Below the pieces are notes generated by a model. It had not been told where the DNA came from. It saw only the letters and a list, made by a program, of their open reading frames with translations, and ran no database searches. The position numbers were made by a program, and so were the translations under genes. A DNA stretch of 64,000 nucleotides, taken from assembly GCF_017302275.1 (NCBI RefSeq), contig NZ_JAFLDR010000005.1, forward strand, positions 62,001 through 126,000, written 5' to 3'. Source of the DNA: Sulfuritalea sp. (GTDB lineage Bacteria > Pseudomonadota > Gammaproteobacteria > Burkholderiales > Rhodocyclaceae). Positions 1 to 64,000 of the stretch are shown piece by piece. Positions within the stretch are counted from its first letter, which is position 1; the number at the start of each line of letters is the position of its first letter.

Positions 1-2
1 TG

Positions 3-323
3 GCCGTGCGGGTTCACGAGTGGCAGCATCCCTTCGGCGTGGTGCAGACCGAGGGAGTCGATATCGTTGGCTTCGAGGAAAAGCCCATAGCCCGCAGCCA
101 TATCAATGCGGGAGTCTATGCGCTTGATCCCGAGGCCCTCGCCGTGTTGAGGGAGGACGATCTCTGTGACATGCCGACCCTGTTTGAGCGTCTGCAGGCG
201 CGGGCGATGCGCACGGTGGCGTATCCGATGCACGAGCCGTGGCTGGACGTGGGAAGGCCTGAAGACTTGAAGCGCGCCATAGCCGAAACGCCGGGCGATA
301 TGAAAGCGGAACCGGGAACATAG
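3..323 (+). CDS. Sugar-1-phosphate nucleotidyltransferase, C-terminal part (PtmE-like), cut by window edge
   Basis: Only the last ~106 codons are present; the frame runs off the left edge. Visible are FGVV, a GFEEKP segment and INAGVYALDP, the sugar-phosphate-binding half of the NTP_transferase fold, then LDVGRPEDLKRA, the usual closing element. The family joins a sugar-1-phosphate to an NTP. In Campylobacter ptm loci such an enzyme (PtmE, with N-terminal CBS domains) sits beside PtmF, PtmB and PtmA, and the next three genes here match that set, so a PtmE-like role in making a GDP-linked amino-sugar precursor is inferred. Whether CBS domains are present cannot be seen. Confidence 0.8.
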   Translation, partial: AVRVHEWQHPFGVVQTEGVDIVGFEEKPIARSHINAGVYALDPEALAVLREDDLCDMPTLFERLQARAMRTVAYPMHEPWLDVGRPEDLKRAIAETPGDMKAEPGT

Positions 324-336
324 GAATATCGTCGCC

Positions 337-1386
337 ATGAAAGACGCAGAGTCAATTCGCCGCGCCCTCATCGTCGGGCAGGGAAGCATCGGCAAACGGC
401 ATCTGCGCCTCGCCAGGACCTTGATGCCTGATGTAGATATCCGTGTCCTGCGTCATCGGGACAATGAAGCGATTCCGGAATTTGCAAATGGCAGCTTTTC
501 ACGCGTGGACGACGCAATCGGTTTTGCTCCACAGCTTGCCGTTATTGCAAATCCGGCCACATTTCATCTGGGGATGGCTCAGCCACTGGCCAAGTCAGGC
601 ACGCATCTTCTGGTAGAGAAACCGCTTGCAGCGACGCTCGATGGCGTATCCCAGTTGATCGATACCTGTCGTGAACGGGGAGCCGTCCTGATGATCGGCT
701 ACAACTTGCGATTCTTGCCTTCGTTGCGGCGGTTTCGCGACTTGCTTAGCCAGAATGTAATCGGCAGGGTGCTGTCCGTCCGTTGTGAGGTCGGACAATT
801 CCTCCCATCTTGGCGTTCCGATACGGATTATCGACAGGGAGTATCGGCGCGCAGTGAACTCGGTGGGGGTGCTTTGCTTGAACTTAGTCACGAAATAGAC
901 TACTTGCGATGGATTTTCGGTGAGGTCGATTGGGTGCAGGCTGCGCTGAGCAGGCAAAGTACCCTTGAGATCGATGTCGAGGATACGGCTCACCTGGTTC
1001 TGGGTTTTGTACCAGGGGCCGATGGCCGACGACTTGTCGGAACCCTTAGCCTGGACTTTATCCGCCACGACACCACGCGAAGCTGCACGGCTATAGGTGC
1101 GGAAGGTAGCCTGCGTTGGAATGGATTGACCGGTTCGGTCGAGCGATTTGACCCAGGGGCAAGCCAGTGGAGCGAGATTTTCTGTCACCAACACCAGCGG
1201 GACGATAGCTATCTGGAAGAGTGGCAGCATTTCCTTGAATGCATCAAGGAGCGAGAGGCCCCATTGGTTGCGGGTGAGGACGGACTGCGGGCCCTGCAAA
1301 TCATTGAAGCGGCCCGACAAGCCTCAGTTTCCGGAGTACAGATGGATGTTGCAAAAAGACCGTCAGAAAATAGGATTGACGCATGA
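337..1386 (+). CDS. Gfo/Idh/MocA-family oxidoreductase (PtmF-like)
   Basis: A 349-residue NAD(P)-dependent oxidoreductase. The N-terminal Rossmann motif is VGQGSIGKRH (residues ~13-22) and the family EKP motif is at ~94-96 (LLVEKP), followed by the C-terminal Gfo/Idh/MocA beta-sheet domain. The ATG follows AGGAAT at a suitable distance. The stop overlaps the next start as ATGA, so translation is probably coupled to the cytidylyltransferase gene. By position it matches PtmF of Campylobacter flagellin-glycosylation loci; the exact sugar substrate cannot be read from sequence. Confidence 0.88.
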   Translation: MKDAESIRRALIVGQGSIGKRHLRLARTLMPDVDIRVLRHRDNEAIPEFANGSFSRVDDAIGFAPQLAVIANPATFHLGMAQPLAKSGTHLLVEKPLAATLDGVSQLIDTCRERGAVLMIGYNLRFLPSLRRFRDLLSQNVIGRVLSVRCEVGQFLPSWRSDTDYRQGVSARSELGGGALLELSHEIDYLRWIFGEVDWVQAALSRQSTLEIDVEDTAHLVLGFVPGADGRRLVGTLSLDFIRHDTTRSCTAIGAEGSLRWNGLTGSVERFDPGASQWSEIFCHQHQRDDSYLEEWQHFLECIKEREAPLVAGEDGLRALQIIEAARQASVSGVQMDVAKRPSENRIDA

Positions 1387-2075
1387 AAGCGATAGCCTTT
1401 GTTTTTGCCCGGGGTGGATCAAAGGGGTTGCCGGGGAAGAATATTCGTTGTTTGGCTGGCAAGCCGCTGATTGCGTGGGCAATAGAAAAAGCCGCAGCCG
1501 TTTCTCGCATCGACCGTGTAATTGTCTCGACGGATTCAGAAGAGATCGCAGATGTTGCACGCACTCACGGTGCGGAAGTGCCGTTCATGCGACCGGCGGA
1601 GCTGGCACAGGACAATACGCCCGAGTGGCAGGTTTGGCGCCACGCTCTGAACTACCTGAAAGAGTCAACGGGCAGCTATCCAGGGGCTCTGGTTTCAGTT
1701 CCCGCCACTGCGCCGTTGAGGGCGGTGGAAGATCTGGAGCGCTGTCTGGATGAGTATGAGAAGGGAGGGGTGGACGCAGTTATTACGGTTACCGATGCCC
1801 ATCGAAGTCCCTACTTCAATATGGTGAAGTTGCAGAATGATGGATGCGTCGGTCTGGTTATCCCTCCTGTCGGATCGGTATTCCGTCGCCAGGACGCTCC
1901 GGTCGTTTTCGATGTTACAACCGTGGCTTATGTGGTCCGGCCGGAGTTTGTGATGACCAAAAATGGAATTTTCGAAGGCCTGATTCGCCATGTGCATGTT
2001 CCGATCGAGCGCGCGCTGGATATAGACACCCCGCTTGATTTCAGGATTGCAGAGTGCCTGATGGCGTCACGTTAA
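1383..2075 (+). CDS. CMP-acylneuraminate (nonulosonate) cytidylyltransferase family protein
   Basis: A 230-residue protein with the diagnostic N-terminal CTP-binding motif ARGGSKGLPGKNI (residues ~8-20), the STDSEEIADVA segment and the PATAPLR block of NeuA/PtmB/LegF enzymes. These activate sialic, legionaminic or pseudaminic acid with CTP. It overlaps the upstream gene by 4 nt. The PtmB-like setting points to a legionaminic-type acid, but no nonulosonate synthase (NeuB/LegI) or hydrolysing epimerase lies in the window, so those would have to be upstream. The substrate is inference; the family call is secure. Confidence 0.9.
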   Translation: MKAIAFVFARGGSKGLPGKNIRCLAGKPLIAWAIEKAAAVSRIDRVIVSTDSEEIADVARTHGAEVPFMRPAELAQDNTPEWQVWRHALNYLKESTGSYPGALVSVPATAPLRAVEDLERCLDEYEKGGVDAVITVTDAHRSPYFNMVKLQNDGCVGLVIPPVGSVFRRQDAPVVFDVTTVAYVVRPEFVMTKNGIFEGLIRHVHVPIERALDIDTPLDFRIAECLMASR

Positions 2076-2085
2076 GGAATCGCGC

Positions 2086-2889
2086 ATGCTGACCATAGAA
2101 AAACTGATGAATCTGCAGGGCAGGCAAGTCTTGGTCACTGGGGCTGCCGGGGGGATCGGAAGAGTTATTGCTCACACGCTTGCGGAATTGGGCGCCGATT
2201 TGCTGCTGGTTGATCTTCCCGGCGCAAGTTATGCCGAACTGACTGAAGAGATCGAGGGGAGGTGGGGCGTGCGGGTTCGTACGTTCAATTGCGATCTGGA
2301 ATTGCAGGAGGATCGCGCCCGATTGATCGACAGCGTCGTCCGGCAAGGTGCCGGCCTTGATGTACTGATCAATAACGCTGCCTTTGTCGGGACCACTGGT
2401 CTGCAGGGTTGGGGTACTGCCTTTGAGCAGCAGACGGTGGAGACATGGCGCAGGGCGCTGGAGGTCAATCTCACGGCTGCTTTCGACTTGTCGAAGGGAC
2501 TGCTCCACCTGCTGAAACAGAGCAAGGGTGGAAGCATCATCAACCTTTCATCGATCTACGGATCGTATGGTCCCGACTACAGTCTTTACGACGACACGTC
2601 CATGGGCAACCCGGCGGCATATGCCGCGTCGAAAGGCGGGTTGATACAACTTACGCGTTGGCTTGCCACGACTATGGCGCCACAGGTGCGGGTGAACGCC
2701 ATTTCGCCCGGCGGTGTCTTCCGTAACCAGCCCGAGGCTTTCGTCAAGCGCTATGAAGCACGAACTCCCCTCAAGCGAATGGCCACCGAAGACGATTTCC
2801 GCGGAGCCATCGCATACCTGGCCAGCGACTTGTCTTGCTATGTTACCGGCCAGAACCTAGCGGTTGATGGTGGTTGGGGTATCTGGTGA
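2086..2889 (+). CDS. Short-chain dehydrogenase/reductase (PtmA-like)
   Basis: A 267-residue classical SDR. It has the cofactor motif TGAAGGIG (residues ~18-25), an INNAA motif, a catalytic Ser in LSSIYGSYG and Tyr/Lys in AYAASKGG. The C-terminal TGQNLAVDGGWGIW is typical of the family. The stretch between the catalytic Ser and Tyr is longer than usual (GPDYSLYDDTSMGNP), as in sugar-modifying PtmA-type SDRs. The ATG follows AAGGA. With the three upstream genes it completes a ptmE-F-B-A-like block that probably prepares an amino-sugar precursor of a nonulosonic acid. Confidence 0.87.
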   Translation: MLTIEKLMNLQGRQVLVTGAAGGIGRVIAHTLAELGADLLLVDLPGASYAELTEEIEGRWGVRVRTFNCDLELQEDRARLIDSVVRQGAGLDVLINNAAFVGTTGLQGWGTAFEQQTVETWRRALEVNLTAAFDLSKGLLHLLKQSKGGSIINLSSIYGSYGPDYSLYDDTSMGNPAAYAASKGGLIQLTRWLATTMAPQVRVNAISPGGVFRNQPEAFVKRYEARTPLKRMATEDDFRGAIAYLASDLSCYVTGQNLAVDGGWGIW

Positions 2890-2957
2890 GAAGTAGGCTT
2901 GCCATATATTGAGCGGTTGCGCGACTTCCAGTGCGGGTGCGTGTCGCGCCATGCAAG

Positions 2958-4544
2958 ATGACCATCAACAGTAACCACAGCTTCCTTGCGTTCGGCCGCG
3001 AAATCGAAAATGCGAAGCTTTGGCTCCAATCGAGGCTGTTTGCGGCCTGCGGTTATTCATCCGGGATGCTGGTCGATCGACTGATGCAACGACTGATTGA
3101 ACTCAGCCTGACTCCCTATGCCGTAGCGGTGATGGCGCTTTGCAGTACGGCAGCAGACAGCTTTCCATCTACCGGTTCGCGCATTCAGTGCGGACGTGCG
3201 TCCCTGGAACTGGGGACTGGCGCCGTTCGCGTTTCCTTGACGCAACTGCTGGCCAATCAGATGGATTTCCTGCTTCACTGGGGATTTTGTCTGGGGGCCA
3301 TCTTGTTCCCGACCAGAGCGGCTGCAACCCGTCAGCCTGCCGTCCTTGTGTTCGGAGTCGGGATGGAAAGCCTGTTCGCGAACGGGAGCGACGAAAGATT
3401 CGTAGCCTATTGCCGGCGCGGTCCGATTGAACCGCTTGCAAATGCGAAGCGGCTGTTGATTCAATGTTCGATCCGCGAGGCCGTGTCGACGCGCACCGAG
3501 TTTGCCTATTGCGCCCGGCCCCTGATCAGCCTCCTGCGTTGCTCGCGATTGGGGCTGTTTGCGAGGCTTGCCCTGGCGCAAAAGCACCTTGTGTTTTTGT
3601 TCCAGTATTTAGTCGCCGTCATTCGGTTACCCGCGCTCTCCCTGCTGGGCAAGGACTTCGCCTATAGCGCGATCTCATTTGGTCTTGATCGAATTGGCCT
3701 GATAGAGGCAATCGTTTTCACCACCTCCAACTACAACAGCCAGCCGCTCTGGGTCCGGGGATTGCCGAATACGAAGCTGCACCTGGTCTGGTACGCACAG
3801 AACTTCAAGCCCGTTAGCTACGCCGCAGATTCGGTGGGGTCAGAGATTCCCTGCGCGCGATGGGTTCGAGTCGATACGCATTGGGTGTGGACCCGGACTT
3901 TTGGCGACTATCTCAGGACATTGGGACACCGCGGAGCAATCGAAGTGGTGGGACCGATAGTCTGGTACCTGCCGGAATCCGGGACCCCGTCATCAAGCAG
4001 CATTGATATCGTCGTATTTGATATCTCGCCCTTTAGCGACGACGTTGCATTGCATGCGGGCGGATACATCTCCAACTACAATAATGTCGACAATCTGAGC
4101 GCGTTCATCGCCGATGTCACTGCTTTGCGGCCGAGGCTGGAAGCGATCCTGCAGAAGACGGTTTTGTTGCGCCTGAAGACCAAACGGGGCTACAACGCAA
4201 TTTACGACAAGACGTATTTCGACCACCTGGACCAACTGAATTCCTCGGGCGTCATTTCCCTTGTCGAACACTCAAGCAACATCTATTCATTGATATCCGG
4301 CAGCCATCTGGCTGTCGTATACCCTTTCAGTTCGCCGGCATACATAGCCGATGCACTGGATGTCCCGGCGATCTACTACGATCCGACGCAGTCCATTGTT
4401 GAACAGAATTTCGGCGATGCTCCTTCGCTGGTCCGTTTCGCCAACTGCCCGGCGGACCTGCTGAACACTGCAGTCGTCGCGATACGGGAGGTCCTGGCGA
4501 AACGTGCGATGCAATATGCTGCCGCGGGCGATCATGGAAAATGA
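2958..4544 (+). CDS. Large polysaccharide-biosynthesis protein with PFTS-like motif, putative glycosyltransferase
   Basis: About 528 residues with no domain I can place firmly. The second half carries features of the PFTS-motif polysaccharide proteins: HLVWYAQNFKPVSY, then VDTHWVWTRTFGDYL, and near residue 455 VVYPFSSPAYIADALDVP, where PFSS stands in for PFTS. The final fold resembles the nucleotide-sugar-binding half of GT-B enzymes, so it may be an unclassified glycosyltransferase acting in the cytoplasm. The frame is open from a GTG at 2931; ATG 2958 is preferred but has no strong ribosome-binding site. The gap from the preceding gene (~70 nt) is larger than usual in this operon. Confidence 0.6.
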   Translation: MTINSNHSFLAFGREIENAKLWLQSRLFAACGYSSGMLVDRLMQRLIELSLTPYAVAVMALCSTAADSFPSTGSRIQCGRASLELGTGAVRVSLTQLLANQMDFLLHWGFCLGAILFPTRAAATRQPAVLVFGVGMESLFANGSDERFVAYCRRGPIEPLANAKRLLIQCSIREAVSTRTEFAYCARPLISLLRCSRLGLFARLALAQKHLVFLFQYLVAVIRLPALSLLGKDFAYSAISFGLDRIGLIEAIVFTTSNYNSQPLWVRGLPNTKLHLVWYAQNFKPVSYAADSVGSEIPCARWVRVDTHWVWTRTFGDYLRTLGHRGAIEVVGPIVWYLPESGTPSSSSIDIVVFDISPFSDDVALHAGGYISNYNNVDNLSAFIADVTALRPRLEAILQKTVLLRLKTKRGYNAIYDKTYFDHLDQLNSSGVISLVEHSSNIYSLISGSHLAVVYPFSSPAYIADALDVPAIYYDPTQSIVEQNFGDAPSLVRFANCPADLLNTAVVAIREVLAKRAMQYAAAGDHGK

Positions 4545-5283
4545 AGGGCAGCGGCTTGCCGCAAGTCGCATGACTGCATCATCAGGGACCGATCCGAAAC
4601 CGAATGTCGTGGTCTGTCCAACAGGCAGGGAGTGGGCTGAGATGGCTGCGGCAGTGATAGGCTCTTCCGTTGACGCGGTGATTGCTGGAAGGGGCGCCTG
4701 TTCCCTGATGCTCACCGGGGGGAAAACCGCCGAGGGCCTTTATAATCATTGGTTCAGGTTCTCGCTACTGCCAAGGCAGGGCATGCGGTACTTTTTCGGG
4801 GATGAGCGTTGCGTCCCCCCGGAGCACAGGGATAGCAACTTCGGCTTGGTAATGAGGACATTGTTCGCAAACGAGAGACCTTCCGGTGCCTGCGTGAGCC
4901 GTATGGAGGCCGACGATCCGGATCGGGAGGCCGCAGCGACGAGATACGAGGCATTGCTTCCAGAACAGATTGACATCCTTTTGTTGGGAATGGGAACTGA
5001 CGGCCATGTCGCTTCCCTGTTTCCCTATAGCGAGGCCTTGCGTACGACGGAGCGGACCGTGCTGCCGGTGCAGGGCCCGGATGCAGGGCATCCGCGCTTG
5101 AGCATTACGGGCAGGGTCGTCGCCAATGCCGAAACCGTCTTCCTCTTGGCGACTGGCGAAGACAAGGGTCGGGTGCTGGCCGAGGCAATGAAATCCCCGC
5201 GTGACGTCATGTCGCTGCCGGTGCGCATGGCATTGAACGCGACCTGGTTGCTGGATGAGGCGGCTGCAGGGCAGATCCGCTAG
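4534..5283 (+). CDS. 6-phosphogluconolactonase-like protein (glucosamine-6-phosphate isomerase superfamily)
   Basis: About 249 residues from ATG 4534; GTG 4504, ATG 4516 and ATG 4570 are alternatives and none has a clear Shine-Dalgarno. It shows LTGGKTAEGLY, the FGDERCVPPEHRDSN block and LLLGMGTDGHVASLFP, all characteristic of DevB/Pgl lactonases. The family hydrolyses 6-phosphogluconolactone; superfamily relatives isomerise amino-sugar phosphates. It overlaps the end of the PFTS-like gene by 11 nt and sits inside a glycan operon, so a housekeeping pentose-phosphate role is not certain. A lactonase paired with the PtmF/PtmA-like dehydrogenases, which could generate lactone intermediates, is a reasonable inference. 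Confidence 0.75.
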   Translation: MENEGQRLAASRMTASSGTDPKPNVVVCPTGREWAEMAAAVIGSSVDAVIAGRGACSLMLTGGKTAEGLYNHWFRFSLLPRQGMRYFFGDERCVPPEHRDSNFGLVMRTLFANERPSGACVSRMEADDPDREAAATRYEALLPEQIDILLLGMGTDGHVASLFPYSEALRTTERTVLPVQGPDAGHPRLSITGRVVANAETVFLLATGEDKGRVLAEAMKSPRDVMSLPVRMALNATWLLDEAAAGQIR

Positions 5284-6148
5284 AAAATTCTCCAAAAGGC
5301 GCGACAGTTTGAAAAAGCTCATCAAGGCGGGCATCAAACAATTGATCGATTGGTCGGTTGCCCTCATGGGGAAGACGATTCCCGGGCGCTACGTCTATGC
5401 CCGGATTGTCGGCGAAGCGATGAATCGAACTCGGAGGTCAAGCCATCAGGGTACGAGCCTGAGTTTTGCCGTACCCAATGCGCTCAATCAATACCGCGTC
5501 GAGACCTTTTCCACAAAGGAACCGGAGACACTGGAATGGATTGACGGAATTCCCGAGGGTTCGGTACTCTGGGATATCGGGGCGAACGTCGGCCTTTACG
5601 CGTGCTATGCGGCCAAGCACCGCAATTGCAGGGTTTTTGCTTTCGAGCCGTCGGTCTTCAACCTTGAACTGCTGGCGCGCAATGTGTTCTTGAACGGCTT
5701 GACCGAACGGATAACTCTGGTACCGTTGCCGCTGTCAGACGGACTGGCGGTCAGTACGCTTAACATGACCACCACCGAATGGGGCGGCGCGTTGTCGAGT
5801 TTTGGTCAGGAGTACGGTCATGACGGACAGGTCATGCACCAGGTATTCAAGTTCCCGACCATAGGTCTTTCGATGGTCGATGCGGTCGAACTGCTCAGGA
5901 TTCCCCACCCAGACTATATAAAGATGGACGTCGACGGCATCGAACACCTGATTCTCAAGGGCGGGCTACCTTTGCTGAAGACCATAAGAGGCATCCTGAT
6001 CGAGATAAATGACAGCTTCAAGGCGCAGGCCAATGATTCGAGCATGTACTTGCAGCAGTCGGGGCTTTCGCTGCGCGAAAAGCGGCATGCGGAAGAGTTT
6101 GACACCGGCATGGCCCAATACACCTTCAATCAGATATGGGTCAGATAG
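5255..6148 (+). CDS. FkbM-family SAM-dependent methyltransferase
   Basis: Up to 297 residues. The SAM site is VLWDIGANVGLYACYAA (residues ~107-123) followed by VFAFEPSVFNLELLARN and the catalytic-region motif YIKMDVDGIEHLILKGG, all hallmarks of FkbM O-methyltransferases. Such genes commonly sit in polysaccharide loci and methylate sugars. ATG 5255 would overlap the lactonase-like gene by 29 nt. An in-frame TTG at 5309 follows AAAAGGCG and gives an N-terminus beginning MKKLIKAGIKQ, which looks more natural, so the true start may be 5309. Acceptor sugar unknown. Confidence 0.85.
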   Translation: MRRLQGRSARKFSKRRDSLKKLIKAGIKQLIDWSVALMGKTIPGRYVYARIVGEAMNRTRRSSHQGTSLSFAVPNALNQYRVETFSTKEPETLEWIDGIPEGSVLWDIGANVGLYACYAAKHRNCRVFAFEPSVFNLELLARNVFLNGLTERITLVPLPLSDGLAVSTLNMTTTEWGGALSSFGQEYGHDGQVMHQVFKFPTIGLSMVDAVELLRIPHPDYIKMDVDGIEHLILKGGLPLLKTIRGILIEINDSFKAQANDSSMYLQQSGLSLREKRHAEEFDTGMAQYTFNQIWVR

Positions 6149-6186
6149 CGATGCCCCTGTCTCCATCGGACGCGAATTGAGGAATC

Positions 6187-7233
6187 ATGCCTAGCGTGAA
6201 AGTTGGAATCGCAGGGTTCGGAGTGGTGGGCAGACGGCGCAGGGACTGCATCGAGCGGCACCCGCACATGCAGGTGGTGGCAGTCTGCGACCAGGCCTTT
6301 GACGGGGAAGGAATGCTTCCCGACGGCACCCGGTATTTCCGGGACTACCGCCGTTTGCTGGAGGAAGGCCTTGATGCGCTGATTGTCTGCCTGACGAATG
6401 ACATCGCCGCAGACGTGACGATCGCCGGCCTCGAATCCGGCTTGCACGTATTTTGCGAAAAGCCACCCGGGCGCAGCGTCGAGGACATCGTACGGGTCAT
6501 CGCGCACGAGCGCCGCCATCCCTCGCTGAAGCTGATGTATGGCTTCAATCACCGTTACCACGAGTCGGTGCAGGAGTCCCTCGCCATCATGCGTTCCGGG
6601 GAACTCGGCAAGGTCATTAATATGCGTGGCGTGTATGGCAAGGCCAAGCTCATCACCTTCAACCAGCCGGATTGGCGCACTAAACGTGAAATTGCCGGGG
6701 GTGGCGTACTGCTTGACCAAGGGATTCACATGGTCGACCTGATGCGGCTGCTGGGCGGCGATTTCACCGAGGTGCACAGCTTCATTTCAAACAGCCATTG
6801 GGGCTACGACGTTGAAGACAATGCCTACGCACTGATGCGAACCGCCGAAGGCGTGGTCGGCATGCTCAATTCCTCTGCCACCCAGTGGCGCCACCGCTTC
6901 CATCTCGACATCAATCTGGACCGGGGCAGCCTGATTCTTGGCGGCATTCTTTCCGGTACAAAGAGCTATGGCGCAGAGACATTGACCGTGGTACGCGCCG
7001 ACCCCGACAATGATCGCGGCGATCCGAAGGAGGTCATCACCCGCTACAACCGGGACCCGTCCTGGGATGAGGAGATGCGAGCATTTGCCGACTCCGTGTT
7101 GAACGGCAAGCCGGTACAAAGCGGTACTTCGGACGATGCGCTGCGTACCATGCAGCTGGTCTTCAAGATCTATCACGCCGATTCAGCCTGGCGCAAGGCA
7201 TACAACATTCAAGACCCTGACATCCATGAATAA
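6187..7233 (+). CDS. Gfo/Idh/MocA-family oxidoreductase, first gene of the cyclase cassette
   Basis: A 348-residue NAD(P)-dependent sugar or cyclitol oxidoreductase. Motifs are GIAGFGVVGRRR near the N-terminus, FCEKPPGR (EKP motif, residues ~95-97) and GGGVLLDQGIHMVDLMR in the C-terminal domain, the Gly-rich/His motif typical of the family. GAGGAATC precedes the ATG. The stop overlaps the next ATG (7226) by 8 nt. It begins a seven-gene run with gaps of at most ~20 nt up to 12785, which suggests one pathway. Inositol-type dehydrogenases belong to this family, consistent with a cyclitol hypothesis but not proof. Confidence 0.87.
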   Translation: MPSVKVGIAGFGVVGRRRRDCIERHPHMQVVAVCDQAFDGEGMLPDGTRYFRDYRRLLEEGLDALIVCLTNDIAADVTIAGLESGLHVFCEKPPGRSVEDIVRVIAHERRHPSLKLMYGFNHRYHESVQESLAIMRSGELGKVINMRGVYGKAKLITFNQPDWRTKREIAGGGVLLDQGIHMVDLMRLLGGDFTEVHSFISNSHWGYDVEDNAYALMRTAEGVVGMLNSSATQWRHRFHLDINLDRGSLILGGILSGTKSYGAETLTVVRADPDNDRGDPKEVITRYNRDPSWDEEMRAFADSVLNGKPVQSGTSDDALRTMQLVFKIYHADSAWRKAYNIQDPDIHE

Positions 7234-7837
7234 CATCGACCGCTTCTTTTCTCCCGACCCCGCTGCATTCGCCGACGCCTACATCAAGTACCTGCAATCG
7301 GTTCTGGAAGGCATCGAGGTCAAGGAAATTGCGCGCTTCGTCGAAACCCTGTTGGAGGCACGCGAGCGCGGATCCACCGTTTTCTTCGTCGGCAACGGTG
7401 GCAGTGCCGCGACGGCAAGCCACTTCGCCAACGACCTGGCGTTCGGTACCAACGACTATGAGAAGCCATTTCGCGTCATCAGCCTGACCGACAACGTTCC
7501 GGTACTCACGGCCTTGGGCAACGATCTCGGCTACGAGGAGATCTTCGTTCGGCAACTGCGGGTATTGGGTCGCCCGGGCGACGTACTGGTTGGCATTTCG
7601 GCCTCCGGCAATTCGCCAAACCTGGTCCGGACATTCGACTACGCAAACTCGGCGGGGATCAAAACCGTCGCGATTACCGCCTTTGACGGTGGCAGGATCA
7701 AGGCGATGGCGAGCGAGGGAATCCACGTGCCGACCGGGCCAAAGGAGTACGGGCCTGCCGAGGATGCGCACATGGTTCTTGATCATCTGGTCGGTGCCTA
7801 TTTGATGCGGTATGTGAAAGCAGGCGGAAAGCCCTGA
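7226..7837 (+). CDS. SIS-domain sugar-phosphate isomerase (GmhA-like)
   Basis: A 203-residue single SIS-domain protein. FFVGNGGSAATASHFANDL (residues ~53-71) is the sugar-phosphate loop shared with phosphoheptose isomerase GmhA and DiaA; VLVGISASGNSPNLVR is the second phosphate-binding motif, and AEDAHMVLDHLVG matches the C-terminal helix. GmhA converts sedoheptulose 7-phosphate to a heptose 7-phosphate. The ATG lies 8 nt inside the preceding gene; the next gene starts 2 nt after the stop. Beside an AroB-like cyclase, a ketose phosphate substrate is attractive but inferred. Confidence 0.85.
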   Translation: MNNIDRFFSPDPAAFADAYIKYLQSVLEGIEVKEIARFVETLLEARERGSTVFFVGNGGSAATASHFANDLAFGTNDYEKPFRVISLTDNVPVLTALGNDLGYEEIFVRQLRVLGRPGDVLVGISASGNSPNLVRTFDYANSAGIKTVAITAFDGGRIKAMASEGIHVPTGPKEYGPAEDAHMVLDHLVGAYLMRYVKAGGKP

Positions 7838-7839
7838 CC

Positions 7840-8556
7840 ATGCGTTTTGCCGGCAAGAAGGTTTTCGTCACAGGGGCCTCGCGGGGGATAGGAAACGCAA
7901 TCGCCGCGATGTTCCGAACCGAGGGCGCGACGGTGACGGGAACCCGCACCGCGCTGGGTGCGGAGGGCAAGGATGCTTGTGACGAATGGGTGCTGGCCGA
8001 TTTCTCGGACCTTGCACAGATTCGCAGCTGCGCCGAATTCGTGCGACAGACGGAACCCGATGTGCTCGTGAACAACGCAGGAATTAACCGAATCGCTCCA
8101 TTCGCCGAAATCGATCCGGACGATTTCCAGCGTATCCAGCAAGTGAACGTGTTTGCCCCTTTCCTTCTATGTCGGTCGGCGCTTCCGGCCATGGCTCGCA
8201 AGCGCTGGGGCCGGATAGTGAACGTCTCGTCCATCTGGGGAAAGATCAGCAAGGCGCAGCGTGCATCCTATTCCGCCAGCAAGTTCGCCCTGGACGGAAT
8301 GACCGTGGCGCTCGCCGCCGAGTACTCCGCCCATGGCGTGCTTGCCAATTGCGTGGCGCCAGGCTTCATCGATACCGACCTGACGCGGCGGGTGCTCGGG
8401 GACAAAGGAATCCAGGCTCTGATTCCAGCGATACCGTCGCAACGCCTTGGCCGGATAGACGAGATTGCCCGGACGGTTCTTTGGCTTTCGAGCGAGGAAA
8501 ACACCTACCTGACCGGCCAGAACATCGCCGTGGATGGGGGTTTCAGTCGTGTCTGA
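7840..8556 (+). CDS. SDR-family oxidoreductase (FabG-like fold)
   Basis: A 238-residue classical SDR with VTGASRGIGNAIA (cofactor loop), LVNNAGIN, catalytic Ser in VNVSSIWG, and Tyr-x3-Lys in ASYSASKFALDG. The C-terminal YLTGQNIAVDGGFSRV is canonical. It resembles FabG-type reductases, but between a SIS isomerase and a sugar-phosphate cyclase it most likely oxidises or reduces a sugar or cyclitol rather than an acyl-ACP. It starts 2 nt after the upstream stop, and the following gene's probable GTG start overlaps its end. Confidence 0.87.
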   Translation: MRFAGKKVFVTGASRGIGNAIAAMFRTEGATVTGTRTALGAEGKDACDEWVLADFSDLAQIRSCAEFVRQTEPDVLVNNAGINRIAPFAEIDPDDFQRIQQVNVFAPFLLCRSALPAMARKRWGRIVNVSSIWGKISKAQRASYSASKFALDGMTVALAAEYSAHGVLANCVAPGFIDTDLTRRVLGDKGIQALIPAIPSQRLGRIDEIARTVLWLSSEENTYLTGQNIAVDGGFSRV

Positions 8557-9619
8557 AGGCCTGGTAATCCAGTCCCACAAAGGGCCGTATGCCGTGTCGT
8601 TCGCCGGCGACCTCCTGCGCGATCCGGCCTGCCTGTTGCAGGGGGAGCCGCATTTCCTGGTCGATGCCACCGTGGCCCGCCTCTACGCCCACCCCCTGGA
8701 ACGAATACTCGCCCATCCCAATCTGATCCTGATCGAGGCGAAGGAAGAAAACAAGTCGCTGCAAAGCATCATTCCGGTGTTCGAGCAACTGGTCGGCAAC
8801 AAGGTGCGGCGGAACCACGTGCTGGTGGCAATCGGCGGAGGCATCGTCCAGGACATCACCTGCTTCATCGCCAGCACGCTGTTGCGCGGATTGCCTTGGC
8901 GCTTCGTTCCCACGACCCTGTTGTCACAGGCGGATTCCTGCATCGGGTCGAAGAGTTCGATCAATCTCGGCGATGCCAAGAACATCCTCGGGACCTTTAA
9001 TCCGCCGCAGCAGATATTTGTCAATCCAGGATTCCTCGACACGCTGGATTCCCGCGAAATCCGGTCCGGAGTCGGGGAAATAATCAAGGTTCACGCAATT
9101 GATGGCGCCGCTTCGTTCGACCGCCTGGCGGCCGACTTCGACCGCCTGTTTGCGGACCGAGACTTGTTGGGCAAGTACATCCGATCGGCGCTGCTGATCA
9201 AGCAGCGTTTCATCGAAGAGGACGAGTTCGACCAGGGGATACGCAATATCTTCAATTACGGGCACAGCTTCGGCCACGCCATCGAGTCAGCCACCGATTA
9301 CGCGGTGCCGCACGGAATCGCTGTGACCATGGGCATGGACATGGCCAATCATGTCGCCACGGCACGGGGCTTGTTGCCGGCCAGTCACTTTGCACGAATG
9401 CATTCAACGCTGCGCATGAACTACGGCGACTTTTCCGCCACGCCGATTCCCCTGGCTTCGCTTCTGTCCGCCCTGATGAAGGACAAAAAGAACACCAGCA
9501 CCAGGCTGGGACTGATTCTGCCGGTGGGCGAGAGCGCCGCCATCCAGCGAGTTGAGGTCCCGCCGGATGGTGCCTTTCATGAACAATGCAAGAGCTTTCT
9601 GGGAGAGCTTGGCGCATGA
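8549..9619 (+). CDS. AroB-like sugar-phosphate cyclase (3-dehydroquinate synthase superfamily)
   Basis: About 356 residues from GTG 8549 (ATG 8534 is an alternative). It has the NAD loop VAIGGGIVQDITCF, PTTLLSQADSCIGSKSSIN, KNILGTFNPP, the metal Glu in GVGEIIK, an EDEFDQGIRNIFN segment keeping the DHQS Asp-Glu and Arg/Asn, and both metal His residues in NYGHSFGHAIE and PHGIAV. The core is therefore complete. It differs from housekeeping AroB at signature spots: GGGIVQD for GGGVxGD, GSK for GGK, HGIAV for HGEAV. That, and the operon, argue for another sugar-phosphate cyclase (2-epi-5-epi-valiolone or deoxy-scyllo-inosose synthase type). The product cannot be decided by eye. Confidence 0.85.
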   Translation: MSEGLVIQSHKGPYAVSFAGDLLRDPACLLQGEPHFLVDATVARLYAHPLERILAHPNLILIEAKEENKSLQSIIPVFEQLVGNKVRRNHVLVAIGGGIVQDITCFIASTLLRGLPWRFVPTTLLSQADSCIGSKSSINLGDAKNILGTFNPPQQIFVNPGFLDTLDSREIRSGVGEIIKVHAIDGAASFDRLAADFDRLFADRDLLGKYIRSALLIKQRFIEEDEFDQGIRNIFNYGHSFGHAIESATDYAVPHGIAVTMGMDMANHVATARGLLPASHFARMHSTLRMNYGDFSATPIPLASLLSALMKDKKNTSTRLGLILPVGESAAIQRVEVPPDGAFHEQCKSFLGELGA

Positions 9620-10572
9620 GTCGAGAAATCAGGGTCGCGGTTTGCTCCCGTTCCTTTTCCGCCAACCCGGTTCTGCGTGCGGAATTGCTGGCGCGTTACC
9701 CGAACGTCACCTTCAATGATGCCGGCCTGCAACTTCGGGGTGACAGCCTGGTTGAATTCCTCAAAGGTCATGACAAGGCCATCACCGCCCTGGAAGTGGT
9801 CGATGACTCGGTACTGGCCAGACTTCCAGACCTCAAGGTGCTCAGCAAGTATGGCGTCGGCTTGGACATGATCGACATGGCGGCGATGCGTGCGCATGGC
9901 AAGCGGCTTGGATGGATGGGCGGCGTGAACCGGCGGTCGGTGTCCGAACTGGTGATTTCCTTCGCCATCGCGATGCTGCGCCACGTTCCGGCGGCCAACC
10001 GCGAGGTTCTTGCCGGAACCTGGCGCCAGCATGTCGGCGGACACCTTTCCGGGCGAACGGTCGGCATTATCGGCTGCGGAAATGTCGGCAAGGACCTCGT
10101 CCAGTTGCTGAAGCCCTTCGGGACTCTGGTCCTCGCCAACGACATTCGCGACTATCGGGAATTCTACGAGGCCCACGCCGTCAAGCCGGTGGCCCTGGAG
10201 GAACTCCTGGCGCAGTCCGACCTGGTGACCCTGCATGTGCCGCTGGATCAGAGCACACGCGGCATGCTCGACGAACGGCGGCTTTCGCTGATGAAGCCTT
10301 CCGCGGTGCTGATCAATCTTGCGCGCGGGGGGCTGGTTGACGAACTTGCGCTGAAGCGCATGCTGCAGGAGAAGCGATTGGCGGCGGCAGCTTTTGACGT
10401 ATTCGCCGTCGAACCGCCGCTGGATGCAGAACTTGTGTCGCTTCCGAATTTTCTCGCCACGCCCCACATTGGGGGCAGTGCCCGTGAGGCGATACTGGCC
10501 ATGGGACGCGCGGCAATCGCCGGACTCGACGACAACAGCATTCCGGTCGAGGCACAGTTCGGCCAGGAATAA
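9616..10572 (+). CDS. D-isomer 2-hydroxyacid dehydrogenase (phosphoglycerate-dehydrogenase-like)
   Basis: A 318-residue two-domain enzyme from ATG 9616, which overlaps the cyclase stop as ATGA. It carries the NAD motif GIIGCGNVGKDLVQLL, HVPLDQSTRGMLD, the catalytic-Arg segment INLARGGLVDE and the catalytic-His segment TPHIGGSAREAI. It lacks the C-terminal ACT-type extension of long SerA proteins, so it is the short form. In this cassette it probably oxidises a hydroxy-acid or sugar-acid intermediate rather than serving serine synthesis; the HisC-like aminotransferase follows 18 nt downstream, a dehydrogenase-then-transaminase order. Substrate unknown. Confidence 0.85.
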   Translation: MSREIRVAVCSRSFSANPVLRAELLARYPNVTFNDAGLQLRGDSLVEFLKGHDKAITALEVVDDSVLARLPDLKVLSKYGVGLDMIDMAAMRAHGKRLGWMGGVNRRSVSELVISFAIAMLRHVPAANREVLAGTWRQHVGGHLSGRTVGIIGCGNVGKDLVQLLKPFGTLVLANDIRDYREFYEAHAVKPVALEELLAQSDLVTLHVPLDQSTRGMLDERRLSLMKPSAVLINLARGGLVDELALKRMLQEKRLAAAAFDVFAVEPPLDAELVSLPNFLATPHIGGSAREAILAMGRAAIAGLDDNSIPVEAQFGQE

Positions 10573-10590
10573 TCCGGCACGAAGGCGCGC

Positions 10591-11685
10591 ATGAGTATAA
10601 GACCCCGACGTTCCCTGTTGAACCCCGCCCTGCAGCGTCCCAGCGCGCTCGGTTCGGCACCGCGTGATCCCGGCCGCCTGTGGCTGGACAAGAACGAGAA
10701 TCTCGACGAGGAGCTGGAGGCCGTATTGCATGGCGTTCTGCTCGCGCTGCCAACCCGGGCCCTGAATACCTATCCGGAAGCGGGCGAAGTCTATCGCAAG
10801 CTCGCCCGGTGGCTTGGCATCAATCCGGAACATCTGCTTCTGACGCCGGGCAGCGATGGGGCCATCCGCCTCGTGTTCGAGGCCTTCGTCGAGGAGGGCG
10901 ATGCCGTGGTCCACACCTCGCCGACCTTCGCCATGTACCCGGTCTACAGCCAGATGTTCGGTGCGGATGCCCGGACGCTGGAGTACGCGAGAACCGAGGC
11001 TGGACCTTTTCTTGACGCAGGCGCAATCATCGCAGCCGTGCGGAAAATCAGGCCGAAGCTGCTTTGCCTGCCCAATCCGGACAGCCCGACCGGTACCACG
11101 CTGGCACCGGAAGCCCTGCGCGATGTGCTCGCGGCGTGCGAGGATTCCGGAACCGTATTGCTGCTGGACGAGGCCTATCATCCATTCCATGAGTGGACCG
11201 CTGTCCCATGGGTCACGAGTTCCAGGAATCTGGTGGTCGCGAGGACCTTTGCCAAGGCATGGGGCGCCGCCGGGCTGAGGATCGGCTACGCCGTTGCCCA
11301 TCCTGAAACGATAGCCCTGCTGCACAAGATGAGGCCGATGTACGAAGTCAGCACGGTCGCCATCGAGTTCATGTCCGGGATGCTGGACCGCTCCGCGGAT
11401 ATGCTGAAGTCCGTGGCCAGAATTCGGGAGGGCAAGCACTACTTTGTCGAAGAAATGCAGGCGCTCGGTTTCGCCGTATTGCCGACGGCGGGCAACTTTC
11501 TGCATGTCGCCTTCGGCGCGAACTCGCAGGCAATTCATGCCGCACTGTCGTCGAGAGTGTATTACCGTGCGACATTCGATACCCCCAGCCTGGCAGGCTA
11601 CAGCAGGTTCTCGGTGGCACCCCGGCCGGTCATGGAAATAGTGGCCGGTTTAATCAGGCAGGCAGTTGTGGAGAGCAGGCGATGA
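10591..11685 (+). CDS. PLP-dependent aminotransferase, histidinol-phosphate aminotransferase-like
   Basis: A 364-residue fold-type I aminotransferase. Motifs: LTPGSDGAIRLVFEAF near residues 89-104, LCLPNPDSPTGTTL, LLLDEAYHPF (Asp contacting the PLP pyridine nitrogen) and RTFAKAWGAAGLRIGYA with the Schiff-base Lys. It looks like HisC or CobD relatives, but the operon holds no his genes. The ATG follows AAGG. It ends ATGA-overlapped with the next oxidoreductase. The inferred role is amination of a keto sugar or keto-cyclitol phosphate made by the upstream dehydrogenases. Confidence 0.86.
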   Translation: MSIRPRRSLLNPALQRPSALGSAPRDPGRLWLDKNENLDEELEAVLHGVLLALPTRALNTYPEAGEVYRKLARWLGINPEHLLLTPGSDGAIRLVFEAFVEEGDAVVHTSPTFAMYPVYSQMFGADARTLEYARTEAGPFLDAGAIIAAVRKIRPKLLCLPNPDSPTGTTLAPEALRDVLAACEDSGTVLLLDEAYHPFHEWTAVPWVTSSRNLVVARTFAKAWGAAGLRIGYAVAHPETIALLHKMRPMYEVSTVAIEFMSGMLDRSADMLKSVARIREGKHYFVEEMQALGFAVLPTAGNFLHVAFGANSQAIHAALSSRVYYRATFDTPSLAGYSRFSVAPRPVMEIVAGLIRQAVVESRR

Positions 11686-12785
11686 AGGATAGTTTGGTCA
11701 AGGTTGCAGTTATCGGCTGCGGTCGTGTTTCGGGTCATCACTGCCGGTCGATCGCGGAAACCGATGGCGTCGAACTGGTGGCGATCTGCGATCTGGCGAT
11801 CGAAAAGGCCAATGTATATCGCGACCAGTTCGGCGCCAGGGCCTATGACAACTATCACCGCATGCTGCTGGAGAATCCCGAGATCAATACGGTCGCCATC
11901 GTCACACCCTCGGGCATGCACCATGAACATGCGCTGGACATCATTGCGAGATACCGGAAGAACATCATCGTCGAGAAGCCGACCTTCATGAAACCGTCGC
12001 AGGTGGCGGACGCCTATGCCAAGGCGGAATCCGCCGGTGTTGAGATATTCGCGGTGTTCCAGAACAGGCACAACCTGGCGGTGAAGCGTGTGCTGCAGGG
12101 ATTGACCCGGGGTGAACTCGGCAAGCTGCGCTCGGTGGCGGTTCGCGTTCGCTGGTGCCGTCCCCAGCGTTACTATGACCTGGCGCCATGGCGTGGCACC
12201 TTCGCCATGGATGGCGGATGCCTGACCAACCAGGGGATACACCATATCGACTTGTTGCGACGCCTGGGTGGCGAGGTCAGCCGGGTTTGCAGCACGCACC
12301 GGACACTTGGCGCCGATATCGAGGTCGAGGATACCGCTACCGCAGCGATCGAGTTCGAAAGCGGCGCGATCGGCGCGCTCGAGGTAACTACCGCCGCCCG
12401 CCCGATAGACTACGAGGCCAGCCTGTCGCTGGTTTGCGAGAACGGACTGGCGCAGATCGGCGGCATTGCGGTAAACGAGTTGCAGATATACACCCCCGAT
12501 CCGGCGGCCTGCGCGGCAAACTCAGAGGACTTTTCGGGGAACGTCTACGGCCACGGTCACGTGAAGATATACGAGGAAATCCTGGCGCACTTCAAGGGGG
12601 AGCAGAAGTTCCCGGTTTCCTACGAAGATACGCTGCGCACGATCCAGCTCCTGAACTCGTTCTACCGGGCGGACGAGAGCAGAGGGTGGGTGGACGTTGC
12701 CAAGGCCGGCGACAGCATTCGCCTGGGCCGCGAAGACGAGCGTCTGGCCGACATCTATCGCACCGTCGTGCCGTCGGGCATTTGA
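11682..12785 (+). CDS. Gfo/Idh/MocA-family oxidoreductase, last gene of the cyclase cassette
   Basis: A 367-residue NAD(P)-dependent oxidoreductase with VAVIGCGRVSGHHC (nucleotide loop), VEKPTFMKPS (EKP motif), APWRGTFAMDGGCLTNQGIHHIDLLRRLGG and a VEDTATA segment typical of amino-sugar or keto-sugar oxidoreductases such as WlbA. Those relatives oxidise C-3 of UDP-sugars ahead of transamination, which fits the neighbouring aminotransferase. The start overlaps the aminotransferase stop by 4 nt. It is distinct in sequence from the first Gfo/Idh/MocA gene at 6187, so two different oxidations are likely. Confidence 0.88.
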   Translation: MKDSLVKVAVIGCGRVSGHHCRSIAETDGVELVAICDLAIEKANVYRDQFGARAYDNYHRMLLENPEINTVAIVTPSGMHHEHALDIIARYRKNIIVEKPTFMKPSQVADAYAKAESAGVEIFAVFQNRHNLAVKRVLQGLTRGELGKLRSVAVRVRWCRPQRYYDLAPWRGTFAMDGGCLTNQGIHHIDLLRRLGGEVSRVCSTHRTLGADIEVEDTATAAIEFESGAIGALEVTTAARPIDYEASLSLVCENGLAQIGGIAVNELQIYTPDPAACAANSEDFSGNVYGHGHVKIYEEILAHFKGEQKFPVSYEDTLRTIQLLNSFYRADESRGWVDVAKAGDSIRLGREDERLADIYRTVVPSGI

Positions 12786-12837
12786 GCCTGGACTGAAAAC
12801 AAGACAGCGAGCGGGCAACACAAAGAGCAAGGACGAA

Positions 12838-13806
12838 ATGGCAACGGACCAGATACTGAGGGCAGACCGGATCAAGCCGGATTTCGAGGGGCTGAAAAGC
12901 GCATGGGAGGCCATGCTCAAAAAGTACTACCTGGGCGCCAACGAATTGAATCCGGCCTACACGCTGGCAGTGCCCTGCCCGTACTGCAATTCGACCCTCA
13001 TCGAGCAGTCGTTCAAGCTGAAGGGTTTCTGGCACCGGACCTGCGCGGAATGCAAGACCCTTTACGTCAGTCCCCGCCTTTCGGATGCTTGTATCGAGGA
13101 ACTGTACTGCGACGAGTACTACAGCGAAATGTACGGCCGCTCCATGCTTCCCGTATTCGAGCAGCGCAAGCAATTGATCGGCCACCGCAAGTTTGCCCAG
13201 ACCGTTGCCCGCTGGGGAGGGAGCGGACGAGGTCGCGTGCTGGACATCGGCGCCGGCATCGGCGAGGTTCCGGACGTGTTCCGGGACGAGGGCTGGCTTT
13301 CCCATGTGATCGAGATGAATCCGGTGGCAGTGGAATGGCTGCACAGCCGCGGTCACGAAGAGGTATTCCATGGCTCCCTTGACGGCTACGCGACGGACCA
13401 CCGCTTCGACATCATCATGGCGTGGGGCGTGGTGGAACACGTGGTGGATCCCGGCGCGTTTCTGAGACGGGTCCATGAGCTCCTTGTTCCCGGCGGGCTT
13501 TTTGTATCGGAGGTGCCGCACGGACAATGCTTGCTGGTGGACGTTGCCCGCAAGACGGGAATGGACCCAAAGCGAATCCTCATGGGGGAGCAGCACATTG
13601 TGCTCTACTCGACCGGTGCCTACGCAATGCTGCACGAGAGGAACGGTTTCGAAAAAGTACACCTGCAGACGAACGGGCTCGACTGCGACACGATCCTGAA
13701 GGAGAACGGGGCGGATCTGCCGGATGGAGTCCTCGCGGCCATCCAGGAGTGTGTTGACGAGAAATTGTATGGAGATCTTCTGCGCGGGTTCTGGCGGCGG
13801 CCGTGA
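12838..13806 (+). CDS. Class I SAM methyltransferase with N-terminal zinc-ribbon-like cysteines
   Basis: A 322-residue protein from ATG 12838, preceded by AAGGAC. The N-terminal part has CPYCNS and CAEC pairs, a zinc-ribbon-like Cys4 arrangement ending in LYVSPRL. Then follows the methyltransferase core: VLDIGAGIGEVPDVF (motif I), a DGYATD acidic region and FDIIMAWGVVEHVVDPGAFL (motif IV). This architecture is typical of methyltransferases in O-antigen and capsule loci. Acceptor unknown. It is 52 nt downstream of the cyclase cassette and may be cotranscribed. Confidence 0.85.
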   Translation: MATDQILRADRIKPDFEGLKSAWEAMLKKYYLGANELNPAYTLAVPCPYCNSTLIEQSFKLKGFWHRTCAECKTLYVSPRLSDACIEELYCDEYYSEMYGRSMLPVFEQRKQLIGHRKFAQTVARWGGSGRGRVLDIGAGIGEVPDVFRDEGWLSHVIEMNPVAVEWLHSRGHEEVFHGSLDGYATDHRFDIIMAWGVVEHVVDPGAFLRRVHELLVPGGLFVSEVPHGQCLLVDVARKTGMDPKRILMGEQHIVLYSTGAYAMLHERNGFEKVHLQTNGLDCDTILKENGADLPDGVLAAIQECVDEKLYGDLLRGFWRRP

Positions 13807-13915
13807 TGGCGAAGTCTTTCTGCCTTTCGAGCGACTATGCCGCCGTGTCGCCAGCGCCGACTCTTTCGGAATATTGATTCCTTCACCGACTTTCATATCT
13901 CTGACAAAGGCGAAG
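13807..13915. other. Intergenic spacer with a short dispersed repeat
   Basis: A 109-nt spacer between the methyltransferase and the KdsB-like gene, longer than most in this operon. It contains, at 13844-13869, a reverse-orientation copy of the 24-base repeat described separately. AAAGGCG just before ATG 13916 is the probable ribosome-binding site of the next gene. No terminator or convincing promoter was seen. Confidence 0.5.
13844..13869 (-). repeat. Short dispersed repeat, copy S1 (non-coding)
   Basis: Read on the minus strand this is GAAAG-AGTCGGCGCTGGCGAC-ACGG. Close relatives of the AGTCGGCGCTGGCGACACGGC core occur at 31185-31208, 33942-33964, 42591-42617, 48137-48163, 49851-49875, 55124-55150 and 62890-62913, in both orientations. 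The core is an imperfect palindrome (GTCG...CGAC). Most other copies lie in coding sequence, often as an APTF peptide, so some may be chance; this copy is outside any gene, which argues for a real repeat family. Confidence 0.5.
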
Positions 13916-14686
13916 ATGAAAACCATAGGCATTGTCCCCGCCCGCATGGCGGCGTCGCGTTTCCCCGGCAAGCCCCTGTACCCGATTCACGGCCGTCCGA
14001 TGCTGGAACACGTAATGCTGCGGGCCAGGATGTACCAGGGTTGGGACCAGTTGGTGCTGGCCACCTGCGATCGCGAGATCGAGCAGTTCGCCAACGACAA
14101 AGGCTTCCCCGTGATCATGACGGGCGCACATCACACCCGGGCGCTGGACCGGGTTGCGGAGGCGGCCGAGCGCCTGGAGGGGGGCGTTGCCGATGATGAT
14201 ATTGTCGTCTGCGTGCAGGGCGACGAGCCCATGATGCGCCCGGACATGATGGACGCCGTGGTTGCGCCCCTGCGGGCGGACCCATCGATTCCCTGCACGG
14301 TCCTCGCGATGCACATCACCGAGGAGTTCATTTGGCGCAATCCGGACACGGTCAAGATCATTCACAACGACGCGGGCGAGGTGCTGTATACGTCGCGGGC
14401 CCCCGTGCCGTATTGCAAGGGAAGCTTCACACCCGCGCACCTGGCGCGACGGATCTACGGCATTTTTGCCTTTCGCTGGAAGTACCTCAAGGCTTTCTCT
14501 ATCCATCCCGAAACACGGCTCGAGCAACTGGAGGCCTGCGACAGCAACCGGATACTGGATATGCCGTTCCGGCAATACATAGCGCCGTATCCTTATGTCG
14601 AGTCCTTCTCCGTCGACAGTCCACAGGACATCGATTTGGTCGAGCGTCACATGGCTGCCGACAAATATTGGGCCTTGTACAAGTAG
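13916..14686 (+). CDS. KdsB-like cytidylyltransferase, divergent
   Basis: A 256-residue nucleotidyltransferase of the 3-deoxy-manno-octulosonate cytidylyltransferase family. The CTP loop is IVPARMAASRFPGKPL (residues ~6-21); VQGDEPMM and TSRAPVPYC match conserved KdsB blocks, and the C-terminal SFSVDSPQDIDLVE resembles the KdsB GVDTPEDLERV end. In place of the usual HxSGTER segment it has HHTRALDRVAEA, so substrate preference may differ from Kdo. A housekeeping kdsB is expected elsewhere; this one probably activates a capsule or O-antigen acidic sugar with CTP. Confidence 0.82.
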   Translation: MKTIGIVPARMAASRFPGKPLYPIHGRPMLEHVMLRARMYQGWDQLVLATCDREIEQFANDKGFPVIMTGAHHTRALDRVAEAAERLEGGVADDDIVVCVQGDEPMMRPDMMDAVVAPLRADPSIPCTVLAMHITEEFIWRNPDTVKIIHNDAGEVLYTSRAPVPYCKGSFTPAHLARRIYGIFAFRWKYLKAFSIHPETRLEQLEACDSNRILDMPFRQYIAPYPYVESFSVDSPQDIDLVERHMAADKYWALYK

Positions 14687-14723
14687 GCTGACGAAGGCAT
14701 CAGTGACCGCCACGTATCCACCG

Positions 14724-15485
14724 ATGAAAAGCAACATTGCCTATCAGACCGACCAGCTTGCACGCTATTTCAAGTCGCATCGCATTGCCTGGGAGCAGTT
14801 CTATGACTCCGAACGCGCAATCATCGGTCAGTTGGCGCCGGGCAGGCATCATCGCATCCTTGACATAGGATGCGGATGCGGTGGATTGGGCCTTGCATTG
14901 CGCGATCGCTTCGGAGTAGAGCGCTATACGGGCGTAGAGATCAATGCGCTTGCTGTCGAGGCGGGGCGGATGATGAACCCCGCAGCGGAAATTTACTGTG
15001 GCGATATCCTGGAACTCAGCCGTGGCGTGCTGCGCGACACCTCCTACGACGTGGTTTTTTCCTTGAGTTGCGTGGACTGGAACGTGCAGTTTTCAGACAT
15101 GCTGGCCACCGCCTGGAGCCACGTCGCCGAGGGCGGGAGTCTGGTCGCGACTTTCCGTCTCACAATCGGCGAGGGCTGCGGCGACATGGAAAGGTCGTAC
15201 CAGTACATCAACTGCGACGGAAGCCTGGAGGGGGAGCGCGCCGCTTATGTCGTGCTGAACGCCGGGGAGCTTATCCATATATTGCGCAGCTTCAACCCGA
15301 CATCGATTCACGCTGTCGGCTACTGGGGCTCGCCTTCGGCTACGGCGGTTACGCCCTTTCAGAAACTGTGTTTTGCAGCCTTTTCCATCCGGAAACGGGC
15401 AGATGGCAATGCCGCAGCATCGGCACTGGTGCTGGATCTTCCGGCAGAAATAGTGGATTCGATTGGTGCAGGGCCGGCGGCCTGA
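14724..15485 (+). CDS. Class I SAM-dependent methyltransferase
   Basis: A 253-residue protein from ATG 14724 (in-frame GTG 14703 possible). It has ILDIGCGCGGLGLAL (motif I, near residue 48), YTGVEINALAVEAGR (motif II, acidic residue in VEIN) and DVVFSLSCVDWNVQFSDML (motif IV). The remainder is unlike any specific family I can name. Position between KdsB-like and LIC13510-like genes suggests methylation of a polysaccharide residue or carrier-linked sugar. Confidence 0.8.
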   Translation: MKSNIAYQTDQLARYFKSHRIAWEQFYDSERAIIGQLAPGRHHRILDIGCGCGGLGLALRDRFGVERYTGVEINALAVEAGRMMNPAAEIYCGDILELSRGVLRDTSYDVVFSLSCVDWNVQFSDMLATAWSHVAEGGSLVATFRLTIGEGCGDMERSYQYINCDGSLEGERAAYVVLNAGELIHILRSFNPTSIHAVGYWGSPSATAVTPFQKLCFAAFSIRKRADGNAAASALVLDLPAEIVDSIGAGPAA

Positions 15486-15557
15486 TCGCGGTTGTTGCTT
15501 TCGTTCGGGTGGTGCCGAAAGCTCGATACCCGGCATTCCCGGCAGGGGTTCAGTGCG

Positions 15558-17435
15558 GTGAGCGTTCCAGTCGTCGTCTGGGCCCTTCCAGGCGACCCGC
15601 CTGCGGGCATTGGTGATGTGCTTCATTGGCAGGGCTATGCCCAAGGTGTCGGGACGCAGTCGGTGCCGCGCTACCTCGAGGCAAACGCCCAGCGTCTGCG
15701 GGCGGCATATCTCAGGTTTATCCATGAGTTGGGTGAGCGACGAGTAAGCGGCAAGTCCATCGCCGGACATCTCGATTTCGGCGACGGTTTCAGCTTCTGG
15801 TGGATGACACGCCTGGCGGAAAAAAGTCCCTTCAAGTCGCCGCGGCTCTACGATTGCCTGCGGCTGATGGCGCTGGAGGAAATGTTGATCGAATGCCGGC
15901 CGTCAGGACTTATTCTTTACTGTGCGGAACGGGATCTCTCGGAGGCAATCGGAAACCTTTGCAACAAGTTGGGGGTTGGCTTCGCGAGGCATCCGGCCGG
16001 CCGGGAAAAAGGCAAATGGTCACTCCGTGCAATTTATTCGTCATTGCCGCAGGTGGTTCAAGGTCTCCTCAGTCTGAGGCATCTGGCGAGCAACTGGTCA
16101 TTGCGCAACCTGGAACGACCGCATTGGTTCTCCGATCAGAAGGCGATCTTTTTCTGCTCGTATTTCTTTGATCTGGACGTTGCCGCCTGCGGTGCAGGGC
16201 AGTTTCATTCGAACCAGTGGGGAAGCATGCCAGACTACCTCAAGCAAAGCGGGCGACATGCGAACTGGATCCACCACTATTTGCGCAGTCCCGATGGCGC
16301 CGATGATGGAACGAGAGCGAAGTGGCTGAATCTGTTCAATCGCGATGCCGTCAATCAGGGGTGCCACAGCCTTCTGGAAAGCTATTTGTCCTGGGGTATC
16401 GCCGGCCGGGCTCTGTGCAAGTGGTTCCACCTCTTCGCGATTTCGCTTCGTTTGCGCAATGTTGCCGGGGCTTTCACGCCAGAAGGTTCGGCTGCCAGTC
16501 TGTGGCCCTTGCTGAGGACCGACTGGTGGGCCTCATTGCGAGGCCCCGCGGCATTCGGCAACTGTCTGTGGGTCGAGTTGTTCGATGCGGCATTCAGGGA
16601 CATTCCGCACCAAGAAACTGGCCTGTACCTTTGGGAAAATCAGGGTTGGGAATGCGCAATGCTGAACGCCTGGCGCCGGCATGCCCATGGCCGGATCATC
16701 GGCGTGCCGCACGCCACCGTCGTGTTCTGGCACTTGAACAATTTTGATGATCCGCGCACCCTTGGGTTGCGTACGGAATACCCGAAACCCTTGCCGGATC
16801 ATCTGGCCGTCAATGGTCCGATGGCACGGAAAGCGTTTGCCGATGCCGGCGGTGCCTTGCCAGGCCGGTTTGTCGACGTCGAGGCATTGCGCTTTCAATA
16901 TCTGGCACAGCCCGGAACCGGAAGTTCCCGTCGGAACGGCCTCGTTGTTGCGGACAACGGGAGGCAAATGAAGGTTTTGCTTCTAGGCGATTTCACCGAA
17001 AGGCAAACGCTGAAGATGTTTTCCTGCATGGACGAAGCGCTGCGCCAGTGCGGCACTGAGGTCTCCATTGTCTTCAAGCCACACCCGGTGAGCCGGATCC
17101 GGCAGCAGGACTATCCGTCTCTTCCATTTGAGATGTCCCGTGGCGCGCTGGCCGAGGTGTTGCAGAGTTGCGACCTGGTGTTTTCGAGCAACACCACGTC
17201 CGCCGGCCTGGAGGCCTTGCTCGCCGGGTTACCAGTGCTCGTTTTTCTGGATGACGGGGATTTCAACCACAGCCCGCTGCGTGGAGTGGAAGGCGTAAGG
17301 TTTGTGGGCACCCCAACGGATCTGGCAACGGCCCTGGACACGGCTCGGCATCCGACGACTGTTCCGGCACCGCATGAGTTTTTCTGGCTGGACCAGGGAA
17401 TGCCGCGGTGGGACAGAGTCCTTGCGACAGAGTGA
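15558..17435 (+). CDS. Large surface-carbohydrate biosynthesis protein (LIC13510-like), putative glycosyltransferase
   Basis: About 625 residues from GTG 15558, which follows AGGGG at good spacing; the frame is open from TTG 15492. The N-terminus VVVWALPGDPPAGIGDVLHW, the middle ETGLYLWENQGWECAMLNAW and RIIGVPHATVVFWHLN, and the end VFKPHPVSRI with SNTTSAGLEALLAGLPVLVF resemble surface-carbohydrate proteins first grouped from Leptospira O-antigen loci. The last ~150 residues look like the donor-binding half of a GT-B glycosyltransferase or CDP-glycerophosphotransferase-like fold. No membrane segments are evident. Activity is inferred only. Confidence 0.65.
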   Translation: MSVPVVVWALPGDPPAGIGDVLHWQGYAQGVGTQSVPRYLEANAQRLRAAYLRFIHELGERRVSGKSIAGHLDFGDGFSFWWMTRLAEKSPFKSPRLYDCLRLMALEEMLIECRPSGLILYCAERDLSEAIGNLCNKLGVGFARHPAGREKGKWSLRAIYSSLPQVVQGLLSLRHLASNWSLRNLERPHWFSDQKAIFFCSYFFDLDVAACGAGQFHSNQWGSMPDYLKQSGRHANWIHHYLRSPDGADDGTRAKWLNLFNRDAVNQGCHSLLESYLSWGIAGRALCKWFHLFAISLRLRNVAGAFTPEGSAASLWPLLRTDWWASLRGPAAFGNCLWVELFDAAFRDIPHQETGLYLWENQGWECAMLNAWRRHAHGRIIGVPHATVVFWHLNNFDDPRTLGLRTEYPKPLPDHLAVNGPMARKAFADAGGALPGRFVDVEALRFQYLAQPGTGSSRRNGLVVADNGRQMKVLLLGDFTERQTLKMFSCMDEALRQCGTEVSIVFKPHPVSRIRQQDYPSLPFEMSRGALAEVLQSCDLVFSSNTTSAGLEALLAGLPVLVFLDDGDFNHSPLRGVEGVRFVGTPTDLATALDTARHPTTVPAPHEFFWLDQGMPRWDRVLATE

Positions 17436-17451
17436 GGCAGGTAAGGCCGAA

Positions 17452-18399
17452 ATGACAAAGCGGAAAGTCCTGCTTACCGGCGGAAGCGGCCTGCTTGCCA
17501 CCAATTGGGCTTGTGCCATGCGGACCGAATGGGATGTCGTTCTTGGAACCCATCTTCATCCGGTCAAACTGGACCGGGTCACTTGCTGCCAGCTCGATCT
17601 GGATGACGAAGCGCGTCTCCAGGCGCAAATCAGTCAAATGGCACCGGATCTGATTGTCCATACAGCTGGATTGACCGACGTGGATCGCTGCGAGGCCGAT
17701 CCGCGACTGGCGACCCTGGTAAACGCTCAGCTGGCAAGCAACGTGGCAACGATCGCCAGTCGCACCGAATGCAAGCTGATTCATATATCCACCGATCACC
17801 TCTTTGCCGGCGACCGGGGACTGCGTACCGAGTCGGATACGCCCTGTCCACTCAACGAGTACGCGCGCAGCAAATTTCTGGGTGAATCCCTGGTTCAGGC
17901 AGTCTGCTCCGGTGCCCTGGTCGTGCGCACCAACTTCTTTGGCTGGGGACATGTGGGTCGTCAGTCATTTAGTGACTGGATACTAGCGAGCCTGCGCGTA
18001 GGCAAGAGCATCCCGCTCTTTGACGATGTCCATTTCACTCCGATTCTTGCAGACACACTGGCGTTGACCGCGCACAAACTTGCGGAGGGCGGGGCATCGG
18101 GAATTTTCAATATTGTGGGTGACGAAAGAGTATCCAAGTACGAATTCGGCCGGCGGCTGGCAGAACGTTTCGAATTGCCCGCCGAGCTGGTCCGGCGCAG
18201 TCAAATGGGCCTCGCGCAATTGCGAGCGAAACGTCCGGGTGACATGTCGTTGGCAAATGCCAAGACCAGGAATTGCCTGGGAGTGCCTCTCGGAAGTCTG
18301 GACTCCTATTTTTCCGCCCTTCACCGCCAGGAGCGACAAGGGCGCAGGATTGAGCTATTGGCGGCGGTCAGCGAAGCATCCGGTCTGGACTCCAGGTAG
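17452..18399 (+). CDS. RmlD-like sugar-nucleotide reductase (extended SDR)
   Basis: A 315-residue extended SDR from ATG 17452, preceded by AAGGCC. The Rossmann loop is LLTGGSGLLATNWA; IVHTAGLTDVDRCEADP and HISTDHLFAGD match the dTDP-4-dehydrorhamnose reductase family, and the catalytic pair is in YARSKFLGE. RmlD enzymes reduce the C-4 keto group of dTDP-4-keto-L-rhamnose; no rmlABC genes are present here, so it may reduce another keto-sugar, for example a product of the CapE-type dehydratase beyond the IS element. It is the last gene before the IS630 insertion. Confidence 0.82.
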   Translation: MTKRKVLLTGGSGLLATNWACAMRTEWDVVLGTHLHPVKLDRVTCCQLDLDDEARLQAQISQMAPDLIVHTAGLTDVDRCEADPRLATLVNAQLASNVATIASRTECKLIHISTDHLFAGDRGLRTESDTPCPLNEYARSKFLGESLVQAVCSGALVVRTNFFGWGHVGRQSFSDWILASLRVGKSIPLFDDVHFTPILADTLALTAHKLAEGGASGIFNIVGDERVSKYEFGRRLAERFELPAELVRRSQMGLAQLRAKRPGDMSLANAKTRNCLGVPLGSLDSYFSALHRQERQGRRIELLAAVSEASGLDSR

Positions 18400-18425
18400 C
18401 ACGGTCGGGCTTCCGCACGTTCCGC

Positions 18426-19549
18426 TATTGATCCGGCCAGATGAAGTTTGAAGTCTCACGCGGCATATTTGACGCGTGGATCTTGGAAGAAGCTCATGAC
18501 ACGCGCAGGTGATTGTTCGAGTTTGATCATGTGCTCGGTGGCAGCGGTTTTCAACTTGGCCTTCGTTCGCGCCGGAACCTTTGTCCCCATCGCGTGCTTG
18601 AGGTCGGCATTGAGGCGCTCCTCGGGATTCAGTTCGGGGCTGTAACTGGGCAGGTAGAAGAGTTCGATCTTGTCCTGGCGCTCTGCCACCCATGCCTTGA
18701 CGGGTTTGCTGTGATGCACCCGCAGGTTATCCAGGATCAGAAACACCTTCTTGCCGGCATCTTTGATCAGTGCTGCCAGAAACTCAATCAGCTGGTCAGA
18801 GTTGAAGGCTTCGTCAATGATCATCCAGCGCGTCTTCCCCTGGTTTGTGACGGTGGCAATCATCGAGAGCTTCTGCCGGGTGCCGCCGACCACATAGGCG
18901 ACCGGCGTCTTGCCCGCCGGGGCGTAGCAACGGCCACGCACGTCGGTATTGACCAGTGCCGTCTCGTCACCCCAGTGAATCTCGGCGCCCTCAGCCTTGG
19001 CGCGGCTTTCAATGTCTGGATACTGCTCGTCCAGCCATGCCTGTACCGCCTCAGGCCGTTGCTCGTAGGCTTTCTTGATGGGCTTCTGCGGGGTAAAGCC
19101 CCAGCGTGACAGATAGTTGCCAACGCCGCGCACCGACAGCTTGATGCCATATTCACGCTCGATCAACTGCATGACTGCTGCACGAGACCAGAGTGCGAAT
19201 TCCATCTTCAACTGCTCAGGGCGCTTGTCGCAGATGATCTGCCGGATGCAGCGTTCCTGCTCATCGGTCAGCGTGCGTCCTTGACCGACACGCTTACCTC
19301 GCGTTGCCGGCTTGATCGCCGCCATTCCGCCTTCTTCATACAAATCAATCGCACCGCGTACCGCCGGGTACGACAGCCCGCTGAGCTCTACGATTTGCAT
19401 CACGCCATAGCCCTTGCGATGCAATCGCACGACCTGCTTGCGCCGCTCGTGCAACTGCTCCAGCGTCGAATATCTTGCGTCGTCTTTTTCCATGCAACGT
19501 ACATGAGGTCGATCACCAATAATTCAAGTATTATCGTGCCGAGTCAATA
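18426..19549 (-). mobile_element. IS630-family insertion sequence, apparently intact
   Basis: An element of about 1.12 kb bounded by TA at 18426-18427 and 19548-19549, the TA duplication typical of IS630/Tc1-mariner transposition. Inside the TAs the ends are imperfect inverted repeats: left TTGATCCGGCCAGAT and right (reverse complement) TTGACTCGGCACGAT, with about 18 of the first 27 positions matching. It encodes one full-length transposase on the minus strand, against the surrounding operon. It separates the RmlD-like gene from capE and may interrupt the polycistronic transcript. Confidence 0.85.
18456..19493 (-). CDS. IS630-family transposase
   Basis: A 345-residue DDE transposase. The N-terminal half holds a helix-turn-helix of the winged type (QVVRLHRKGYGVMQIVELSG). 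The DDE catalytic core is visible as IHWGDETALV (first Asp), LILDNLRVHHSKPVKAW (second Asp) and YLPSYSPELNPEERLNADLK (Glu), which is the IS630 signature. No frameshift is visible, so it could be active. The frame ends 29 nt inside the left TA of the element. Confidence 0.93.
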   Translation of the reverse strand: MEKDDARYSTLEQLHERRKQVVRLHRKGYGVMQIVELSGLSYPAVRGAIDLYEEGGMAAIKPATRGKRVGQGRTLTDEQERCIRQIICDKRPEQLKMEFALWSRAAVMQLIEREYGIKLSVRGVGNYLSRWGFTPQKPIKKAYEQRPEAVQAWLDEQYPDIESRAKAEGAEIHWGDETALVNTDVRGRCYAPAGKTPVAYVVGGTRQKLSMIATVTNQGKTRWMIIDEAFNSDQLIEFLAALIKDAGKKVFLILDNLRVHHSKPVKAWVAERQDKIELFYLPSYSPELNPEERLNADLKHAMGTKVPARTKAKLKTAATEHMIKLEQSPARVMSFFQDPRVKYAA

Positions 19550-19703
19550 GGTGTCAATTCGGGTCTTTTTTAATCAGGGGTTGGAGGAGCCCATGCAATT
19601 GCGGCCGGGTCTGCATGAAACTGGTAGCATCAATCTCGCTCTCCGGATTGACAGGACGTGCGGCGCCGGGGCATAGGCTGCCTTATTCAAAGGGTCTGGA
19701 AAC
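19550..19703 (+). promoter_or_regulatory. Spacer between IS630 and capE with a possible promoter
   Basis: 154 nt without a gene. It contains TTGACA at 19648-19653, a perfect -35 match; the best -10 candidates 17-18 nt on (GCATAG or CATAGG, 19671-19677) are poor. If the IS element blocks read-through, this or an outward IS promoter would have to drive capE. GGAAAC lies just before ATG 19704 as a weak ribosome-binding site. Confidence 0.3.
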
Positions 19704-20711
19704 ATGTTCAAGAACAAAGTGCTGATGATTACCGGCGGCACAGGATCGTTCGGCAACACGGTCCTCAAGCGCTTTCTTTCATCTGATGTCCGCGAGATTC
19801 GAATTTTCAGTCGTGACGAGAAGAAACAGGAAGAGATGCGCATTGCCCTCAATGACAGCAAGCTGAGGTTCTGCATCGGCGACATCCGCAATTACGACAG
19901 CATCAATCAGGCAATGAAGGGTGTGCACTATGTTTTTCACGCGGCCGCGCTGAAGCAGGTTCCTTCTTGCGAGTTCTATCCCTATCAAGCCGTTCAGACC
20001 AATGTGATCGGCGCCGAGCATGTCATGAATGCCGCGATTGCAAACGGTGTGGAACGTGTCGTGGTGCTGAGCACGGACAAGGCTGTTTATCCGATCAATG
20101 CGCTTGGCCTTTCCAAGGCGTTGATGGAGAAGTTCATGATTGCGAAAGCCCGGATGCAGAACGAAGGGGAAACCGTCTTCTGTGCGACCCGCTACGGAAA
20201 TGTCATGGCCTCGCGTGGATCGGTAATTCCGCTCTTCGTCTCGCAACTGAAGGCCAACAAGCCGCTGACAGTGACCGACCCCAAGATGACGCGCTTCCTG
20301 ATGTCCCTGGACGAATCGGTCGACCTCGTGCTGCACGCTTTCGAGAACGGCGAGCAAGGTGACATCTTCGTTCAGAAGTCACCGGCTTCGACCGTGGCGG
20401 ACTTGGCACAGGCGTTGCGCGAACTGTTCGACATGAACAACCCGATTCAGGTAATTGGCACCCGCCATGGCGAGAAGCTTTACGAAACACTTGTTTCGCG
20501 CGAGGAAATGGCGCGAGCAGACGACAGGGGGCCCTATTTCCGGATCCCGGCGGACAATCGCGACCTCAACTACAACATATACTGCAACGACGGCGAGCAA
20601 AAGATTTCCGAACTCGACGACTACACGTCGCACAATACGGAGAGACTGGACGTCGGACGGGTCAAGAGGTTGTTGCTGAGCCTGGAATACATCAAGAACG
20701 AGCTTGCGTAG
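19704..20711 (+). CDS. capE: UDP-N-acetylglucosamine 4,6-dehydratase/5-epimerase (CapE/WbjB-type)
   Basis: A 335-residue extended SDR. It shows LMITGGTGSFGNTVLKRF (NAD loop), IFSRDEKKQEEMR, HAAALKQVPSCEFYP and LSTDKAVYPINALGLSKALM. The SCEFYP block and the Met/Lys-type active site (LSKALMEK rather than YxxxK) identify the CapE/WbjB subgroup, which makes UDP-2-acetamido-2,6-dideoxy-L-arabino-hexos-4-ulose on the route to UDP-L-FucNAc. The usual partners CapF/WbjC and CapG/WbjD are not adjacent. It is separated from the upstream cluster by the IS630 copy. Confidence 0.88.
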   Translation: MFKNKVLMITGGTGSFGNTVLKRFLSSDVREIRIFSRDEKKQEEMRIALNDSKLRFCIGDIRNYDSINQAMKGVHYVFHAAALKQVPSCEFYPYQAVQTNVIGAEHVMNAAIANGVERVVVLSTDKAVYPINALGLSKALMEKFMIAKARMQNEGETVFCATRYGNVMASRGSVIPLFVSQLKANKPLTVTDPKMTRFLMSLDESVDLVLHAFENGEQGDIFVQKSPASTVADLAQALRELFDMNNPIQVIGTRHGEKLYETLVSREEMARADDRGPYFRIPADNRDLNYNIYCNDGEQKISELDDYTSHNTERLDVGRVKRLLLSLEYIKNELA

Positions 20712-20843
20712 ATTCAGGTCGCTGTTGGTTTGGCGAAAAAAGGACATGGGCATTGCTGTTCAGGATTCGATGCGACCTTCGGGAAGCAGATGGGCGGGGT
20801 GGGTCGGGAACCGTCGCGCGGTGCGGAATTGGTGGGCGTGCCC

Positions 20844-21782
20844 ATGACGAACGGCCCTGTTGCTTCCCCTGCGGCGGGAGTCTCAGTCGTGATCGCAACG
20901 CTCGGGGGGCCAACCCTGAAGGGAACCATCGAGACCCTGAATCGCGGCTCGGTTGTCCCGGCTGAAATCCTGATTTGTATTCCACTCCCGGAAGCGTCGC
21001 GCGATATCGGTTTCGGGTTTTCCAATGTCCGGATTCTGCAGACCATGGTTCGCGGGCAAGTGGCGCAGCGCGTCGAAGGGTTCAAGCATGCAGAAGGACC
21101 ATTCGTCATGCAGTTGGACGACGATATCCTGCTCGACCATGAGTGTGTCGCGAACTTGCAGGCAACATTGCAGCGGTTTCCAGGCGCGGCTGTTGCCCCG
21201 AACTTGCTCGAACTTGAGTCCCGCGAGTCCGTCTACCGGATCCGTCATGGAGACGGTCTGCCGAGGCGCATATACAACTGGCTGATGAACGGCAAAGAGG
21301 GTTATCGCGAGGGAACCATCCTGAAATCTGGTTCCCCGATCGGTATCGTTCCGGAAGGCTGTGCCGATGGACCATTGGATGTCGAGTGGCTCGCTGGAGG
21401 GTGCGTCATGCACCACAAAGCCAATCTGGTGCTGGAAAACTATTTTCCTTTTGGCGGCAAGGCGTATTGCGAAGACATGATCCATTCCCATCTGCTGGTG
21501 AGGAAGGGGGTGCGCCTGCTGATCGAGCCTCGGGCGAGCTGCTGTCTCGAAGTTTCGCCGCCGTTGCGGAGACCCCCTGCCGCCTTCCTGAGGGAAACCT
21601 ACCGCGATTTCGTTGTGCGCCGCTACTACATGAAGCTTTCGCGCAGAGCCGCCGGACGCATGTATTTGTACTATTTTCTGCTGCTCTTCAGGTATGGCTA
21701 TTTGTGGATCGCAGGGAAACTCGGCGGCGACCCCGCATCGCCTGGCGAGACGAAGTCCGGCCCGAAGCGGCTATCGGATTGA
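20844..21782 (+). CDS. Family 2 glycosyltransferase
   Basis: About 312 residues from ATG 20844; an upstream in-frame TTG (20730) would add 38 unconvincing residues. The GT-A fold is shown by GVSVVIATLGGPTLKGTIETL at the N-terminus, QLDDDILLDHECV (the DxD metal/nucleotide site) and a second acidic motif in AYCEDMIHSHLLVRKG. The C-terminal part has the hydrophobic, Tyr-rich segment YLYYFLLLFRYGYLWIAG that may contact the membrane. It probably adds one residue to the lipid-linked repeat unit. Donor and acceptor unknown. Confidence 0.82.
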   Translation: MTNGPVASPAAGVSVVIATLGGPTLKGTIETLNRGSVVPAEILICIPLPEASRDIGFGFSNVRILQTMVRGQVAQRVEGFKHAEGPFVMQLDDDILLDHECVANLQATLQRFPGAAVAPNLLELESRESVYRIRHGDGLPRRIYNWLMNGKEGYREGTILKSGSPIGIVPEGCADGPLDVEWLAGGCVMHHKANLVLENYFPFGGKAYCEDMIHSHLLVRKGVRLLIEPRASCCLEVSPPLRRPPAAFLRETYRDFVVRRYYMKLSRRAAGRMYLYYFLLLFRYGYLWIAGKLGGDPASPGETKSGPKRLSD

Positions 21783-21792
21783 AGCACCGGCG

Positions 21793-22863
21793 ATGCTGAT
21801 CATCCAGGCCAACAATATTCACGAAAGCGGCGCCAGGTACCTGCTGCTCAGCATCCTGAAGTCGATATGTGCACCGGAAAGCAATTTGCACTCAACCGTG
21901 TTTCTGGACCAGCGTTTCGACCGGACGCTCCTTGAGGGTTTGGTCGATGACAAACGGGTTACCATACGCGGTGTTGCAGCGACGGTGGGTTCGCGCCTGT
22001 GGTCCGAGTGGGCCATTTCCAGGCTTGCCGCGAAGAACAGCGGTTCAACGCTACTGTGCCTGGGTAGCATTCCCCCGCTTTTTCCGTGTGCAGCGGAAGT
22101 CGTTCTTTACTACCAGACCGTGCTCTATTTCAAGGCGTTCAGGAAGTACATCGGCGGACTCAGGTCACTAGTGAAGCTTTCCGTCGAGGGCTTCTGGATC
22201 AGGGCGAGGATAGCCAGGGTCGACCGCATTTTCGTCCAGTCCCGCCTTGTCAAGGATCTCCTGTGCAAGGAGTTCTCGCTGGATGGCGGTTCGATCAGCG
22301 TGATGCCCTTTGCCGACCTAGAGAACCTGAGAGCTGTTTCGACCCCGGTCGATTCAAACGCGAGGATGGGCTTTTTCTACCCTGCCCTGGGTACGCCTCA
22401 CAAGAACCATGCCCTGCTGATCGATGCTTGGGTAATTCTGGCAAAGCAAGGGATTTGTCCCGTTCTGCTGCTGACCATCGATCCCAGATTCGAGCAACTG
22501 TTGGCGCATCTGGAACAGGCTCGGAATATCAGCGGGATTCGCGCGACCAATCTTGGATTGCTCTCGCATCAGCAGGTACTGGATCAATTGCTTGCCTCGG
22601 AAGCGATGATTTTTCCGTCGTTGTGTGAGTCCTTCGGCTTGCCGCTCCTGGAAGCCCGTGAAAACGGCCTTCCGGTGATTGCCTGTGAACGCGACTACGT
22701 TCGGGAGATTCTCGACCCGGTAGAGACTTTCGACCCCGAGTCCGCACTATCGATAGCTAGGGCGGTAAAAAGATTCCTCGGCATTCAAGAGCAACACCTC
22801 ACGGTGCTTGCCCCGGAGACTCTTATCAACAGTATTGCCGGCAAGGGATCTGGGGCGAGATAG
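21793..22863 (+). CDS. Family 4-type (GT-B) glycosyltransferase
   Basis: About 356 residues from ATG 21793. The C-terminal GT-B donor domain is clear: FFYPALGTPHKNHALLIDAW, then LGLLSHQQVLDQLLASEAMI and the retaining-enzyme motif IFPSLCESFGLPLLEARENG containing the E-x7-E pattern (E of CESFG, E of LEARE). The N-terminal half (IIQANNIHESGARYLLLSIL) matches glycosyltransferases that open with a glycine/serine-rich acceptor loop. It starts 10 nt after the GT2 gene and is presumably cotranscribed. Linkage unknown. Confidence 0.84.
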   Translation: MLIIQANNIHESGARYLLLSILKSICAPESNLHSTVFLDQRFDRTLLEGLVDDKRVTIRGVAATVGSRLWSEWAISRLAAKNSGSTLLCLGSIPPLFPCAAEVVLYYQTVLYFKAFRKYIGGLRSLVKLSVEGFWIRARIARVDRIFVQSRLVKDLLCKEFSLDGGSISVMPFADLENLRAVSTPVDSNARMGFFYPALGTPHKNHALLIDAWVILAKQGICPVLLLTIDPRFEQLLAHLEQARNISGIRATNLGLLSHQQVLDQLLASEAMIFPSLCESFGLPLLEARENGLPVIACERDYVREILDPVETFDPESALSIARAVKRFLGIQEQHLTVLAPETLINSIAGKGSGAR

Positions 22864-23021
22864 CCGGATTCGCCGTAACCTTAAGCGCAGCTTTCCCTTT
22901 GGGTCCGATGCCGGGCCCTTGCGGCAATTGCCACATTGACTACGCGCCATCGGGGATAATTGGCGGATGAGTTTTCATCCATTCGCCGGATCGCTGGTAC
23001 CCCGCATCGAATCCCTGCCTG
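22864..23021. other. Intergenic spacer, nothing recognised
   Basis: 158 nt between two glycosyltransferase genes. No terminator hairpin, repeat or convincing sigma70 promoter was found; a TTGACT at about 22936 lacks a properly spaced -10. Confidence 0.4.
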
Positions 23022-24188
23022 ATGAGCGCTGATCCGTCTACTGTCACCCTGGTGAAGAACGTCTGCTTCGTGGTGACCACGCCATTCGCAGTCAATGCCT
23101 TCCTGCTTGGACACCTCAAGGCCCTGGCAGAACGGTATCGCGTCTCGCTTTGCGTAAATACCGGGGACTATCCCCTTTCGAAAGCCATTGATCCCAGGGT
23201 TCGGATCCTGAATATCGGCATTCGGCGAAAGTTTGCCCCGCTAAGCGATCTGCACGTACTTTTGCGACTGATCGCGCTGTTTCACCGCGAGCGTTTCGAT
23301 TCGGTCCACAGCATGACACCCAAAGGTGGCTTGCTGGGCATGCTGGCCGCAAAGGCGGTCGGCATCCCTCGGCGATTCCACACATTCACTGGCCAGATCT
23401 GGGCGAATCGAACCGGCCTGACGCGGATGCTGTTCAAATGGATCGATTGCGTGATTGCCTGGGCCGCAACCCACGTTCTTGCTGACAGCGCGTCGCAATG
23501 CAAGTTTCTGGAGGCGGAAGGAATCGCATTGAAGAAAGGCGTTTCCGTGCTCGGCCAGGGTTCGGTATGCGGTGTTGACACTGCGCGCTTTTGCCCGGAC
23601 CCGGCCACCCGCAAAAAAACCCGAAAGGAACTGGCTGTAGCCGACGACGCCTGTGTCTTGTTGTTTGTCGGGCGCATTGCCCGCGACAAGGGAGTCTTTG
23701 ACTTGGTCAGGGCCTTCGTGCAACTTTCAATGCGGCATCCGGCGGCGGCACTGTGGGTGGTCGGACCCGACGAGGAAGGGCTGTCGGCTGAGTTACGAAC
23801 GCTCGCAAAATCCTGTGCCGACCGGATCCGCTGGACCGGACCAAGTTTTGAACCTGAAAAGTACATGGCATCCGCCGACTTTCTGGTTCTGCCGAGCTAC
23901 CGCGAAGGATTCGGCATGGTGGTCATCGAGGCTGCGGCATGCGGGATACCGTCGGTCGCCTATCGCATCGATGGCGTCAGCGACGCGGTGCAGGAAGGGG
24001 AAACCGGGGTACTGGTCACCAAGGGCGATACCGATGAACTGCTGTTGGTCTTGGAGTCCCTGCTTGTCGACAGCACCGTTCGTTGTCGACTGGGCGAGCG
24101 GGGTGCGATGCGGGTCAGGAGCGATTTTTCGGATGTGGCGGTGACAACAGCTTGGATGGACTTCTACAAGGCGGAACTAAGAGCATGA
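23022..24188 (+). CDS. Family 4 (GT-B) glycosyltransferase
   Basis: A 388-residue enzyme. The N-terminal acceptor domain has VCFVVTTPFAVNAFLLGHL and SVHSMTPKGGLLGMLAAK; the donor domain has LLFVGRIARDKGVFDLVRAF and the E-x7-E motif within PSYREGFGMVVIEAAACG. SVHSMTPKGG-type sequences occur in transferases that extend undecaprenyl-PP-linked FucNAc or QuiNAc in O-antigen synthesis, consistent with the WbpL-type initiator just downstream. It may therefore add the second sugar of the repeat unit; that is inference. Confidence 0.87.
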   Translation: MSADPSTVTLVKNVCFVVTTPFAVNAFLLGHLKALAERYRVSLCVNTGDYPLSKAIDPRVRILNIGIRRKFAPLSDLHVLLRLIALFHRERFDSVHSMTPKGGLLGMLAAKAVGIPRRFHTFTGQIWANRTGLTRMLFKWIDCVIAWAATHVLADSASQCKFLEAEGIALKKGVSVLGQGSVCGVDTARFCPDPATRKKTRKELAVADDACVLLFVGRIARDKGVFDLVRAFVQLSMRHPAAALWVVGPDEEGLSAELRTLAKSCADRIRWTGPSFEPEKYMASADFLVLPSYREGFGMVVIEAAACGIPSVAYRIDGVSDAVQEGETGVLVTKGDTDELLLVLESLLVDSTVRCRLGERGAMRVRSDFSDVAVTTAWMDFYKAELRA

Positions 24189-24240
24189 TCGATCTGCGAC
24201 AGGTCGCGGCAATGCGGGACACAAAACGGCGAATTATTCC

Positions 24241-25227
24241 ATGTTGAGGCCGGAAATCGTCTGGTTTGCAGCCGTGTTCGCATTTTCGCTTTTGGCGCTG
24301 GGCGTCAGCCTGCGTCGTGGATGGGCCTGGTACCTTGCCGTCGATGTGCCGAACGACAGATCTCTGCATTCGCTGCCGGTTCCCCGGGTGGGGGGCGTGT
24401 TGATGATGCCGTGGGTATTGCTGGGGGCACTCGGGCTGACCGGCAATGCGATGCTGGTTGGCCTTGCCGGAATGCTGGTGATCATCTCGTTTGCCGATGA
24501 CCGGTTCGGGTTGCCTGTTGCGCTGAGATTCCTCGCACATCTCCTGCTGTCGGGGCTGGCAGCCGCAGAGGTCGGCGTGGTCGGCGTGCTCGGGTTGCTC
24601 CTGGCGACCTTGGCTATTGCGTGGATGACCAACCTCTTCAACTTCATGGATGGCTCCGATGGCCTTGCCGGGGGAATGGCAGCGTTCGGGTTCGGCGCCT
24701 ACGCCATTGCCGCGTTTCAGGCCGGCGACCTTCCCACCGCGCAGTTCTCGATGTGTGTCGTGGGCGGCGCTCTGGCTTTCCTGGCCTTCAATTTCTCGCC
24801 TGCGAGGATATTTCTTGGGGATGCCGGTTCCATTTCCCTGGGATTTCTTGCCGCAGTCCTGGGTTTGGAAGGCTGGCAGATGGGTGCCTGGAACGCATGG
24901 TTTCCGTTTCTTGTTTTTTCCCCGTTCGTGGTCGATGCGAGCGTGACCCTGATCCGGCGGGCGTTGCGCCGCGAGCGCGTATGGCGGGCGCATCGAGAAC
25001 ACGGCTACCAGAAGCTGGTGCAATGCGGATGGTCACACCGGAAACTCGCTCTGGCGGAGTATGCGCTCATGCTGGCTTGCAGCGGATCGGCGCTGGCATT
25101 GTTGCGAGCGGAGCATGGGATTCAGGCTTTCACGCTGGTGGCATGGGCTGCCGGATATGGGGGCTTGATTGTCTGGGTCGACAGGAAATGGAAGTACGGC
25201 GCGATGTGTCGCGGAGGGCAGGCATGA
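24241..25227 (+). CDS. Undecaprenyl-phosphate glycosyl-1-phosphate transferase, MraY/WecA family (WbpL-like)
   Basis: A 328-residue polytopic membrane protein with roughly ten hydrophobic segments. Family motifs: VPNDRSLHSLPVPRVGGVLM near the N-terminus, SFADDRFGLPVALR with the DD pair, LFNFMDGSDGLAGGMAAFG (the NxxNxxDG-type catalytic segment), ARIFLGDAGSISLGFL, and the cytoplasmic RRALRRERVWRAHREHGYQK basic loop. It transfers the first sugar-1-phosphate to undecaprenyl phosphate at the inner membrane. Next to a WbpM-type dehydratase the substrate is probably UDP-D-FucNAc or UDP-D-QuiNAc, as with WbpL. Confidence 0.9.
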   Translation: MLRPEIVWFAAVFAFSLLALGVSLRRGWAWYLAVDVPNDRSLHSLPVPRVGGVLMMPWVLLGALGLTGNAMLVGLAGMLVIISFADDRFGLPVALRFLAHLLLSGLAAAEVGVVGVLGLLLATLAIAWMTNLFNFMDGSDGLAGGMAAFGFGAYAIAAFQAGDLPTAQFSMCVVGGALAFLAFNFSPARIFLGDAGSISLGFLAAVLGLEGWQMGAWNAWFPFLVFSPFVVDASVTLIRRALRRERVWRAHREHGYQKLVQCGWSHRKLALAEYALMLACSGSALALLRAEHGIQAFTLVAWAAGYGGLIVWVDRKWKYGAMCRGGQA

Positions 25228-27044
25228 ATCGCGGCGCGATGATTTTCCTTCATGACTTGACGATGGTCGTGTTCGCCTGGCTAGGTGCTTTCTGGTTGCG
25301 GTTCAACCTGGACATTCCGGCCGACTTCAATCGGGCAATGTGGTCATCGCTCGGAGTGGTGGTCGTGGTGCAAGGTGTCGTCCTGTATGCCTTCGGCCTG
25401 TATCGGGGACTCTGGCGCTTTGCCAGTGTCTCGGACCTGAAGCGGATCCTGATCGCGTGCGGGGTTGCCGCACTAGCCTCACCGGCGGCGCTGGTGATGG
25501 CACAGCAACTGAACCAGGTGCCGCGTTCGGTCTTCATTCTTGAACCGCTGCTGCTGGTGCTGTTGATGGGTGGCGTGCGCTTTACCTACCGCGCCTGGAA
25601 GGACGGACATTTCTTCCTGCGTCGCACTGGCGTGGGAACACCGGTCCTGATAGTCGGCGCTGGCGATACGGCGATGCGCCTGATCAAGGAACTTGAAACG
25701 AGCCGGATCTGGCGCGTCGTCGGTCTGGTCGATGCGGGTTCGGCCCTGACCGGCCGCCACTTGGGCGACGTGCCTATCCTCGGCGGCATCGCGTCCATCG
25801 CGGAGCACGCGCAGCGCGCCGAAGCGCTGCACGCCATCATTGCCATGCCTTCGGCATCCGCCGCCGAGCGGCGCCATGCGACCGAACTGGCCGCAATGGC
25901 GGGATTGGCGGTTCTGACCGTGCCCTCGCTCGATGATCTGCTCACCGGCCGTGTCGCGATCTCCGCGATTCGCAAGGTCGAGCTCGAAGATCTGCTCGGT
26001 CGCGACCGCATCGAACTCGACGAAGCCGGCCTGCATCGGCTGCTGGAGGACAAGACCGTGCTGGTGACCGGCGCCGGCGGTTCCATCGGTTCCGAGCTGT
26101 GCCGGCAGATCGACCGCTTCCGGCCGCGCCTGCTGGTTTTTGTCGAACAGTCGGAGTTTGCGCTCTACAGCATCGAACAGGAATTCACCGGACAGCCGGT
26201 GGCCTGCGTGGTGGGCGACGTGAAGGACGTGGCGCGCATGGATGCGGTGTTTGCGGAGTACCGGCCGGATGTGGTGTTCCACGCCGCGGCCTACAAGCAC
26301 GTGCCGCTGATGGAATGCGCCAATGCCTGGGAAGCGGTGAAGAACAATGTGCAGGGCACCCTCAATGTCGCGCGTGCCGCGCTGGCCAGCGGCGTCGGGG
26401 AGTTCGTGCTGATTTCCACCGACAAGGCGGTCAACCCGACGAATGTCATGGGTGCCAGCAAGCGCCTCGCCGAAATGGTGTGCCAGGCGGTGCAGGCGCA
26501 ACGCTCGGCGACCCGCTTCGTCATGGTCCGCTTCGGCAATGTGCTGGGCTCGTCGGGCAGCGTGATTCCGCGCTTTCGGGAACAGATCGCCCGCGGTGGT
26601 CCGGTGACCGTGACCCATCCGGAGATCATTCGCTACTTCATGCTGATTCCGGAGGCGGCGCAACTGGTGCTGCAGGCGGGCCTGATGGCGGCCAGCGAAG
26701 CCGAAGGCGGACGCGTCTTCGTGCTCGACATGGGCGAACCGGTGCGCATCGTCGACCTGGCGCGCGACATGATCCGTCTTTCCGGATTCAGCGAGGACGA
26801 CATCAAGGTCGAATTCACCGGCTTGCGTCCCGGCGAGAAGCTCTACGAGGAACTGCTCGCCGACGGCGAGGCGACCCTGCCCACGCCGCATCCCAAACTG
26901 CGCATCGCCAAGCCCTCGGCGCTGCCCGATGACAAATGGCTCGCCGAGCTCGAAGCCTGGCTGGCGGCGTCGTGGCGCGCCGAGGACGAGGTGAAGGCCG
27001 GGCTCAGGCGCTGGGTGCAGGAATATCGGCCCGCAACGCATTGA
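25224..27044 (+). CDS. WbpM/CapD-type membrane UDP-N-acetylglucosamine 4,6-dehydratase
   Basis: A 606-residue protein from ATG 25224, which overlaps the upstream stop as ATGA. The N-terminal ~115 residues hold four hydrophobic segments; a first Rossmann module follows (TPVLIVGAGDTAMRLIKEL) and then the catalytic SDR domain with VLVTGAGGSIGSELCRQI, FHAAAYKHVPLMEC and ISTDKAVNPTNVMGASKRLAE. This is the large FlaA1/WbpM architecture. It makes the 4-keto-6-deoxy intermediate for UDP-D-QuiNAc or D-FucNAc. A WbpV-type 4-reductase is not adjacent. Its 3' end overlaps the convergent GT9 gene by 41 nt. Confidence 0.92.
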   Translation: MNRGAMIFLHDLTMVVFAWLGAFWLRFNLDIPADFNRAMWSSLGVVVVVQGVVLYAFGLYRGLWRFASVSDLKRILIACGVAALASPAALVMAQQLNQVPRSVFILEPLLLVLLMGGVRFTYRAWKDGHFFLRRTGVGTPVLIVGAGDTAMRLIKELETSRIWRVVGLVDAGSALTGRHLGDVPILGGIASIAEHAQRAEALHAIIAMPSASAAERRHATELAAMAGLAVLTVPSLDDLLTGRVAISAIRKVELEDLLGRDRIELDEAGLHRLLEDKTVLVTGAGGSIGSELCRQIDRFRPRLLVFVEQSEFALYSIEQEFTGQPVACVVGDVKDVARMDAVFAEYRPDVVFHAAAYKHVPLMECANAWEAVKNNVQGTLNVARAALASGVGEFVLISTDKAVNPTNVMGASKRLAEMVCQAVQAQRSATRFVMVRFGNVLGSSGSVIPRFREQIARGGPVTVTHPEIIRYFMLIPEAAQLVLQAGLMAASEAEGGRVFVLDMGEPVRIVDLARDMIRLSGFSEDDIKVEFTGLRPGEKLYEELLADGEATLPTPHPKLRIAKPSALPDDKWLAELEAWLAASWRAEDEVKAGLRRWVQEYRPATH

Positions 27045-28089
27045 AGGCGGCCACGGCTTCCGCCACCGTGATGTCGCCTACTTCCAGCGAAGGTTTCTGC
27101 AGCACCCGATAGGGCACGCCCCACGGGCGCCAGCGTGCCGCACCCGAGTTGCCGAACAGGCAGACGATGGGCAGGCCGAGGCCGGCGGCGAGGTGCATGG
27201 CGCCGCCATCGGCGCAGATCAGGGCATCGCATTCGGCCAGCGCGGCGATCAGTTCGGGCAGGGTTTGCGTCGGGCGTGCATCCACCTTGGCGCCGGCGAC
27301 CAAAGGAAGTCCCTGTGGGGCGCCGACTAATCCAAGTACCTCCCGTGCCTTGGCGTCATCCCCTGGGTGCAGCGGGTTGTCCTTGTCGCCGGGCGACCAC
27401 AACAGCATGAAACGTGGCGAGCCCGGAGCGGCGAGCATGTTGATCAATTCCGCGAAGCGTTCGGCCGGCCAGCGCTGCGAAGGCTTGCGCGCGCTGATGT
27501 GGATGCCTATGGTCGGGCAGCCGGCGGCGCCGGGGCGAAAAGTCGGCGCCCCACAGGGACTTCCTTCGGTCGCCGGCGCTACGGCGTTTGCCGCGATGAC
27601 GCGACAGGCCGGCGGTCCGCCTTCGATGCCATACACGGCTGCGACACGAAACACGTCCTCGACTTCATGACGGCCGGCATCGTCGAGTGGCAGTGCGAGA
27701 TCCAGCCCGTCGACCGCGCCGAAGCCGATGACGCGTTGCGGCGCGAGCCAGCGCGCGAGCCGGACCACCCGTGGTTGCGGCGTCGTGGTGGCGATGATGA
27801 TGTCGTCGATTCGCATCGCGCGCAGCCCTCGCATCATTTGCAGTCGCCGCCACAGGATGCCCGGCAGCGAATCGCCGCCGGCCCGGTGCTTTGCCTTGGT
27901 ATAGACGAAGACTTCGTCGAGGTCCGGGTTGCCGTCCAGCACCGGCGCGTTGTAACTGTTGACCAGGGCGCCGAGCCATGCGTCGGGGAAGCGCTGGCGC
28001 AGGGCGGCGATCAGCGGCGTGGTGCATACCAGGTCGCCGATATTGTCGCGGCGAATGACGAGGATTTTTCGGGGGGGGGCTAGGCTCAA
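27004..28089 (-). CDS. GT9-family (ADP-heptose:LPS heptosyltransferase-like) glycosyltransferase
   Basis: A 361-residue GT-B enzyme. KILVIRRDNIGDLVCTTPL is the family N-terminus, and CDALICADGGAMHLAAGLGL with IVCLFGNSG is the C-terminal donor motif. The best start is TTG 28089, 16 nt from the divergent apaH; codons 4-7 are encoded by a run of nine G/C bases (28071-28079). Two inverted copies of a 38-bp repeat lie within the gene, encoding GAPQGLP and EGSPCGAP peptides near residues 255-266 and 171-183, the inter-domain linker and a C-terminal loop. It probably adds a heptose or similar sugar to LPS core. Confidence 0.85.
   Translation of the reverse strand: MSLAPPRKILVIRRDNIGDLVCTTPLIAALRQRFPDAWLGALVNSYNAPVLDGNPDLDEVFVYTKAKHRAGGDSLPGILWRRLQMMRGLRAMRIDDIIIATTTPQPRVVRLARWLAPQRVIGFGAVDGLDLALPLDDAGRHEVEDVFRVAAVYGIEGGPPACRVIAANAVAPATEGSPCGAPTFRPGAAGCPTIGIHISARKPSQRWPAERFAELINMLAAPGSPRFMLLWSPGDKDNPLHPGDDAKAREVLGLVGAPQGLPLVAGAKVDARPTQTLPELIAALAECDALICADGGAMHLAAGLGLPIVCLFGNSGAARWRPWGVPYRVLQKPSLEVGDITVAEAVAAFNALRADIPAPSA
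27291..27328 (-). repeat. 38-bp dispersed repeat, copy L1 (inside GT9 gene)
   Basis: The reverse complement of this segment matches 27541-27578 at 37 of 38 positions. It begins AGTCGGCGCCCCACAGGG and ends GGTCGCCGGCG. It is read in frame as VGAPQGLPLVAGA in the GT9 protein. The inverted arrangement with copy L2, 212 nt apart, could form a long stem. Confidence 0.9.
27541..27578 (+). repeat. 38-bp dispersed repeat, copy L2 (inside GT9 gene)
   Basis: Forward copy, one mismatch from the inverted copy L1. In the minus-strand gene it is read as APATEGSPCGAPT, a different frame-strand combination from L1, yet keeps the reading frame open. The flanking bases (GCGAA before, CTACGGCG after) are also shared with the copy after ychF at 59788-59825. 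Confidence 0.9.
28071..28079. repeat. G9 homopolymer tract at the start of the GT9 gene
   Basis: Nine consecutive G residues (C on the coding strand) between the presumed TTG start and the first conserved motif of the GT9 glycosyltransferase. Tracts of this length can slip during replication and switch expression of surface-glycan genes. In an assembly they may also be sequencing errors. Confidence 0.8.
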
Positions 28090-28105
28090 GGTAAACTCGC
28101 CGGCT

Positions 28106-28942
28106 ATGGCTACATATGCAATCGGCGATGTGCAGGGATGTTACGACCCGCTCGGGCGCCTGCTCGACTATATCAGCTTCGATCCGGCCGCCGACCGCAT
28201 CTGGCTGGTCGGCGACCTGGTCAATCGCGGGCCACAGTCCCTGCAGGTGCTGCGCTTGGTCAAGTCGCTGGGCGCTGCGGCGACGGTGGTGCTGGGCAAC
28301 CACGACCTGCACCTGGTGATGCAGTCCGAGGGCTATGGCAAGGCCAGCGCCGAGGATACTTTTCGCGACGTGCTGGCCGCTCCGGATCGTGCCGAACTGC
28401 TCGCCTGGCTGCGGGCGCAGCCGCTATTCCATGTCGAAGGCGACTGGGCGATGGTGCATGCCGGCCTGTTGCCGGGGTGGTCGGTGGCGCAGGCGCAGGC
28501 GCTTTCCGACGAGGCGTCGGCGGCGCTGCAAGCTGACGACTATCGTGATTTCCTGGCCCATATGTGGGGTTCGGAGCCGCCTGCCTGGCGCGACGACCTT
28601 GCCGGCTGGGATCGCTTGCGCGTGGTGGTGAACGCGATGACGCGCATGCGTTACGTTACCGTAGCCGGCGCCATGGAGTTCCGCGCGACGGGCGCCAAGG
28701 CCCCCCCGGACAAGGGGCCGGTCGGGTGCGTGCCCTGGTTTGCCGCTCCGGGCCGAGCCAGCCGCGATCATCGCGTCATTTGCGGCCACTGGTCGGCGCT
28801 GGGTTATCGCGACGAGGACAATGTTCTGGCGCTCGACACCGGATGCCTCTGGGGCGGTTGCCTCACGGCGGTGCGGCTGGAGGATCGCCGCGTGTTTCGC
28901 CAGCCCTGCCCGCAACAGGCCAAGCCTTCGGGCTGGGACTGA
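28106..28942 (+). CDS. apaH: Symmetrical bis(5'-nucleosyl)-tetraphosphatase
   Basis: A 278-residue metallophosphatase that hydrolyses Ap4A to two ADP. From the ATG at 28106 the N-terminus is MATYAIGDVQGCYDPLGRLL; the remaining calcineurin-like metal motifs are WLVGDLVNRGPQSL, VLGNHDLHL and, toward the end, ICGHWSALGY. Length matches the ApaH family. It is divergent from the GT9 gene with only 16 nt between start codons, so any promoter must overlap one of the coding regions. It converges on the SlyB-like gene. Confidence 0.95.
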   Translation: MATYAIGDVQGCYDPLGRLLDYISFDPAADRIWLVGDLVNRGPQSLQVLRLVKSLGAAATVVLGNHDLHLVMQSEGYGKASAEDTFRDVLAAPDRAELLAWLRAQPLFHVEGDWAMVHAGLLPGWSVAQAQALSDEASAALQADDYRDFLAHMWGSEPPAWRDDLAGWDRLRVVVNAMTRMRYVTVAGAMEFRATGAKAPPDKGPVGCVPWFAAPGRASRDHRVICGHWSALGYRDEDNVLALDTGCLWGGCLTAVRLEDRRVFRQPCPQQAKPSGWD

Positions 28943-28968
28943 TTCCGTCGCCCGGCGTGGCCGCGCCG

Positions 28969-29430
28969 TCAGTGCGAAACGCGCGTGACGCCGCTGCCGG
29001 ACAGGACCCGCACCTTTTCACCGGCGCGGAACTGTTCGTCGGCTTCCTGTGTCACGGCGATGATCTTTCCGCTATCGAGTCTTATGGTGATTTCGAGGCC
29101 GTCTTTCCTGCTGGCCTTTTCCTCGATGACCTGGCCGGCGACGCCGCCGGCCACCGCGCCGAGTACCGAACCGACGGTGGAGCCCTTGCCATGTCCTAGG
29201 TTGCTGCCGGCGACGCCGCCGACGATGGCGCCCGCACCGGCACCGACGCCCGACTGTGTGCCTTCGATGGTCACGGTGCGCACCGATTCGACGATGCCCA
29301 TGCGCACCTGCATTTCGCCGCGCGTTTGCGAACGCGAGTAGGCCGAGCCCGACTGGCTACCGGCGCAAGCGGCGAGAAACACCGTGCCCGAGATCATCGA
29401 CGCGACAACGAGTATTCGTTTCCGATTCAT
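28969..29430 (-). CDS. Glycine-zipper outer-membrane lipoprotein, SlyB-like
   Basis: A 153-residue protein with a type II signal peptide ending in the lipobox LAAC (Cys ~22), so the mature form is lipidated. The middle is a glycine-zipper 2TM region (GAGAGAIVGGVAGSNLGHGK and VGSVLGAVAGGVAGQVIEE), followed by a small basic/acidic C-terminal domain. This is the SlyB/PcpL-type layout. ATG 29430 is chosen because GGAG precedes it; an upstream in-frame ATG gives three or four extra residues. It stands alone, 35 nt downstream of the PfkB kinase gene on the same strand. Confidence 0.9.
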   Translation of the reverse strand: MNRKRILVVASMISGTVFLAACAGSQSGSAYSRSQTRGEMQVRMGIVESVRTVTIEGTQSGVGAGAGAIVGGVAGSNLGHGKGSTVGSVLGAVAGGVAGQVIEEKASRKDGLEITIRLDSGKIIAVTQEADEQFRAGEKVRVLSGSGVTRVSH

Positions 29431-29465
29431 CTGCATCTCCATGTCATGGCAGCTGCCCGTGGCGC

Positions 29466-30401
29466 CTACCAGAGGTCTTCGCCAAAGGCCGCGCGATACC
29501 GCGCCGCAATCTCGGCGGCGGTCAGCTTGTGGTTCTGGCCGCCGCGATGGGCGATCTTGATCGATCCCATCAGGGACGCCAGCCGTCCGGTCTTTTCCCA
29601 AGCCCAGCCCTTGCCGATGCCGTGCAGCAAGCCGGCGCGATACGCATCGCCGCAACCGGTCGGATCCACCAGCGACTGCGGTGGCGCCGTCGGAATCTCG
29701 ATGCGGCGACCCTCGGCGTAGATGTGCGATCCGCTGCCGCCCAGCGTAACTATCAGCGCTTTTACCTCGCCGGCCAGTTGCTCCAGCGAGCGCCCGGTGC
29801 GTTCGGTCAATAGCTTGGCTTCGTAGTCATTGACCGTGCAGTAGTCGGCGAGTTTCAGGAAGTCCATGAGTTCGTCGCCATTGAACATCGGCAGGCCCTG
29901 GCCCGGATCGAAGACGAAGGGAACGCCGGCGTCCCTGAATTCGCGCGCATGCTGCAGCATGCCGTCGCGGCCGTCGGGCGATACGATGCCGAGTCCGACA
30001 CCACGGGCGTCCGTTACCTTGTTTTGGTGTGACTGCGTCATCGCCCCCGGGTGGAAGGCGGTGATCTGGTTGTCGTCGAGGTCGGTGGTGATGAAGGCCT
30101 GGGCGGTGAAGCTGCCCGGCACGTCCCTGACGTGGGTGGCATCGAGGCCGAGCTGCTTGAGGCGATGCATGTAAGGCGCACTATCGTCGCCGACCGTCGC
30201 CATGATCAGCGGCTCATCGCCGAGCAGGCGCAGCGAGTAGGCGATGTTGCCGGCACAGCCGCCGAACTCGCGCCGCATGTCGGGCACCAGGAAGGCGACG
30301 TTGAGGATGTGGATCTGCTCGGGCAGGATGTGGTTCTTGAAGCGATCGCCGAAGACCATGATGGTGTCGTAGGCCATCGAACCGCAGATAAGTGTTTTCA
30401 T
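29466..30401 (-). CDS. PfkB-family carbohydrate/nucleoside kinase
   Basis: A 311-residue ribokinase-fold protein. LICGSMAYDTIMVFGDRF at the N-terminus, REFGGCAGNIAYSLRLLG (substrate GG motif) and the C-terminal VDPTGCGDAYRAGLLHGI with the catalytic Asp identify the PfkB family. Similar proteins in proteobacteria are annotated as adenosine or ribokinase-like sugar kinases; the substrate cannot be fixed from sequence. It follows the zinc-ribbon gene by 15 nt and may belong to the accBC-prmA transcript. Confidence 0.88.
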   Translation of the reverse strand: MKTLICGSMAYDTIMVFGDRFKNHILPEQIHILNVAFLVPDMRREFGGCAGNIAYSLRLLGDEPLIMATVGDDSAPYMHRLKQLGLDATHVRDVPGSFTAQAFITTDLDDNQITAFHPGAMTQSHQNKVTDARGVGLGIVSPDGRDGMLQHAREFRDAGVPFVFDPGQGLPMFNGDELMDFLKLADYCTVNDYEAKLLTERTGRSLEQLAGEVKALIVTLGGSGSHIYAEGRRIEIPTAPPQSLVDPTGCGDAYRAGLLHGIGKGWAWEKTGRLASLMGSIKIAHRGGQNHKLTAAEIAARYRAAFGEDLW

Positions 30402-30416
30402 TCGGGCTTTCGGGGG

Positions 30417-31412
30417 TCAGGGATAAAAGAGGTAGAGCCGGTAGCCGCTGGCGGCCATTTCGCCGGTATCCACGCGTACGTTGACGGCGATGTCCGCGTT
30501 GGGTGGCATGCCATCGACGGTGGAAGAACGCGGTGGCAGGTAATTGGCCGGAGCAAGCACCTTGCGCGCCACGGGCTTGTCGGCCGTGTCGGTCAACGTC
30601 AGTTCGAGATGGGGGAACTCCTGGGCGAAAGGCGCGCGATTCTTCAGGGTCGCAGTCAGGGTGAGGAGGCCCTTGGTTTCGGTGTCGGGATGCAGGTCTG
30701 AGGCTTCGATTCCGACCAGCCCGACCTTGGCCGGCAGGCCGACTTCGCAAGCGGCCAGATCGCACAGGGAAACCAGTGCCGGCCTTGCCTCCGGCCACAC
30801 TACGGCGAGTTCGGTTCGAAACGCGAGTGCGGCCTGCAGTCCGAGCAGCAGCGTGGCGAACAGGCTGCCGGCTATCCACGGCCAGCGTCGTGGCGGCGGT
30901 TCGGAAACGATATCTTCCCGCTCCTGCCCCTCGGGCTCGGTTGCGGCCTCACCGGCATCGACGGTTTCGGCTTCGGGTGGATCTGGCGGCGCCATGTCCG
31001 CTTCGACAGGTGCGATTGCTTCAGGTAATTCGCGGGCCACGGGGGCGACCAAGCCGTGTGAAGTGTCGGCCGCGGCGCCTGTTTCGGTGAACGCATCGGC
31101 ACCACCGGGCAGCTGATCGGCTTGTAGCGGCTCGAAGCCGGAAACGCCTTGCTCGGCGTCGGGTGCCGGCGCGAGGTCATCCACAAAAGTCGGCGTTGGC
31201 GAGACGGCAAGCTCCGGCCCGGAATTGGCGGCCGCCGCGCCGCGCGCCGCCAAAGGAGGGGCGGGGTGCACCAGCAGCGGCTCCTCGATCAGGCTGTCGA
31301 GCGCATTGAAGGCATGCTGGCAGGCACCGCAACGCACGCGGCCGAAGCGCGCCTTGATCTGTTCGGCGGTGACGCGAAAGCGCGTGTCGCAGGCCGGGCA
31401 GCGCGTCAGCAC
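30417..31412 (-). CDS. Zinc-ribbon (MJ0042-type) and DUF3426 membrane protein
   Basis: About 331 residues from GTG 31412, chosen for the GGAGGG seven bases upstream. The N-terminus LTRCPACDTRF...RCGACQHAFN is a CxxC/CxxC MJ0042 zinc ribbon. A long Pro/Glu/Ala-rich low-complexity stretch follows, then a single membrane segment (WPWIAGSLFATLLLGLQAAL) and a periplasmic DUF3426 domain ending in PPNADIAVNVRV. Betaproteobacteria commonly encode this protein immediately after prmA, as here with a 7-nt overlap. Function unknown. Confidence 0.88.
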   Translation of the reverse strand: MLTRCPACDTRFRVTAEQIKARFGRVRCGACQHAFNALDSLIEEPLLVHPAPPLAARGAAAANSGPELAVSPTPTFVDDLAPAPDAEQGVSGFEPLQADQLPGGADAFTETGAAADTSHGLVAPVARELPEAIAPVEADMAPPDPPEAETVDAGEAATEPEGQEREDIVSEPPPRRWPWIAGSLFATLLLGLQAALAFRTELAVVWPEARPALVSLCDLAACEVGLPAKVGLVGIEASDLHPDTETKGLLTLTATLKNRAPFAQEFPHLELTLTDTADKPVARKVLAPANYLPPRSSTVDGMPPNADIAVNVRVDTGEMAASGYRLYLFYP

Positions 31413-32305
31413 CGCGTACCCTCCAGCCTCACCCATCCCTCGCGTTCGGCGCCGACGCGCAACGCGACCAGCGGCGCATAGGCGGCAATCACCTGGTCGG
31501 CCTGGAGCGCCAGCACGCCCGCCAGCGCGATACGGCCGCCGGGCGCGATTCGTCCGGCGAGCAGCGGCGCCAGCACGCAGAGGGGGTTGGTAAGAATATT
31601 GGCGACCACGATGTCGAACTGTTCGTCGAGTTTTTCCCGGGAATGGCGCAAGGCAAGCGTCACCCTGTTGTTGGCGGCATTGTCGCGCGCCGCGATCAGC
31701 GCATTGTCGTCGATATCGACGCCCAGCACCGAGGCCGCGCCTAGCCTCGCCGCCGCGATGCCGAGGATGCCGGAACCGCAGCCGTAATCAAGCACTGTCT
31801 CCCCGCCGCATAGCGTGTCGCAAAGCCATTGCAGACAGAGGAAGGTGGTCGGGTGCGAGCCGGTGCCGAAGGCCAGGCCTGGATCGAGTACCAGGTTGAT
31901 CGCGGAGGTGTCGGGCGCGGCGTGCCACGACGGTACGATCCACAGGCGCTCATTGACCCGGATGGGATCGAACTGGGCCTGGGTCAGTCGCACCCAGTCC
32001 TGTTCCGCTACCTCGTCGAGCTCGATTTCGGGCAGGTTGTCGATGCCCGCCGCCACCGTCGCTGCGGCGATGCGCCCGATCAGGTCTTCGCTCGGATCGA
32101 ACAAGGCCACCACCCTGCTTTCGCTCCAGAGCGGGGTGGCCGGCCCGCCGCCGGACGCATCGGGTTCGCCGAATTGAGGCGTCTCCAGATCGGTACCGGC
32201 CCGCGCATCCTCGACGCTCACGGAAATGGCACCGGCCGCCATCAGGGCATCCGAGAGCGTGTCCGCATGCGCGGCGTCGGTCTCCAGGGTGACGCTGACC
32301 CACAT
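31406..32305 (-). CDS. prmA: Ribosomal protein L11 methyltransferase
   Basis: A 299-residue SAM methyltransferase that trimethylates ribosomal protein L11. The N-terminal substrate-recognition domain begins MWVSVTLETDAAHADTLSDA; the catalytic domain has TVLDYGCGSGILGIAAARLG and the NPPF-like motif VVANILTNPL. Start 32305 is set by homology and by GGGGAAG upstream; longer readings lack similarity. It lies 4 nt downstream of accC in the conserved accB-accC-prmA order. Confidence 0.95.
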   Translation of the reverse strand: MWVSVTLETDAAHADTLSDALMAAGAISVSVEDARAGTDLETPQFGEPDASGGGPATPLWSESRVVALFDPSEDLIGRIAAATVAAGIDNLPEIELDEVAEQDWVRLTQAQFDPIRVNERLWIVPSWHAAPDTSAINLVLDPGLAFGTGSHPTTFLCLQWLCDTLCGGETVLDYGCGSGILGIAAARLGAASVLGVDIDDNALIAARDNAANNRVTLALRHSREKLDEQFDIVVANILTNPLCVLAPLLAGRIAPGGRIALAGVLALQADQVIAAYAPLVALRVGAEREGWVRLEGTRC

Positions 32306-32309
32306 GGAA

Positions 32310-33674
32310 CTACTTCCCCTTGCTGGCGTCGTTGCGCGCGGCGAGCTTTTCTTCGAGGTAGTGGATGCTGGTGCCACCCTTGATGAATCGCTGGTCCAGC
32401 ATCAGATCCTGGTGTAGCGGGATGTTGGTCTTGATGCCGTCCACCATCATCTCGGAAAGGGCGATCCGCATCCGCTTGATGGCCTGCTCGCGCGTGTCGC
32501 CGTAAGCGATCACTTTCCCTATCATCGAGTCGTAGTGAGGCGGAACCGTGTAGCCGGAATAGGCGTGAGAGTCCACCCGGATGCCCGGGCCGCCGGGCGG
32601 ATGCCAGTTGATGATCTTGCCCGGCGATGGCGTGAACTTGAACGGGTCCTCGGCATTGATGCGGCATTCGACGGCGTGGCCGCGGATTTCGATATCGCGT
32701 TGCTTGAACCAGAGCTTCTCGCCGGCGGCGATCCGGATCTGCGCCTGGACGATGTCGATCCCCGTGATCAGCTCCGTCACCGGATGCTCGACCTGGACCC
32801 GCGTGTTCATCTCGATGAAATAGAACTCGCCGTTTTCGTAGAGGAACTCGAAGGTTCCCGCGCCGCGGTAATTGATGCGGCGGCAGGCTTCGGCGCAGCG
32901 GTCGCCGACACGGGCGATGACGCGGCGGTTGATGTCGGGCGCAGGTGCCTCCTCGATCACCTTCTGGTGCCGGCGCTGCATCGAGCAGTCGCGTTCGCCC
33001 AGGTAGACGGAGTTGCGGTAGGCGTCGGAGAGCACCTGGATTTCCACATGGCGCGGATTTTCGAGGAACTTCTCCATGTAGACGGTGGGATTGTTGAAGG
33101 CGGCGCCGGCCTCGGCGCGGGTCATATTGACCGCGTTGAGCAGGGCGGCCTCGGTATGCACCACGCGCATGCCGCGCCCGCCGCCGCCGCCGGCGGCCTT
33201 GATGATCACCGGGTAGCCAACCGCGCGGCCGATCTTGACGATTTCCTTCGGGTCGTCGGGTAGTGCGCCCTCGGACCCGGGCACGCAGGGCACCCCGGCC
33301 TCCTTCATGGCATTCTTTGCGCTGACCTTGTCGCCCATCAGGCGGATGGTTTCCGGGCGCGGACCGATGAAGGCAAAGCCGGATTTCTCGACCCGTTCGC
33401 CGAAATCGGCGTTCTCCGACAGAAAGCCGTAGCCGGGGTGTATCGCCTCGGCATCGGTGACCTCGGCGGCGGAAATGATGGCAGGAATGTTGAGGTAGCT
33501 CTGGCCCGACGGAGCCGGCCCGATGCACACCGATTCGTCGGCGAGCTTGACGTATTTGGCCTCGGTGTCGGCTTCGGAATGCACGGCGACCGTGCGCACG
33601 CCGAGTTCGCGGCAGGCACGCAGGATGCGCAGGGCGATCTCTCCCCGGTTGGCTATTAGAACCTTGCCGAACAT
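32310..33674 (-). CDS. accC: Acetyl-CoA carboxylase, biotin carboxylase subunit
   Basis: A 454-residue ATP-grasp enzyme that carboxylates biotin on AccB, the first step of fatty-acid synthesis. It begins [20 protein letters not shown], has the ATP-binding Gly-rich loop [14 protein letters not shown], the catalytic segment [16 protein letters not shown] and the C-terminal [16 protein letters not shown]. Length is typical. It begins 2 nt after accB stops. Confidence 0.97.
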
Positions 33675-33676
33675 GC

Positions 33677-34129
33677 TTAGCCGATCACAAACATGGGCTG
33701 TCCGTACTCCACCGCCTGGCCATTTTCGACCTGGATCGCCTTGATGACGCCGGAAATGTCGGCTTCGATTTCGTTCATCAATTTCATCGCCTCGATCACG
33801 CACAGGGTGTCGCCGGCCTTGACGGTCTGGCCGACCTCCACGAAGGGTGACGCGTCCGGGCTGCTGGCACGATAGAAGGTGCCCACCATGGGAGCTTTCA
33901 TGACGTGTCCTTCGGACGGTGCAGGAATCGGCTCGGCGGCAAGGGTCGGCGCTGGCGCGACGGCAGCGTGGGCGGCAACGGGTGTCGGCATGCTGACCAT
34001 GGCGGACGCCGGGGCGGCGGTGAGGTGCTTGGCGATGCGGATTCGTTCTTCACCTTCGGTGATCTCGAGCTCCGAAATGCCGGAGTTCTGCACGAGATCG
34101 ATCAGGGTCTTGAGTTTTCTCAGGTCCAT
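33677..34129 (-). CDS. accB: Acetyl-CoA carboxylase, biotin carboxyl carrier protein
   Basis: A 150-residue carrier. The C-terminal biotinyl domain holds [12 protein letters not shown] with the biotinylated Lys near residue 116 (MKL in AMKLMNE). The N-terminus [20 protein letters not shown] is the usual AccB start, followed by an Ala/Pro linker (residues ~38-72) that includes a VAPAPT segment encoded by one of the short dispersed repeats. It accepts carboxylate from AccC and passes it to AccAD. Confidence 0.96.
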
Positions 34130-34179
34130 GGGGACTCCTCAAACAGGGATTGGCGGCCGTGGCCGCCGATTAAGATGAA

Positions 34180-34671
34180 TCAGGACGCGGCGCGCAGGCG
34201 GCTCAACGCGGCTTCCAGCGCCAGTTCGTAACCTTGGGCGTCGAGGCCCGCGATCACGCCGACGGCGATATCGGAAAAATACGAATGCTGGCGGAAAGGC
34301 TCCCGCGCATGCACGTTCGAGAGGTGTACCTCGATGAAGGGAATCGCGACCGCCGCCAGCGCATCGCGCAGGGCTACGCTGGTATGGGTATAGCCGGCCG
34401 GGTTGATGATGATGAAACGGATGCCTTGTTCGCGGGCCGACTGGACCCGGTCGATCAGTTCGCCTTCATGGTTGCTCTGGAAACTTTCGAGGCGGACGCC
34501 GAAGGCGCGGGCGCGCGCTTCCATCGCCTTATGGATGCTGGCCAGCGTAGTATGTCCATAGATGTCGGGTTCCCGGCTGCCCAACAGGTTGAGGTTGGGC
34601 CCGTGCAAGACCAGAACAGCGTCATCGGAGCCGGCGGTGGTGCCTGCTTTACTGTTATTTCGCTTCGTCAT
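34180..34671 (-). CDS. aroQ: Type II 3-dehydroquinate dehydratase
   Basis: A 163-residue enzyme of the shikimate pathway. Conserved blocks are [46 protein letters not shown] and [18 protein letters not shown], including the active-site Tyr (DIYG), Asn (INPAGY) and His (EVHLSN). The first ~16 residues are a nonconserved extension. It lies 50 nt upstream of accB on the same strand, an arrangement common in beta- and gammaproteobacteria. Confidence 0.96.
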
Positions 34672-34708
34672 GACCGCAAGTTTGCCGCAAATGCCTGCAG
34701 TTTGTCCA

Positions 34709-35254
34709 CTATCGAGCTACGAGTTCCGCCAACTTCGGCTCCAGGTCGGCTTCACTCCAGCGCCCCAACTTGGTCATCACGAGCCCGCCCCGGCGGTCAA
34801 ACACCGCCGTAAATGGCAGGCCCTGCCTGGTATTGCCGAGTGCCGCACTGCTGGTCATGACCGCCATGTTGCCGATCAGCAAAGGGTAGCTAACCAGGGT
34901 TGATTTCTGAAAATCCACGATTTTGTCGGCATCATCCGTACTGATTCCTACAAATTGAACGCCGTTGGCGCGATATTTCTCCTGTAAGCGGGAAAATCCA
35001 GGCATCTCCTCGCGGCAGGGCTGGCACCAGGTGGCCCAGTAGTTGATCACCAGAATCTTCCCCTGCCATTGTCGAAGGTTCTGCATTTGTCCATTTGTGT
35101 CGGTCAGCGAAAGCTCAGAAAGCGCCGCCACGGAGACCGCCGGAACGGGGGAGGTCGGCTCGGTCACTTTGAGTGGCACGAGGGCACGATAGGTCATGAA
35201 CGCAACAATCAGAGCGAACCCGATCACCGCCGGCCAGAATGCCCGGTGTTTCAC
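34709..35254 (-). CDS. TlpA-like membrane-anchored thioredoxin
   Basis: A 181-residue protein from GTG 35254, preceded by GGGAGG. One N-terminal membrane segment ([18 protein letters not shown]) anchors a periplasmic thioredoxin domain with the TlpA/ResA-type site [18 protein letters not shown] replaces the more usual (G/P)PC, so redox potential may differ. It is translationally coupled to the upstream hypothetical gene (GTG overlapping TGA). Role likely in cytochrome c maturation or disulfide reduction, by family. Confidence 0.9.
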
Positions 35255-35841
35255 TTCGCTGCCTCCCGCAACAGATCTGCGACTGCCGATGCCCGCGCCC
35301 GGAGCCGTCCGCGTCCGCCTTGCTGCCTTTCGTCCAGGGGTGGGAAAACGGATATGAGTATCGGTAGCTCGTTCCACTCCAAACGTAGCTGGGCATCAAT
35401 GCCAATCCGTTTGTTAGGCATCGTATCGTAGGAGATGCCATGAGATAGGAGGGCGATCTCGACATCTTTGCTGCTATCCGCGAACAGGTCGATCTCCACG
35501 GCGGAGTAGCGACCGGCCGTGCCGTCGAGCGCACTCCCGGTCAGGTAGGGATTGAAGTCGGCGAGCAACTCCATCACCTCCAAGGCAGTGCTGCGCAGGT
35601 CGTACAATCGCTCGCGCTGCTCGTCTTCCTGAAACAGCGACTGCCAGGCGCGCAATTCCGTTTCCACTTCCTCGTTGGTCGGCAGCGCCTCGCTGTCTCC
35701 GGCTCCCAAGCTGCGCGCCGCCTTGCGCTTGGCCGAGCCATAGTCGCCGATCCCCTCTTCCGCCATTAGGCGCGCGGCGGCGGCGGCAATGGAGCGGCGC
35801 AGGGTAATGGACGGGGATGGGGCAGGCTTGCGGCGTGGCAT
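35251..35841 (-). CDS. Conserved hypothetical protein, nucleotidyltransferase-like segment
   Basis: A 196-residue protein I recognise only as a conserved type near mpl. It has a basic N-terminus, then RLMAEEGIGDYGSAKRKAAR, which looks like a helical DNA/RNA or protein contact, and a C-terminal half with YSAVEIDLFADSSKDVEIAL and LRLEWNELPILISVFPP, reminiscent of a polymerase-beta-like nucleotidyltransferase fold, though no catalytic motif is certain. Coupled to the TlpA-like gene by an overlapping GTGA and divergent from mpl. Function unknown. Confidence 0.7.
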   Translation of the reverse strand: MPRRKPAPSPSITLRRSIAAAAARLMAEEGIGDYGSAKRKAARSLGAGDSEALPTNEEVETELRAWQSLFQEDEQRERLYDLRSTALEVMELLADFNPYLTGSALDGTAGRYSAVEIDLFADSSKDVEIALLSHGISYDTMPNKRIGIDAQLRLEWNELPILISVFPPLDERQQGGRGRLRARASAVADLLREAAK

Positions 35842-35961
35842 GGCGGGATCGGCAAAAGCGGCTGGCGGGTTGTGTCGGCCGCCTGCGGGGCTGCGGACGG
35901 CATCCCCTGCGGGATAGAATTCGCCTCATTATTCCATTGATTCCGGCAAATCGCGCGCGAC

Positions 35962-37311
35962 ATGCACATTCATATCCTCGGTATCTGCGGCACGTTCATG
36001 GGCGGCATCGCACTGCTGGCCCGCGCCGCAGGCCATCGCGTCACGGGTTGCGACGCCAACGTCTATCCGCCGATGAGCACGCAACTGGGTGAGCACGAGA
36101 TCGACCTGGTGGCCGGCTACGATGCAGGGCAACTGGCGCTGGAGCCGGACCTTTTCGTCGTCGGCAATGCGATATCACGCGGCAATCTGCTGCTCGAAGC
36201 CATCCTCGAGCACAACCTGGCATATGTCTCAGGGCCCCAGTGGCTGGCCCAGAACATCCTGCGCGGACGCTGGGTGCTTGGCGTTGCGGGGACGCACGGC
36301 AAGACTACGACGACGGCGTTGCTGACCTGGATACTGGAAGAGGCCGAACTCAATCCATCCTTCCTGGTCGGTGGGGTACCGCAGGGGTTCGGCGTATCCG
36401 CACGATTGACCGATTCGCCCTTCTTCGTCATCGAAGCCGACGAGTACGATACGGCTTTTTGCGACAAGCGTTCAAAGTTCATCCATTACCAGCCGAGGAC
36501 AGTGGTCCTCAACAACCTTGAGTTCGATCACGCTGACATCTTCGCCGATCTTGGTGCCATTGAAACGCAATTTCATCATCTCGTGCGCACCTTGCCGGGA
36601 AATGGCCGGATCGTCGCGAATGCCGGGGAGGAGTCCCTGAGGCGTGTCCTGTCGCGCGGTTGCTGGACTCCGGTTGACTGGTTCAACGGCGATGAGGGCT
36701 GGCAGGCGGGAGAGCCGAATGCCGACAGGGGCTTTGCCCTGAGCCTTGCCGGACAGGTGCAAGGCCGGCTCGGGCGGTTTGAACTGGCCGGCGCACACAA
36801 CCGCGCCAATGCCGTGGCGGCGGTGGTTGCCGCGCGCCACGCTGGGGTGCCGGTGGCGGTGGCGCTCAAGGCGCTGGAGAGCTTCAGCGGCATAAAACGG
36901 AGACTGGAAGTGCGTGGCACCGTGCGCGGCGTCACCGTGATCGATGATTTCGCCCACCATCCGACGGCGATCCGCGTCACGCTTGAAGGTCTGCGCCAGC
37001 GTGTCGGTCGCGCACGGATCCTGGCCGTGCTGGAGCCGCGTTCGAACACCATGAAGCTGGGTTCGATGAAGGCACAATTGCCCGAAAGCCTCGCAGAGGC
37101 CGACGCGACCTATTGCTTTGCCAGCAATCTGGGCTGGGATGCGACGGCGGCGTTGGCCCCGCTTGGTGGACGGGCTCAGGTGTTCGATGATCTGTCCGGG
37201 CTGGTTGCTGCCGTGGTCGCCGAGGCCCGCGAGGGCGATCAGGTACTGGTGATGAGCAACGGTGGGTTCGGCGGGGTACACGACAGATTGCTCGCCGGCT
37301 TGGCGAACTGA
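35962..37311 (+). CDS. mpl: UDP-N-acetylmuramate:L-alanyl-gamma-D-glutamyl-meso-diaminopimelate ligase
   Basis: A 449-residue Mur-ligase-family enzyme that recycles murein tripeptide by joining it to UDP-MurNAc. MHIHILGICGTFMGGIALLA is the Mpl start; the P-loop is GVAGTHGKTTTTALL; FVIEADEYDTAF and LNNLEFDHADIF are conserved, and the C-terminal domain has TVIDDFAHHPTAIRVTLEGL. Full length, single-copy, with convergent cytochrome c4 downstream. Confidence 0.96.
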   Translation: MHIHILGICGTFMGGIALLARAAGHRVTGCDANVYPPMSTQLGEHEIDLVAGYDAGQLALEPDLFVVGNAISRGNLLLEAILEHNLAYVSGPQWLAQNILRGRWVLGVAGTHGKTTTTALLTWILEEAELNPSFLVGGVPQGFGVSARLTDSPFFVIEADEYDTAFCDKRSKFIHYQPRTVVLNNLEFDHADIFADLGAIETQFHHLVRTLPGNGRIVANAGEESLRRVLSRGCWTPVDWFNGDEGWQAGEPNADRGFALSLAGQVQGRLGRFELAGAHNRANAVAAVVAARHAGVPVAVALKALESFSGIKRRLEVRGTVRGVTVIDDFAHHPTAIRVTLEGLRQRVGRARILAVLEPRSNTMKLGSMKAQLPESLAEADATYCFASNLGWDATAALAPLGGRAQVFDDLSGLVAAVVAEAREGDQVLVMSNGGFGGVHDRLLAGLAN

Positions 37312-37349
37312 ATTGGCTCGACGGCGGAAGTTCAGTATCGCCAAAGCAA

Positions 37350-37379
37350 AAAAGGCCTGCGATTCGCCGCAGGCCTTTT
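37350..37379. terminator. Bidirectional rho-independent terminator between mpl and cytochrome c4
   Basis: AAAAGGCCTGCG and CGCAGGCCTTTT form a long perfect stem with a short loop, flanked by A-run on the left and T-run on the right. It can stop transcription of both convergent genes. Confidence 0.88.
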
Positions 37380-37396
37380 CCGTTGATGGGTCGTGC

Positions 37397-38068
37397 TTAC
37401 CGGCCGAGCGTCGAGATGTACTCGGCAACGGCCAGAATGTCCTTTTCATCCATGCGACCGGCGATGTCGCGCATGACCCGGCCCGGGTCGGTGGCGCGCT
37501 TGCCCGACTTGTAGGCCTTCAGCTGGTCGCCGAGGTAGCCGGCATGCTGGCCGCCGATGGCCGGAGCCAGCACGGCAGGAACCCTGGACATGGTCTTCGC
37601 CCAGTCGCGGTTGCCGATGCCGTTCAGGCCGTGGCAGCCGACGCACGCGGCGATAACATCGGGACGCCCCTTGCCCTTGAAGAAAATCTTCTCGCCCTGG
37701 GCCAGCAGTTCGGCGCTCTGTGCCTTGTTGGGCTGCACCTTTTGGCTGGAGAACCATGCTGCGATATCGGCAATATCGACTTCCGCCACGGCCTGCGCCT
37801 GCGGGCTCATCACCTCGTTGCTGCGCCGGCCGGCCTTGAAATCGTGTAGCGACTTGGTGATGTACTCCGGGACCTGACCGGCGAGCTTGGGTGCTTTCAG
37901 CGCGGCGAAGATTTCCGGCGGGCTGTTGCCATCGGCTCCATGACAGGCCCCGCAAGCCCCAGCTTTTTGCTGGCCGGCGGCCGCGTTGCCGCCAGGCTTT
38001 GCCGCGGCTACGGAGACGCTAGCCAGAGTCGCGCAGACAAGCGCGGCAAGCACGTGCGTGATAGTCAT
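37397..38068 (-). CDS. Dihaem cytochrome c4
   Basis: A 223-residue periplasmic protein with a signal peptide (MTITHVLAALVCATLASVSV) and two haem-binding motifs, CGACHG and CVGCHG, at about residues 39 and 140, in two homologous halves, the cytochrome c4 layout. The end MDEKDILAVAEYISTL is conserved. It is divergent from the cytochrome c oxidase operon across a 157-nt region with an FNR-like site, and is a likely electron donor to that oxidase. Confidence 0.93.
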   Translation of the reverse strand: MTITHVLAALVCATLASVSVAAAKPGGNAAAGQQKAGACGACHGADGNSPPEIFAALKAPKLAGQVPEYITKSLHDFKAGRRSNEVMSPQAQAVAEVDIADIAAWFSSQKVQPNKAQSAELLAQGEKIFFKGKGRPDVIAACVGCHGLNGIGNRDWAKTMSRVPAVLAPAIGGQHAGYLGDQLKAYKSGKRATDPGRVMRDIAGRMDEKDILAVAEYISTLGR

Positions 38069-38131
38069 TTTTCTTGATTCCCCTTGAATCGGGTTGCGAA
38101 AATGCCCGAACCTTGAAATAATCCGGCGCTG

Positions 38132-38145
38132 TTGATTTAGGTCAA
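38132..38145. promoter_or_regulatory. FNR/ANR-like site between cytochrome c4 and the oxidase operon
   Basis: TTGATTTAGGTCAA matches the FNR/ANR consensus TTGAT-N4-ATCAA at 9 of 10 fixed positions (G for A at the first base of the right half). It lies about 64 nt upstream of cytochrome c4 and about 81 nt upstream of ctaE, positions compatible with oxygen-responsive control of either gene. No well-spaced -10 could be fixed, so the TSS is unknown. Confidence 0.5.
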
Positions 38146-38225
38146 TTATGTTTTAACATTTCTAAACTGGCAACTATCCCGAAGATATTTCTGCGGCTGC
38201 CGGCATCGGAATACAAGGGGGAACA

Positions 38226-38987
38226 ATGGCGCACGAAGCCCATCACGGGGATGCACACGCTCACGCCCACTGGGATACCAGTGTCTGGCCATTCGTCATC
38301 AGCTTCGGAATTCTGTTCCTGGCGCTAGCGTTTTCCCTGCACTTCGTCTACCACGCCAGCTTTGCCGCGATCCTGACCCTGGGCCTGGCGTTTCCGCTGA
38401 TCATCGCGGGAGTCGCGGGCTGGACCAGCGAGGCGATGGGCAAGGGCGAAGGCCTGTCCTACGGTGCGATGGGCTGGTTCATCCTGGCCGAAGCGATGAT
38501 TTTCATTTCTTTCTTCGTCGCCTACTGGTACACCAAGTTGCACGTCGAGGTCTGGCCGCCGGCAGGAAACGTGACCCTGCCCAAGGTATTGCCGCTGGTG
38601 ATGACCTTTGTTCTGGTGTCGTCTTCGCTGACGATCCACTACGCCGAGCACCTTTTGCATGTGGGCAACAAAGGCGGGTTTCGCATCTGGTACCTGCTGA
38701 CCATGATCCTTGGCGCCACCTTCCTCGGCATGTCGATCTACGAGTGGTCGCATCTGATCGGTGCCGGCTTCACCATCAGCACCAATGCCTTCAGCACCAT
38801 ATTCTTCTCGGTCACCGGTCTGCATGGATCGCACGTCGTGGTCGGCCTGGCGATTTTCATGGCGGGTCTGCCCTCGGTTATGCGCGGTGACGACATCGAC
38901 GAGGGGTTCATGCGCACCGCCGGCCTTTACTGGCATTTTGTTGACATCATTTGGTTCTTCGTCGTATCACAAATCTATTACTGGTAG
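38226..38987 (+). CDS. ctaE: Cytochrome c oxidase subunit III
   Basis: A 253-residue membrane protein with seven hydrophobic segments. The His-rich N-terminus (HEAHHGDAHAHAHWDTSVWP), AEAMIFISFFVAYWYTKLHV, TGLHGSHVVVGL and FVDIIWFFVVSQIYYW are heme-copper oxidase subunit III features. It is first in the operon, ahead of a SCO protein, subunit II and subunit I; the more usual order puts subunit III after subunit I and the assembly genes. AAGGGGGA precedes the ATG. Confidence 0.92.
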   Translation: MAHEAHHGDAHAHAHWDTSVWPFVISFGILFLALAFSLHFVYHASFAAILTLGLAFPLIIAGVAGWTSEAMGKGEGLSYGAMGWFILAEAMIFISFFVAYWYTKLHVEVWPPAGNVTLPKVLPLVMTFVLVSSSLTIHYAEHLLHVGNKGGFRIWYLLTMILGATFLGMSIYEWSHLIGAGFTISTNAFSTIFFSVTGLHGSHVVVGLAIFMAGLPSVMRGDDIDEGFMRTAGLYWHFVDIIWFFVVSQIYYW

Positions 38988-39841
38988 TTGCGGCAGCGGC
39001 TGTCTGGAGCGCCAGCGGCGGCGCCTTGGCGGTCAGCGAGCCGACGCGGAACAGCGCGCCGGATGCGTCGATCATGCAAATCGACGAACCGCGCTTTCTG
39101 GGGAATCGGCTGCAGAGGGAAACATGGTTGACCGACACGGAGGGGCGGCACTTCCGGGTTGCGGACATGATGGGCAAGCCGCTGATCCTGCTGTTGTCGT
39201 ATTACGGTTGCGACGGTACCTGTCCGACCATGAACGCGGAACTGGCCAAGGTGTTGGAGAAGGTCGAGCGTTTCAAGCTTGGCAAGGATTTCCGGGTGCT
39301 GACGGTATCCTTCGACAAGCGCGACACGGTGGCGACGGCGCAGGACTTCATGGTCAAGTCGGCGGGTGTGCCGGCGGCGATGAAGGACGGATGGCGGCAC
39401 GCGGTGCTGCAGTCCGGATCTGACGCCGGTGGCGTCGAGAAGTTTGCCGGGGAGGTGGGGTTTCGCTTCTTCTGGTCGGATGCGGCAAAGGCGTTTCTGC
39501 ATCCGAACGTGCTTGTGTTTCTGACGCCCGAGGGACGCGTTGCCCGCTATATCTACGGCACGCGGATGGATGCAAGAACGATTGAACTGGCGATCACCGA
39601 CGCCGATTGGGAGCGCATTTCCAATTCGACGGCGGTGTTCGACATATTTACCGGTGCCTGCTTCAGCTACAACTATGCCGAGGGCAGGTATCAATGGAAT
39701 TACTCGCTGCTGGCCGGCATTGGTTCGCTGCTCCTCGGTCTGGTGTCGATCGGATCCGGGGCATTGATCTACCGTCGGCGCATGTCTCGCAGGCAGGGAA
39801 ATGGAATCGAAGGAAAGAAAGGGGAAGCAAGGAATGCATAA
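38951..39841 (+). CDS. SCO1/SenC-family copper chaperone, with C-terminal membrane segment
   Basis: About 296 residues from TTG 38951, which overlaps the ctaE end by 37 nt and gives a normal signal peptide (LRRITNLLLVVAAAAVWSAS). The SCO domain has LSYYGCDGTCPTMNAEL with the CxxxC copper motif and FLHPNVLVFLTPEG with the conserved His. Unlike short SCO1 proteins it ends in a second membrane segment (YSLLAGIGSLLLGLVSIGSG). The family delivers copper to the CuA site of subunit II. The next ATG would be at 39074 and remove the signal peptide. Confidence 0.85.
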   Translation: MVLRRITNLLLVVAAAAVWSASGGALAVSEPTRNSAPDASIMQIDEPRFLGNRLQRETWLTDTEGRHFRVADMMGKPLILLLSYYGCDGTCPTMNAELAKVLEKVERFKLGKDFRVLTVSFDKRDTVATAQDFMVKSAGVPAAMKDGWRHAVLQSGSDAGGVEKFAGEVGFRFFWSDAAKAFLHPNVLVFLTPEGRVARYIYGTRMDARTIELAITDADWERISNSTAVFDIFTGACFSYNYAEGRYQWNYSLLAGIGSLLLGLVSIGSGALIYRRRMSRRQGNGIEGKKGEARNA

Positions 39842-40640
39842 ACAACTGGTAGCCATCCTCCGACGCACATCGGTCGCGGCCTTCGGGTTTGCCCTTGCTG
39901 CCTCCTCATGGGCGGCCGGGCCGGCACAATCCGCCGCGTCGAAGATCAACGACCCGGCACGCGGTTGGGACAGCCTTTGGCACGAGGTGATCGTCGATAT
40001 CACGATCATCGGCATCCTGTTCGCCGTGGTTACCGCCTGGTTCATGTTTTCCTCGCGGCGCACGGCCGACAACCAGGTGGGTGCTTCACCGAAGCTGTCG
40101 CCGGCATCCGCCGTCGGTTGGACCGTCCTCCCCATATTTATTTTTCTTTCGATCGACCTCTATACCGCGGCCAACGGCTGGGTGCTGTGGAACCACTACC
40201 GCGACGTTCCCGCCGACCGCCTCGAGGTCAAGCTCGAATCGGGAATGTACAGCTGGGATTACACCTATCCCAACGGGGTCCGTACCCAGAACGAACTGAT
40301 CGTTCCCGCCGGCAAGCCGGTGATGTTGCGCATGACCAGCCGCGATACGCTGCACAGCCATTACATTCCCGATTTCCGCGTCAAGGAGGATTCGATGCCG
40401 GGTCGGGTCACCTACCTGTGGTTCCATCCGACCAAGCCGGGCGAGCACCTTGTGACCTGTGCCGAATACTGCGGAGTGATGCACAGCTACATGGCCGGTC
40501 GCGTCATCGTCAAGTCGACCGACGAATACGCCGCATGGATGAAGCAGGAGGAAACCATGCTTGCCGCCGCTGCGACGACGGAAGCACCGGCTGTACCGGC
40601 TAAGGCTGGCGCGCCGGCCGCCAAGCCCAAGAAGACCTGA
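39834..40640 (+). CDS. ctaC: Cytochrome c oxidase subunit II
   Basis: About 268 residues from ATG 39834, which follows AAGGA and overlaps the SCO gene by 8 nt. A signal peptide, two transmembrane segments and a C-terminal cupredoxin domain are visible. The CuA site is intact: His in TLHSHYIPDF, then CAEYCGVMHSYM with both Cys, His and Met ligands, and the Glu between. It ends in an Ala/Pro/Lys-rich tail without a cytochrome c domain. Confidence 0.94.
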   Translation: MHKQLVAILRRTSVAAFGFALAASSWAAGPAQSAASKINDPARGWDSLWHEVIVDITIIGILFAVVTAWFMFSSRRTADNQVGASPKLSPASAVGWTVLPIFIFLSIDLYTAANGWVLWNHYRDVPADRLEVKLESGMYSWDYTYPNGVRTQNELIVPAGKPVMLRMTSRDTLHSHYIPDFRVKEDSMPGRVTYLWFHPTKPGEHLVTCAEYCGVMHSYMAGRVIVKSTDEYAAWMKQEETMLAAAATTEAPAVPAKAGAPAAKPKKT

Positions 40641-40654
40641 GGGAGAAGTAGAAG

Positions 40655-42226
40655 ATGAATCTCAAGGAATGGATCTTTACCACCGACCACAAGCGGGTCG
40701 GCATCCTCTATCTGATCGGGTCGCTGGCGGCCTTCGCCGTCGCCGGCATCATGGCCCTGCTGATGCGTGCGGAGCTGTCCACCATCGGCCCGACCATCAC
40801 CGCCAATCCGACCAACTACAACGTCTGGCTGTATACCCACGGCGCGGTGATGATCCTCGGCTTCCAGATCCCGGCGCTGACCGGCTTCTTCGCCAACTTC
40901 TGCATCCCGCTGATGATCGGCGCCAAGGACGTCGCATTTCCTCGCGTCAACGCCCTGTCGGTCTGGCTGTTCTATGTCGGCGTGATCTTGGCGCTGCTGA
41001 CCTTCTTCATTCCCGACCCCCCCGACATCATGTGGACCGGCTATCCGCCTTATTCAACGATAACCACCGGCAACACGGCGATGTATTCCTTCACCGTGCT
41101 GATCCTCGGCTTCGCCTCGATCATCGGCGGCGTCAACTTCCTCACCACCGTGGCCTACATGCGCGCCCCGGGGATCACCCTCAACAAGCTCAATATCTTC
41201 GTCTGGTGCACCTTGGGCGCCTTCGTACTCCAGCTCATCTTCGTACCGGTGCTGGGCACGGCGGTGTCGCTGATCAGCATGGACAAATACCTGGGCACCA
41301 ACTTCTTCGATCCGGCCAAGGGCGGCGACGTGCTTACCTACCAGAACCTGTTCTGGTTCTATTCCCACCCGGCCGTCTATGTGATCTTCCTGCCCTTCAT
41401 CGGCGTGGTCTTCGAGGTGCTGTCGTCCCACGCCAGGAGCGCCGTGTTCAACTACAAGATGGTGGTCTATGGCGGCATCGGCGGCATCGTCCTGCTGGCC
41501 GGCGAGGTATGGGTCCACCACCTTTACGTGTCCGGCATGGCCGACTGGCTGCGCATCGGCCAGATGGTGACGACGCTGATGATCTCGATCCCGGTCGGCC
41601 TGATGATGATCAGCCTGGTGGGAACCTTGTACAAGAGTTCCATCGCCTTTACCACGCCGATGTTGTATGCGCTCGGGGTCGTCTTCCTGTTCCTGATCGG
41701 CGGTTTGACCGGAATTCCGCTCGCCGTGCCTTCGCTGACCCTGGCCGTGTCCGACACCTATTACGTGGTCGGCCACTTCCACTACGTCATGGCGGTCGCC
41801 GGCACCTTCTCCATCTTCGCCGGGATCTACCACTGGTTCCCCAAGTTCTCTGGCCGCATGTACAACGAGTTCTGGGGCAAGGTCGGTTTCTGGCTGACCT
41901 TCATCGGCAGCAACGTGGTGTTCTGGACCATGATGGACATCGGCGTCGATGGCATGCCGCGCCGGTACTACGACTATGCACACTTCCCGCAGTTCGAGTC
42001 GGCACATCAGCTGATGACGGCGGGCGCCGTGGTGCTTGGCCTCGGTTTCGCGATTGCCGTGCTGAACTGGATCATCGGCGCCATGAAGGGCCCGCCGGCC
42101 GGCGACAATCCCTGGGGTTCGCCGTCGCTGGAGTGGACCACCGTCTCGCCGCCGCCGCATGGCAATTGGCCGACGCCGCCGTCGGTGGCGGAGGATTGGC
42201 ATCCCTACGCCTACAAGAAGGGCTGA
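40655..42226 (+). CDS. ctaD: Cytochrome c oxidase subunit I, A2-type heme-copper oxidase by motif
   Basis: A 523-residue protein with about twelve membrane segments. Haem and CuB His ligands are in YTHGAVMI, YSHPAVYVIF, EVWVHHLYVSG and VVGHFHYVM. In place of the A1-type GHPEVY it has YSHPAVY, lacking the D-channel Glu and with the Tyr-Ser pair seen in A2-type enzymes; the cross-linked Tyr of helix VI is kept (AVY). It pumps protons while reducing O2 with electrons from cytochrome c. Spaced 14 nt from ctaC. Confidence 0.95.
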   Translation: MNLKEWIFTTDHKRVGILYLIGSLAAFAVAGIMALLMRAELSTIGPTITANPTNYNVWLYTHGAVMILGFQIPALTGFFANFCIPLMIGAKDVAFPRVNALSVWLFYVGVILALLTFFIPDPPDIMWTGYPPYSTITTGNTAMYSFTVLILGFASIIGGVNFLTTVAYMRAPGITLNKLNIFVWCTLGAFVLQLIFVPVLGTAVSLISMDKYLGTNFFDPAKGGDVLTYQNLFWFYSHPAVYVIFLPFIGVVFEVLSSHARSAVFNYKMVVYGGIGGIVLLAGEVWVHHLYVSGMADWLRIGQMVTTLMISIPVGLMMISLVGTLYKSSIAFTTPMLYALGVVFLFLIGGLTGIPLAVPSLTLAVSDTYYVVGHFHYVMAVAGTFSIFAGIYHWFPKFSGRMYNEFWGKVGFWLTFIGSNVVFWTMMDIGVDGMPRRYYDYAHFPQFESAHQLMTAGAVVLGLGFAIAVLNWIIGAMKGPPAGDNPWGSPSLEWTTVSPPPHGNWPTPPSVAEDWHPYAYKKG

Positions 42227-42240
42227 CAAACGCAAGGCAA

Positions 42241-42267
42241 CAAGGCGTTCCGGGGCGGGACGCCTTG
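42241..42267 (+). terminator. Hairpin between ctaD and the second SCO gene
   Basis: CAAGGCG and CGCCTTG form a 7-bp stem around a 13-nt GC-rich loop, 15 nt after ctaD stops. There is no T-run, so it is more likely an intra-operon attenuator or mRNA-stability element than a strong terminator. Confidence 0.4.
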
Positions 42268-42282
42268 CATTCCGGCAGGTCG

Positions 42283-42933
42283 ATGAAGAGCGAAGCGGGA
42301 ATCTGGTTGCTGGTCGCCGGCGCGGTGCTGACACTGGGCGGCGCCTATCTCGCCTGGAGCAGTTTTGCCGCCGGCCCGCTGCCGGCCGGGGAGGTGCCGA
42401 CGGCAAGCGTTTTTCGGGAGCGCCAGCCTTTGCCTGCCTTTGAGCTGCGGGGGCCGCAAGGCGTGCTTACCGATGTCGACCTGCGCGGCGGCTGGACCTT
42501 TCTTTTTTTTGGCTATACGCAGTGTCCTGACGTCTGTCCAGCGGCCCTGGCTCTGATGAAGGAGGTCGGGGTGGCCCTGAAGGTCGACAAGGCCGTGCCG
42601 CCGGCGCCGACTTTCAGGGTGGTATTCGTTTCGGTCGATCCACGTCGCGATAGCGCGGAATTGCTGGGCCAGTACCTGGGGGCCTTCGATCCGGCGTTCA
42701 TCGGTGTCAGCGGTGACGATGCCGCGCTCGCGCCGCTGGTCGCGGCACTGGGCATTTACTACCGACGTAATGATGCGACGGATGGCAAGAACTATACCGT
42801 CGACCATTCCGCCGCGATCCATCTGATTGATCCACAAGGGCGACTGGCCGCTGTTTTCTCGCCGCCGCAGGATGCCGCGAAAATTGTCGCGGACTTTCGC
42901 CGTATTGTGGCCAGCGGAAGCCCGCGAGGATAG
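42283..42933 (+). CDS. SCO1/SenC-family copper chaperone
   Basis: About 216 residues from ATG 42283. An N-terminal membrane anchor (GIWLLVAGAVLTLGGAYLAW) precedes a thioredoxin-fold domain with FFGYTQCPDVCPAALALM (CxxxC copper ligands), VVFVSVDPRRD and NYTVDHSAAIHL with the third ligand His. It is the second SCO protein of the operon and the more canonical one. A PPAPTF segment before VVFVSVDP is encoded by a short dispersed repeat. Followed by the farnesyltransferase gene. Confidence 0.9.
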   Translation: MKSEAGIWLLVAGAVLTLGGAYLAWSSFAAGPLPAGEVPTASVFRERQPLPAFELRGPQGVLTDVDLRGGWTFLFFGYTQCPDVCPAALALMKEVGVALKVDKAVPPAPTFRVVFVSVDPRRDSAELLGQYLGAFDPAFIGVSGDDAALAPLVAALGIYYRRNDATDGKNYTVDHSAAIHLIDPQGRLAAVFSPPQDAAKIVADFRRIVASGSPRG

Positions 42934-42987
42934 GTCGCGTGCTAGACTTTTAAAATTGGTCCGGCTTCAATAATTTTTCGTTAAAGA

Positions 42988-43884
42988 GTGAAAGTACTCG
43001 CCCTCGCACTTCAATCCAGCCCTCATCGCCTGCGTCAATATTTCCTATTGACCAAGCCGCGCGTGGTATCGCTGATCGTGTTCTGTGCAGTTATCGGCAT
43101 GTTCCTCGCGGTTCCCGGCATGGTGCCTTGGCGCATCCTGCTTGCCGGTACGATCGGGATTGCGCTGGTGGCTGGCGCCGCCGCTGCGGCGAACTGCCTG
43201 ATCGAACAGAAGATCGATGCGCTGATGGCGCGCACGCGCGGGCGGCCATTGCCGCTCGGCGAAGTCAATTCCCTGGAAACCGTCATGTTTTCCGGTGCCC
43301 TCGGCGGTGCCGGGCTGTTCCTGCTCTACACCCTGGTGAATCCCTTCACCATGTGGCTGACGTTCGCCACCTTCGTCGGCTATGCGGTGATCTACACCGT
43401 GTTCCTCAAGCCGAATACCTCGCAGAACATCGTCATCGGCGGCGCGTCAGGCGCCATGCCGCCCGTGCTCGGCTGGGCGGCCGTGACCGGCGACGCACCG
43501 GGCGAGGCATGGCTGCTGTTCCTGATTATTTTCGTGTGGACGCCGCCGCATTTCTGGGCTCTCGCGCTGTACCGCACCAAGGAGTATGCCGCCGCCGGCA
43601 TTCCCATGCTGCCGGTCACGCATGGCGCCGAATACACCCGTCGGCACGTCTTTCTCTACACCGTCGGCCTGACGCTGGTGACCCTGGTGCCCTACGTCAT
43701 AGGCATGTCCGGCGGTTTCTACCTGACCTGTGCCGTGCTGCTCGACGCCGTGTTTCTGGGCTACGCATGGCTGATCTGGCGCGACTATTCGGACGTCGTG
43801 GCGCGCCTGACGTTCCGCTGGTCGATCATCTACCTGGCGCTGCTTTTCCTGGCGCTGTTGATCGATCATTACCTGATCGCCTGA
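42988..43884 (+). CDS. ctaB: Protoheme IX farnesyltransferase (haem O synthase)
   Basis: A 298-residue UbiA-family membrane protein from GTG 42988. [20 protein letters not shown] opens it; [20 protein letters not shown] carries the NxxxDxxxD-type prenyl-diphosphate site, and [20 protein letters not shown] the second motif. It makes haem O from haem B, needed for the a-type oxidase encoded upstream. It ends just before the convergent rpoH terminator. Confidence 0.94.
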
Positions 43885-43917
43885 TCGCGGGCGCATCCAG
43901 GTCCGCAAAGCGAAAAA

Positions 43918-43942
43918 GGCAACCCCGCCGACCGGGGTTGCC
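43918..43942 (-). terminator. Rho-independent terminator of rpoH (and possibly ctaB)
   Basis: GGCAACCCC and GGGGTTGCC form a 9-bp perfect stem. Read on the minus strand after rpoH it is followed by TTTTT, a good intrinsic terminator; read on + it is followed only by CCTTCGTTC, so termination of ctaB is weaker. Confidence 0.85.
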
Positions 43943-43963
43943 CTTCGTTCTTGCCTTAGTCGA

Positions 43964-44860
<897 letters not shown>

Positions 44861-44881
44861 TTTGCAACCTCCTTGGACACA

Positions 44882-44911
44882 ATATTAGCACTCAAAACCT
44901 TAGAGTGCCAA
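44882..44911 (-). promoter_or_regulatory. rpoH promoter overlapped by a CIRCE (HrcA) operator
   Basis: On the + strand 44885-44911 reads TTAGCACTC-N9-GAGTGCCAA, one base from the CIRCE consensus TTAGCACTC-N9-GAGTGCTAA. On the minus strand the same bases hold a sigma70-like promoter: TTGGCA (44906-44911), 18 nt, TAATAT (44882-44887), about 20 nt before the rpoH ATG. HrcA bound here would cover both promoter elements. The promoter is inferred; the operator match is direct. Confidence 0.75.
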
Positions 44912-44926
44912 AATTGGCGGAAGTTC

Positions 44927-44943
44927 CCGACAAATTTTGTCGG
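44927..44943. repeat. 17-bp perfect palindrome upstream of rpoH
   Basis: CCGACAAA-T-TTTGTCGG, an 8-bp perfect inverted repeat about the central T, between the small gene at 44957 and the CIRCE site. No T-run follows on either strand, so it is not an obvious terminator; it could be an operator. Confidence 0.6.
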
Positions 44944-44956
44944 ACATACCGAAGTT

Positions 44957-45346
44957 TCAGACTTTGGGCGGAGCGCCGGGGGGGCGCTTGGTTTTCTTGA
45001 AGAAGCGTTTGGACGGCTTGGAACCGGGGACTGCGTCCGGTCGCCTTTGCTGGTCCGGGCGTCGCCCCTGAGCTTGTCCGGCGCCCTGTCCGGGTCCCTG
45101 ACGCCTCCCGGATTGTTCGGTTTGCGAACCCGACTGTATGCGATTGCCGGGTGCCAGACAGATTTCAAGTTCGATAATCTCGTCCCAGATGGCGTCGGTG
45201 CGCTGATGATCGGGTATGGCCAGCAATTCGCGCAGGCGACGCCGAGGATCAGGGGCCGGCGGCTCCTGACGTACGGGCTCGGCGGCTTGTTGCGCGCCAG
45301 GCGCGGCGTCACTGGCCGGCTGCTCGGAGGGAAGCTCTTCGTTCAT
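44957..45346 (-). CDS. Small proline/arginine-rich hypothetical protein
   Basis: A 129-residue protein of unknown function between ftsX and rpoH. The N-terminal ~35 residues are Pro/Glu/Ala-rich; a short ordered part RRRLRELLAIPDHQRTDAIW follows, with IWDEIIELEICLAPGNR; the C-terminal half is Gln/Gly/Arg-rich and ends KPSKRFFKKTKRPPGAP, strongly basic. This looks largely disordered and nucleic-acid- or ribosome-binding at most. Gene position is conserved-looking but I do not recognise the family. Confidence 0.65.
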   Translation of the reverse strand: MNEELPSEQPASDAAPGAQQAAEPVRQEPPAPDPRRRLRELLAIPDHQRTDAIWDEIIELEICLAPGNRIQSGSQTEQSGRRQGPGQGAGQAQGRRPDQQRRPDAVPGSKPSKRFFKKTKRPPGAPPKV

Positions 45347-45475
45347 TATCCTATTATCGCCCGAATATGGAATTCCGTTTCAGTGTTGTCCTTCACGTCG
45401 GTTCGGGGCGGGTTTTTTTGCCACGGCCGGGACGGATAGTCAATGCTGCCGCGCTGGGTCGCCGAGCCGCGGCCG

Positions 45476-46375
45476 TCAGCACGAATCCAGATGCCGTCCC
45501 AACGAGATGTTCGCACCCAGCCAGCCAAGCCCGCCGGCGACTGCCAGCAGCAGTGCCGAATCCATCGCGCTGAGGGGCTGCAGGCTCAGGGTCAGCTCAT
45601 ACAATTTCGCCAGGTCCGCGATCGGGGCTCGCAACCAGAGAGTCGCGGCCGTCGTGACGATCCAGGCAACCACCCCTCCGCCCAACCCAAGCAGTACGCC
45701 ATGGTAAATGAACGGGCGCCGGACGAAGCTTTCCGTTGCGCCCAGAAGGTCGCTGACCTCGATCTCGGCACGGTGGACCAGCAACTGCATGCGAACGATG
45801 CTGAAGCAAATCGCGATGAGGCCGGCACCCAGAAGGGCTCCCAGCAGCAATACGGCGTTGCGCCCCAGCCCGATCAGCGCTTCGAGCCGGCGTACCCAGG
45901 CCGAGTCGAGCTGCACGTGCGCCACGCCGTCCCAGCGGCGGTACTCGGCGGCGAGGCGTTCCATGGATTCCGGACGCTCGTCCGTGACGCTGACCACGAA
46001 GGCATCGGGAAAGGGGTTGCCCGGGAGTACCTCGATCGCTTCGCGCAGGCCGGGATTGGCCTTCATGCGGGCAAGCGTCTCTTCGCGCGGGACGAAGCGC
46101 GCCTGCTTGACGCCTGCGGCCCCGCCCAGGCGCGATCCGACTTCCGTCGCGGTCGCACGGTCGGCATTGACCGACATGAAAACGGAAATCTGTGGCGCGG
46201 CCGAGACCCTGTCCGTCAGTTGTCGCGCGTTTGCCAACAGCATCTGGCCGCCTGCGGGAAGAGCCAGCGCGACCCCGATCGCAAGGACGAAGAGCAGGCT
46301 GTTGAGGGGCACGGCCAGCAAGCGGCGCCACGCCAGCACGGCGGCATCCCGGTGATGGAGCAGCCAGACCTTCAT
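45476..46375 (-). CDS. ftsX: Cell division protein FtsX
   Basis: A 299-residue inner-membrane protein with four membrane segments (first FVLAIGVALALPAGGQ; last LLLAVAGGLGWLGANISLG) and a periplasmic loop. VFMSVNADRATATEVGSRLG is the FtsX extracellular-domain start and LLGATESFVRRPFIYHGVLLG is conserved near the C-terminus. With FtsE it forms an ABC-type complex controlling septal peptidoglycan amidases. Overlaps ftsE by 4 nt. Confidence 0.95.
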   Translation of the reverse strand: MKVWLLHHRDAAVLAWRRLLAVPLNSLLFVLAIGVALALPAGGQMLLANARQLTDRVSAAPQISVFMSVNADRATATEVGSRLGGAAGVKQARFVPREETLARMKANPGLREAIEVLPGNPFPDAFVVSVTDERPESMERLAAEYRRWDGVAHVQLDSAWVRRLEALIGLGRNAVLLLGALLGAGLIAICFSIVRMQLLVHRAEIEVSDLLGATESFVRRPFIYHGVLLGLGGGVVAWIVTTAATLWLRAPIADLAKLYELTLSLQPLSAMDSALLLAVAGGLGWLGANISLGRHLDSC

Positions 46376-47019
46376 GTCCGCAGTCGACCGTGGTCAAGGT
46401 GCAGGCGCCGCGCCGCGGGAAACAGTTCGTGCGCATAGGTGGCGATCAGCATCGTGACGCCGACCTGGTGGAAGTCATGGAAAATCCGCGCCACGTCGTT
46501 TGCGGTTTCCGCATCAAGGTGCGCGGTCGGTTCATCCGCCAGTAGCAGGCCGGGCCGGCCCACGACGGCGCGGGCAATCGCCAGCCGTTGCTGCTCGCCG
46601 CCGGACAGCATGACCGGCAGGGCCTTTTCGCGCTTGCCGAGTCCGACCTTGTCGAGCGCGGCGCGCACCCGCTGGGCCGCTTCGCGTGGCGGGAAACCGG
46701 CGATCGACAGCGGGAGCATGACGTTCTGAAAGGCGTTGCGATCGAACAGCAGTTTCTGGTCCTGGAAGACCATCCCGATCCGGCGGCGCAGGAAGGGCAG
46801 CGCCGCCCGCGATAGTCCACTCAGGTTCTGGCCACCCACCAGTACCGCCCCGGACGTAGCCTGCTCGATGGCAGCTACCAGCTTCAGCAGCGTCGATTTA
46901 CCGGCGCCGGAATGACCGCCGACCAATACCATTTCGCGCTCCGCGACTTCGAAGCTGACCTCGGACAGCGCATCGACTCCGGGCGGGTAGCGCTTCGCCA
47001 CGCGATCGAAACGGATCAC
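46372..47019 (-). CDS. ftsE: Cell division ATP-binding protein FtsE
   Basis: About 215 residues from GTG 47019, 2 nt after ftsY. Walker A VGGHSGAGKSTLL, ABC signature MLSGGEQQRLAIARAVVG and Walker B GLLLADEPTAHLD are complete, with FQDQKLLFDRNAFQNVMLPL the FtsE Q-loop region. It hydrolyses ATP for the FtsEX complex at the division site. A longer reading from 47121 would run inside ftsY and is unlikely. Confidence 0.95.
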   Translation of the reverse strand: MIRFDRVAKRYPPGVDALSEVSFEVAEREMVLVGGHSGAGKSTLLKLVAAIEQATSGAVLVGGQNLSGLSRAALPFLRRRIGMVFQDQKLLFDRNAFQNVMLPLSIAGFPPREAAQRVRAALDKVGLGKREKALPVMLSGGEQQRLAIARAVVGRPGLLLADEPTAHLDAETANDVARIFHDFHQVGVTMLIATYAHELFPAARRLHLDHGRLRT

Positions 47020-47021
47020 CG

Positions 47022-47996
47022 TCAGGATCCCAGCAGCGCTTCGACGAACTCTCCGGCGCGAAACGCCTGCAGATCGTCGATTCCCTCGCCGACGCCGATG
47101 AAACGCACCGGCTTCGGGCATTGGCGCGCAATCGCCGCCAGCACGCCGCCCTTGGCGGTGCCATCGAGTTTGGTGATGACCAGCCCGCTGACGCCGATCG
47201 CCTTGTCGAAGGCCTTGACTTGCTGCACCGCGTTCTGGCCGATGTTTGCATCCAGTACCAGCAATACCTCATGCGGCGCGGAGGCGTCGGCCTTGTTGAT
47301 CACGCGTCGGACCTTGGCGATTTCTTCCATCAGGTGCAGTTGCGTCGGCAGTCGGCCGGCGGTATCGGCGAGCACGACATCGAGCTTGCGCGCCCGGGCC
47401 GCCGTGATCGCGTCGAACACCACGGCCGCCGGATCGCCGCCGTCCTGTGCGATCACGGTGACGCCGTTGCGGTCGCCCCAGGTCACCAGCTGTTCGCGTG
47501 CGGCGGCGCGGAAGGTGTCGCCGGCCGCGAGCAGCACGCTCTTGCCTTGCGCCTGGAAATACTTGGCCAGTTTGCCGATCGAGGTGGTCTTGCCGGCGCC
47601 GTTGACGCCGGCAATCATGATCACGAAGGGCTGGTGGCCGTCGGCCTGCAGCGCTTGTTCCAGCGGCGCGAGCAGGGTTTGCAGCGCCTCTGCCAGTGCC
47701 TTGCGCAACTGGGCGGGAGTCTCCAGCCTGTCGCGCTTGACGGTCGCCTTAAGTTCGGCAAGCAGCCATTGGGTCGCATCGATGCCGCAATCGGCCATCA
47801 GCAGCGTCGATTCCAGCTCTTCCAGCAGTTCGTCATCGATTCTGGCGCGGCTGAAGAGTTCGCCGAGCGGCGTATTGAGCGTGGCACGGGTACGCGATAG
47901 GCCCGCCTTGAGTCGTTCGCTCCATGACGGGCGCGGCGTGGCCGGGGCGGTAGCCTGAGCGGTGGGGTCGTCCTTCGATTTCAGGAAACCAAACAT
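47022..47996 (-). CDS. ftsY: Signal recognition particle receptor FtsY
   Basis: A 324-residue SRP-type GTPase. The short acidic/basic N-terminal A region is followed by the N domain and the G domain: [18 protein letters not shown] (P-loop), [17 protein letters not shown] and [17 protein letters not shown]. It receives SRP-ribosome complexes at the membrane. First gene of the ftsY-ftsE-ftsX set; divergent from the M16 peptidase genes. Confidence 0.96.
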
Positions 47997-48097
47997 GCGG
48001 AATGCGGTCCGAGGCGGGAGCCGCTAAGATGCGGGACCCGGAGATTTTAACAGATGCCTTTTTTCAGCCCACGCGGCACACGCCGCCGCCATCCGAC

Positions 48098-49462
48098 ATG
48101 AAACCACTGTTTTTTGCCTGCGCTGCGCTGGCTGTTGCCGTGGCGCCAGCGCCGACTTTCGCCAATCCGTTCGAAACGAAACTCGCCAACGGCCTGCGTG
48201 TCATCGTCAAGGAAGATCCGCGCGCGCCGACTGCCGTGCACATGGTCTGGTACCGCGCCGGCAGCATGGACGAAAAGGATGGCACCTCGGGCGTCGCCCA
48301 CGTGCTGGAGCACCTGATGTTCAAGGGCACCAAGACGCTCAAGTCCGGCGAATTCAACAAGCGCGTGGCAGAGGCCGGCGGCCGCGACAACGCCTTCACC
48401 AGCCGCGACTACACCGCCTATTTCCAGATCGTACCCAAGGGCGCCCTGCCGGAAATGATGAAGCTCGAAGCCGATCGCATGGCCAACCTGACGCTGGATG
48501 CGAAGGAGTTCGCCGCTGAGATCAAGGTGGTCATGGAGGAGCGTCGGCTGCGCACCGACGACAATCCCCAGGCACTTGTCTATGAAGCCCTGAACGCCGC
48601 GCTGTTCCAGGCCCATCCGTATCGGCGTCCGATCATCGGTTGGATGGACGATCTGGAGAACATGACCTGGCAGGACGCGCGCGACTGGTACCGGAAATGG
48701 TATGCGCCGAACAATGCCTATGTCGTGATCGTGGGTGATGTCGATCATCGCGAGGTGTTCCGCCTGGCGCAGAAGTACTACGGCTCGCACAAGGCGCAGG
48801 CTCTGCCCGAGCGCAAGCCGCAGAACGAGCCGGCGCAGGCTGGCCAGCGCCGCCTGAGCGTCAAGGCGCCGGCCAAGCTGCCCTATCTGGCGATGGCGTG
48901 GAAGATGCCGAAACTGCGCGACGTGCGCCAGGATCGCGATCCCTATGCGCTGGAAATGCTGGCGGCGGTGCTCGACGGTCACGACGCTTCGCGCTTCTCG
49001 AAGAACCTGGTGCGCGGCAGTCGCATCGCCCAGTCCGCCGGCGCCGGCTACGATGGCACGCTGCGCGGCGAAGCGACTTTCATCCTTGATGGACAGCCGG
49101 CGGAAGGCAAGACCATCGCCGAACTGGAGGCGGCGCTGCGCGCCGAACTCAAGCGCATCCAGGACGAGGGCGTGTCGGCCGAGGAACTGGAACGGGTCAA
49201 GACCCAGGCCATCGCTTCGCAGATCTACAAGCGCGATTCGCTGATGGCACAGGCCATGGAAATCGGCGGCATGGAGGCGGCGGGCGTGTCCTGGCGCGAC
49301 ATCGATGTCCTGCTCGACCGGCTCAAGGCCGTCAGCGCCGACGACGTGCAGGCCGTGGCGAAAAAATACTTCCCTGACGATGCCCTGACCGTCGCCGTCC
49401 TCGATCCGCAACCGCTCGACCAGAGCAAACCGAAGAAGCCCGTCGCGGCCGCGAGGCACTGA
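48098..49462 (+). CDS. M16-family zinc metallopeptidase (pitrilysin/insulinase), catalytic subunit
   Basis: About 454 residues from ATG 48098, with a signal peptide (MKPLFFACAALAVAVAPAPT). The inverted zinc motif HxxEH is in VAHVLEHLMFKGT, with the distal Glu in FAAEIKVVMEERRLRT. The R/Y substrate-binding pair near the C-terminal half is not certain. A second, inactive M16 gene follows with TGATG overlap, the standard catalytic/noncatalytic pair of periplasmic M16 enzymes. The APTF part of the signal-peptide end is encoded by a short dispersed repeat. Confidence 0.93.
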   Translation: MKPLFFACAALAVAVAPAPTFANPFETKLANGLRVIVKEDPRAPTAVHMVWYRAGSMDEKDGTSGVAHVLEHLMFKGTKTLKSGEFNKRVAEAGGRDNAFTSRDYTAYFQIVPKGALPEMMKLEADRMANLTLDAKEFAAEIKVVMEERRLRTDDNPQALVYEALNAALFQAHPYRRPIIGWMDDLENMTWQDARDWYRKWYAPNNAYVVIVGDVDHREVFRLAQKYYGSHKAQALPERKPQNEPAQAGQRRLSVKAPAKLPYLAMAWKMPKLRDVRQDRDPYALEMLAAVLDGHDASRFSKNLVRGSRIAQSAGAGYDGTLRGEATFILDGQPAEGKTIAELEAALRAELKRIQDEGVSAEELERVKTQAIASQIYKRDSLMAQAMEIGGMEAAGVSWRDIDVLLDRLKAVSADDVQAVAKKYFPDDALTVAVLDPQPLDQSKPKKPVAAARH

Positions 49463-50760
49463 TGAAGCAAAGCAAATTCCTGATCGCGATTCTCCTGGCC
49501 TGCCTGGCATCGAGCCTGGCCCTCGCCGGCGTCAAGATTGAACACTGGGTCGCTCCGTCGGGAGCTCGGGTGTTTTTCGTCGAAACCCGCGTGCTGCCCA
49601 TCCTCGATGTGCAGATCGACTTTGCCGCCGGCGGCGCCTTCGTTGCGCCCGCCAAGGCCGGCCTGGCCGGCCTGACGCGAGGCCTGCTGGAAGCGGGTGC
49701 GGGCGAGCTCGACGAGGAAAAGATCGCCGGGCGCCTGGTCGACATCGCTGCTCGCATCGGCGGCGGTGCCGACAGCGACCGCGCCAGCGTCAGCCTGCGC
49801 ACGCTTTCGGCCAGCAAGCAGCGCGAAGCCGCGCTTGACCTGATGCGCACCGTGTTGTCAGCGCCGACTTTTCCGCAATCGGTGCTGGAACGTGAAAAGG
49901 CCCGCAGCATCGCCAGCATTCGCGAGGCCGAAACCCGCCCCGACGCCATCGCCGGCAAGCGCTTCGCCGCCGCGATCTATCCCGACCATCCCTATGGCAT
50001 CAGCCCCACGGTGGAGTCGGTCAGCGCGATCACGCGCGAGGACCTGATCGCGTTTCACCGCCAGCACTACGGCGCGAAGGGCGCCATCGTGTCCATCATC
50101 GGTGACGTCTCGCGCGCCGAGGCGGAGGCGATCGCCCAGCGCCTGACCGAAGCGCTGCCGCCGGGCGGCGGCGCGCTCGTGCCGCCGCCGGTGAAGAAGC
50201 CGCAACGCGCGACGATCAAGGTGGACCACCCCGCCGCGCAAAGCCATGTCCATGTCGGCCTGCCCGCCATCAGTCGCGGCGATCCGGATTATTTTCCTCT
50301 GCTCGTCGGCAACTACACGCTCGGTGGCGGCGGCTTCGTCTCGCGCCTGATGAAGGAAGTCCGCGAAAAGCGTGGCTATGCCTACAGCGTGCATTCCTAC
50401 TTTTCGCCGCGCAAGCTGGAAGGCCCGTTCGAAATTGGCCTGCAGACCCGGCGCGACCAGGTGACTGACGCGCTCAAAGTGGTCGACTCGGTCCTCGGCG
50501 ACTACATCGCCAAGGGGCCGACGCAGCGCGAACTTGCTGCCGCGAAGAAGAACATGGTCGATGGCCTGGCACTGCGCATGGACAGCAATGCCAAGCTGCT
50601 CGGTTACCTGTCGGCGATCGGCTTCTACGGTTTGCCGTTGAGCTACCTCGACGATTTCCCGGCCAAGGTCAATGCGGTCACCGTCGAGCAGGTCAAGGCC
50701 GCCTTTTCACGCCACGTCAAGGCGGAAAACCTTGTCACTGTGGTGGTTGCGGCGGACTGA
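49462..50760 (+). CDS. M16-family peptidase homologue, noncatalytic partner
   Basis: A 432-residue M16 protein with signal peptide (KFLIAILLACLASSLALAG). The first domain has no HxxEH: where the active partner has it, this reads LTRGLLEAGAGELDEEKI. The C-terminal region includes LVGNYTLGGGGFVSRLMKEV and REKRGYAYSVHSYFSPRK, which carries the conserved R/Y residues used to bind substrate. The two genes probably form a heterodimer. Starts on the last base of the upstream stop codon. Confidence 0.92.
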   Translation: MKQSKFLIAILLACLASSLALAGVKIEHWVAPSGARVFFVETRVLPILDVQIDFAAGGAFVAPAKAGLAGLTRGLLEAGAGELDEEKIAGRLVDIAARIGGGADSDRASVSLRTLSASKQREAALDLMRTVLSAPTFPQSVLEREKARSIASIREAETRPDAIAGKRFAAAIYPDHPYGISPTVESVSAITREDLIAFHRQHYGAKGAIVSIIGDVSRAEAEAIAQRLTEALPPGGGALVPPPVKKPQRATIKVDHPAAQSHVHVGLPAISRGDPDYFPLLVGNYTLGGGGFVSRLMKEVREKRGYAYSVHSYFSPRKLEGPFEIGLQTRRDQVTDALKVVDSVLGDYIAKGPTQRELAAAKKNMVDGLALRMDSNAKLLGYLSAIGFYGLPLSYLDDFPAKVNAVTVEQVKAAFSRHVKAENLVTVVVAAD

Positions 50761-50775
50761 GCCCGGCGTTTCGCC

Positions 50776-52050
<1,275 letters not shown>

Positions 52051-52068
52051 TCCGGCGGGTCATAGCCG

Positions 52069-52893
52069 CTAGCGCTGGCAGGCGGCGCAGAAGAACGTGG
52101 CGCGCTGGCCCTGGCGCAGTTCCCGGACGGGACGACCGCAGACGCGGCAGGCTTCGCCGCAGCGGCCATAGACAAAATACTGCTGCTGGAAATACCCCGA
52201 ACTTCCATCCGAGTGGATGAAGTCGCGCAGGCTGCTGCCGCCCGCGTCTATCGCCGCGGCGAGGGTAGACTTGATCGCCGGCACCAGGCGTTCCAGGCGC
52301 CGCAATGAAATTCGGCCCGCCGCCCGGCGCGGGTCGATGCCGGCGCGAAACAGGCTTTCCGATGCATAGATGTTGCCGATGCCGACCACCCGGTGGCTGT
52401 CCATCAGCGTCGGCTTGATTGCCGCCGAAAGCCCCGCGAGTTCCTCCTTGAGCCAGGTGGCGCAGAATTCGTCCGACAGCGGCTCAATGCCAAGGACCGA
52501 CAGCAGCGGATGCGCCAGCGGGTCTCCGGGAAGCCACAGTACTGCGCCGAAGCGGCGCGGGTCCCTGAGGCGCAGGGCGACGTCGCCGCCGTCGGCAGCG
52601 AACACCAGATCGAAGTGGTCGTGTTTGTCTGGTGGCAGTGCGGCGGAAACCAGGCGCAGGCTGCCGGACATGCCGAGGTGGACCAACAGGTGTCCGATGC
52701 CGAAGTCGAGCAATAGATACTTGCCGCGCCGGCTGACCGACACAAGCTGCCTTCCTGCCAGCTCGGGGCCGAGCCGGGCCGGCAGGGGATAGCGCAGGGC
52801 CGGCACCCGCGCGATCGCGTCGATGACGCGGCGGCCGGTCAGCGCAGGCGTGATGCCGCGTCGCGTGACCTCGACTTCGGGCAGCTCAGGCAT
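52069..52893 (-). CDS. mutM: Formamidopyrimidine-DNA glycosylase
   Basis: A 274-residue base-excision enzyme. The N-terminus MPELPEVEVTRRGI provides the catalytic Pro2 and Glu3; the helix-two-turn-helix region has GIGNIYASESLFRAGIDP; the C-terminal zinc finger is CRVCGRPVRE...FFCAACQR. It removes 8-oxoguanine and ring-opened purines. Convergent on the ferredoxin gene, divergent from the TPR gene. Confidence 0.97.
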   Translation of the reverse strand: MPELPEVEVTRRGITPALTGRRVIDAIARVPALRYPLPARLGPELAGRQLVSVSRRGKYLLLDFGIGHLLVHLGMSGSLRLVSAALPPDKHDHFDLVFAADGGDVALRLRDPRRFGAVLWLPGDPLAHPLLSVLGIEPLSDEFCATWLKEELAGLSAAIKPTLMDSHRVVGIGNIYASESLFRAGIDPRRAAGRISLRRLERLVPAIKSTLAAAIDAGGSSLRDFIHSDGSSGYFQQQYFVYGRCGEACRVCGRPVRELRQGQRATFFCAACQR

Positions 52894-52992
52894 GCCGGAA
52901 CGCGCAGGAAAAATCTGGTGAAACTGCTAACATCTCCGCATTGTATGTGCTACCGGCGCTTGGTCGCCGCGTTCCCTCCAGGTGCCGCCGTC

Positions 52993-54687
52993 ATGATTCT
53001 CTTTGCCCCTGTTTTCGCGCTTACGCTCACACTGGCCAGCGTCAGCGGGTGGGCGCAGGCGCCAGCGCCTGCCGTCGCGGATCCCGTGCCCAAGGTCGAT
53101 CGCCTGCCCAAGCAGGAACTCACGGCGCAGATCCTCTACCAGTTCCTGCTCGCCGAAATTGCCGCGCAGCGTGGCCAGTTCGGGTTCGCCGCCGGTGCCT
53201 TCGTCGACCTGGCGAAAGGCACGCGCGACCCGCGGGTGGTGCGTCGCGCCGCCGAGGTGGCCTTTCATGCCCGCCAGTACGACGCGGCGCTGGAAGCCAC
53301 GCGGCTATGGCTGGCGCTGGAACCGGATTCGCAGCAGGCGCGGCAGATGCTGTCGACGCTGCTGCTGGCCGGTGGGCGCATCGACGAACTGGCGGCCAGC
53401 CTGGCGCGCGACATTGCCGCGGCACCAAATGCCGGCGAAGGCTTGCTGCGGATCCTGCGCGCCTTTGCGCGCTATCCCGACAAGGCAATCGTGCTGCGCC
53501 TGATCGATAAATTGAGCGAACCCTACCTTGAACTTTCCGAGGCCCGATTCGCTCGCGCCCAGGCCGCCGCCGGTGCCGGGAATGTCGACCGGGCGCGAGC
53601 GGAAATCGACAAGGCGCTCGAATTGCGACCGGGCTGGGAACCGGCGGCCCTGTTCAAGACAGACCTGCTGCCCAAGGGAGCGGCGCAACTGGAATTCCTC
53701 AAAGGCTGGCTGACCGACAATCCGGATGCGCAACAGGCGCGACTGGGATATGCCAGGGGCCTGGTGGGCGAGAAGCGCTATGAAGATGCGCGCGTCGAGT
53801 TTCGTCGCCTGCTGGCCGCCAACCCCGACAATCCGGACATGCTGTATGCAGTGGGCGTGCTTTCGCTGCAGGTCGGCGACGCGGGCGATGCCGAGCAGCA
53901 GCTCAAGCGCTTCGTCGAGATCGGTCGTGGCGAGCAGAATCCAGCGCGCTTCTACCTGGGCCAGATTGCCGAGAAGGCAGGTCGCCTCGATGACGCCTTG
54001 CGCTGGTTCGACCAGGTCGGCGCGGGCGAACATGCGCTGCCTGCGCTGGTGCGCGCCGCCCAGGTCCTGGTACGCCAGAACAAGTTCGACGAAGCCCGCG
54101 AACGGGTCGTTCGGGCGCGTGCCGGCCAACCCGGTGACGTCCGCCTGGTGGTGGCCGAGGGGCATCTGTTGCGCGATGCCGGTCGGCACGCGGAAGCCTT
54201 TGCCTTGCTCGACAAGACGCTCGCATCGCAGCCCGACGATCCGGACATCCTCTACGAAACCGCCTTGGCCGCGGAAAAGATCGGCAACCTGGACTTGGCC
54301 GAACGTCACCTGCGCCGCCTGATCGTGCTCAAGCCCGAGTCGCCGCAAGGCTACAACGCGCTCGGTTATTCCTTCGCCGACCGCAACATTCGCCTCGACG
54401 AGGCGGTGCAGTTGATCGACAAGGCGCTGGTGCTGTCGCCCGATGACGGTTACATCCTCGACAGCAAGGGATGGGTGCTGTTCCGCCAGGGCAAGCTGGC
54501 CGCGGCGCTGGAAGTTCTGCAGAAGTCCTATGCCAAGCAGCCAGATGCGGAAGTCGCCGCCCACATCGGCGAGGTCCTGTGGGCCATGGGTCGCCGTGAC
54601 GAAGCGCTGGCCATCTGGCGCGAGGCGAGCAAGGCCTATCCGGCGAATGAAGTGCTCTCCTCCACGATTAAACGCTTCGTTCCCTGA
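52993..54687 (+). CDS. Secreted tetratricopeptide-repeat protein
   Basis: About 564 residues from ATG 52993, which gives a clean signal peptide (MILFAPVFALTLTLASVSGW); GTG 52918 is a longer alternative. The body is a string of TPR units, for example FGFAAGAFVDLAKGTRDPRV, YEDARVEFRRLLAANPDNPD, GRHAEAFALLDKTLASQPDD and KLAAALEVLQKSYAKQPDAE. No other domain is visible. It lies 8 nt upstream of lolB, a conserved pairing in betaproteobacteria, so a role in envelope assembly or lipoprotein handling is plausible but unproven. Confidence 0.88.
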   Translation: MILFAPVFALTLTLASVSGWAQAPAPAVADPVPKVDRLPKQELTAQILYQFLLAEIAAQRGQFGFAAGAFVDLAKGTRDPRVVRRAAEVAFHARQYDAALEATRLWLALEPDSQQARQMLSTLLLAGGRIDELAASLARDIAAAPNAGEGLLRILRAFARYPDKAIVLRLIDKLSEPYLELSEARFARAQAAAGAGNVDRARAEIDKALELRPGWEPAALFKTDLLPKGAAQLEFLKGWLTDNPDAQQARLGYARGLVGEKRYEDARVEFRRLLAANPDNPDMLYAVGVLSLQVGDAGDAEQQLKRFVEIGRGEQNPARFYLGQIAEKAGRLDDALRWFDQVGAGEHALPALVRAAQVLVRQNKFDEARERVVRARAGQPGDVRLVVAEGHLLRDAGRHAEAFALLDKTLASQPDDPDILYETALAAEKIGNLDLAERHLRRLIVLKPESPQGYNALGYSFADRNIRLDEAVQLIDKALVLSPDDGYILDSKGWVLFRQGKLAAALEVLQKSYAKQPDAEVAAHIGEVLWAMGRRDEALAIWREASKAYPANEVLSSTIKRFVP

Positions 54688-54695
54688 GCACATCA

Positions 54696-55220
54696 ATGAG
54701 GGTCTGGCTGGCCTGGCTGGCCATGGTACTGCTGGCGGGTTGCGCCGGAGTGCCGGGCGGCGAACCGGACGCCGCGCTGGGGCCGCCGCTTGATGGTTTT
54801 TCCGCCGCAGGCCGGATGTCGCTGCGCCAGGGCGATCGCAGCGACCACCTGCAGTTCGATTGGCAGCATTCGCCGCAGCGCGACGTGATGGTGTTTTCGA
54901 CTCCGCTGGGGCAGGGGTTGGCCGAACTCGGTCGCGATGCCGGCGGAGCGTGGCTGGCTTTGCCCGGCGCGCAAGAACGGCGCGCCGCCAACCTGGGTGA
55001 ACTGGCGAAACTCGTTTTCGGCGCGTCCTTGCCGCTGGATGTGCTGGCGGACTGGTTGCGCGGAGCGCAACCCGAGCGCGAAGGCATTGCGGATGGATGG
55101 CGGATCGTGATTTCTGAAACCTTGCCGTATCACCAGCGCCGACTTCCGCGGCGGCTGGAAGTGCGTCGCGGCGACGTCGAACTGCGGATTGTGATCGACG
55201 CCTGGGGTCGCAATGATTGA
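54696..55220 (+). CDS. lolB: Outer-membrane lipoprotein insertion factor LolB
   Basis: A 174-residue lipoprotein with signal peptide and lipobox LAGC (MRVWLAWLAMVLLAGCAG). The mature part has FSAAGRMSLRQGDRSDHLQF and WLRGAQPEREGIADGW, the beta-sheet and WLxG segments of LolB. It accepts lipoproteins from LolA and inserts them in the outer membrane. Its end overlaps ispE by 8 nt, the usual lolB-ispE arrangement. Confidence 0.93.
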   Translation: MRVWLAWLAMVLLAGCAGVPGGEPDAALGPPLDGFSAAGRMSLRQGDRSDHLQFDWQHSPQRDVMVFSTPLGQGLAELGRDAGGAWLALPGAQERRAANLGELAKLVFGASLPLDVLADWLRGAQPEREGIADGWRIVISETLPYHQRRLPRRLEVRRGDVELRIVIDAWGRND

Positions 55221-56058
55221 CTGGCATCGCGCGTGGCCGGCGCCGGCCAAGATCAACCTGTTCCTGCATGTGGTCGGGCGGCGCGCAGACGGCTATCACC
55301 TGCTGCAGACCGTTTTCCGCTTCCTCGATTTCGGCGATACCCTGCGTTGCGAGCCGCGCGCCGACGGCCGCATCGTTCTGGCCACTCCGCTGCCCGGCGT
55401 GGCGCCGGAAACCGATCTCACCGTGCGCGCCGCGACCGCCCTGCGCGCCGCGACCGGAGCTACCGCAGGCGTCACCTTGCACCTTGAAAAGCGGCTGCCG
55501 ATGGGCGGCGGGCTGGGCGGCGGCAGTTCGGATGCGGCGACCACGCTGCTCGCGCTCAACCGCTTGTGGCGCATTAACCTGACATCGCCGCAACTTCAGC
55601 AGATCGGCCTCGCGCTCGGTGCCGACGTACCGATCTTCGTCCATGGCCGCAGCGCCTTTGCCGAAGGCATCGGCGAACGTTTCGCCGACGTCCGCCTGCC
55701 GTCCGCCTGGTACCTGGTGCTGGTCCCGGGCGTGGCGGTGCCGACCCCGGAGATCTTTCGTTCCCCGCAGTTGCGCCGCGACACGCCGGCGATCGCGGCG
55801 AGCGACTGGCGACCCGGCAGCGGCCACAACGACCTCGAACCCGTGGCCTGCGCGCTCTATCCCGAAGTAGGTCGCCACCTCGACTGGCTGCGACGATATG
55901 GTGACGCGCGCATGAGCGGTTCGGGCGCGTGCTGTTTCGTCGAGTTCGTGGACGAGGCGTCGGCGCGGACCGCATTTGCGGCGCTTCCGGCTGACATGCG
56001 CGGCTTCCTCGCGGCCGGATTGGACCGGCATCCGATCCAGGCCCTGGCCGGGGAGTGA
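55213..56058 (+). CDS. ispE: 4-diphosphocytidyl-2-C-methyl-D-erythritol kinase
   Basis: A 281-residue GHMP kinase of the MEP isoprenoid pathway. PAPAKINLFLHVVGRRADGY (catalytic Lys/Asp region), LPMGGGLGGGSSDAATTL (GHMP ATP loop) and RMSGSGACCFVEF (third motif) are complete. Starts within the end of lolB. The tRNA-Gln, prs, rplY, pth chain that follows is typical of betaproteobacteria. Confidence 0.96.
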   Translation: MIDWHRAWPAPAKINLFLHVVGRRADGYHLLQTVFRFLDFGDTLRCEPRADGRIVLATPLPGVAPETDLTVRAATALRAATGATAGVTLHLEKRLPMGGGLGGGSSDAATTLLALNRLWRINLTSPQLQQIGLALGADVPIFVHGRSAFAEGIGERFADVRLPSAWYLVLVPGVAVPTPEIFRSPQLRRDTPAIAASDWRPGSGHNDLEPVACALYPEVGRHLDWLRRYGDARMSGSGACCFVEFVDEASARTAFAALPADMRGFLAAGLDRHPIQALAGE

Positions 56059-56130
56059 TGCCGGTTCGGAGTTCGTCGGCGCGCCGGGCCGCTGGTTTCT
56101 TCCGCGTTCCGTCCTGTCGCCTGCCTCCGC

Positions 56131-56160
56131 CGAGACTCCTCCGAGACTCCTCCGAGATTG
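56131..56160 (+). repeat. 11-bp tandem repeat before tRNA-Gln
   Basis: Two exact copies of CGAGACTCCTC followed by a partial third (CGAGATTG). Just after it, GGGG-CGAAAA-CCCC at about 56165-56178 can form a small hairpin, perhaps the ispE terminator. The 171-nt spacer 56059-56229 holds no gene and no clear promoter was assigned. Confidence 0.75.
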
Positions 56161-56229
56161 ACAGCGGGGGCGAAAACCCCGAAAATGCGCGTCCTTTCGA
56201 CCTCCGCCCCCAAGGCAGAGACACGAAGT

Positions 56230-56306
56230 TGGGGAGTCGCCAAGTTGGTTAAGGCACTGGATTTTGATTCCAGCATGCGAAGGTTCGAATCCTTCCTCCC
56301 CAGCCA
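56230..56306 (+). tRNA. tRNA-Gln (anticodon TTG)
   Basis: A 77-nt cloverleaf with a 7-bp acceptor stem TGGGGAG/CTCCCCA, D arm around AGTTGGTTAA, anticodon stem CTGGA/TCCAG with loop TTTTGAT (anticodon TTG), T arm GAAGG-TTCGAAT-CCTTC, discriminator G and encoded CCA. It sits between ispE and prs, its normal place in betaproteobacteria. Confidence 0.97.
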
Positions 56307-56364
56307 ACCCTTCACGGATAGCGCCGGCGTTATTCCTCCTTCCGCTTGACCTGAGCAGACCGAC

Positions 56365-57315
56365 ATGGCCTACGACAGCCTGATGGTTTTTACCGGCAAC
56401 GCCAATCCCAAGCTGGCGGCCGATGTGGTCAAGCGCCTTAACATCTCGCTGGGCCGCGCCAACGTCGGGCGCTTTTCCGATGGCGAGGTCAGCTGCGAAA
56501 TCCTCGAGCACGTGCGCGGCCATGACGTGTTCGTGCTGCAATCGACCTGCAATCCGACCAACGACAACCTGATGGAACTGATGGTCATGGTCGACGCGCT
56601 GAAGCGTGCCTCGGCCGGGCGCATCACTGCCGCCATCCCCTATTTCGGCTACGCCCGGCAGGACCGCCGGACGCGTTCGGCGCGCGTCGCGATCACGGCC
56701 AAGGTGGTCGCCAACATGCTGCAGACCGTCGGCGTGCAGCGCGTGCTGACGGTCGACCTGCACGCCGACCAGATCCAGGGCTTTTTCGACATTCCGGTGG
56801 ACAACATCTACGCCGCGCCCATCCTGCTCGGCGACATCTGGCGCCAGCGCCATGAAGACCTGCTGGTGGTGTCGCCCGACGTCGGCGGCGTGGTCCGCGC
56901 GCGGGCACTGGCCAAGCGCCTTGAATCCGACCTGGCGATCATCGACAAGCGGCGGCCGAAGGCCAACGTGTCGGAAGTCATGAACATCATCGGCGAAGTC
57001 GATGGCCGCACCTGCGTCATCATGGACGACATGGTCGATACCGCCGGCACCCTGTGCAAGGCCGCGCAGGCCCTCAAGGAGCATGGCGCCAAGCGCGTCC
57101 TGGCCTACTGTACCCACCCGGTGCTGTCGGGCAGCGCCGTGTCGCGCATCATGGGCTCGGAACTCGACGAACTGGTGGTCACCGACACCATTCCGCTGTC
57201 GGACGACGCGCGCGCCTGCGAGCGCATCCGCCAGATTTCGATCGCCGAACTGATGGCGGAGACCATGCTGCGCATCAGCAACGAGTCGTCCGTCTCATCG
57301 CTTTTCATGGATTGA
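56365..57315 (+). CDS. prs: Ribose-phosphate pyrophosphokinase
   Basis: A 316-residue enzyme making [60 protein letters not shown], the KRRPKAN loop and [14 protein letters not shown] (PRPP motif) are all class I PRPP synthetase features, and length is standard. Supplies PRPP for nucleotides, His and Trp. Confidence 0.97.
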
Positions 57316-57378
57316 TTTTCCCCCTGGCCTGGTCGCGGGCGAGGGATTTCACCCTGGCAGTACTTAACGGAGCAAATC

Positions 57379-58038
57379 ATGCAACTTGAATTCAATGCAA
57401 ACAAGCGCGATGGACAGGGCACTGGAGCGAGCCGCCGCCTGCGTCGCACCGGCCGGGTTCCCGGCATCATCTATGGCGGCAGCGCGAAACCGCAGCAGAT
57501 CGACATCGACCACAACGAGCTGTTCCAGCTGCTGCGCAAGGAGGCCTTCTATTCCTCCGTGCTTAACGCCAACGTCGAGGGCGCCAAGGAAATGTGTCTG
57601 CTGCGCGACGTGCAGCGCCACCCGTACCGCCCGGTCATCCTGCACGTCGATTTCCAGCGCGTCGACGCCACGCACAAGATCCACCAGAAAGTGCCGCTGC
57701 ACTTCATCAATGCCGACATCGCTCCGGGCGTCAAGCTGGGCGGCGGCATGGTGTCGCACGTCATGAACGACGTCGACGTCAAGTGCCTGCCGGGCGACCT
57801 GCCGGCCTTCATCGAAGTTGACCTGAAGGATCTCGCTTCCGGCAATTCGATCCACGTTTCGCAGCTCGTTTTGCCCAAGGGCGTCGAGGTCGCGCATCAC
57901 GGCGAAGGGGATCCGGTGGTCGCCACCATCATGATGAAGGGCGGCAGTGCGGTTGAAGAAGCCGAAGCCGCTCCGGTGGTCGTGGCGCCTGCCGCCGCGG
58001 CTCCCGCCAAGAAGGCCGAGCGCGTCGACAAGAGATAA
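57379..58038 (+). CDS. rplY: 50S ribosomal protein L25 (general stress protein Ctc form)
   Basis: A 219-residue long-form L25. The N-terminal 5S-rRNA-binding domain has FNANKRDGQGTGASRRLRRT and PGIIYGGSAKP; the C-terminal TL5/Ctc beta domain contains VPLHFINADIAPGVKLGGGM and LPKGVEVAHHGEGDPVVATI. An Ala/Lys tail ends the protein. Located between prs and pth as usual. Confidence 0.96.
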   Translation: MQLEFNANKRDGQGTGASRRLRRTGRVPGIIYGGSAKPQQIDIDHNELFQLLRKEAFYSSVLNANVEGAKEMCLLRDVQRHPYRPVILHVDFQRVDATHKIHQKVPLHFINADIAPGVKLGGGMVSHVMNDVDVKCLPGDLPAFIEVDLKDLASGNSIHVSQLVLPKGVEVAHHGEGDPVVATIMMKGGSAVEEAEAAPVVVAPAAAAPAKKAERVDKR

Positions 58039-58041
58039 TCC

Positions 58042-58647
58042 TTGCAGGCACGTTTGCGCCTGATCGTCGGCCTCGGCAACCCCGGGGCCGAATACGCTGA
58101 AACCCGGCACAACGCCGGGTTTTGGTTTTGTGAGCGCCTGGCGCGCGAACTCGGTGCGTCCTTCACCCGCGAATCGCGCTACCACGGCTTTGTCGCCAGG
58201 TTGCGGCTGGATGGCGAGGATCTTTGGTTCTTGATGCCGCAGACCTTCATGAACCGTTCCGGCCAGGCGGTGCGCGCGCTGACCCAGTTCTTTCGCATCG
58301 AAGCCGCGGAAATACTGGTGCTGCATGACGAACTCGACCTGCCGCCGGGCCAGATGCGGCTCAAGTTCGGCGGCGGCCTCGGCGGTCACAACGGTCTCAA
58401 GGACATTACCGCGCACCTCGGCACGCAGGACTACTGGCGCCTGCGCATCGGCATCGGCCACCCCGGCGACCGCGACGAAGTCGTGAACTACGTGCTCAAG
58501 CCGCCGCGCCGCGAGGAGTGCGAGGAAATCGACGCGGCGCTGGACCGTGCGCTGCTGGCCTGGCCGACGCTGGCGAAGGGCGAGTTCAACGCGGCGACGC
58601 AGAAGATCAATACCGTGCCCAAGTTGGCACCCAAGGAAACCCCATGA
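58042..58647 (+). CDS. pth: Peptidyl-tRNA hydrolase
   Basis: A 201-residue enzyme with TTG start at 58042, 3 nt after rplY; homology begins right at [20 protein letters not shown], which contains the catalytic His (RHNAGFW). [31 protein letters not shown] and [13 protein letters not shown] are conserved. It frees tRNA from drop-off peptidyl-tRNA. Overlaps ychF by 4 nt. Confidence 0.96.
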
Positions 58648-59738
58648 GCCTCAAATGCGGCATCGTCGGCTTGCCCAACGTCGGCAAGTCCACCCTCTTC
58701 AACGCGCTGACCAAGTCCGGCATTGCGGCGGAGAACTATCCCTTCTGCACCATCGAGCCCAACGTCGGCATCGTCGAAGTGCCGGATGAACGGCTCAAGG
58801 CGCTCTCGGCGATCGTCAAGCCGCAGAAGATCCAGCCTGCCATCGTCGAGTTCGTCGACATCGCCGGCCTTGTCGCCGGTGCCAGCAAGGGCGAGGGCTT
58901 GGGCAACCAGTTCCTCGCCAACATCCGCGAGACCGACGCCGTGGTGCACGTCGTGCGCTGCTTCGCTGACGACAACGTGGTGCACGTTGCCGGCCGCATC
59001 GACCCGCTGCACGACATCGAGGTGATCGATACGGAACTGGCGCTGGCCGACATGGCGACGGTGGAAAAGGCGCTCAATCGCTACACCAAGCAGGCCAAGG
59101 CCGGCGGCGACAAGGAAGCCAAGCTCCTGGCGGCTGTGCTGGAGAAATGCATGGCGCAACTCGACCAGGGCAAGCCGGTGCGCGCGCTCGACCTGTCGAA
59201 GGAAGAGAGGGCCAACCTGCGCCAGTTCTTCCTCATCACCGCCAAGCCGGTGCTCTATGTGGCGAACGTCAAGGACGACGGGTTCGAGAACAACCCGCAC
59301 CTCGACGTGGTGCGCGCCCATGCCGCCAGGGAAGGCGCCGACGTGGTGCCGCTGTGCGCCGCGATCGAAGCCGAGATCGCCGACCTCGAGGACGACGAAA
59401 AGCAGATGTTCCTCGCCGACATGGGCCTCGAGGAACCGGGCCTCAACCGCCTGATCCGCGCCGGCTACCACCTGCTCGGCCTGCAGACCTACTTCACCGC
59501 CGGCGTCAAGGAAGTGCGCGCCTGGACCATCCACAAGGGCGACTCGGCGCCGCAGGCCGCCGGCGTGATCCACACCGATTTCGAAAAGGGCTTCATCCGC
59601 GCCCAGACCATCGCCTTCGAGGACTTCATTGCCTGCAAGGGCGAGGCGGGTGCCAAAGAAGCCGGCAAGATGCGCGCCGAAGGCAAGGACTACGTCGTCA
59701 AGGATGGCGACGTCATGAACTTCCTGTTCAACGTCTAA
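58644..59738 (+). CDS. ychF: Redox-regulated ATPase YchF (Obg family)
   Basis: A 364-residue P-loop protein from ATG 58644. [20 protein letters not shown] is the G1 motif; [20 protein letters not shown] is G3; the G4 position reads NVKD in [12 protein letters not shown], consistent with ATP preference. The C-terminal TGS domain ends [10 protein letters not shown]. It associates with ribosomes and stress responses. Coupled to pth. Confidence 0.96.
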
Positions 59739-59753
59739 GGCCCCGAAAGTCTT

Positions 59754-59774
59754 GTCTCCGGCTCAGCCGGAGAC
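59754..59774 (+). terminator. Strong GC hairpin after ychF
   Basis: GTCTCCGGCT and AGCCGGAGAC pair perfectly around one base, 15 nt after the ychF stop, but GGTGTCCCCC follows in place of a T-run. It may be part of the adjacent repeat rather than a dedicated terminator: CCCCGAAAGTC occurs just before it (59741-59751) and again at 59781-59791. Confidence 0.5.
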
Positions 59775-59787
59775 GGTGTCCCCCGAA

Positions 59788-59825
59788 AGTCGGCGCCCCA
59801 CGGGGACCTCCTATGGTCGCTGGCG
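59788..59825 (+). repeat. 38-bp dispersed repeat, copy L3 (intergenic)
   Basis: Matches copy L2 in the GT9 gene (27541-27578) at 33 of 38 positions, beginning AGTCGGCGCCCCACGGGG. The similarity extends into flanks (CCCGAA before, GGCACGGCGTGTTGCC after). It lies between ychF and the end of the PAS protein gene, so unlike L1 and L2 it is not under coding constraint. Confidence 0.88.
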
Positions 59826-59844
59826 GCACGGCGTGTTGCCAGCC

Positions 59845-60837
59845 TCAGGCCGGATGTTTATTGCGTTCGCGCTGTCGGTTGGCGACCGTCTGGGTGATGT
59901 CGGTGATAACCCAGACAGTCTGCCCGGGCCTGCCGGTCATGCGGCGCCCGGACAGTTCCGCCCAGAACTGCCCGCCGTCTGCGCGGCGCAGGCGGTACAT
60001 GCCGTTCACCGGGCTCCCCGATTCGAGCGCCCGCGTGTGGTCGGCGAGAAACAGCCCGGCCTCGGCCTGGCCGACGAAATGCTGGTCGAGCCTTGAGCCG
60101 GAAAGGTCCTGCAGGCGGCGGCCCAGCAGTTCGCCCAGCCGCATGTTGCATTTGGCGATTTGACGGTTATCGAGCACGGCGATGCCACTCGGCGAGGAAT
60201 CGAAGATCGCCTGCTGTTCGGCCAGCAGGATGTCCGCTTCGGCGCTGTGCCGCAGGATCCGCGTCGCTGACTGGTAGAGCGTGCGTTGCACGATGATGAA
60301 CACCGCGATGCAACTGGCGGCCGCGATGACCGGCCACTGCGCGCCGGTACCGAGGGTGAGGACATAGGTGGCGACCGCCGGCCCCAGGATCGGAATGATG
60401 AAAAGCCAGAAGGTGACGTTGCTCACCGCGACGAAGACCGAACCGGTAAAGGCCGTGATCACCGCCATCATGGCGACGAACATCTGCGCATCGGGGTGGG
60501 TCGCGGGCGGGTAGAGCGGGCCGAACAGTGCGCCCCAACCCAGGCTGGCGAGCATCGCGCCGGTGGCGAACGACCATTCCCAGCGGCGAACAGAGGCGCC
60601 TTGCCGCTCGGCCTTGCCGAACATGTACCAGAGCCAGGCCTGCATTGCCGAGACCGAAAGCATGTAGGCGGTCCATTGCTTGAGCAGTTCCAGGCCGGTC
60701 GTTTCGAACAGCACCAGGAAACAGAGGAAGATCCCTATCAATGCGGCGACGATGCCGGACGGCAGGCGACTGTAGAGCATCTCGACGCGGCGCACTTCCG
60801 CGTCGTCGCCGCTTCCGGGGGGCGGGTCGTTGTTCAT
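59845..60837 (-). CDS. Membrane protein with C-terminal PAS domain, no output domain
   Basis: A 330-residue protein with an N-terminal ~200-residue region containing about seven membrane segments (for example IVAALIGIFLCFLVLFETTG and ASCIAVFIIVQRTLYQSA), then a PAS domain (QQAIFDSSPSGIAVLDNRQI ... WVITDITQTVANRQRERN). Such N-termini usually precede histidine kinase or GGDEF domains; here the protein stops right after PAS, about 20 nt from the L3 repeat. It may be a sensor working in trans or the stump of a larger protein. Confidence 0.8.
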   Translation of the reverse strand: MNNDPPPGSGDDAEVRRVEMLYSRLPSGIVAALIGIFLCFLVLFETTGLELLKQWTAYMLSVSAMQAWLWYMFGKAERQGASVRRWEWSFATGAMLASLGWGALFGPLYPPATHPDAQMFVAMMAVITAFTGSVFVAVSNVTFWLFIIPILGPAVATYVLTLGTGAQWPVIAAASCIAVFIIVQRTLYQSATRILRHSAEADILLAEQQAIFDSSPSGIAVLDNRQIAKCNMRLGELLGRRLQDLSGSRLDQHFVGQAEAGLFLADHTRALESGSPVNGMYRLRRADGGQFWAELSGRRMTGRPGQTVWVITDITQTVANRQRERNKHPA

Positions 60838-60884
60838 GGCCGTTTTTCCCCGGCGATCGGACTCATGGCACGGCTTGCCCGAGG

Positions 60885-61253
60885 TCAGGCGACTCCCTGC
60901 TGCCCTGCAATCTCGGCGCGCACCGTATCCATGTCGAGCGCCATGGCCTGTTCGATGAGCTGTTCGAAGGCGGGGCCGGGCAGTGCGCCGGCTTCGGAAT
61001 AAATGATGATCTGGTCACGGAAGATCATCAGCGTGGGGATCGAGCGGATGTTGAAGGCGCCGGCGATTTCCTGCTGTTCCTCGGTGTTTACCTTGGCAAA
61101 GACGATTTCCGGCTGCTTTTCCGAGACGGCTTCGAAGGTAGGCGCGAAGCCGCGGCAGGGCGCACACCAGGGTGCCCAGAAGTCTACGATCACGGTGGCG
61201 TTGTCGTTGATGGTCTGTTGAAAGTTTTCGGTGTTGAGTTCCAGCGTGGCCAT
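60885..61253 (-). CDS. Thioredoxin-family protein with CAPC active site
   Basis: A 122-residue thioredoxin fold: VIVDFWAPWCAPCRGFAPTF carries the active site with CAPC in place of CGPC, and NIRSIPTLMIFRDQ the cis-Pro loop. No signal peptide, so cytoplasmic. Slightly longer than TrxA, with a C-terminal helix extension. Substitution of Gly by Ala changes redox potential in known thioredoxins; the physiological partner is unknown. Divergent from gluQ. Confidence 0.92.
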   Translation of the reverse strand: MATLELNTENFQQTINDNATVIVDFWAPWCAPCRGFAPTFEAVSEKQPEIVFAKVNTEEQQEIAGAFNIRSIPTLMIFRDQIIIYSEAGALPGPAFEQLIEQAMALDMDTVRAEIAGQQGVA

Positions 61254-61325
61254 GGGCGGCTCCCAGATGAATTGAATCGCTTGAATCCTACCGTTTTGCC
61301 CGATGCCGTGCTATCACTCTGCCCA

Positions 61326-62234
61326 ATGATTGCCCTCCCGCTTCCTTATCGTGGCCGCTTCGCGCCGTCGCCCACCGGGCCGCTGCATTTCGGCTCGCTG
61401 GTGGCCGCCACCGGATCCTTCCTCGAGGCCCGCAGTCGCGGCGGCGAGTGGCTGTTGCGCATGGAAGACGTGGATCTGCCGCGCTGCTCGACGGCGGCGG
61501 CCGACGAGATCCTGCACACGCTTGAAGCTTTCGGTTTTGCCTGGGACGGAGAGGAGGTCTGGCAGAGCCGGCGTGGCGCGGCGTATGCCGCTGCGCTGGA
61601 ACGCCTGCGGGCGGCGCGCCGGGTGTTCCCCTGCGCCTGCACCCGTCGCGAACTGGCCGACTCGGCCATCGCTCCCGACGGCGCCGCCATCTATCCCGGC
61701 ACCTGCCGCGACGGCCTGCCGTCAGGTCGCACGGCGCGATCCTGGCGGCTGCGCGTGGGCGACGCCCGCGTCGGCTTCGACGACGCGATCCAGGGGAGGA
61801 TCGAAAGCGATCTGGTGCGCGAGGCAGGCGACTTCGTCCTCTTGCGCGCCGACGGCCTGCATGCCTATCAGCTGGCGGTGGTGGTGGACGACGCCGCGGC
61901 CGGCATCACCGACGTGGTGCGCGGCGCCGACCTGCTGACATCGACCGCGCGCCAGATCTTCCTGCAACAATGCCTGGGGTTCGCGACACCTTCCTACGCC
62001 CACCTGCCGGTGGTGGTGAATGCCGCCGGCGAGAAGTTGTCCAAGCAGACCCTGGCGCCACCGCTGGATGCCCGACATCCGGCGCAGGCCCTGGTTGCCG
62101 CGCTGCGCTTCCTCGGTCAGGCGCCGCCCGCCGATCTGGCCCTGGCCGGAGTCGATGACGTCTGGCGCTGGGCGCTGGCAAACTGGCGCCTGGATCGCGT
62201 GCCGCGCGGGCCGTTGCCGTTCCCGGTGGCATAA
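61326..62234 (+). CDS. gluQ: Glutamyl-Q tRNA(Asp) synthetase
   Basis: A 302-residue GluRS paralogue lacking the anticodon-binding domain. From ATG 61326: YRGRFAPSPTGPLHFGSLVA (HIGH-like), LLRMEDVDLPR, a Cys-rich zinc site around FPCACTRREL, and GEKLSKQTLAPPL (KMSKS-like). It glutamylates queuosine in tRNA-Asp. queE, a queuosine-pathway gene, lies 0.5 kb downstream on the other strand. Confidence 0.93.
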   Translation: MIALPLPYRGRFAPSPTGPLHFGSLVAATGSFLEARSRGGEWLLRMEDVDLPRCSTAAADEILHTLEAFGFAWDGEEVWQSRRGAAYAAALERLRAARRVFPCACTRRELADSAIAPDGAAIYPGTCRDGLPSGRTARSWRLRVGDARVGFDDAIQGRIESDLVREAGDFVLLRADGLHAYQLAVVVDDAAAGITDVVRGADLLTSTARQIFLQQCLGFATPSYAHLPVVVNAAGEKLSKQTLAPPLDARHPAQALVAALRFLGQAPPADLALAGVDDVWRWALANWRLDRVPRGPLPFPVA

Positions 62235-62260
62235 TCGGCCACGGACAGGAGGTGTGCCAC

Positions 62261-62743
62261 ATGCTCGTCGATGACGTTGCCGGTTTGCGCCGGGTACTGC
62301 AGGGCAATCGGGTGATCGCCGTGGTCGGCCTCTCGCCGAGCTGGAATCGTCCCAGCTATTTCGCCGCCAAGTACATGCTCGAACACGGTTATACGGTGAT
62401 CCCGGTGAATCCCTCCGCGCCGGAGATACTCGGCCAGAAGAGCTATCCCGACCTCGCTTCGATTCCCGTCGAAGTGGACATGGTCGACGTGTTTCGCAAG
62501 GCGCAGGATGCCGGGCCGATCGCCGACGAGGCAATTCGCATCGGCGCCAAATGCCTCTGGCTGCAACTCGGCGTGATCAACCGCGAAGCGGCCGAACGCG
62601 CCGCAACCGCCGGGCTCGACGTGGTGATGGACCGCTGCGTGAAGATCGAATACGCGCGCCTGTTCGGCGGCCTCAACTATGCCGGTGTCAATACGCGCGT
62701 GATCTCGTCCAAACGGCCGCCCTGCCCGCCGCTGATGCAATAG
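62261..62743 (+). CDS. CoA-binding (CoA_binding_2) Rossmann protein
   Basis: A 160-residue protein from ATG 62261, placed 8 nt after GGAGG (GTG 62252 lies too close). The fold is a single Rossmann domain: VIAVVGLSPSWNRPSYFAAK, HGYTVIPVNPSAPEILGQKS, DVFRKAQDAGPIADEAI and KCLWLQLGVINREAAERAA. The family (YccU-type) binds CoA; activity unknown. It follows gluQ by 26 nt. Confidence 0.9.
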   Translation: MLVDDVAGLRRVLQGNRVIAVVGLSPSWNRPSYFAAKYMLEHGYTVIPVNPSAPEILGQKSYPDLASIPVEVDMVDVFRKAQDAGPIADEAIRIGAKCLWLQLGVINREAAERAATAGLDVVMDRCVKIEYARLFGGLNYAGVNTRVISSKRPPCPPLMQ

Positions 62744-62746
62744 GGG

Positions 62747-63415
62747 CTATTTCCCCGGGGCGTTGCCCCAAAGTACCTTGTGCAGTTGCAACTGGAAACG
62801 CAGCGGCAGGCGATCTTCGAGGATCCACTGCGCCAGTTGCGCCGGATCGATCTGGCCCTGCACCGGCGCGAACAGCACTGGACAGCGCTCGAAAAGTCGG
62901 CGCTGGCGACACGCGGATACGGCCCATTCGTAGTCCTCGCGCGAGGCGAGGACGAATTTCAGTTCGTCGTCGGGCGCCAGCAGGTCGATATTTTCCCAGC
63001 GGTTCTTCGCAGACTCGCCCGAACCGGGGGCCTTGAGGTCGACGATGCGCGCCACGCGCGGGTCGACCGCGCCGATGTCGAGCGCGCCGCTGGTTTCCAG
63101 CGAGACCGAATGGCCGGCGTCACACAGTGCGGCCAGTAGCGGCAGGCAGGCCTTTTGCGCGAGCGGTTCGCCGCCGGTGACGCAGACCGTGGCGCAGTCG
63201 AAGGCGGCGACCCGCTGCAGGATGCCCTCGATGGCCAGCAATTCGCCGCCGCTGAAGGCGTAGGCCGTGTCGCACCAGGTGCAGCGCAGCGGGCAGCCGG
63301 TGAGGCGGATGAAAACCGTGGGCAGCCCGACGCGGCTGGATTCGCCCTGGATGGAATGGAATATCTCGGTGACGCGCAACGCGGCATTTGCCGCGGAACC
63401 CGATGTGGCCGGCAC
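62747..63415 (-). CDS. queE: 7-carboxy-7-deazaguanine synthase (radical SAM)
   Basis: A 222-residue radical-SAM enzyme of queuosine synthesis, from GTG 63415. EIFHSIQGESSRVGLPTVFI opens the conserved region; the cluster motif GCPLRCTWCDTAY has CxxxCxxC; VCVTGGEPLAQKACLPLLAA is the GGE motif. Its start overlaps the cpoB/ybgF stop by one base (TAGTG). VSACRQRRLFERC spans a short dispersed repeat. Confidence 0.95.
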   Translation of the reverse strand: MPATSGSAANAALRVTEIFHSIQGESSRVGLPTVFIRLTGCPLRCTWCDTAYAFSGGELLAIEGILQRVAAFDCATVCVTGGEPLAQKACLPLLAALCDAGHSVSLETSGALDIGAVDPRVARIVDLKAPGSGESAKNRWENIDLLAPDDELKFVLASREDYEWAVSACRQRRLFERCPVLFAPVQGQIDPAQLAQWILEDRLPLRFQLQLHKVLWGNAPGK

Positions 63416-64000
63416 TACTTCTTCTTCAGGCGCAGCTTCGCCCGTTTTCCCGGCTCGCTGTTGGGATAGCGCTCGGCGAGTTGCTCGAGCGTCGCCCGGG
63501 ATGCCTTCCAGTCCTTCAACGCGTCGAAGCTCGCGACCCGGCTTTCGAGCGCGACGGGCGCCCGCTCGTCATTGGGCCAGCCGGTGGCGAACTTGCCAAA
63601 CAGCTCGGCCGCCACCGCGTGGTCCTTAGCCTGGCTGTGGGCGTAGGCGCCCCAGTAGTGCGCCGAGGCGGCGAGGCTGCCGCTCGGATACGTCTTGATG
63701 AAGCCGCCGAAAGCGGTCGCCGCTTCCTTGAATTTGGCGGCCTTGAGCGCCGCCAGGGCGGCTTCGTAATCCCGCGTTTCCTGGGCCGGGTCCACCTTCG
63801 GCGCTTCCACCTTGGCTTCGACCTGCGCCTGTTCGAGCTTCCTCAGGCGATTGTCGAGATCGACGTAGAAATCCTTCTGGCGCTTCTGCGCGGCGTCCAG
63901 TTCGTGGGTCAGGACTTCGATCTGGCCACGCAGCCGGGCAAGGTCGGCCTTGATCGATTCGACCTGGTTGGCGAAGTCGATCTGGTTGCGGCTGACGACG
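63415..64000 (-). CDS. cpoB: Cell division coordinator CpoB/YbgF, cut by window edge
   Basis: The last ~195 residues are present; the frame continues past the right edge. An N-terminal coiled coil is visible (QIDFANQVESIKADLARLRG, then RQKDFYVDLDNRLRKLEQ), the YbgF trimerisation segment, followed by TPR units (YEAALAALKAAKFKEAATAF, SAHYWGAYAHSQAKDHAVAA, ERYPNSEPGKRAKLRLKKK). Periplasmic Tol-Pal system partner that coordinates outer-membrane constriction with PBP1B. tol-pal genes should lie just beyond the window. Confidence 0.93.
   Translation of the reverse strand, partial: VVSRNQIDFANQVESIKADLARLRGQIEVLTHELDAAQKRQKDFYVDLDNRLRKLEQAQVEAKVEAPKVDPAQETRDYEAALAALKAAKFKEAATAFGGFIKTYPSGSLAASAHYWGAYAHSQAKDHAVAAELFGKFATGWPNDERAPVALESRVASFDALKDWKASRATLEQLAERYPNSEPGKRAKLRLKKK

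Follow-up and report, generated by a model that had tools for sequence, protein, structure and literature searches.

The window, a 64,000-nucleotide stretch of Sulfuritalea sp. DNA, carries a gene cassette that may supply a surface polysaccharide with a sugar-acid unit that is carbocyclic and probably aminated, a reading to which we give somewhat less than an even chance. Most known carbocyclic sugars come from natural products. If the reading is true, a dedicated, modular, exchangeable route to carbocycles in surface-polysaccharide loci would mean an additional class of surface residue and give the well-studied superfamily of sugar-phosphate cyclases an extra type of substrate. The cyclase family in question, TIGR04425, so far a number without an assigned reaction, gains a testable function and named partner enzymes. 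A description of such a cassette has not been found in the open-licence PMC literature on sugar-phosphate cyclases in LPS, O-antigen, capsule, cyclitol, and genome-mining contexts, as far as the excerpts of these papers extend.

An earlier note on this DNA described seven tightly coupled genes in a fixed order, which is borne out. They are consecutive + strand ORFs whose Pfam families match the names given, and from Gfo1 to Gfo2 the junctions are −8, +2, −23, −34, +18, and −4 nt with the start codons assumed here (Table 1). For SIS, the longest ORF begins at 7136, and 7226 has been chosen as the start, a MNNIDRF-type start being common to close relatives. Genes on the same strand extend the unit on both sides, so the coordinates 6187..12785 understate it. 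A 6-phosphogluconolactonase and an FkbM methyltransferase, with ORFs overlapping by 29 nt, lie on the 5' side; a KdsB-like cytidylyltransferase, two methyltransferases, and a GT-B-like glycosyltransferase lie on the 3' side. The lactonase is the only TIGR01198 match in the genome, and among the loci compared it occurs only in the window, L034, and L037.

Table 1. Genes of the extended unit, with positions in the window.
Feature	Position	Strand	Supporting match or remark
6-Phosphogluconolactonase (may act as lactonase on the Gfo1 product)	4504..5283	+	TIGR01198, 149.8 bits (cut-off 124.45)
FkbM-type methyltransferase	5255..6148	+	TIGR01444, 71.1 bits (cut-off 37.7)
Gfo1, Gfo/Idh/MocA oxidoreductase, module 1	6187..7233	+	Pfam
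SIS, GmhA-like phosphosugar isomerase, module 1	7226..7837	+	Pfam SIS_2
SDR reductase, module 2	7840..8556	+	Pfam
TIGR04425 sugar-phosphate cyclase, module 2	8534..9619	+	TIGR04425, 466.4 bits
PGDH-like D-2-hydroxyacid dehydrogenase, module 1	9586..10572	+	Pfam 2-Hacid_dh_C, 179.6 bits
HisC-like PLP aminotransferase, tail module	10591..11685	+	Pfam Aminotran_1_2
Gfo2, Gfo/Idh/MocA oxidoreductase, tail module	11682..12785	+	Pfam
SAM methyltransferase (MT1 type)	12838..13806	+	Pfam Methyltransf_23, 73.4 bits
KdsB-like cytidylyltransferase, tail module	13916..14686	+	NF003952, 205.5 bits (cut-off 193; ORF scored from 13724)
MT2, SAM-methyltransferase-like, tail module	14595..15485	+	Start codon uncertain
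GT-B-like glycosyltransferase, putatively transferring the product	15492..17435	+	

The proposed pathway would begin with a ketose phosphate, of which sedoheptulose 7-phosphate is the likeliest candidate, and the GmhA-like SIS protein would isomerize it to an aldose phosphate; sedoheptulose 7-phosphate would serve as the starting sugar and not as the cyclase substrate. Gfo1 would oxidize C1 to give a lactone, which may be opened by the 6-phosphogluconolactonase or spontaneously, and the PGDH-like enzyme would convert the 2-hydroxy acid to a 2-keto-aldonate phosphate, a DAHP analogue that retains the 3-hydroxyl. The TIGR04425 cyclase would then carry out dehydroquinate synthase (DHQS) chemistry, for which its pocket is conserved, on this predicted substrate, with loss of phosphate, closure of a six-membered ring, and formation of a tertiary hydroxy-carboxylate. 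The ring ketone would be reduced by the SDR, whose gene overlaps that of the cyclase. Gfo2 would oxidize a hydroxyl for transamination by HisC in the manner of WbpB/WbpE, and the KdsB-like enzyme would form a CMP derivative to be transferred by the GT-B-like protein. WbpB and WbpE are a 3-amino-sugar pair, a Gfo-family dehydrogenase and a PLP aminotransferase, that exchange a hydroxyl for an amine. The placement of Gfo2 beside a PLP aminotransferase resembles this pair, but the aminotransferase of the window is HisC-like and not DegT-like.

By the earlier note, an absence of the seven-gene set from all other genomes would have counted against the idea. The seven genes co-occur in the same order in L034 (proteins 93–96% identical) and in L036, an Undibacterium MAG (68–81%), and in a different order in L131 (46–67%), and because of this recurrence the set is not due to chance. 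The cassette is not indivisible, however. The data show three exchangeable modules, namely SIS-Gfo1-PGDH (module 1), SDR-cyclase (module 2), and a swappable tail, which is HisC-Gfo2-KdsB-methyltransferase here and an HpaI aldolase elsewhere. As a unit, the original seven also omit the KdsB-like cytidylyltransferase, which co-varies with HisC-Gfo2 and sits, unmentioned, outside their coordinates. In module 1, SIS scores 111 bits (111.4 in the genome search) against the gmhA equivalog TIGR00441, where the best copy in the genome reaches 197.9 bits, likewise under the cut-off of 209.45, and the PGDH-like protein scores 198.6 bits against a PGDH equivalog cut-off of 454. The PGDH proteins of distant loci are only 27–35% identical. 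At the level of the locus, SIS is absent near several cyclases (for example L040, L043, L046, L048, L049, and L051), and a housekeeping isomerase could serve there. For module 2, the cyclase start coincides with the end of an SDR or lies close to it in 57 of the 68 loci counted.

TIGR04425 splits into two gene contexts, one with Gfo1-PGDH and the other with a TPP enzyme. We will use the term group A for L034–L055, L067 (included by tree position), L099, and L100, which represent 25 genomes, and group B for 12 of the 38 TPP-context rows, a sister group. L067 comes from a cultivated strain, Insolitispirillum peregrinum DSM 11589, which has the cyclase, Gfo1, and PGDH. Within the genomes searched, the data show a strict link between Gfo1 and the cyclase: Gfo1 is found in 25/25 group-A genomes, among them all six whose fetched locus showed none, and in 0/12 of group B, a count that leaves out the Firmicutes loci L060, L064, and L073, which have Gfo1 nearby. 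In a sample of 398 genomes of the phylum, all five TIGR04425 genomes are among the nine with Gfo1 (Fisher 1.6e-9; 6.9e-8 without the genome of the window). This link bears on the possibility that modules 1 and 2 serve different sugars of one polysaccharide and adjoin through the gathering of sugar genes. Such a separation would fit the loci in which module 1 accompanies HpaI and KdsB while the cyclase is absent (L133, L134, and L136), and genome G406, where the two modules lie on different contigs. On the other hand, it does not account for the distribution of Gfo1 across groups A and B, for the 34 nt overlap of the cyclase and PGDH ORFs, or for Actinoplanes (L100), where PGDH and a single ORF carrying Gfo and SIS domains adjoin the cyclase. 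We therefore consider it unlikely.

Loci with module 1 but no cyclase offer a further contrast. In L132, L133, and L136, which carry Gfo1-PGDH in genomes where TIGR04425 was not detected, a HAD or IMPase phosphatase adjoins PGDH; these are three loci from genomes 97, 78, and 71% complete, one of them ended by a contig edge. Searches of the cyclase-bearing group-A loci with phosphatase models built from few sequences found none adjoining PGDH, an L046 ORF that weakly matches HAD phosphatase (16.8–23 bits, ~9.5 kb from the cyclase) being counted as no operon phosphatase. The cyclase and the phosphatase are thus apparent alternatives. In G406, no such phosphatase was found in the 20 kb that make up L134, and the SDR-cyclase is on another contig. 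G501, which has a weak Gfo1 match and whose L138 is without partner genes, has been left out of the cyclase-less cassette loci.

The cyclase itself passes the curated TIGR04425 cut-off of 400 bits with a score of 466.4 (466.1 in the genome search). The family is not a nameless one, since NCBI already lists it as a hypothetical equivalog, an AroB-related putative sugar phosphate phospholyase (cyclizing). The entry names no specific reaction, whereas here two gene contexts and specific partners are tied to the family; the term TIGR04425 is absent from the open-licence PMC papers searched. The window cyclase is not the housekeeping AroB. It reaches 265.3 bits against the aroB equivalog TIGR01357 (cut-off 305), a separate AroB is encoded elsewhere in the same genome, and it departs from AroB at the three motifs named previously (GGGIVQD, GSK, and HGIAV), with Asp in place of Glu260. 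In a tree built by a quick method, the TIGR04425 cyclases are separate from known AroB, valiolone synthases, and inosose synthases, the last two forming clades of their own with support of 100 each. The earlier suggestion of a dedicated non-AroB cyclase in a surface-glycan locus is upheld. Three rows labelled class AroB (L005, L006, and L014) sit within the TIGR04425 clade. The loci were retrieved by matching the patterns IEEDEFD and AIGGGIVQ, so the selection itself partly accounts for Gln at the GGGIVQD site and for Asp260; 4 of the 73 rows (L096, L098, L101, and L104) resemble ordinary AroB, and L033 and L049 are one contig.

The pocket of the enzyme supports the proposed DHQS chemistry. 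PMC6262012 lists 11 DAHP-pocket residues of S. aureus DHQS, and with columns paired to this list by motif and spacing, the window cyclase keeps 11/11, compared with 9/11 in the inosose synthase 2d2x and 8/11 in the valiolone synthase 4p53. In another possible role, the cyclase would be a second DHQS that acts on ordinary DAHP and feeds a dehydroquinate- or quinate-derived decoration, but the enzyme falls below the aroB cut-off, no DAHP synthase was noticed on inspection of the neighboring genes, and Gfo1, SIS, and PGDH would be left unexplained despite the Gfo1 link, which makes it improbable.

Positions 250, 268, and 275 are Lys, Asn, and His in the window cyclase but Met, Asp, and Pro in 4/4 valiolone-type references (ValA type), and positions 264 and 268 are Arg and Asn but Gly/Ala and Glu in 3/3 inosose synthase references. 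Lys250, Arg264, Asn268, and His275 were not imposed by the scan patterns. Arg264 and Lys250 presumably hold the carboxylate in the DHQS pocket; a search of open-licence PMC papers for these residues with dehydroquinate synthase gave no match. The K197 position is His in five group-A loci (L051–L055). By residue identity, the pocket speaks for a DAHP-like 2-keto acid and against direct cyclization of sedoheptulose 7-phosphate or glucose 6-phosphate. The changes to Asp at position 260 and to Ile at position 289 could give space to a 3-hydroxyl on such a substrate. The earlier logic of oxidation, cyclization, and transamination is supported. Valiolone-synthase-style conversion of sedoheptulose 7-phosphate to a C7 cyclitol, later oxidized and aminated, is also at odds with the separate clade of the valiolone-type references and would leave a ketose isomerase pointlessly removing the substrate of its own pathway; we give it little credence. 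Formation of 2-deoxy-scyllo-inosose from glucose 6-phosphate, leading to an aminocyclitol, would suit the aminotransferase and the inositol-dehydrogenase-like Gfo proteins of the locus but is very improbable given the Gly/Ala and Glu of the inosose synthases, their separate clade, and the HisC-like character of the aminotransferase, where inosose aminotransferases belong to the DegT type. Desmethyl-4-deoxygadusol synthase has been set beside the window cyclase by fold only.

In the tail, the HisC-like protein scores 197.5 bits against the hisC equivalog (cut-off 276.55). Gfo2 adjoins HisC in L034, L036, L046, L048, L131, and L139, while L140 has a weaker Gfo2 relative without HisC. Relatives of MT2 are seen only in loci that also bear HisC, and HisC-Gfo2-MT2 is present in L139 without cyclase or Gfo1. 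The KdsB-like protein falls below the kdsB equivalog TIGR00466 (134.4 bits, cut-off 155.2), passes the subfamily NF003952 (205.5 versus 193), and is 35% identical to the other match in the genome. Of the 27 group-A loci, 19 encode a KdsB- or NeuA-like protein no more than 10 kb from the cyclase, a likeness to CMP-ulosonate activation. However, L133, L134, and L136, where the cyclase is absent from the locus, carry KdsB and HpaI as well, and therefore CMP may activate a compound other than the cyclized one; moreover, a tertiary alcohol on a ring would be unusual as an acceptor of CMP. In its widest form, the proposal is a new cyclase branch that would close 2-keto-aldonate 7-phosphates made by an isomerase, an aldose dehydrogenase, and a 2-hydroxyacid dehydrogenase instead of DAHP synthase, the hydroxylated dehydroquinate and a plug-in amination or aldolase tail giving a CMP-activated carbocyclic ulosonic-acid-like surface-polysaccharide residue in several phyla. 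This is possible but doubtful. The data do show that the tail and the cytidylyltransferase travel together: the KdsBs of HisC-type loci form one clade (99/100, in a tree without the KdsB of L131 and the other KdsB of the genome), whereas a single clade of HisC-type cyclases is rejected (AU p 0.00012).

The seven genes of the cassette, encoding Gfo1, a SIS isomerase, an SDR, the TIGR04425 cyclase, a PGDH-like dehydrogenase, a HisC-like aminotransferase and Gfo2, were recovered as a single run by ORF calling and family matching, as described in the earlier note, with junctions of -8, +2, -23, -34, +18 and -4 nt in gene order. Judged from sequence, the cassette is real, dedicated and recurring, and it is without described function as far as our searches reach. 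The order and recurrence of the seven genes stand, but the amination genes (HisC and Gfo2) are exchangeable and not core. The surface-glycan setting has also been borne out, since glycan genes and a legionaminic-acid-type set flank the cassette. In this set, LegB (526.9 bits, cut-off 475), NeuB (485.7 bits, cut-off 399.65) and NeuC (476.5 bits, cut-off 235.9) exceed their cut-offs, while PseF-like and PtmA-like proteins score below theirs. Given this upstream pathway, the polymer of the locus probably also holds a nonulosonic acid. The lactonase of the glycan operon is the sole TIGR01198 match of the whole genome. Counterparts of the PFTS-like protein are present in L034 (a Rhodocyclaceae MAG, the nearest named locus), L036 (an Undibacterium MAG) and L037. 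The IS630 transposase beside the locus is a possible sign of cassette mobility.

Features of the cassette locus and of related loci
Feature	Location	Strand	Remarks
Legionaminic-acid-type set	contig stretch L108 10969-19231 and window 1-2889		Directly upstream of cassette operon
PFTS polysaccharide biosynthesis family	window 2931-4544		Sub-threshold match, 87 bits, cut-off 100
6-Phosphogluconolactonase	window 4504-5283	+	Upstream of cassette; TIGR01198 match
FkbM methyltransferase	upstream of cassette	+	Same strand as cassette
Seven-gene cassette	window 6187-12785	+	
Methyltransferase, KdsB-like cytidylyltransferase, second methyltransferase-like protein, GT-B-like glycosyltransferase	downstream of cassette	+	
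IS630 family transposase	window 18456-19493	-	Just downstream of locus; 247 bits, cut-off 100
PGDH, Gfo-SIS ORF, cyclase of Actinoplanes siamensis	L100 4259-10906		
Cytidylyltransferase-cupin ORF	L137 5285-6439		
HisC-Gfo2-MT2 and TIGR04326 glycosyltransferase	L139 2250-13201		Without cyclase or Gfo1

The cyclase scores 466.4 bits (cut-off 400) on TIGR04425, the NCBI family 'AroB-related putative sugar phosphate phospholyase (cyclizing)', whereas its 265.3 bits on the aroB model fall under the AroB threshold of 305. It is not the genome's sole AroB-type gene, a possibility raised in the earlier note: a separate AroB lies on contig 2 (Pfam DHQ_synthase 173 bits, vs. 118 for the cyclase), and at least two DHQ_synthase genes occur in 21 of the 24 carrier genomes searched. 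In a tree of 113 sequences built by a quick method, the cyclase falls in a 72-row clade (SH-aLRT 99) that excludes known AroB as well as the separate groups of valiolone synthases (100) and of inosose synthases (100). Inside this clade lie three rows whose class-AroB label had been given only for matching the models. The family is rare, exceeding the cut-off in 2/369 genomes of the class and 5/398 of the phylum, the window's genome counted in both.

TIGR04425 cyclases occur in two genomic contexts. Among 73 locus rows (72 scanned loci plus L033, on the same contig as L049), a TPP enzyme of acetolactate-synthase type is found near the cyclase in 38, Gfo1 in 23 and PGDH in 20 (>200 bits, models built here), and the TPP enzyme never occurs together with Gfo1 or PGDH (0/73). 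Both contexts share an SDR whose gene stops at the start of the cyclase or close to it, as seen in 57 of the 68 loci counted. Genome searches found Gfo1 (E <= 1e-70) in 25/25 searched genomes of the window's cyclase group (that of the Gfo1-PGDH context) vs. 0/12 of the TPP context. Six of the former (L045, L050, L052, L053, L054, L067) provide an independent test, because their fetched loci, that of L054 just 3.4 kb long, are without Gfo1. The link is further supported by 398 genomes chosen irrespective of cyclase presence, where all 5 with TIGR04425 are among the 9 with Gfo1 (Fisher 1.6e-9; 6.9e-8 without the window's genome). The PGDH pattern (24/25 vs. 7/12 at E <= 1e-70; 23/25 vs. 0/12 at E <= 1e-100) is similar but less clean, because other 2-hydroxyacid dehydrogenases also match. 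The TPP-context loci (e.g., L056, L057, L058, L061, L062, L084) are spread over many phyla and carry the IlvB-type TPP enzyme, often accompanied by an SDR, a DegT aminotransferase and a protein resembling HpcH/HpaI or HMGL.

No TIGR04425 match exceeds the cut-off in G450, G509, G544 and G501, four of the nine genomes with Gfo1. In G501 (L138), the Gfo1 match is weak and partner genes are absent. In the other three loci, from genomes 97, 78 and 71% complete, Gfo1 lies beside PGDH and a phosphatase adjoins PGDH: of inositol-monophosphatase type in L133 (4-nt overlap) and L136, and of HAD type in L132, which ends at a contig end. No match to such phosphatases adjoins the cassette in cyclase-bearing loci of the Gfo1-PGDH context; L046 has one weak HAD match (16.8-23 bits) ~9.5 kb off. 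Genome G406 carries SDR-cyclase (L145) and Gfo1-SIS-PGDH (L134) on different contigs, and no such phosphatase was found within the 20 kb of L134. Since the DHQS reaction expels phosphate by itself, as described in PMC7144000, this alternation, seen in three phosphatase-bearing loci, is as expected if cyclase and phosphatase use one phosphorylated intermediate.

The cassette would be a variant among sugar-phosphate cyclase pathways, with a specific predicted substrate. For DHQS chemistry to yield a six-membered carbocycle, the substrate must have seven carbons, a C2 keto group and a C7 phosphate, which makes sedoheptulose 7-phosphate the likely starting sugar. This agrees with the GmhA-like SIS, a relative but not a member of GmhA (111 bits, cut-off 209). 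The predicted cyclase substrate, a 2-keto-aldonate phosphate, differs from the ketose phosphate named in the earlier note as the source of an aminocyclitol or unusual amino sugar. The SIS isomerase would convert the ketose phosphate to an aldose phosphate, Gfo1 would oxidize the aldose to a lactone (the step at which the TIGR01198 lactonase may also act), and PGDH would convert the 2-hydroxy acid to a 2-keto acid. The cyclase would then close the ring with loss of phosphate and the SDR reduce the ring ketone; Gfo2 and then HisC may carry out a second oxidation and transamination, followed by CMP activation by the KdsB-like protein and transfer by the GT-B-like protein. That SIS and Gfo1 catalyze consecutive steps is suggested by a single 536-aa ORF of Actinoplanes siamensis (L100) that combines a Gfo domain (Pfam 5-119) with a SIS domain (356-480) and sits immediately between PGDH and a distantly related TIGR04425-like cyclase. 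In this locus, the opposite strand carries a HisC-like aminotransferase, and ABC-transporter-like ORFs are close by. SIS, PGDH, Gfo1 and cyclase are also combined in Firmicutes loci L064 and L073, although the tree places their cyclases with those of the TPP context. Some observations fit the pathway poorly: SIS is absent from several loci, the lactonase is found in three loci only, and KdsB and HpaI are also present in loci without the cyclase, so the compound activated need not be the cyclized one. Inside the HisC-type cassette, neither an aldolase nor anything else that could supply a classical 3-deoxy-ulosonate was identified; the upstream NeuB belongs to the legionaminic-type set.

HisC, Gfo2, a distinct KdsB-like protein and the SAM-methyltransferase-like MT2 occur together in the window, L034, L036, L046, L048 and L131 (L038 breaks off after HisC). 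Cyclase loci L035, L039, L040, L042, L043, L044, L047, L049, L051, L054, L055 and L099 carry an HpaI-type aldolase in place of this tail, as do L133, L134 and L136; none of the loci examined has both. The HisC type requires five changes on the cyclase tree, and monophyly of its cyclases is rejected (AU p 0.00012), whereas the five HisC-type KdsB proteins that were included in a KdsB tree are monophyletic (99/100). This argues that the tail has been swapped more than once and that the cytidylyltransferase travels with it. The cyclase-less L139 set, which also has a PGDH relative, a HAD phosphatase and a cytidylyltransferase, perhaps makes an amino-ulosonate without an aldolase; L140 has a weaker Gfo2 relative and lacks HisC altogether. 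Because HisC-Gfo2-MT2 is separable from cyclase and Gfo1, and HpaI loci are without HisC, amination is, on gene content, an add-on to the predicted pathway. In L137, a single ORF with cytidylyltransferase and cupin domains lies beside PGDH, cyclase, SDR, Gfo1 and SIS.
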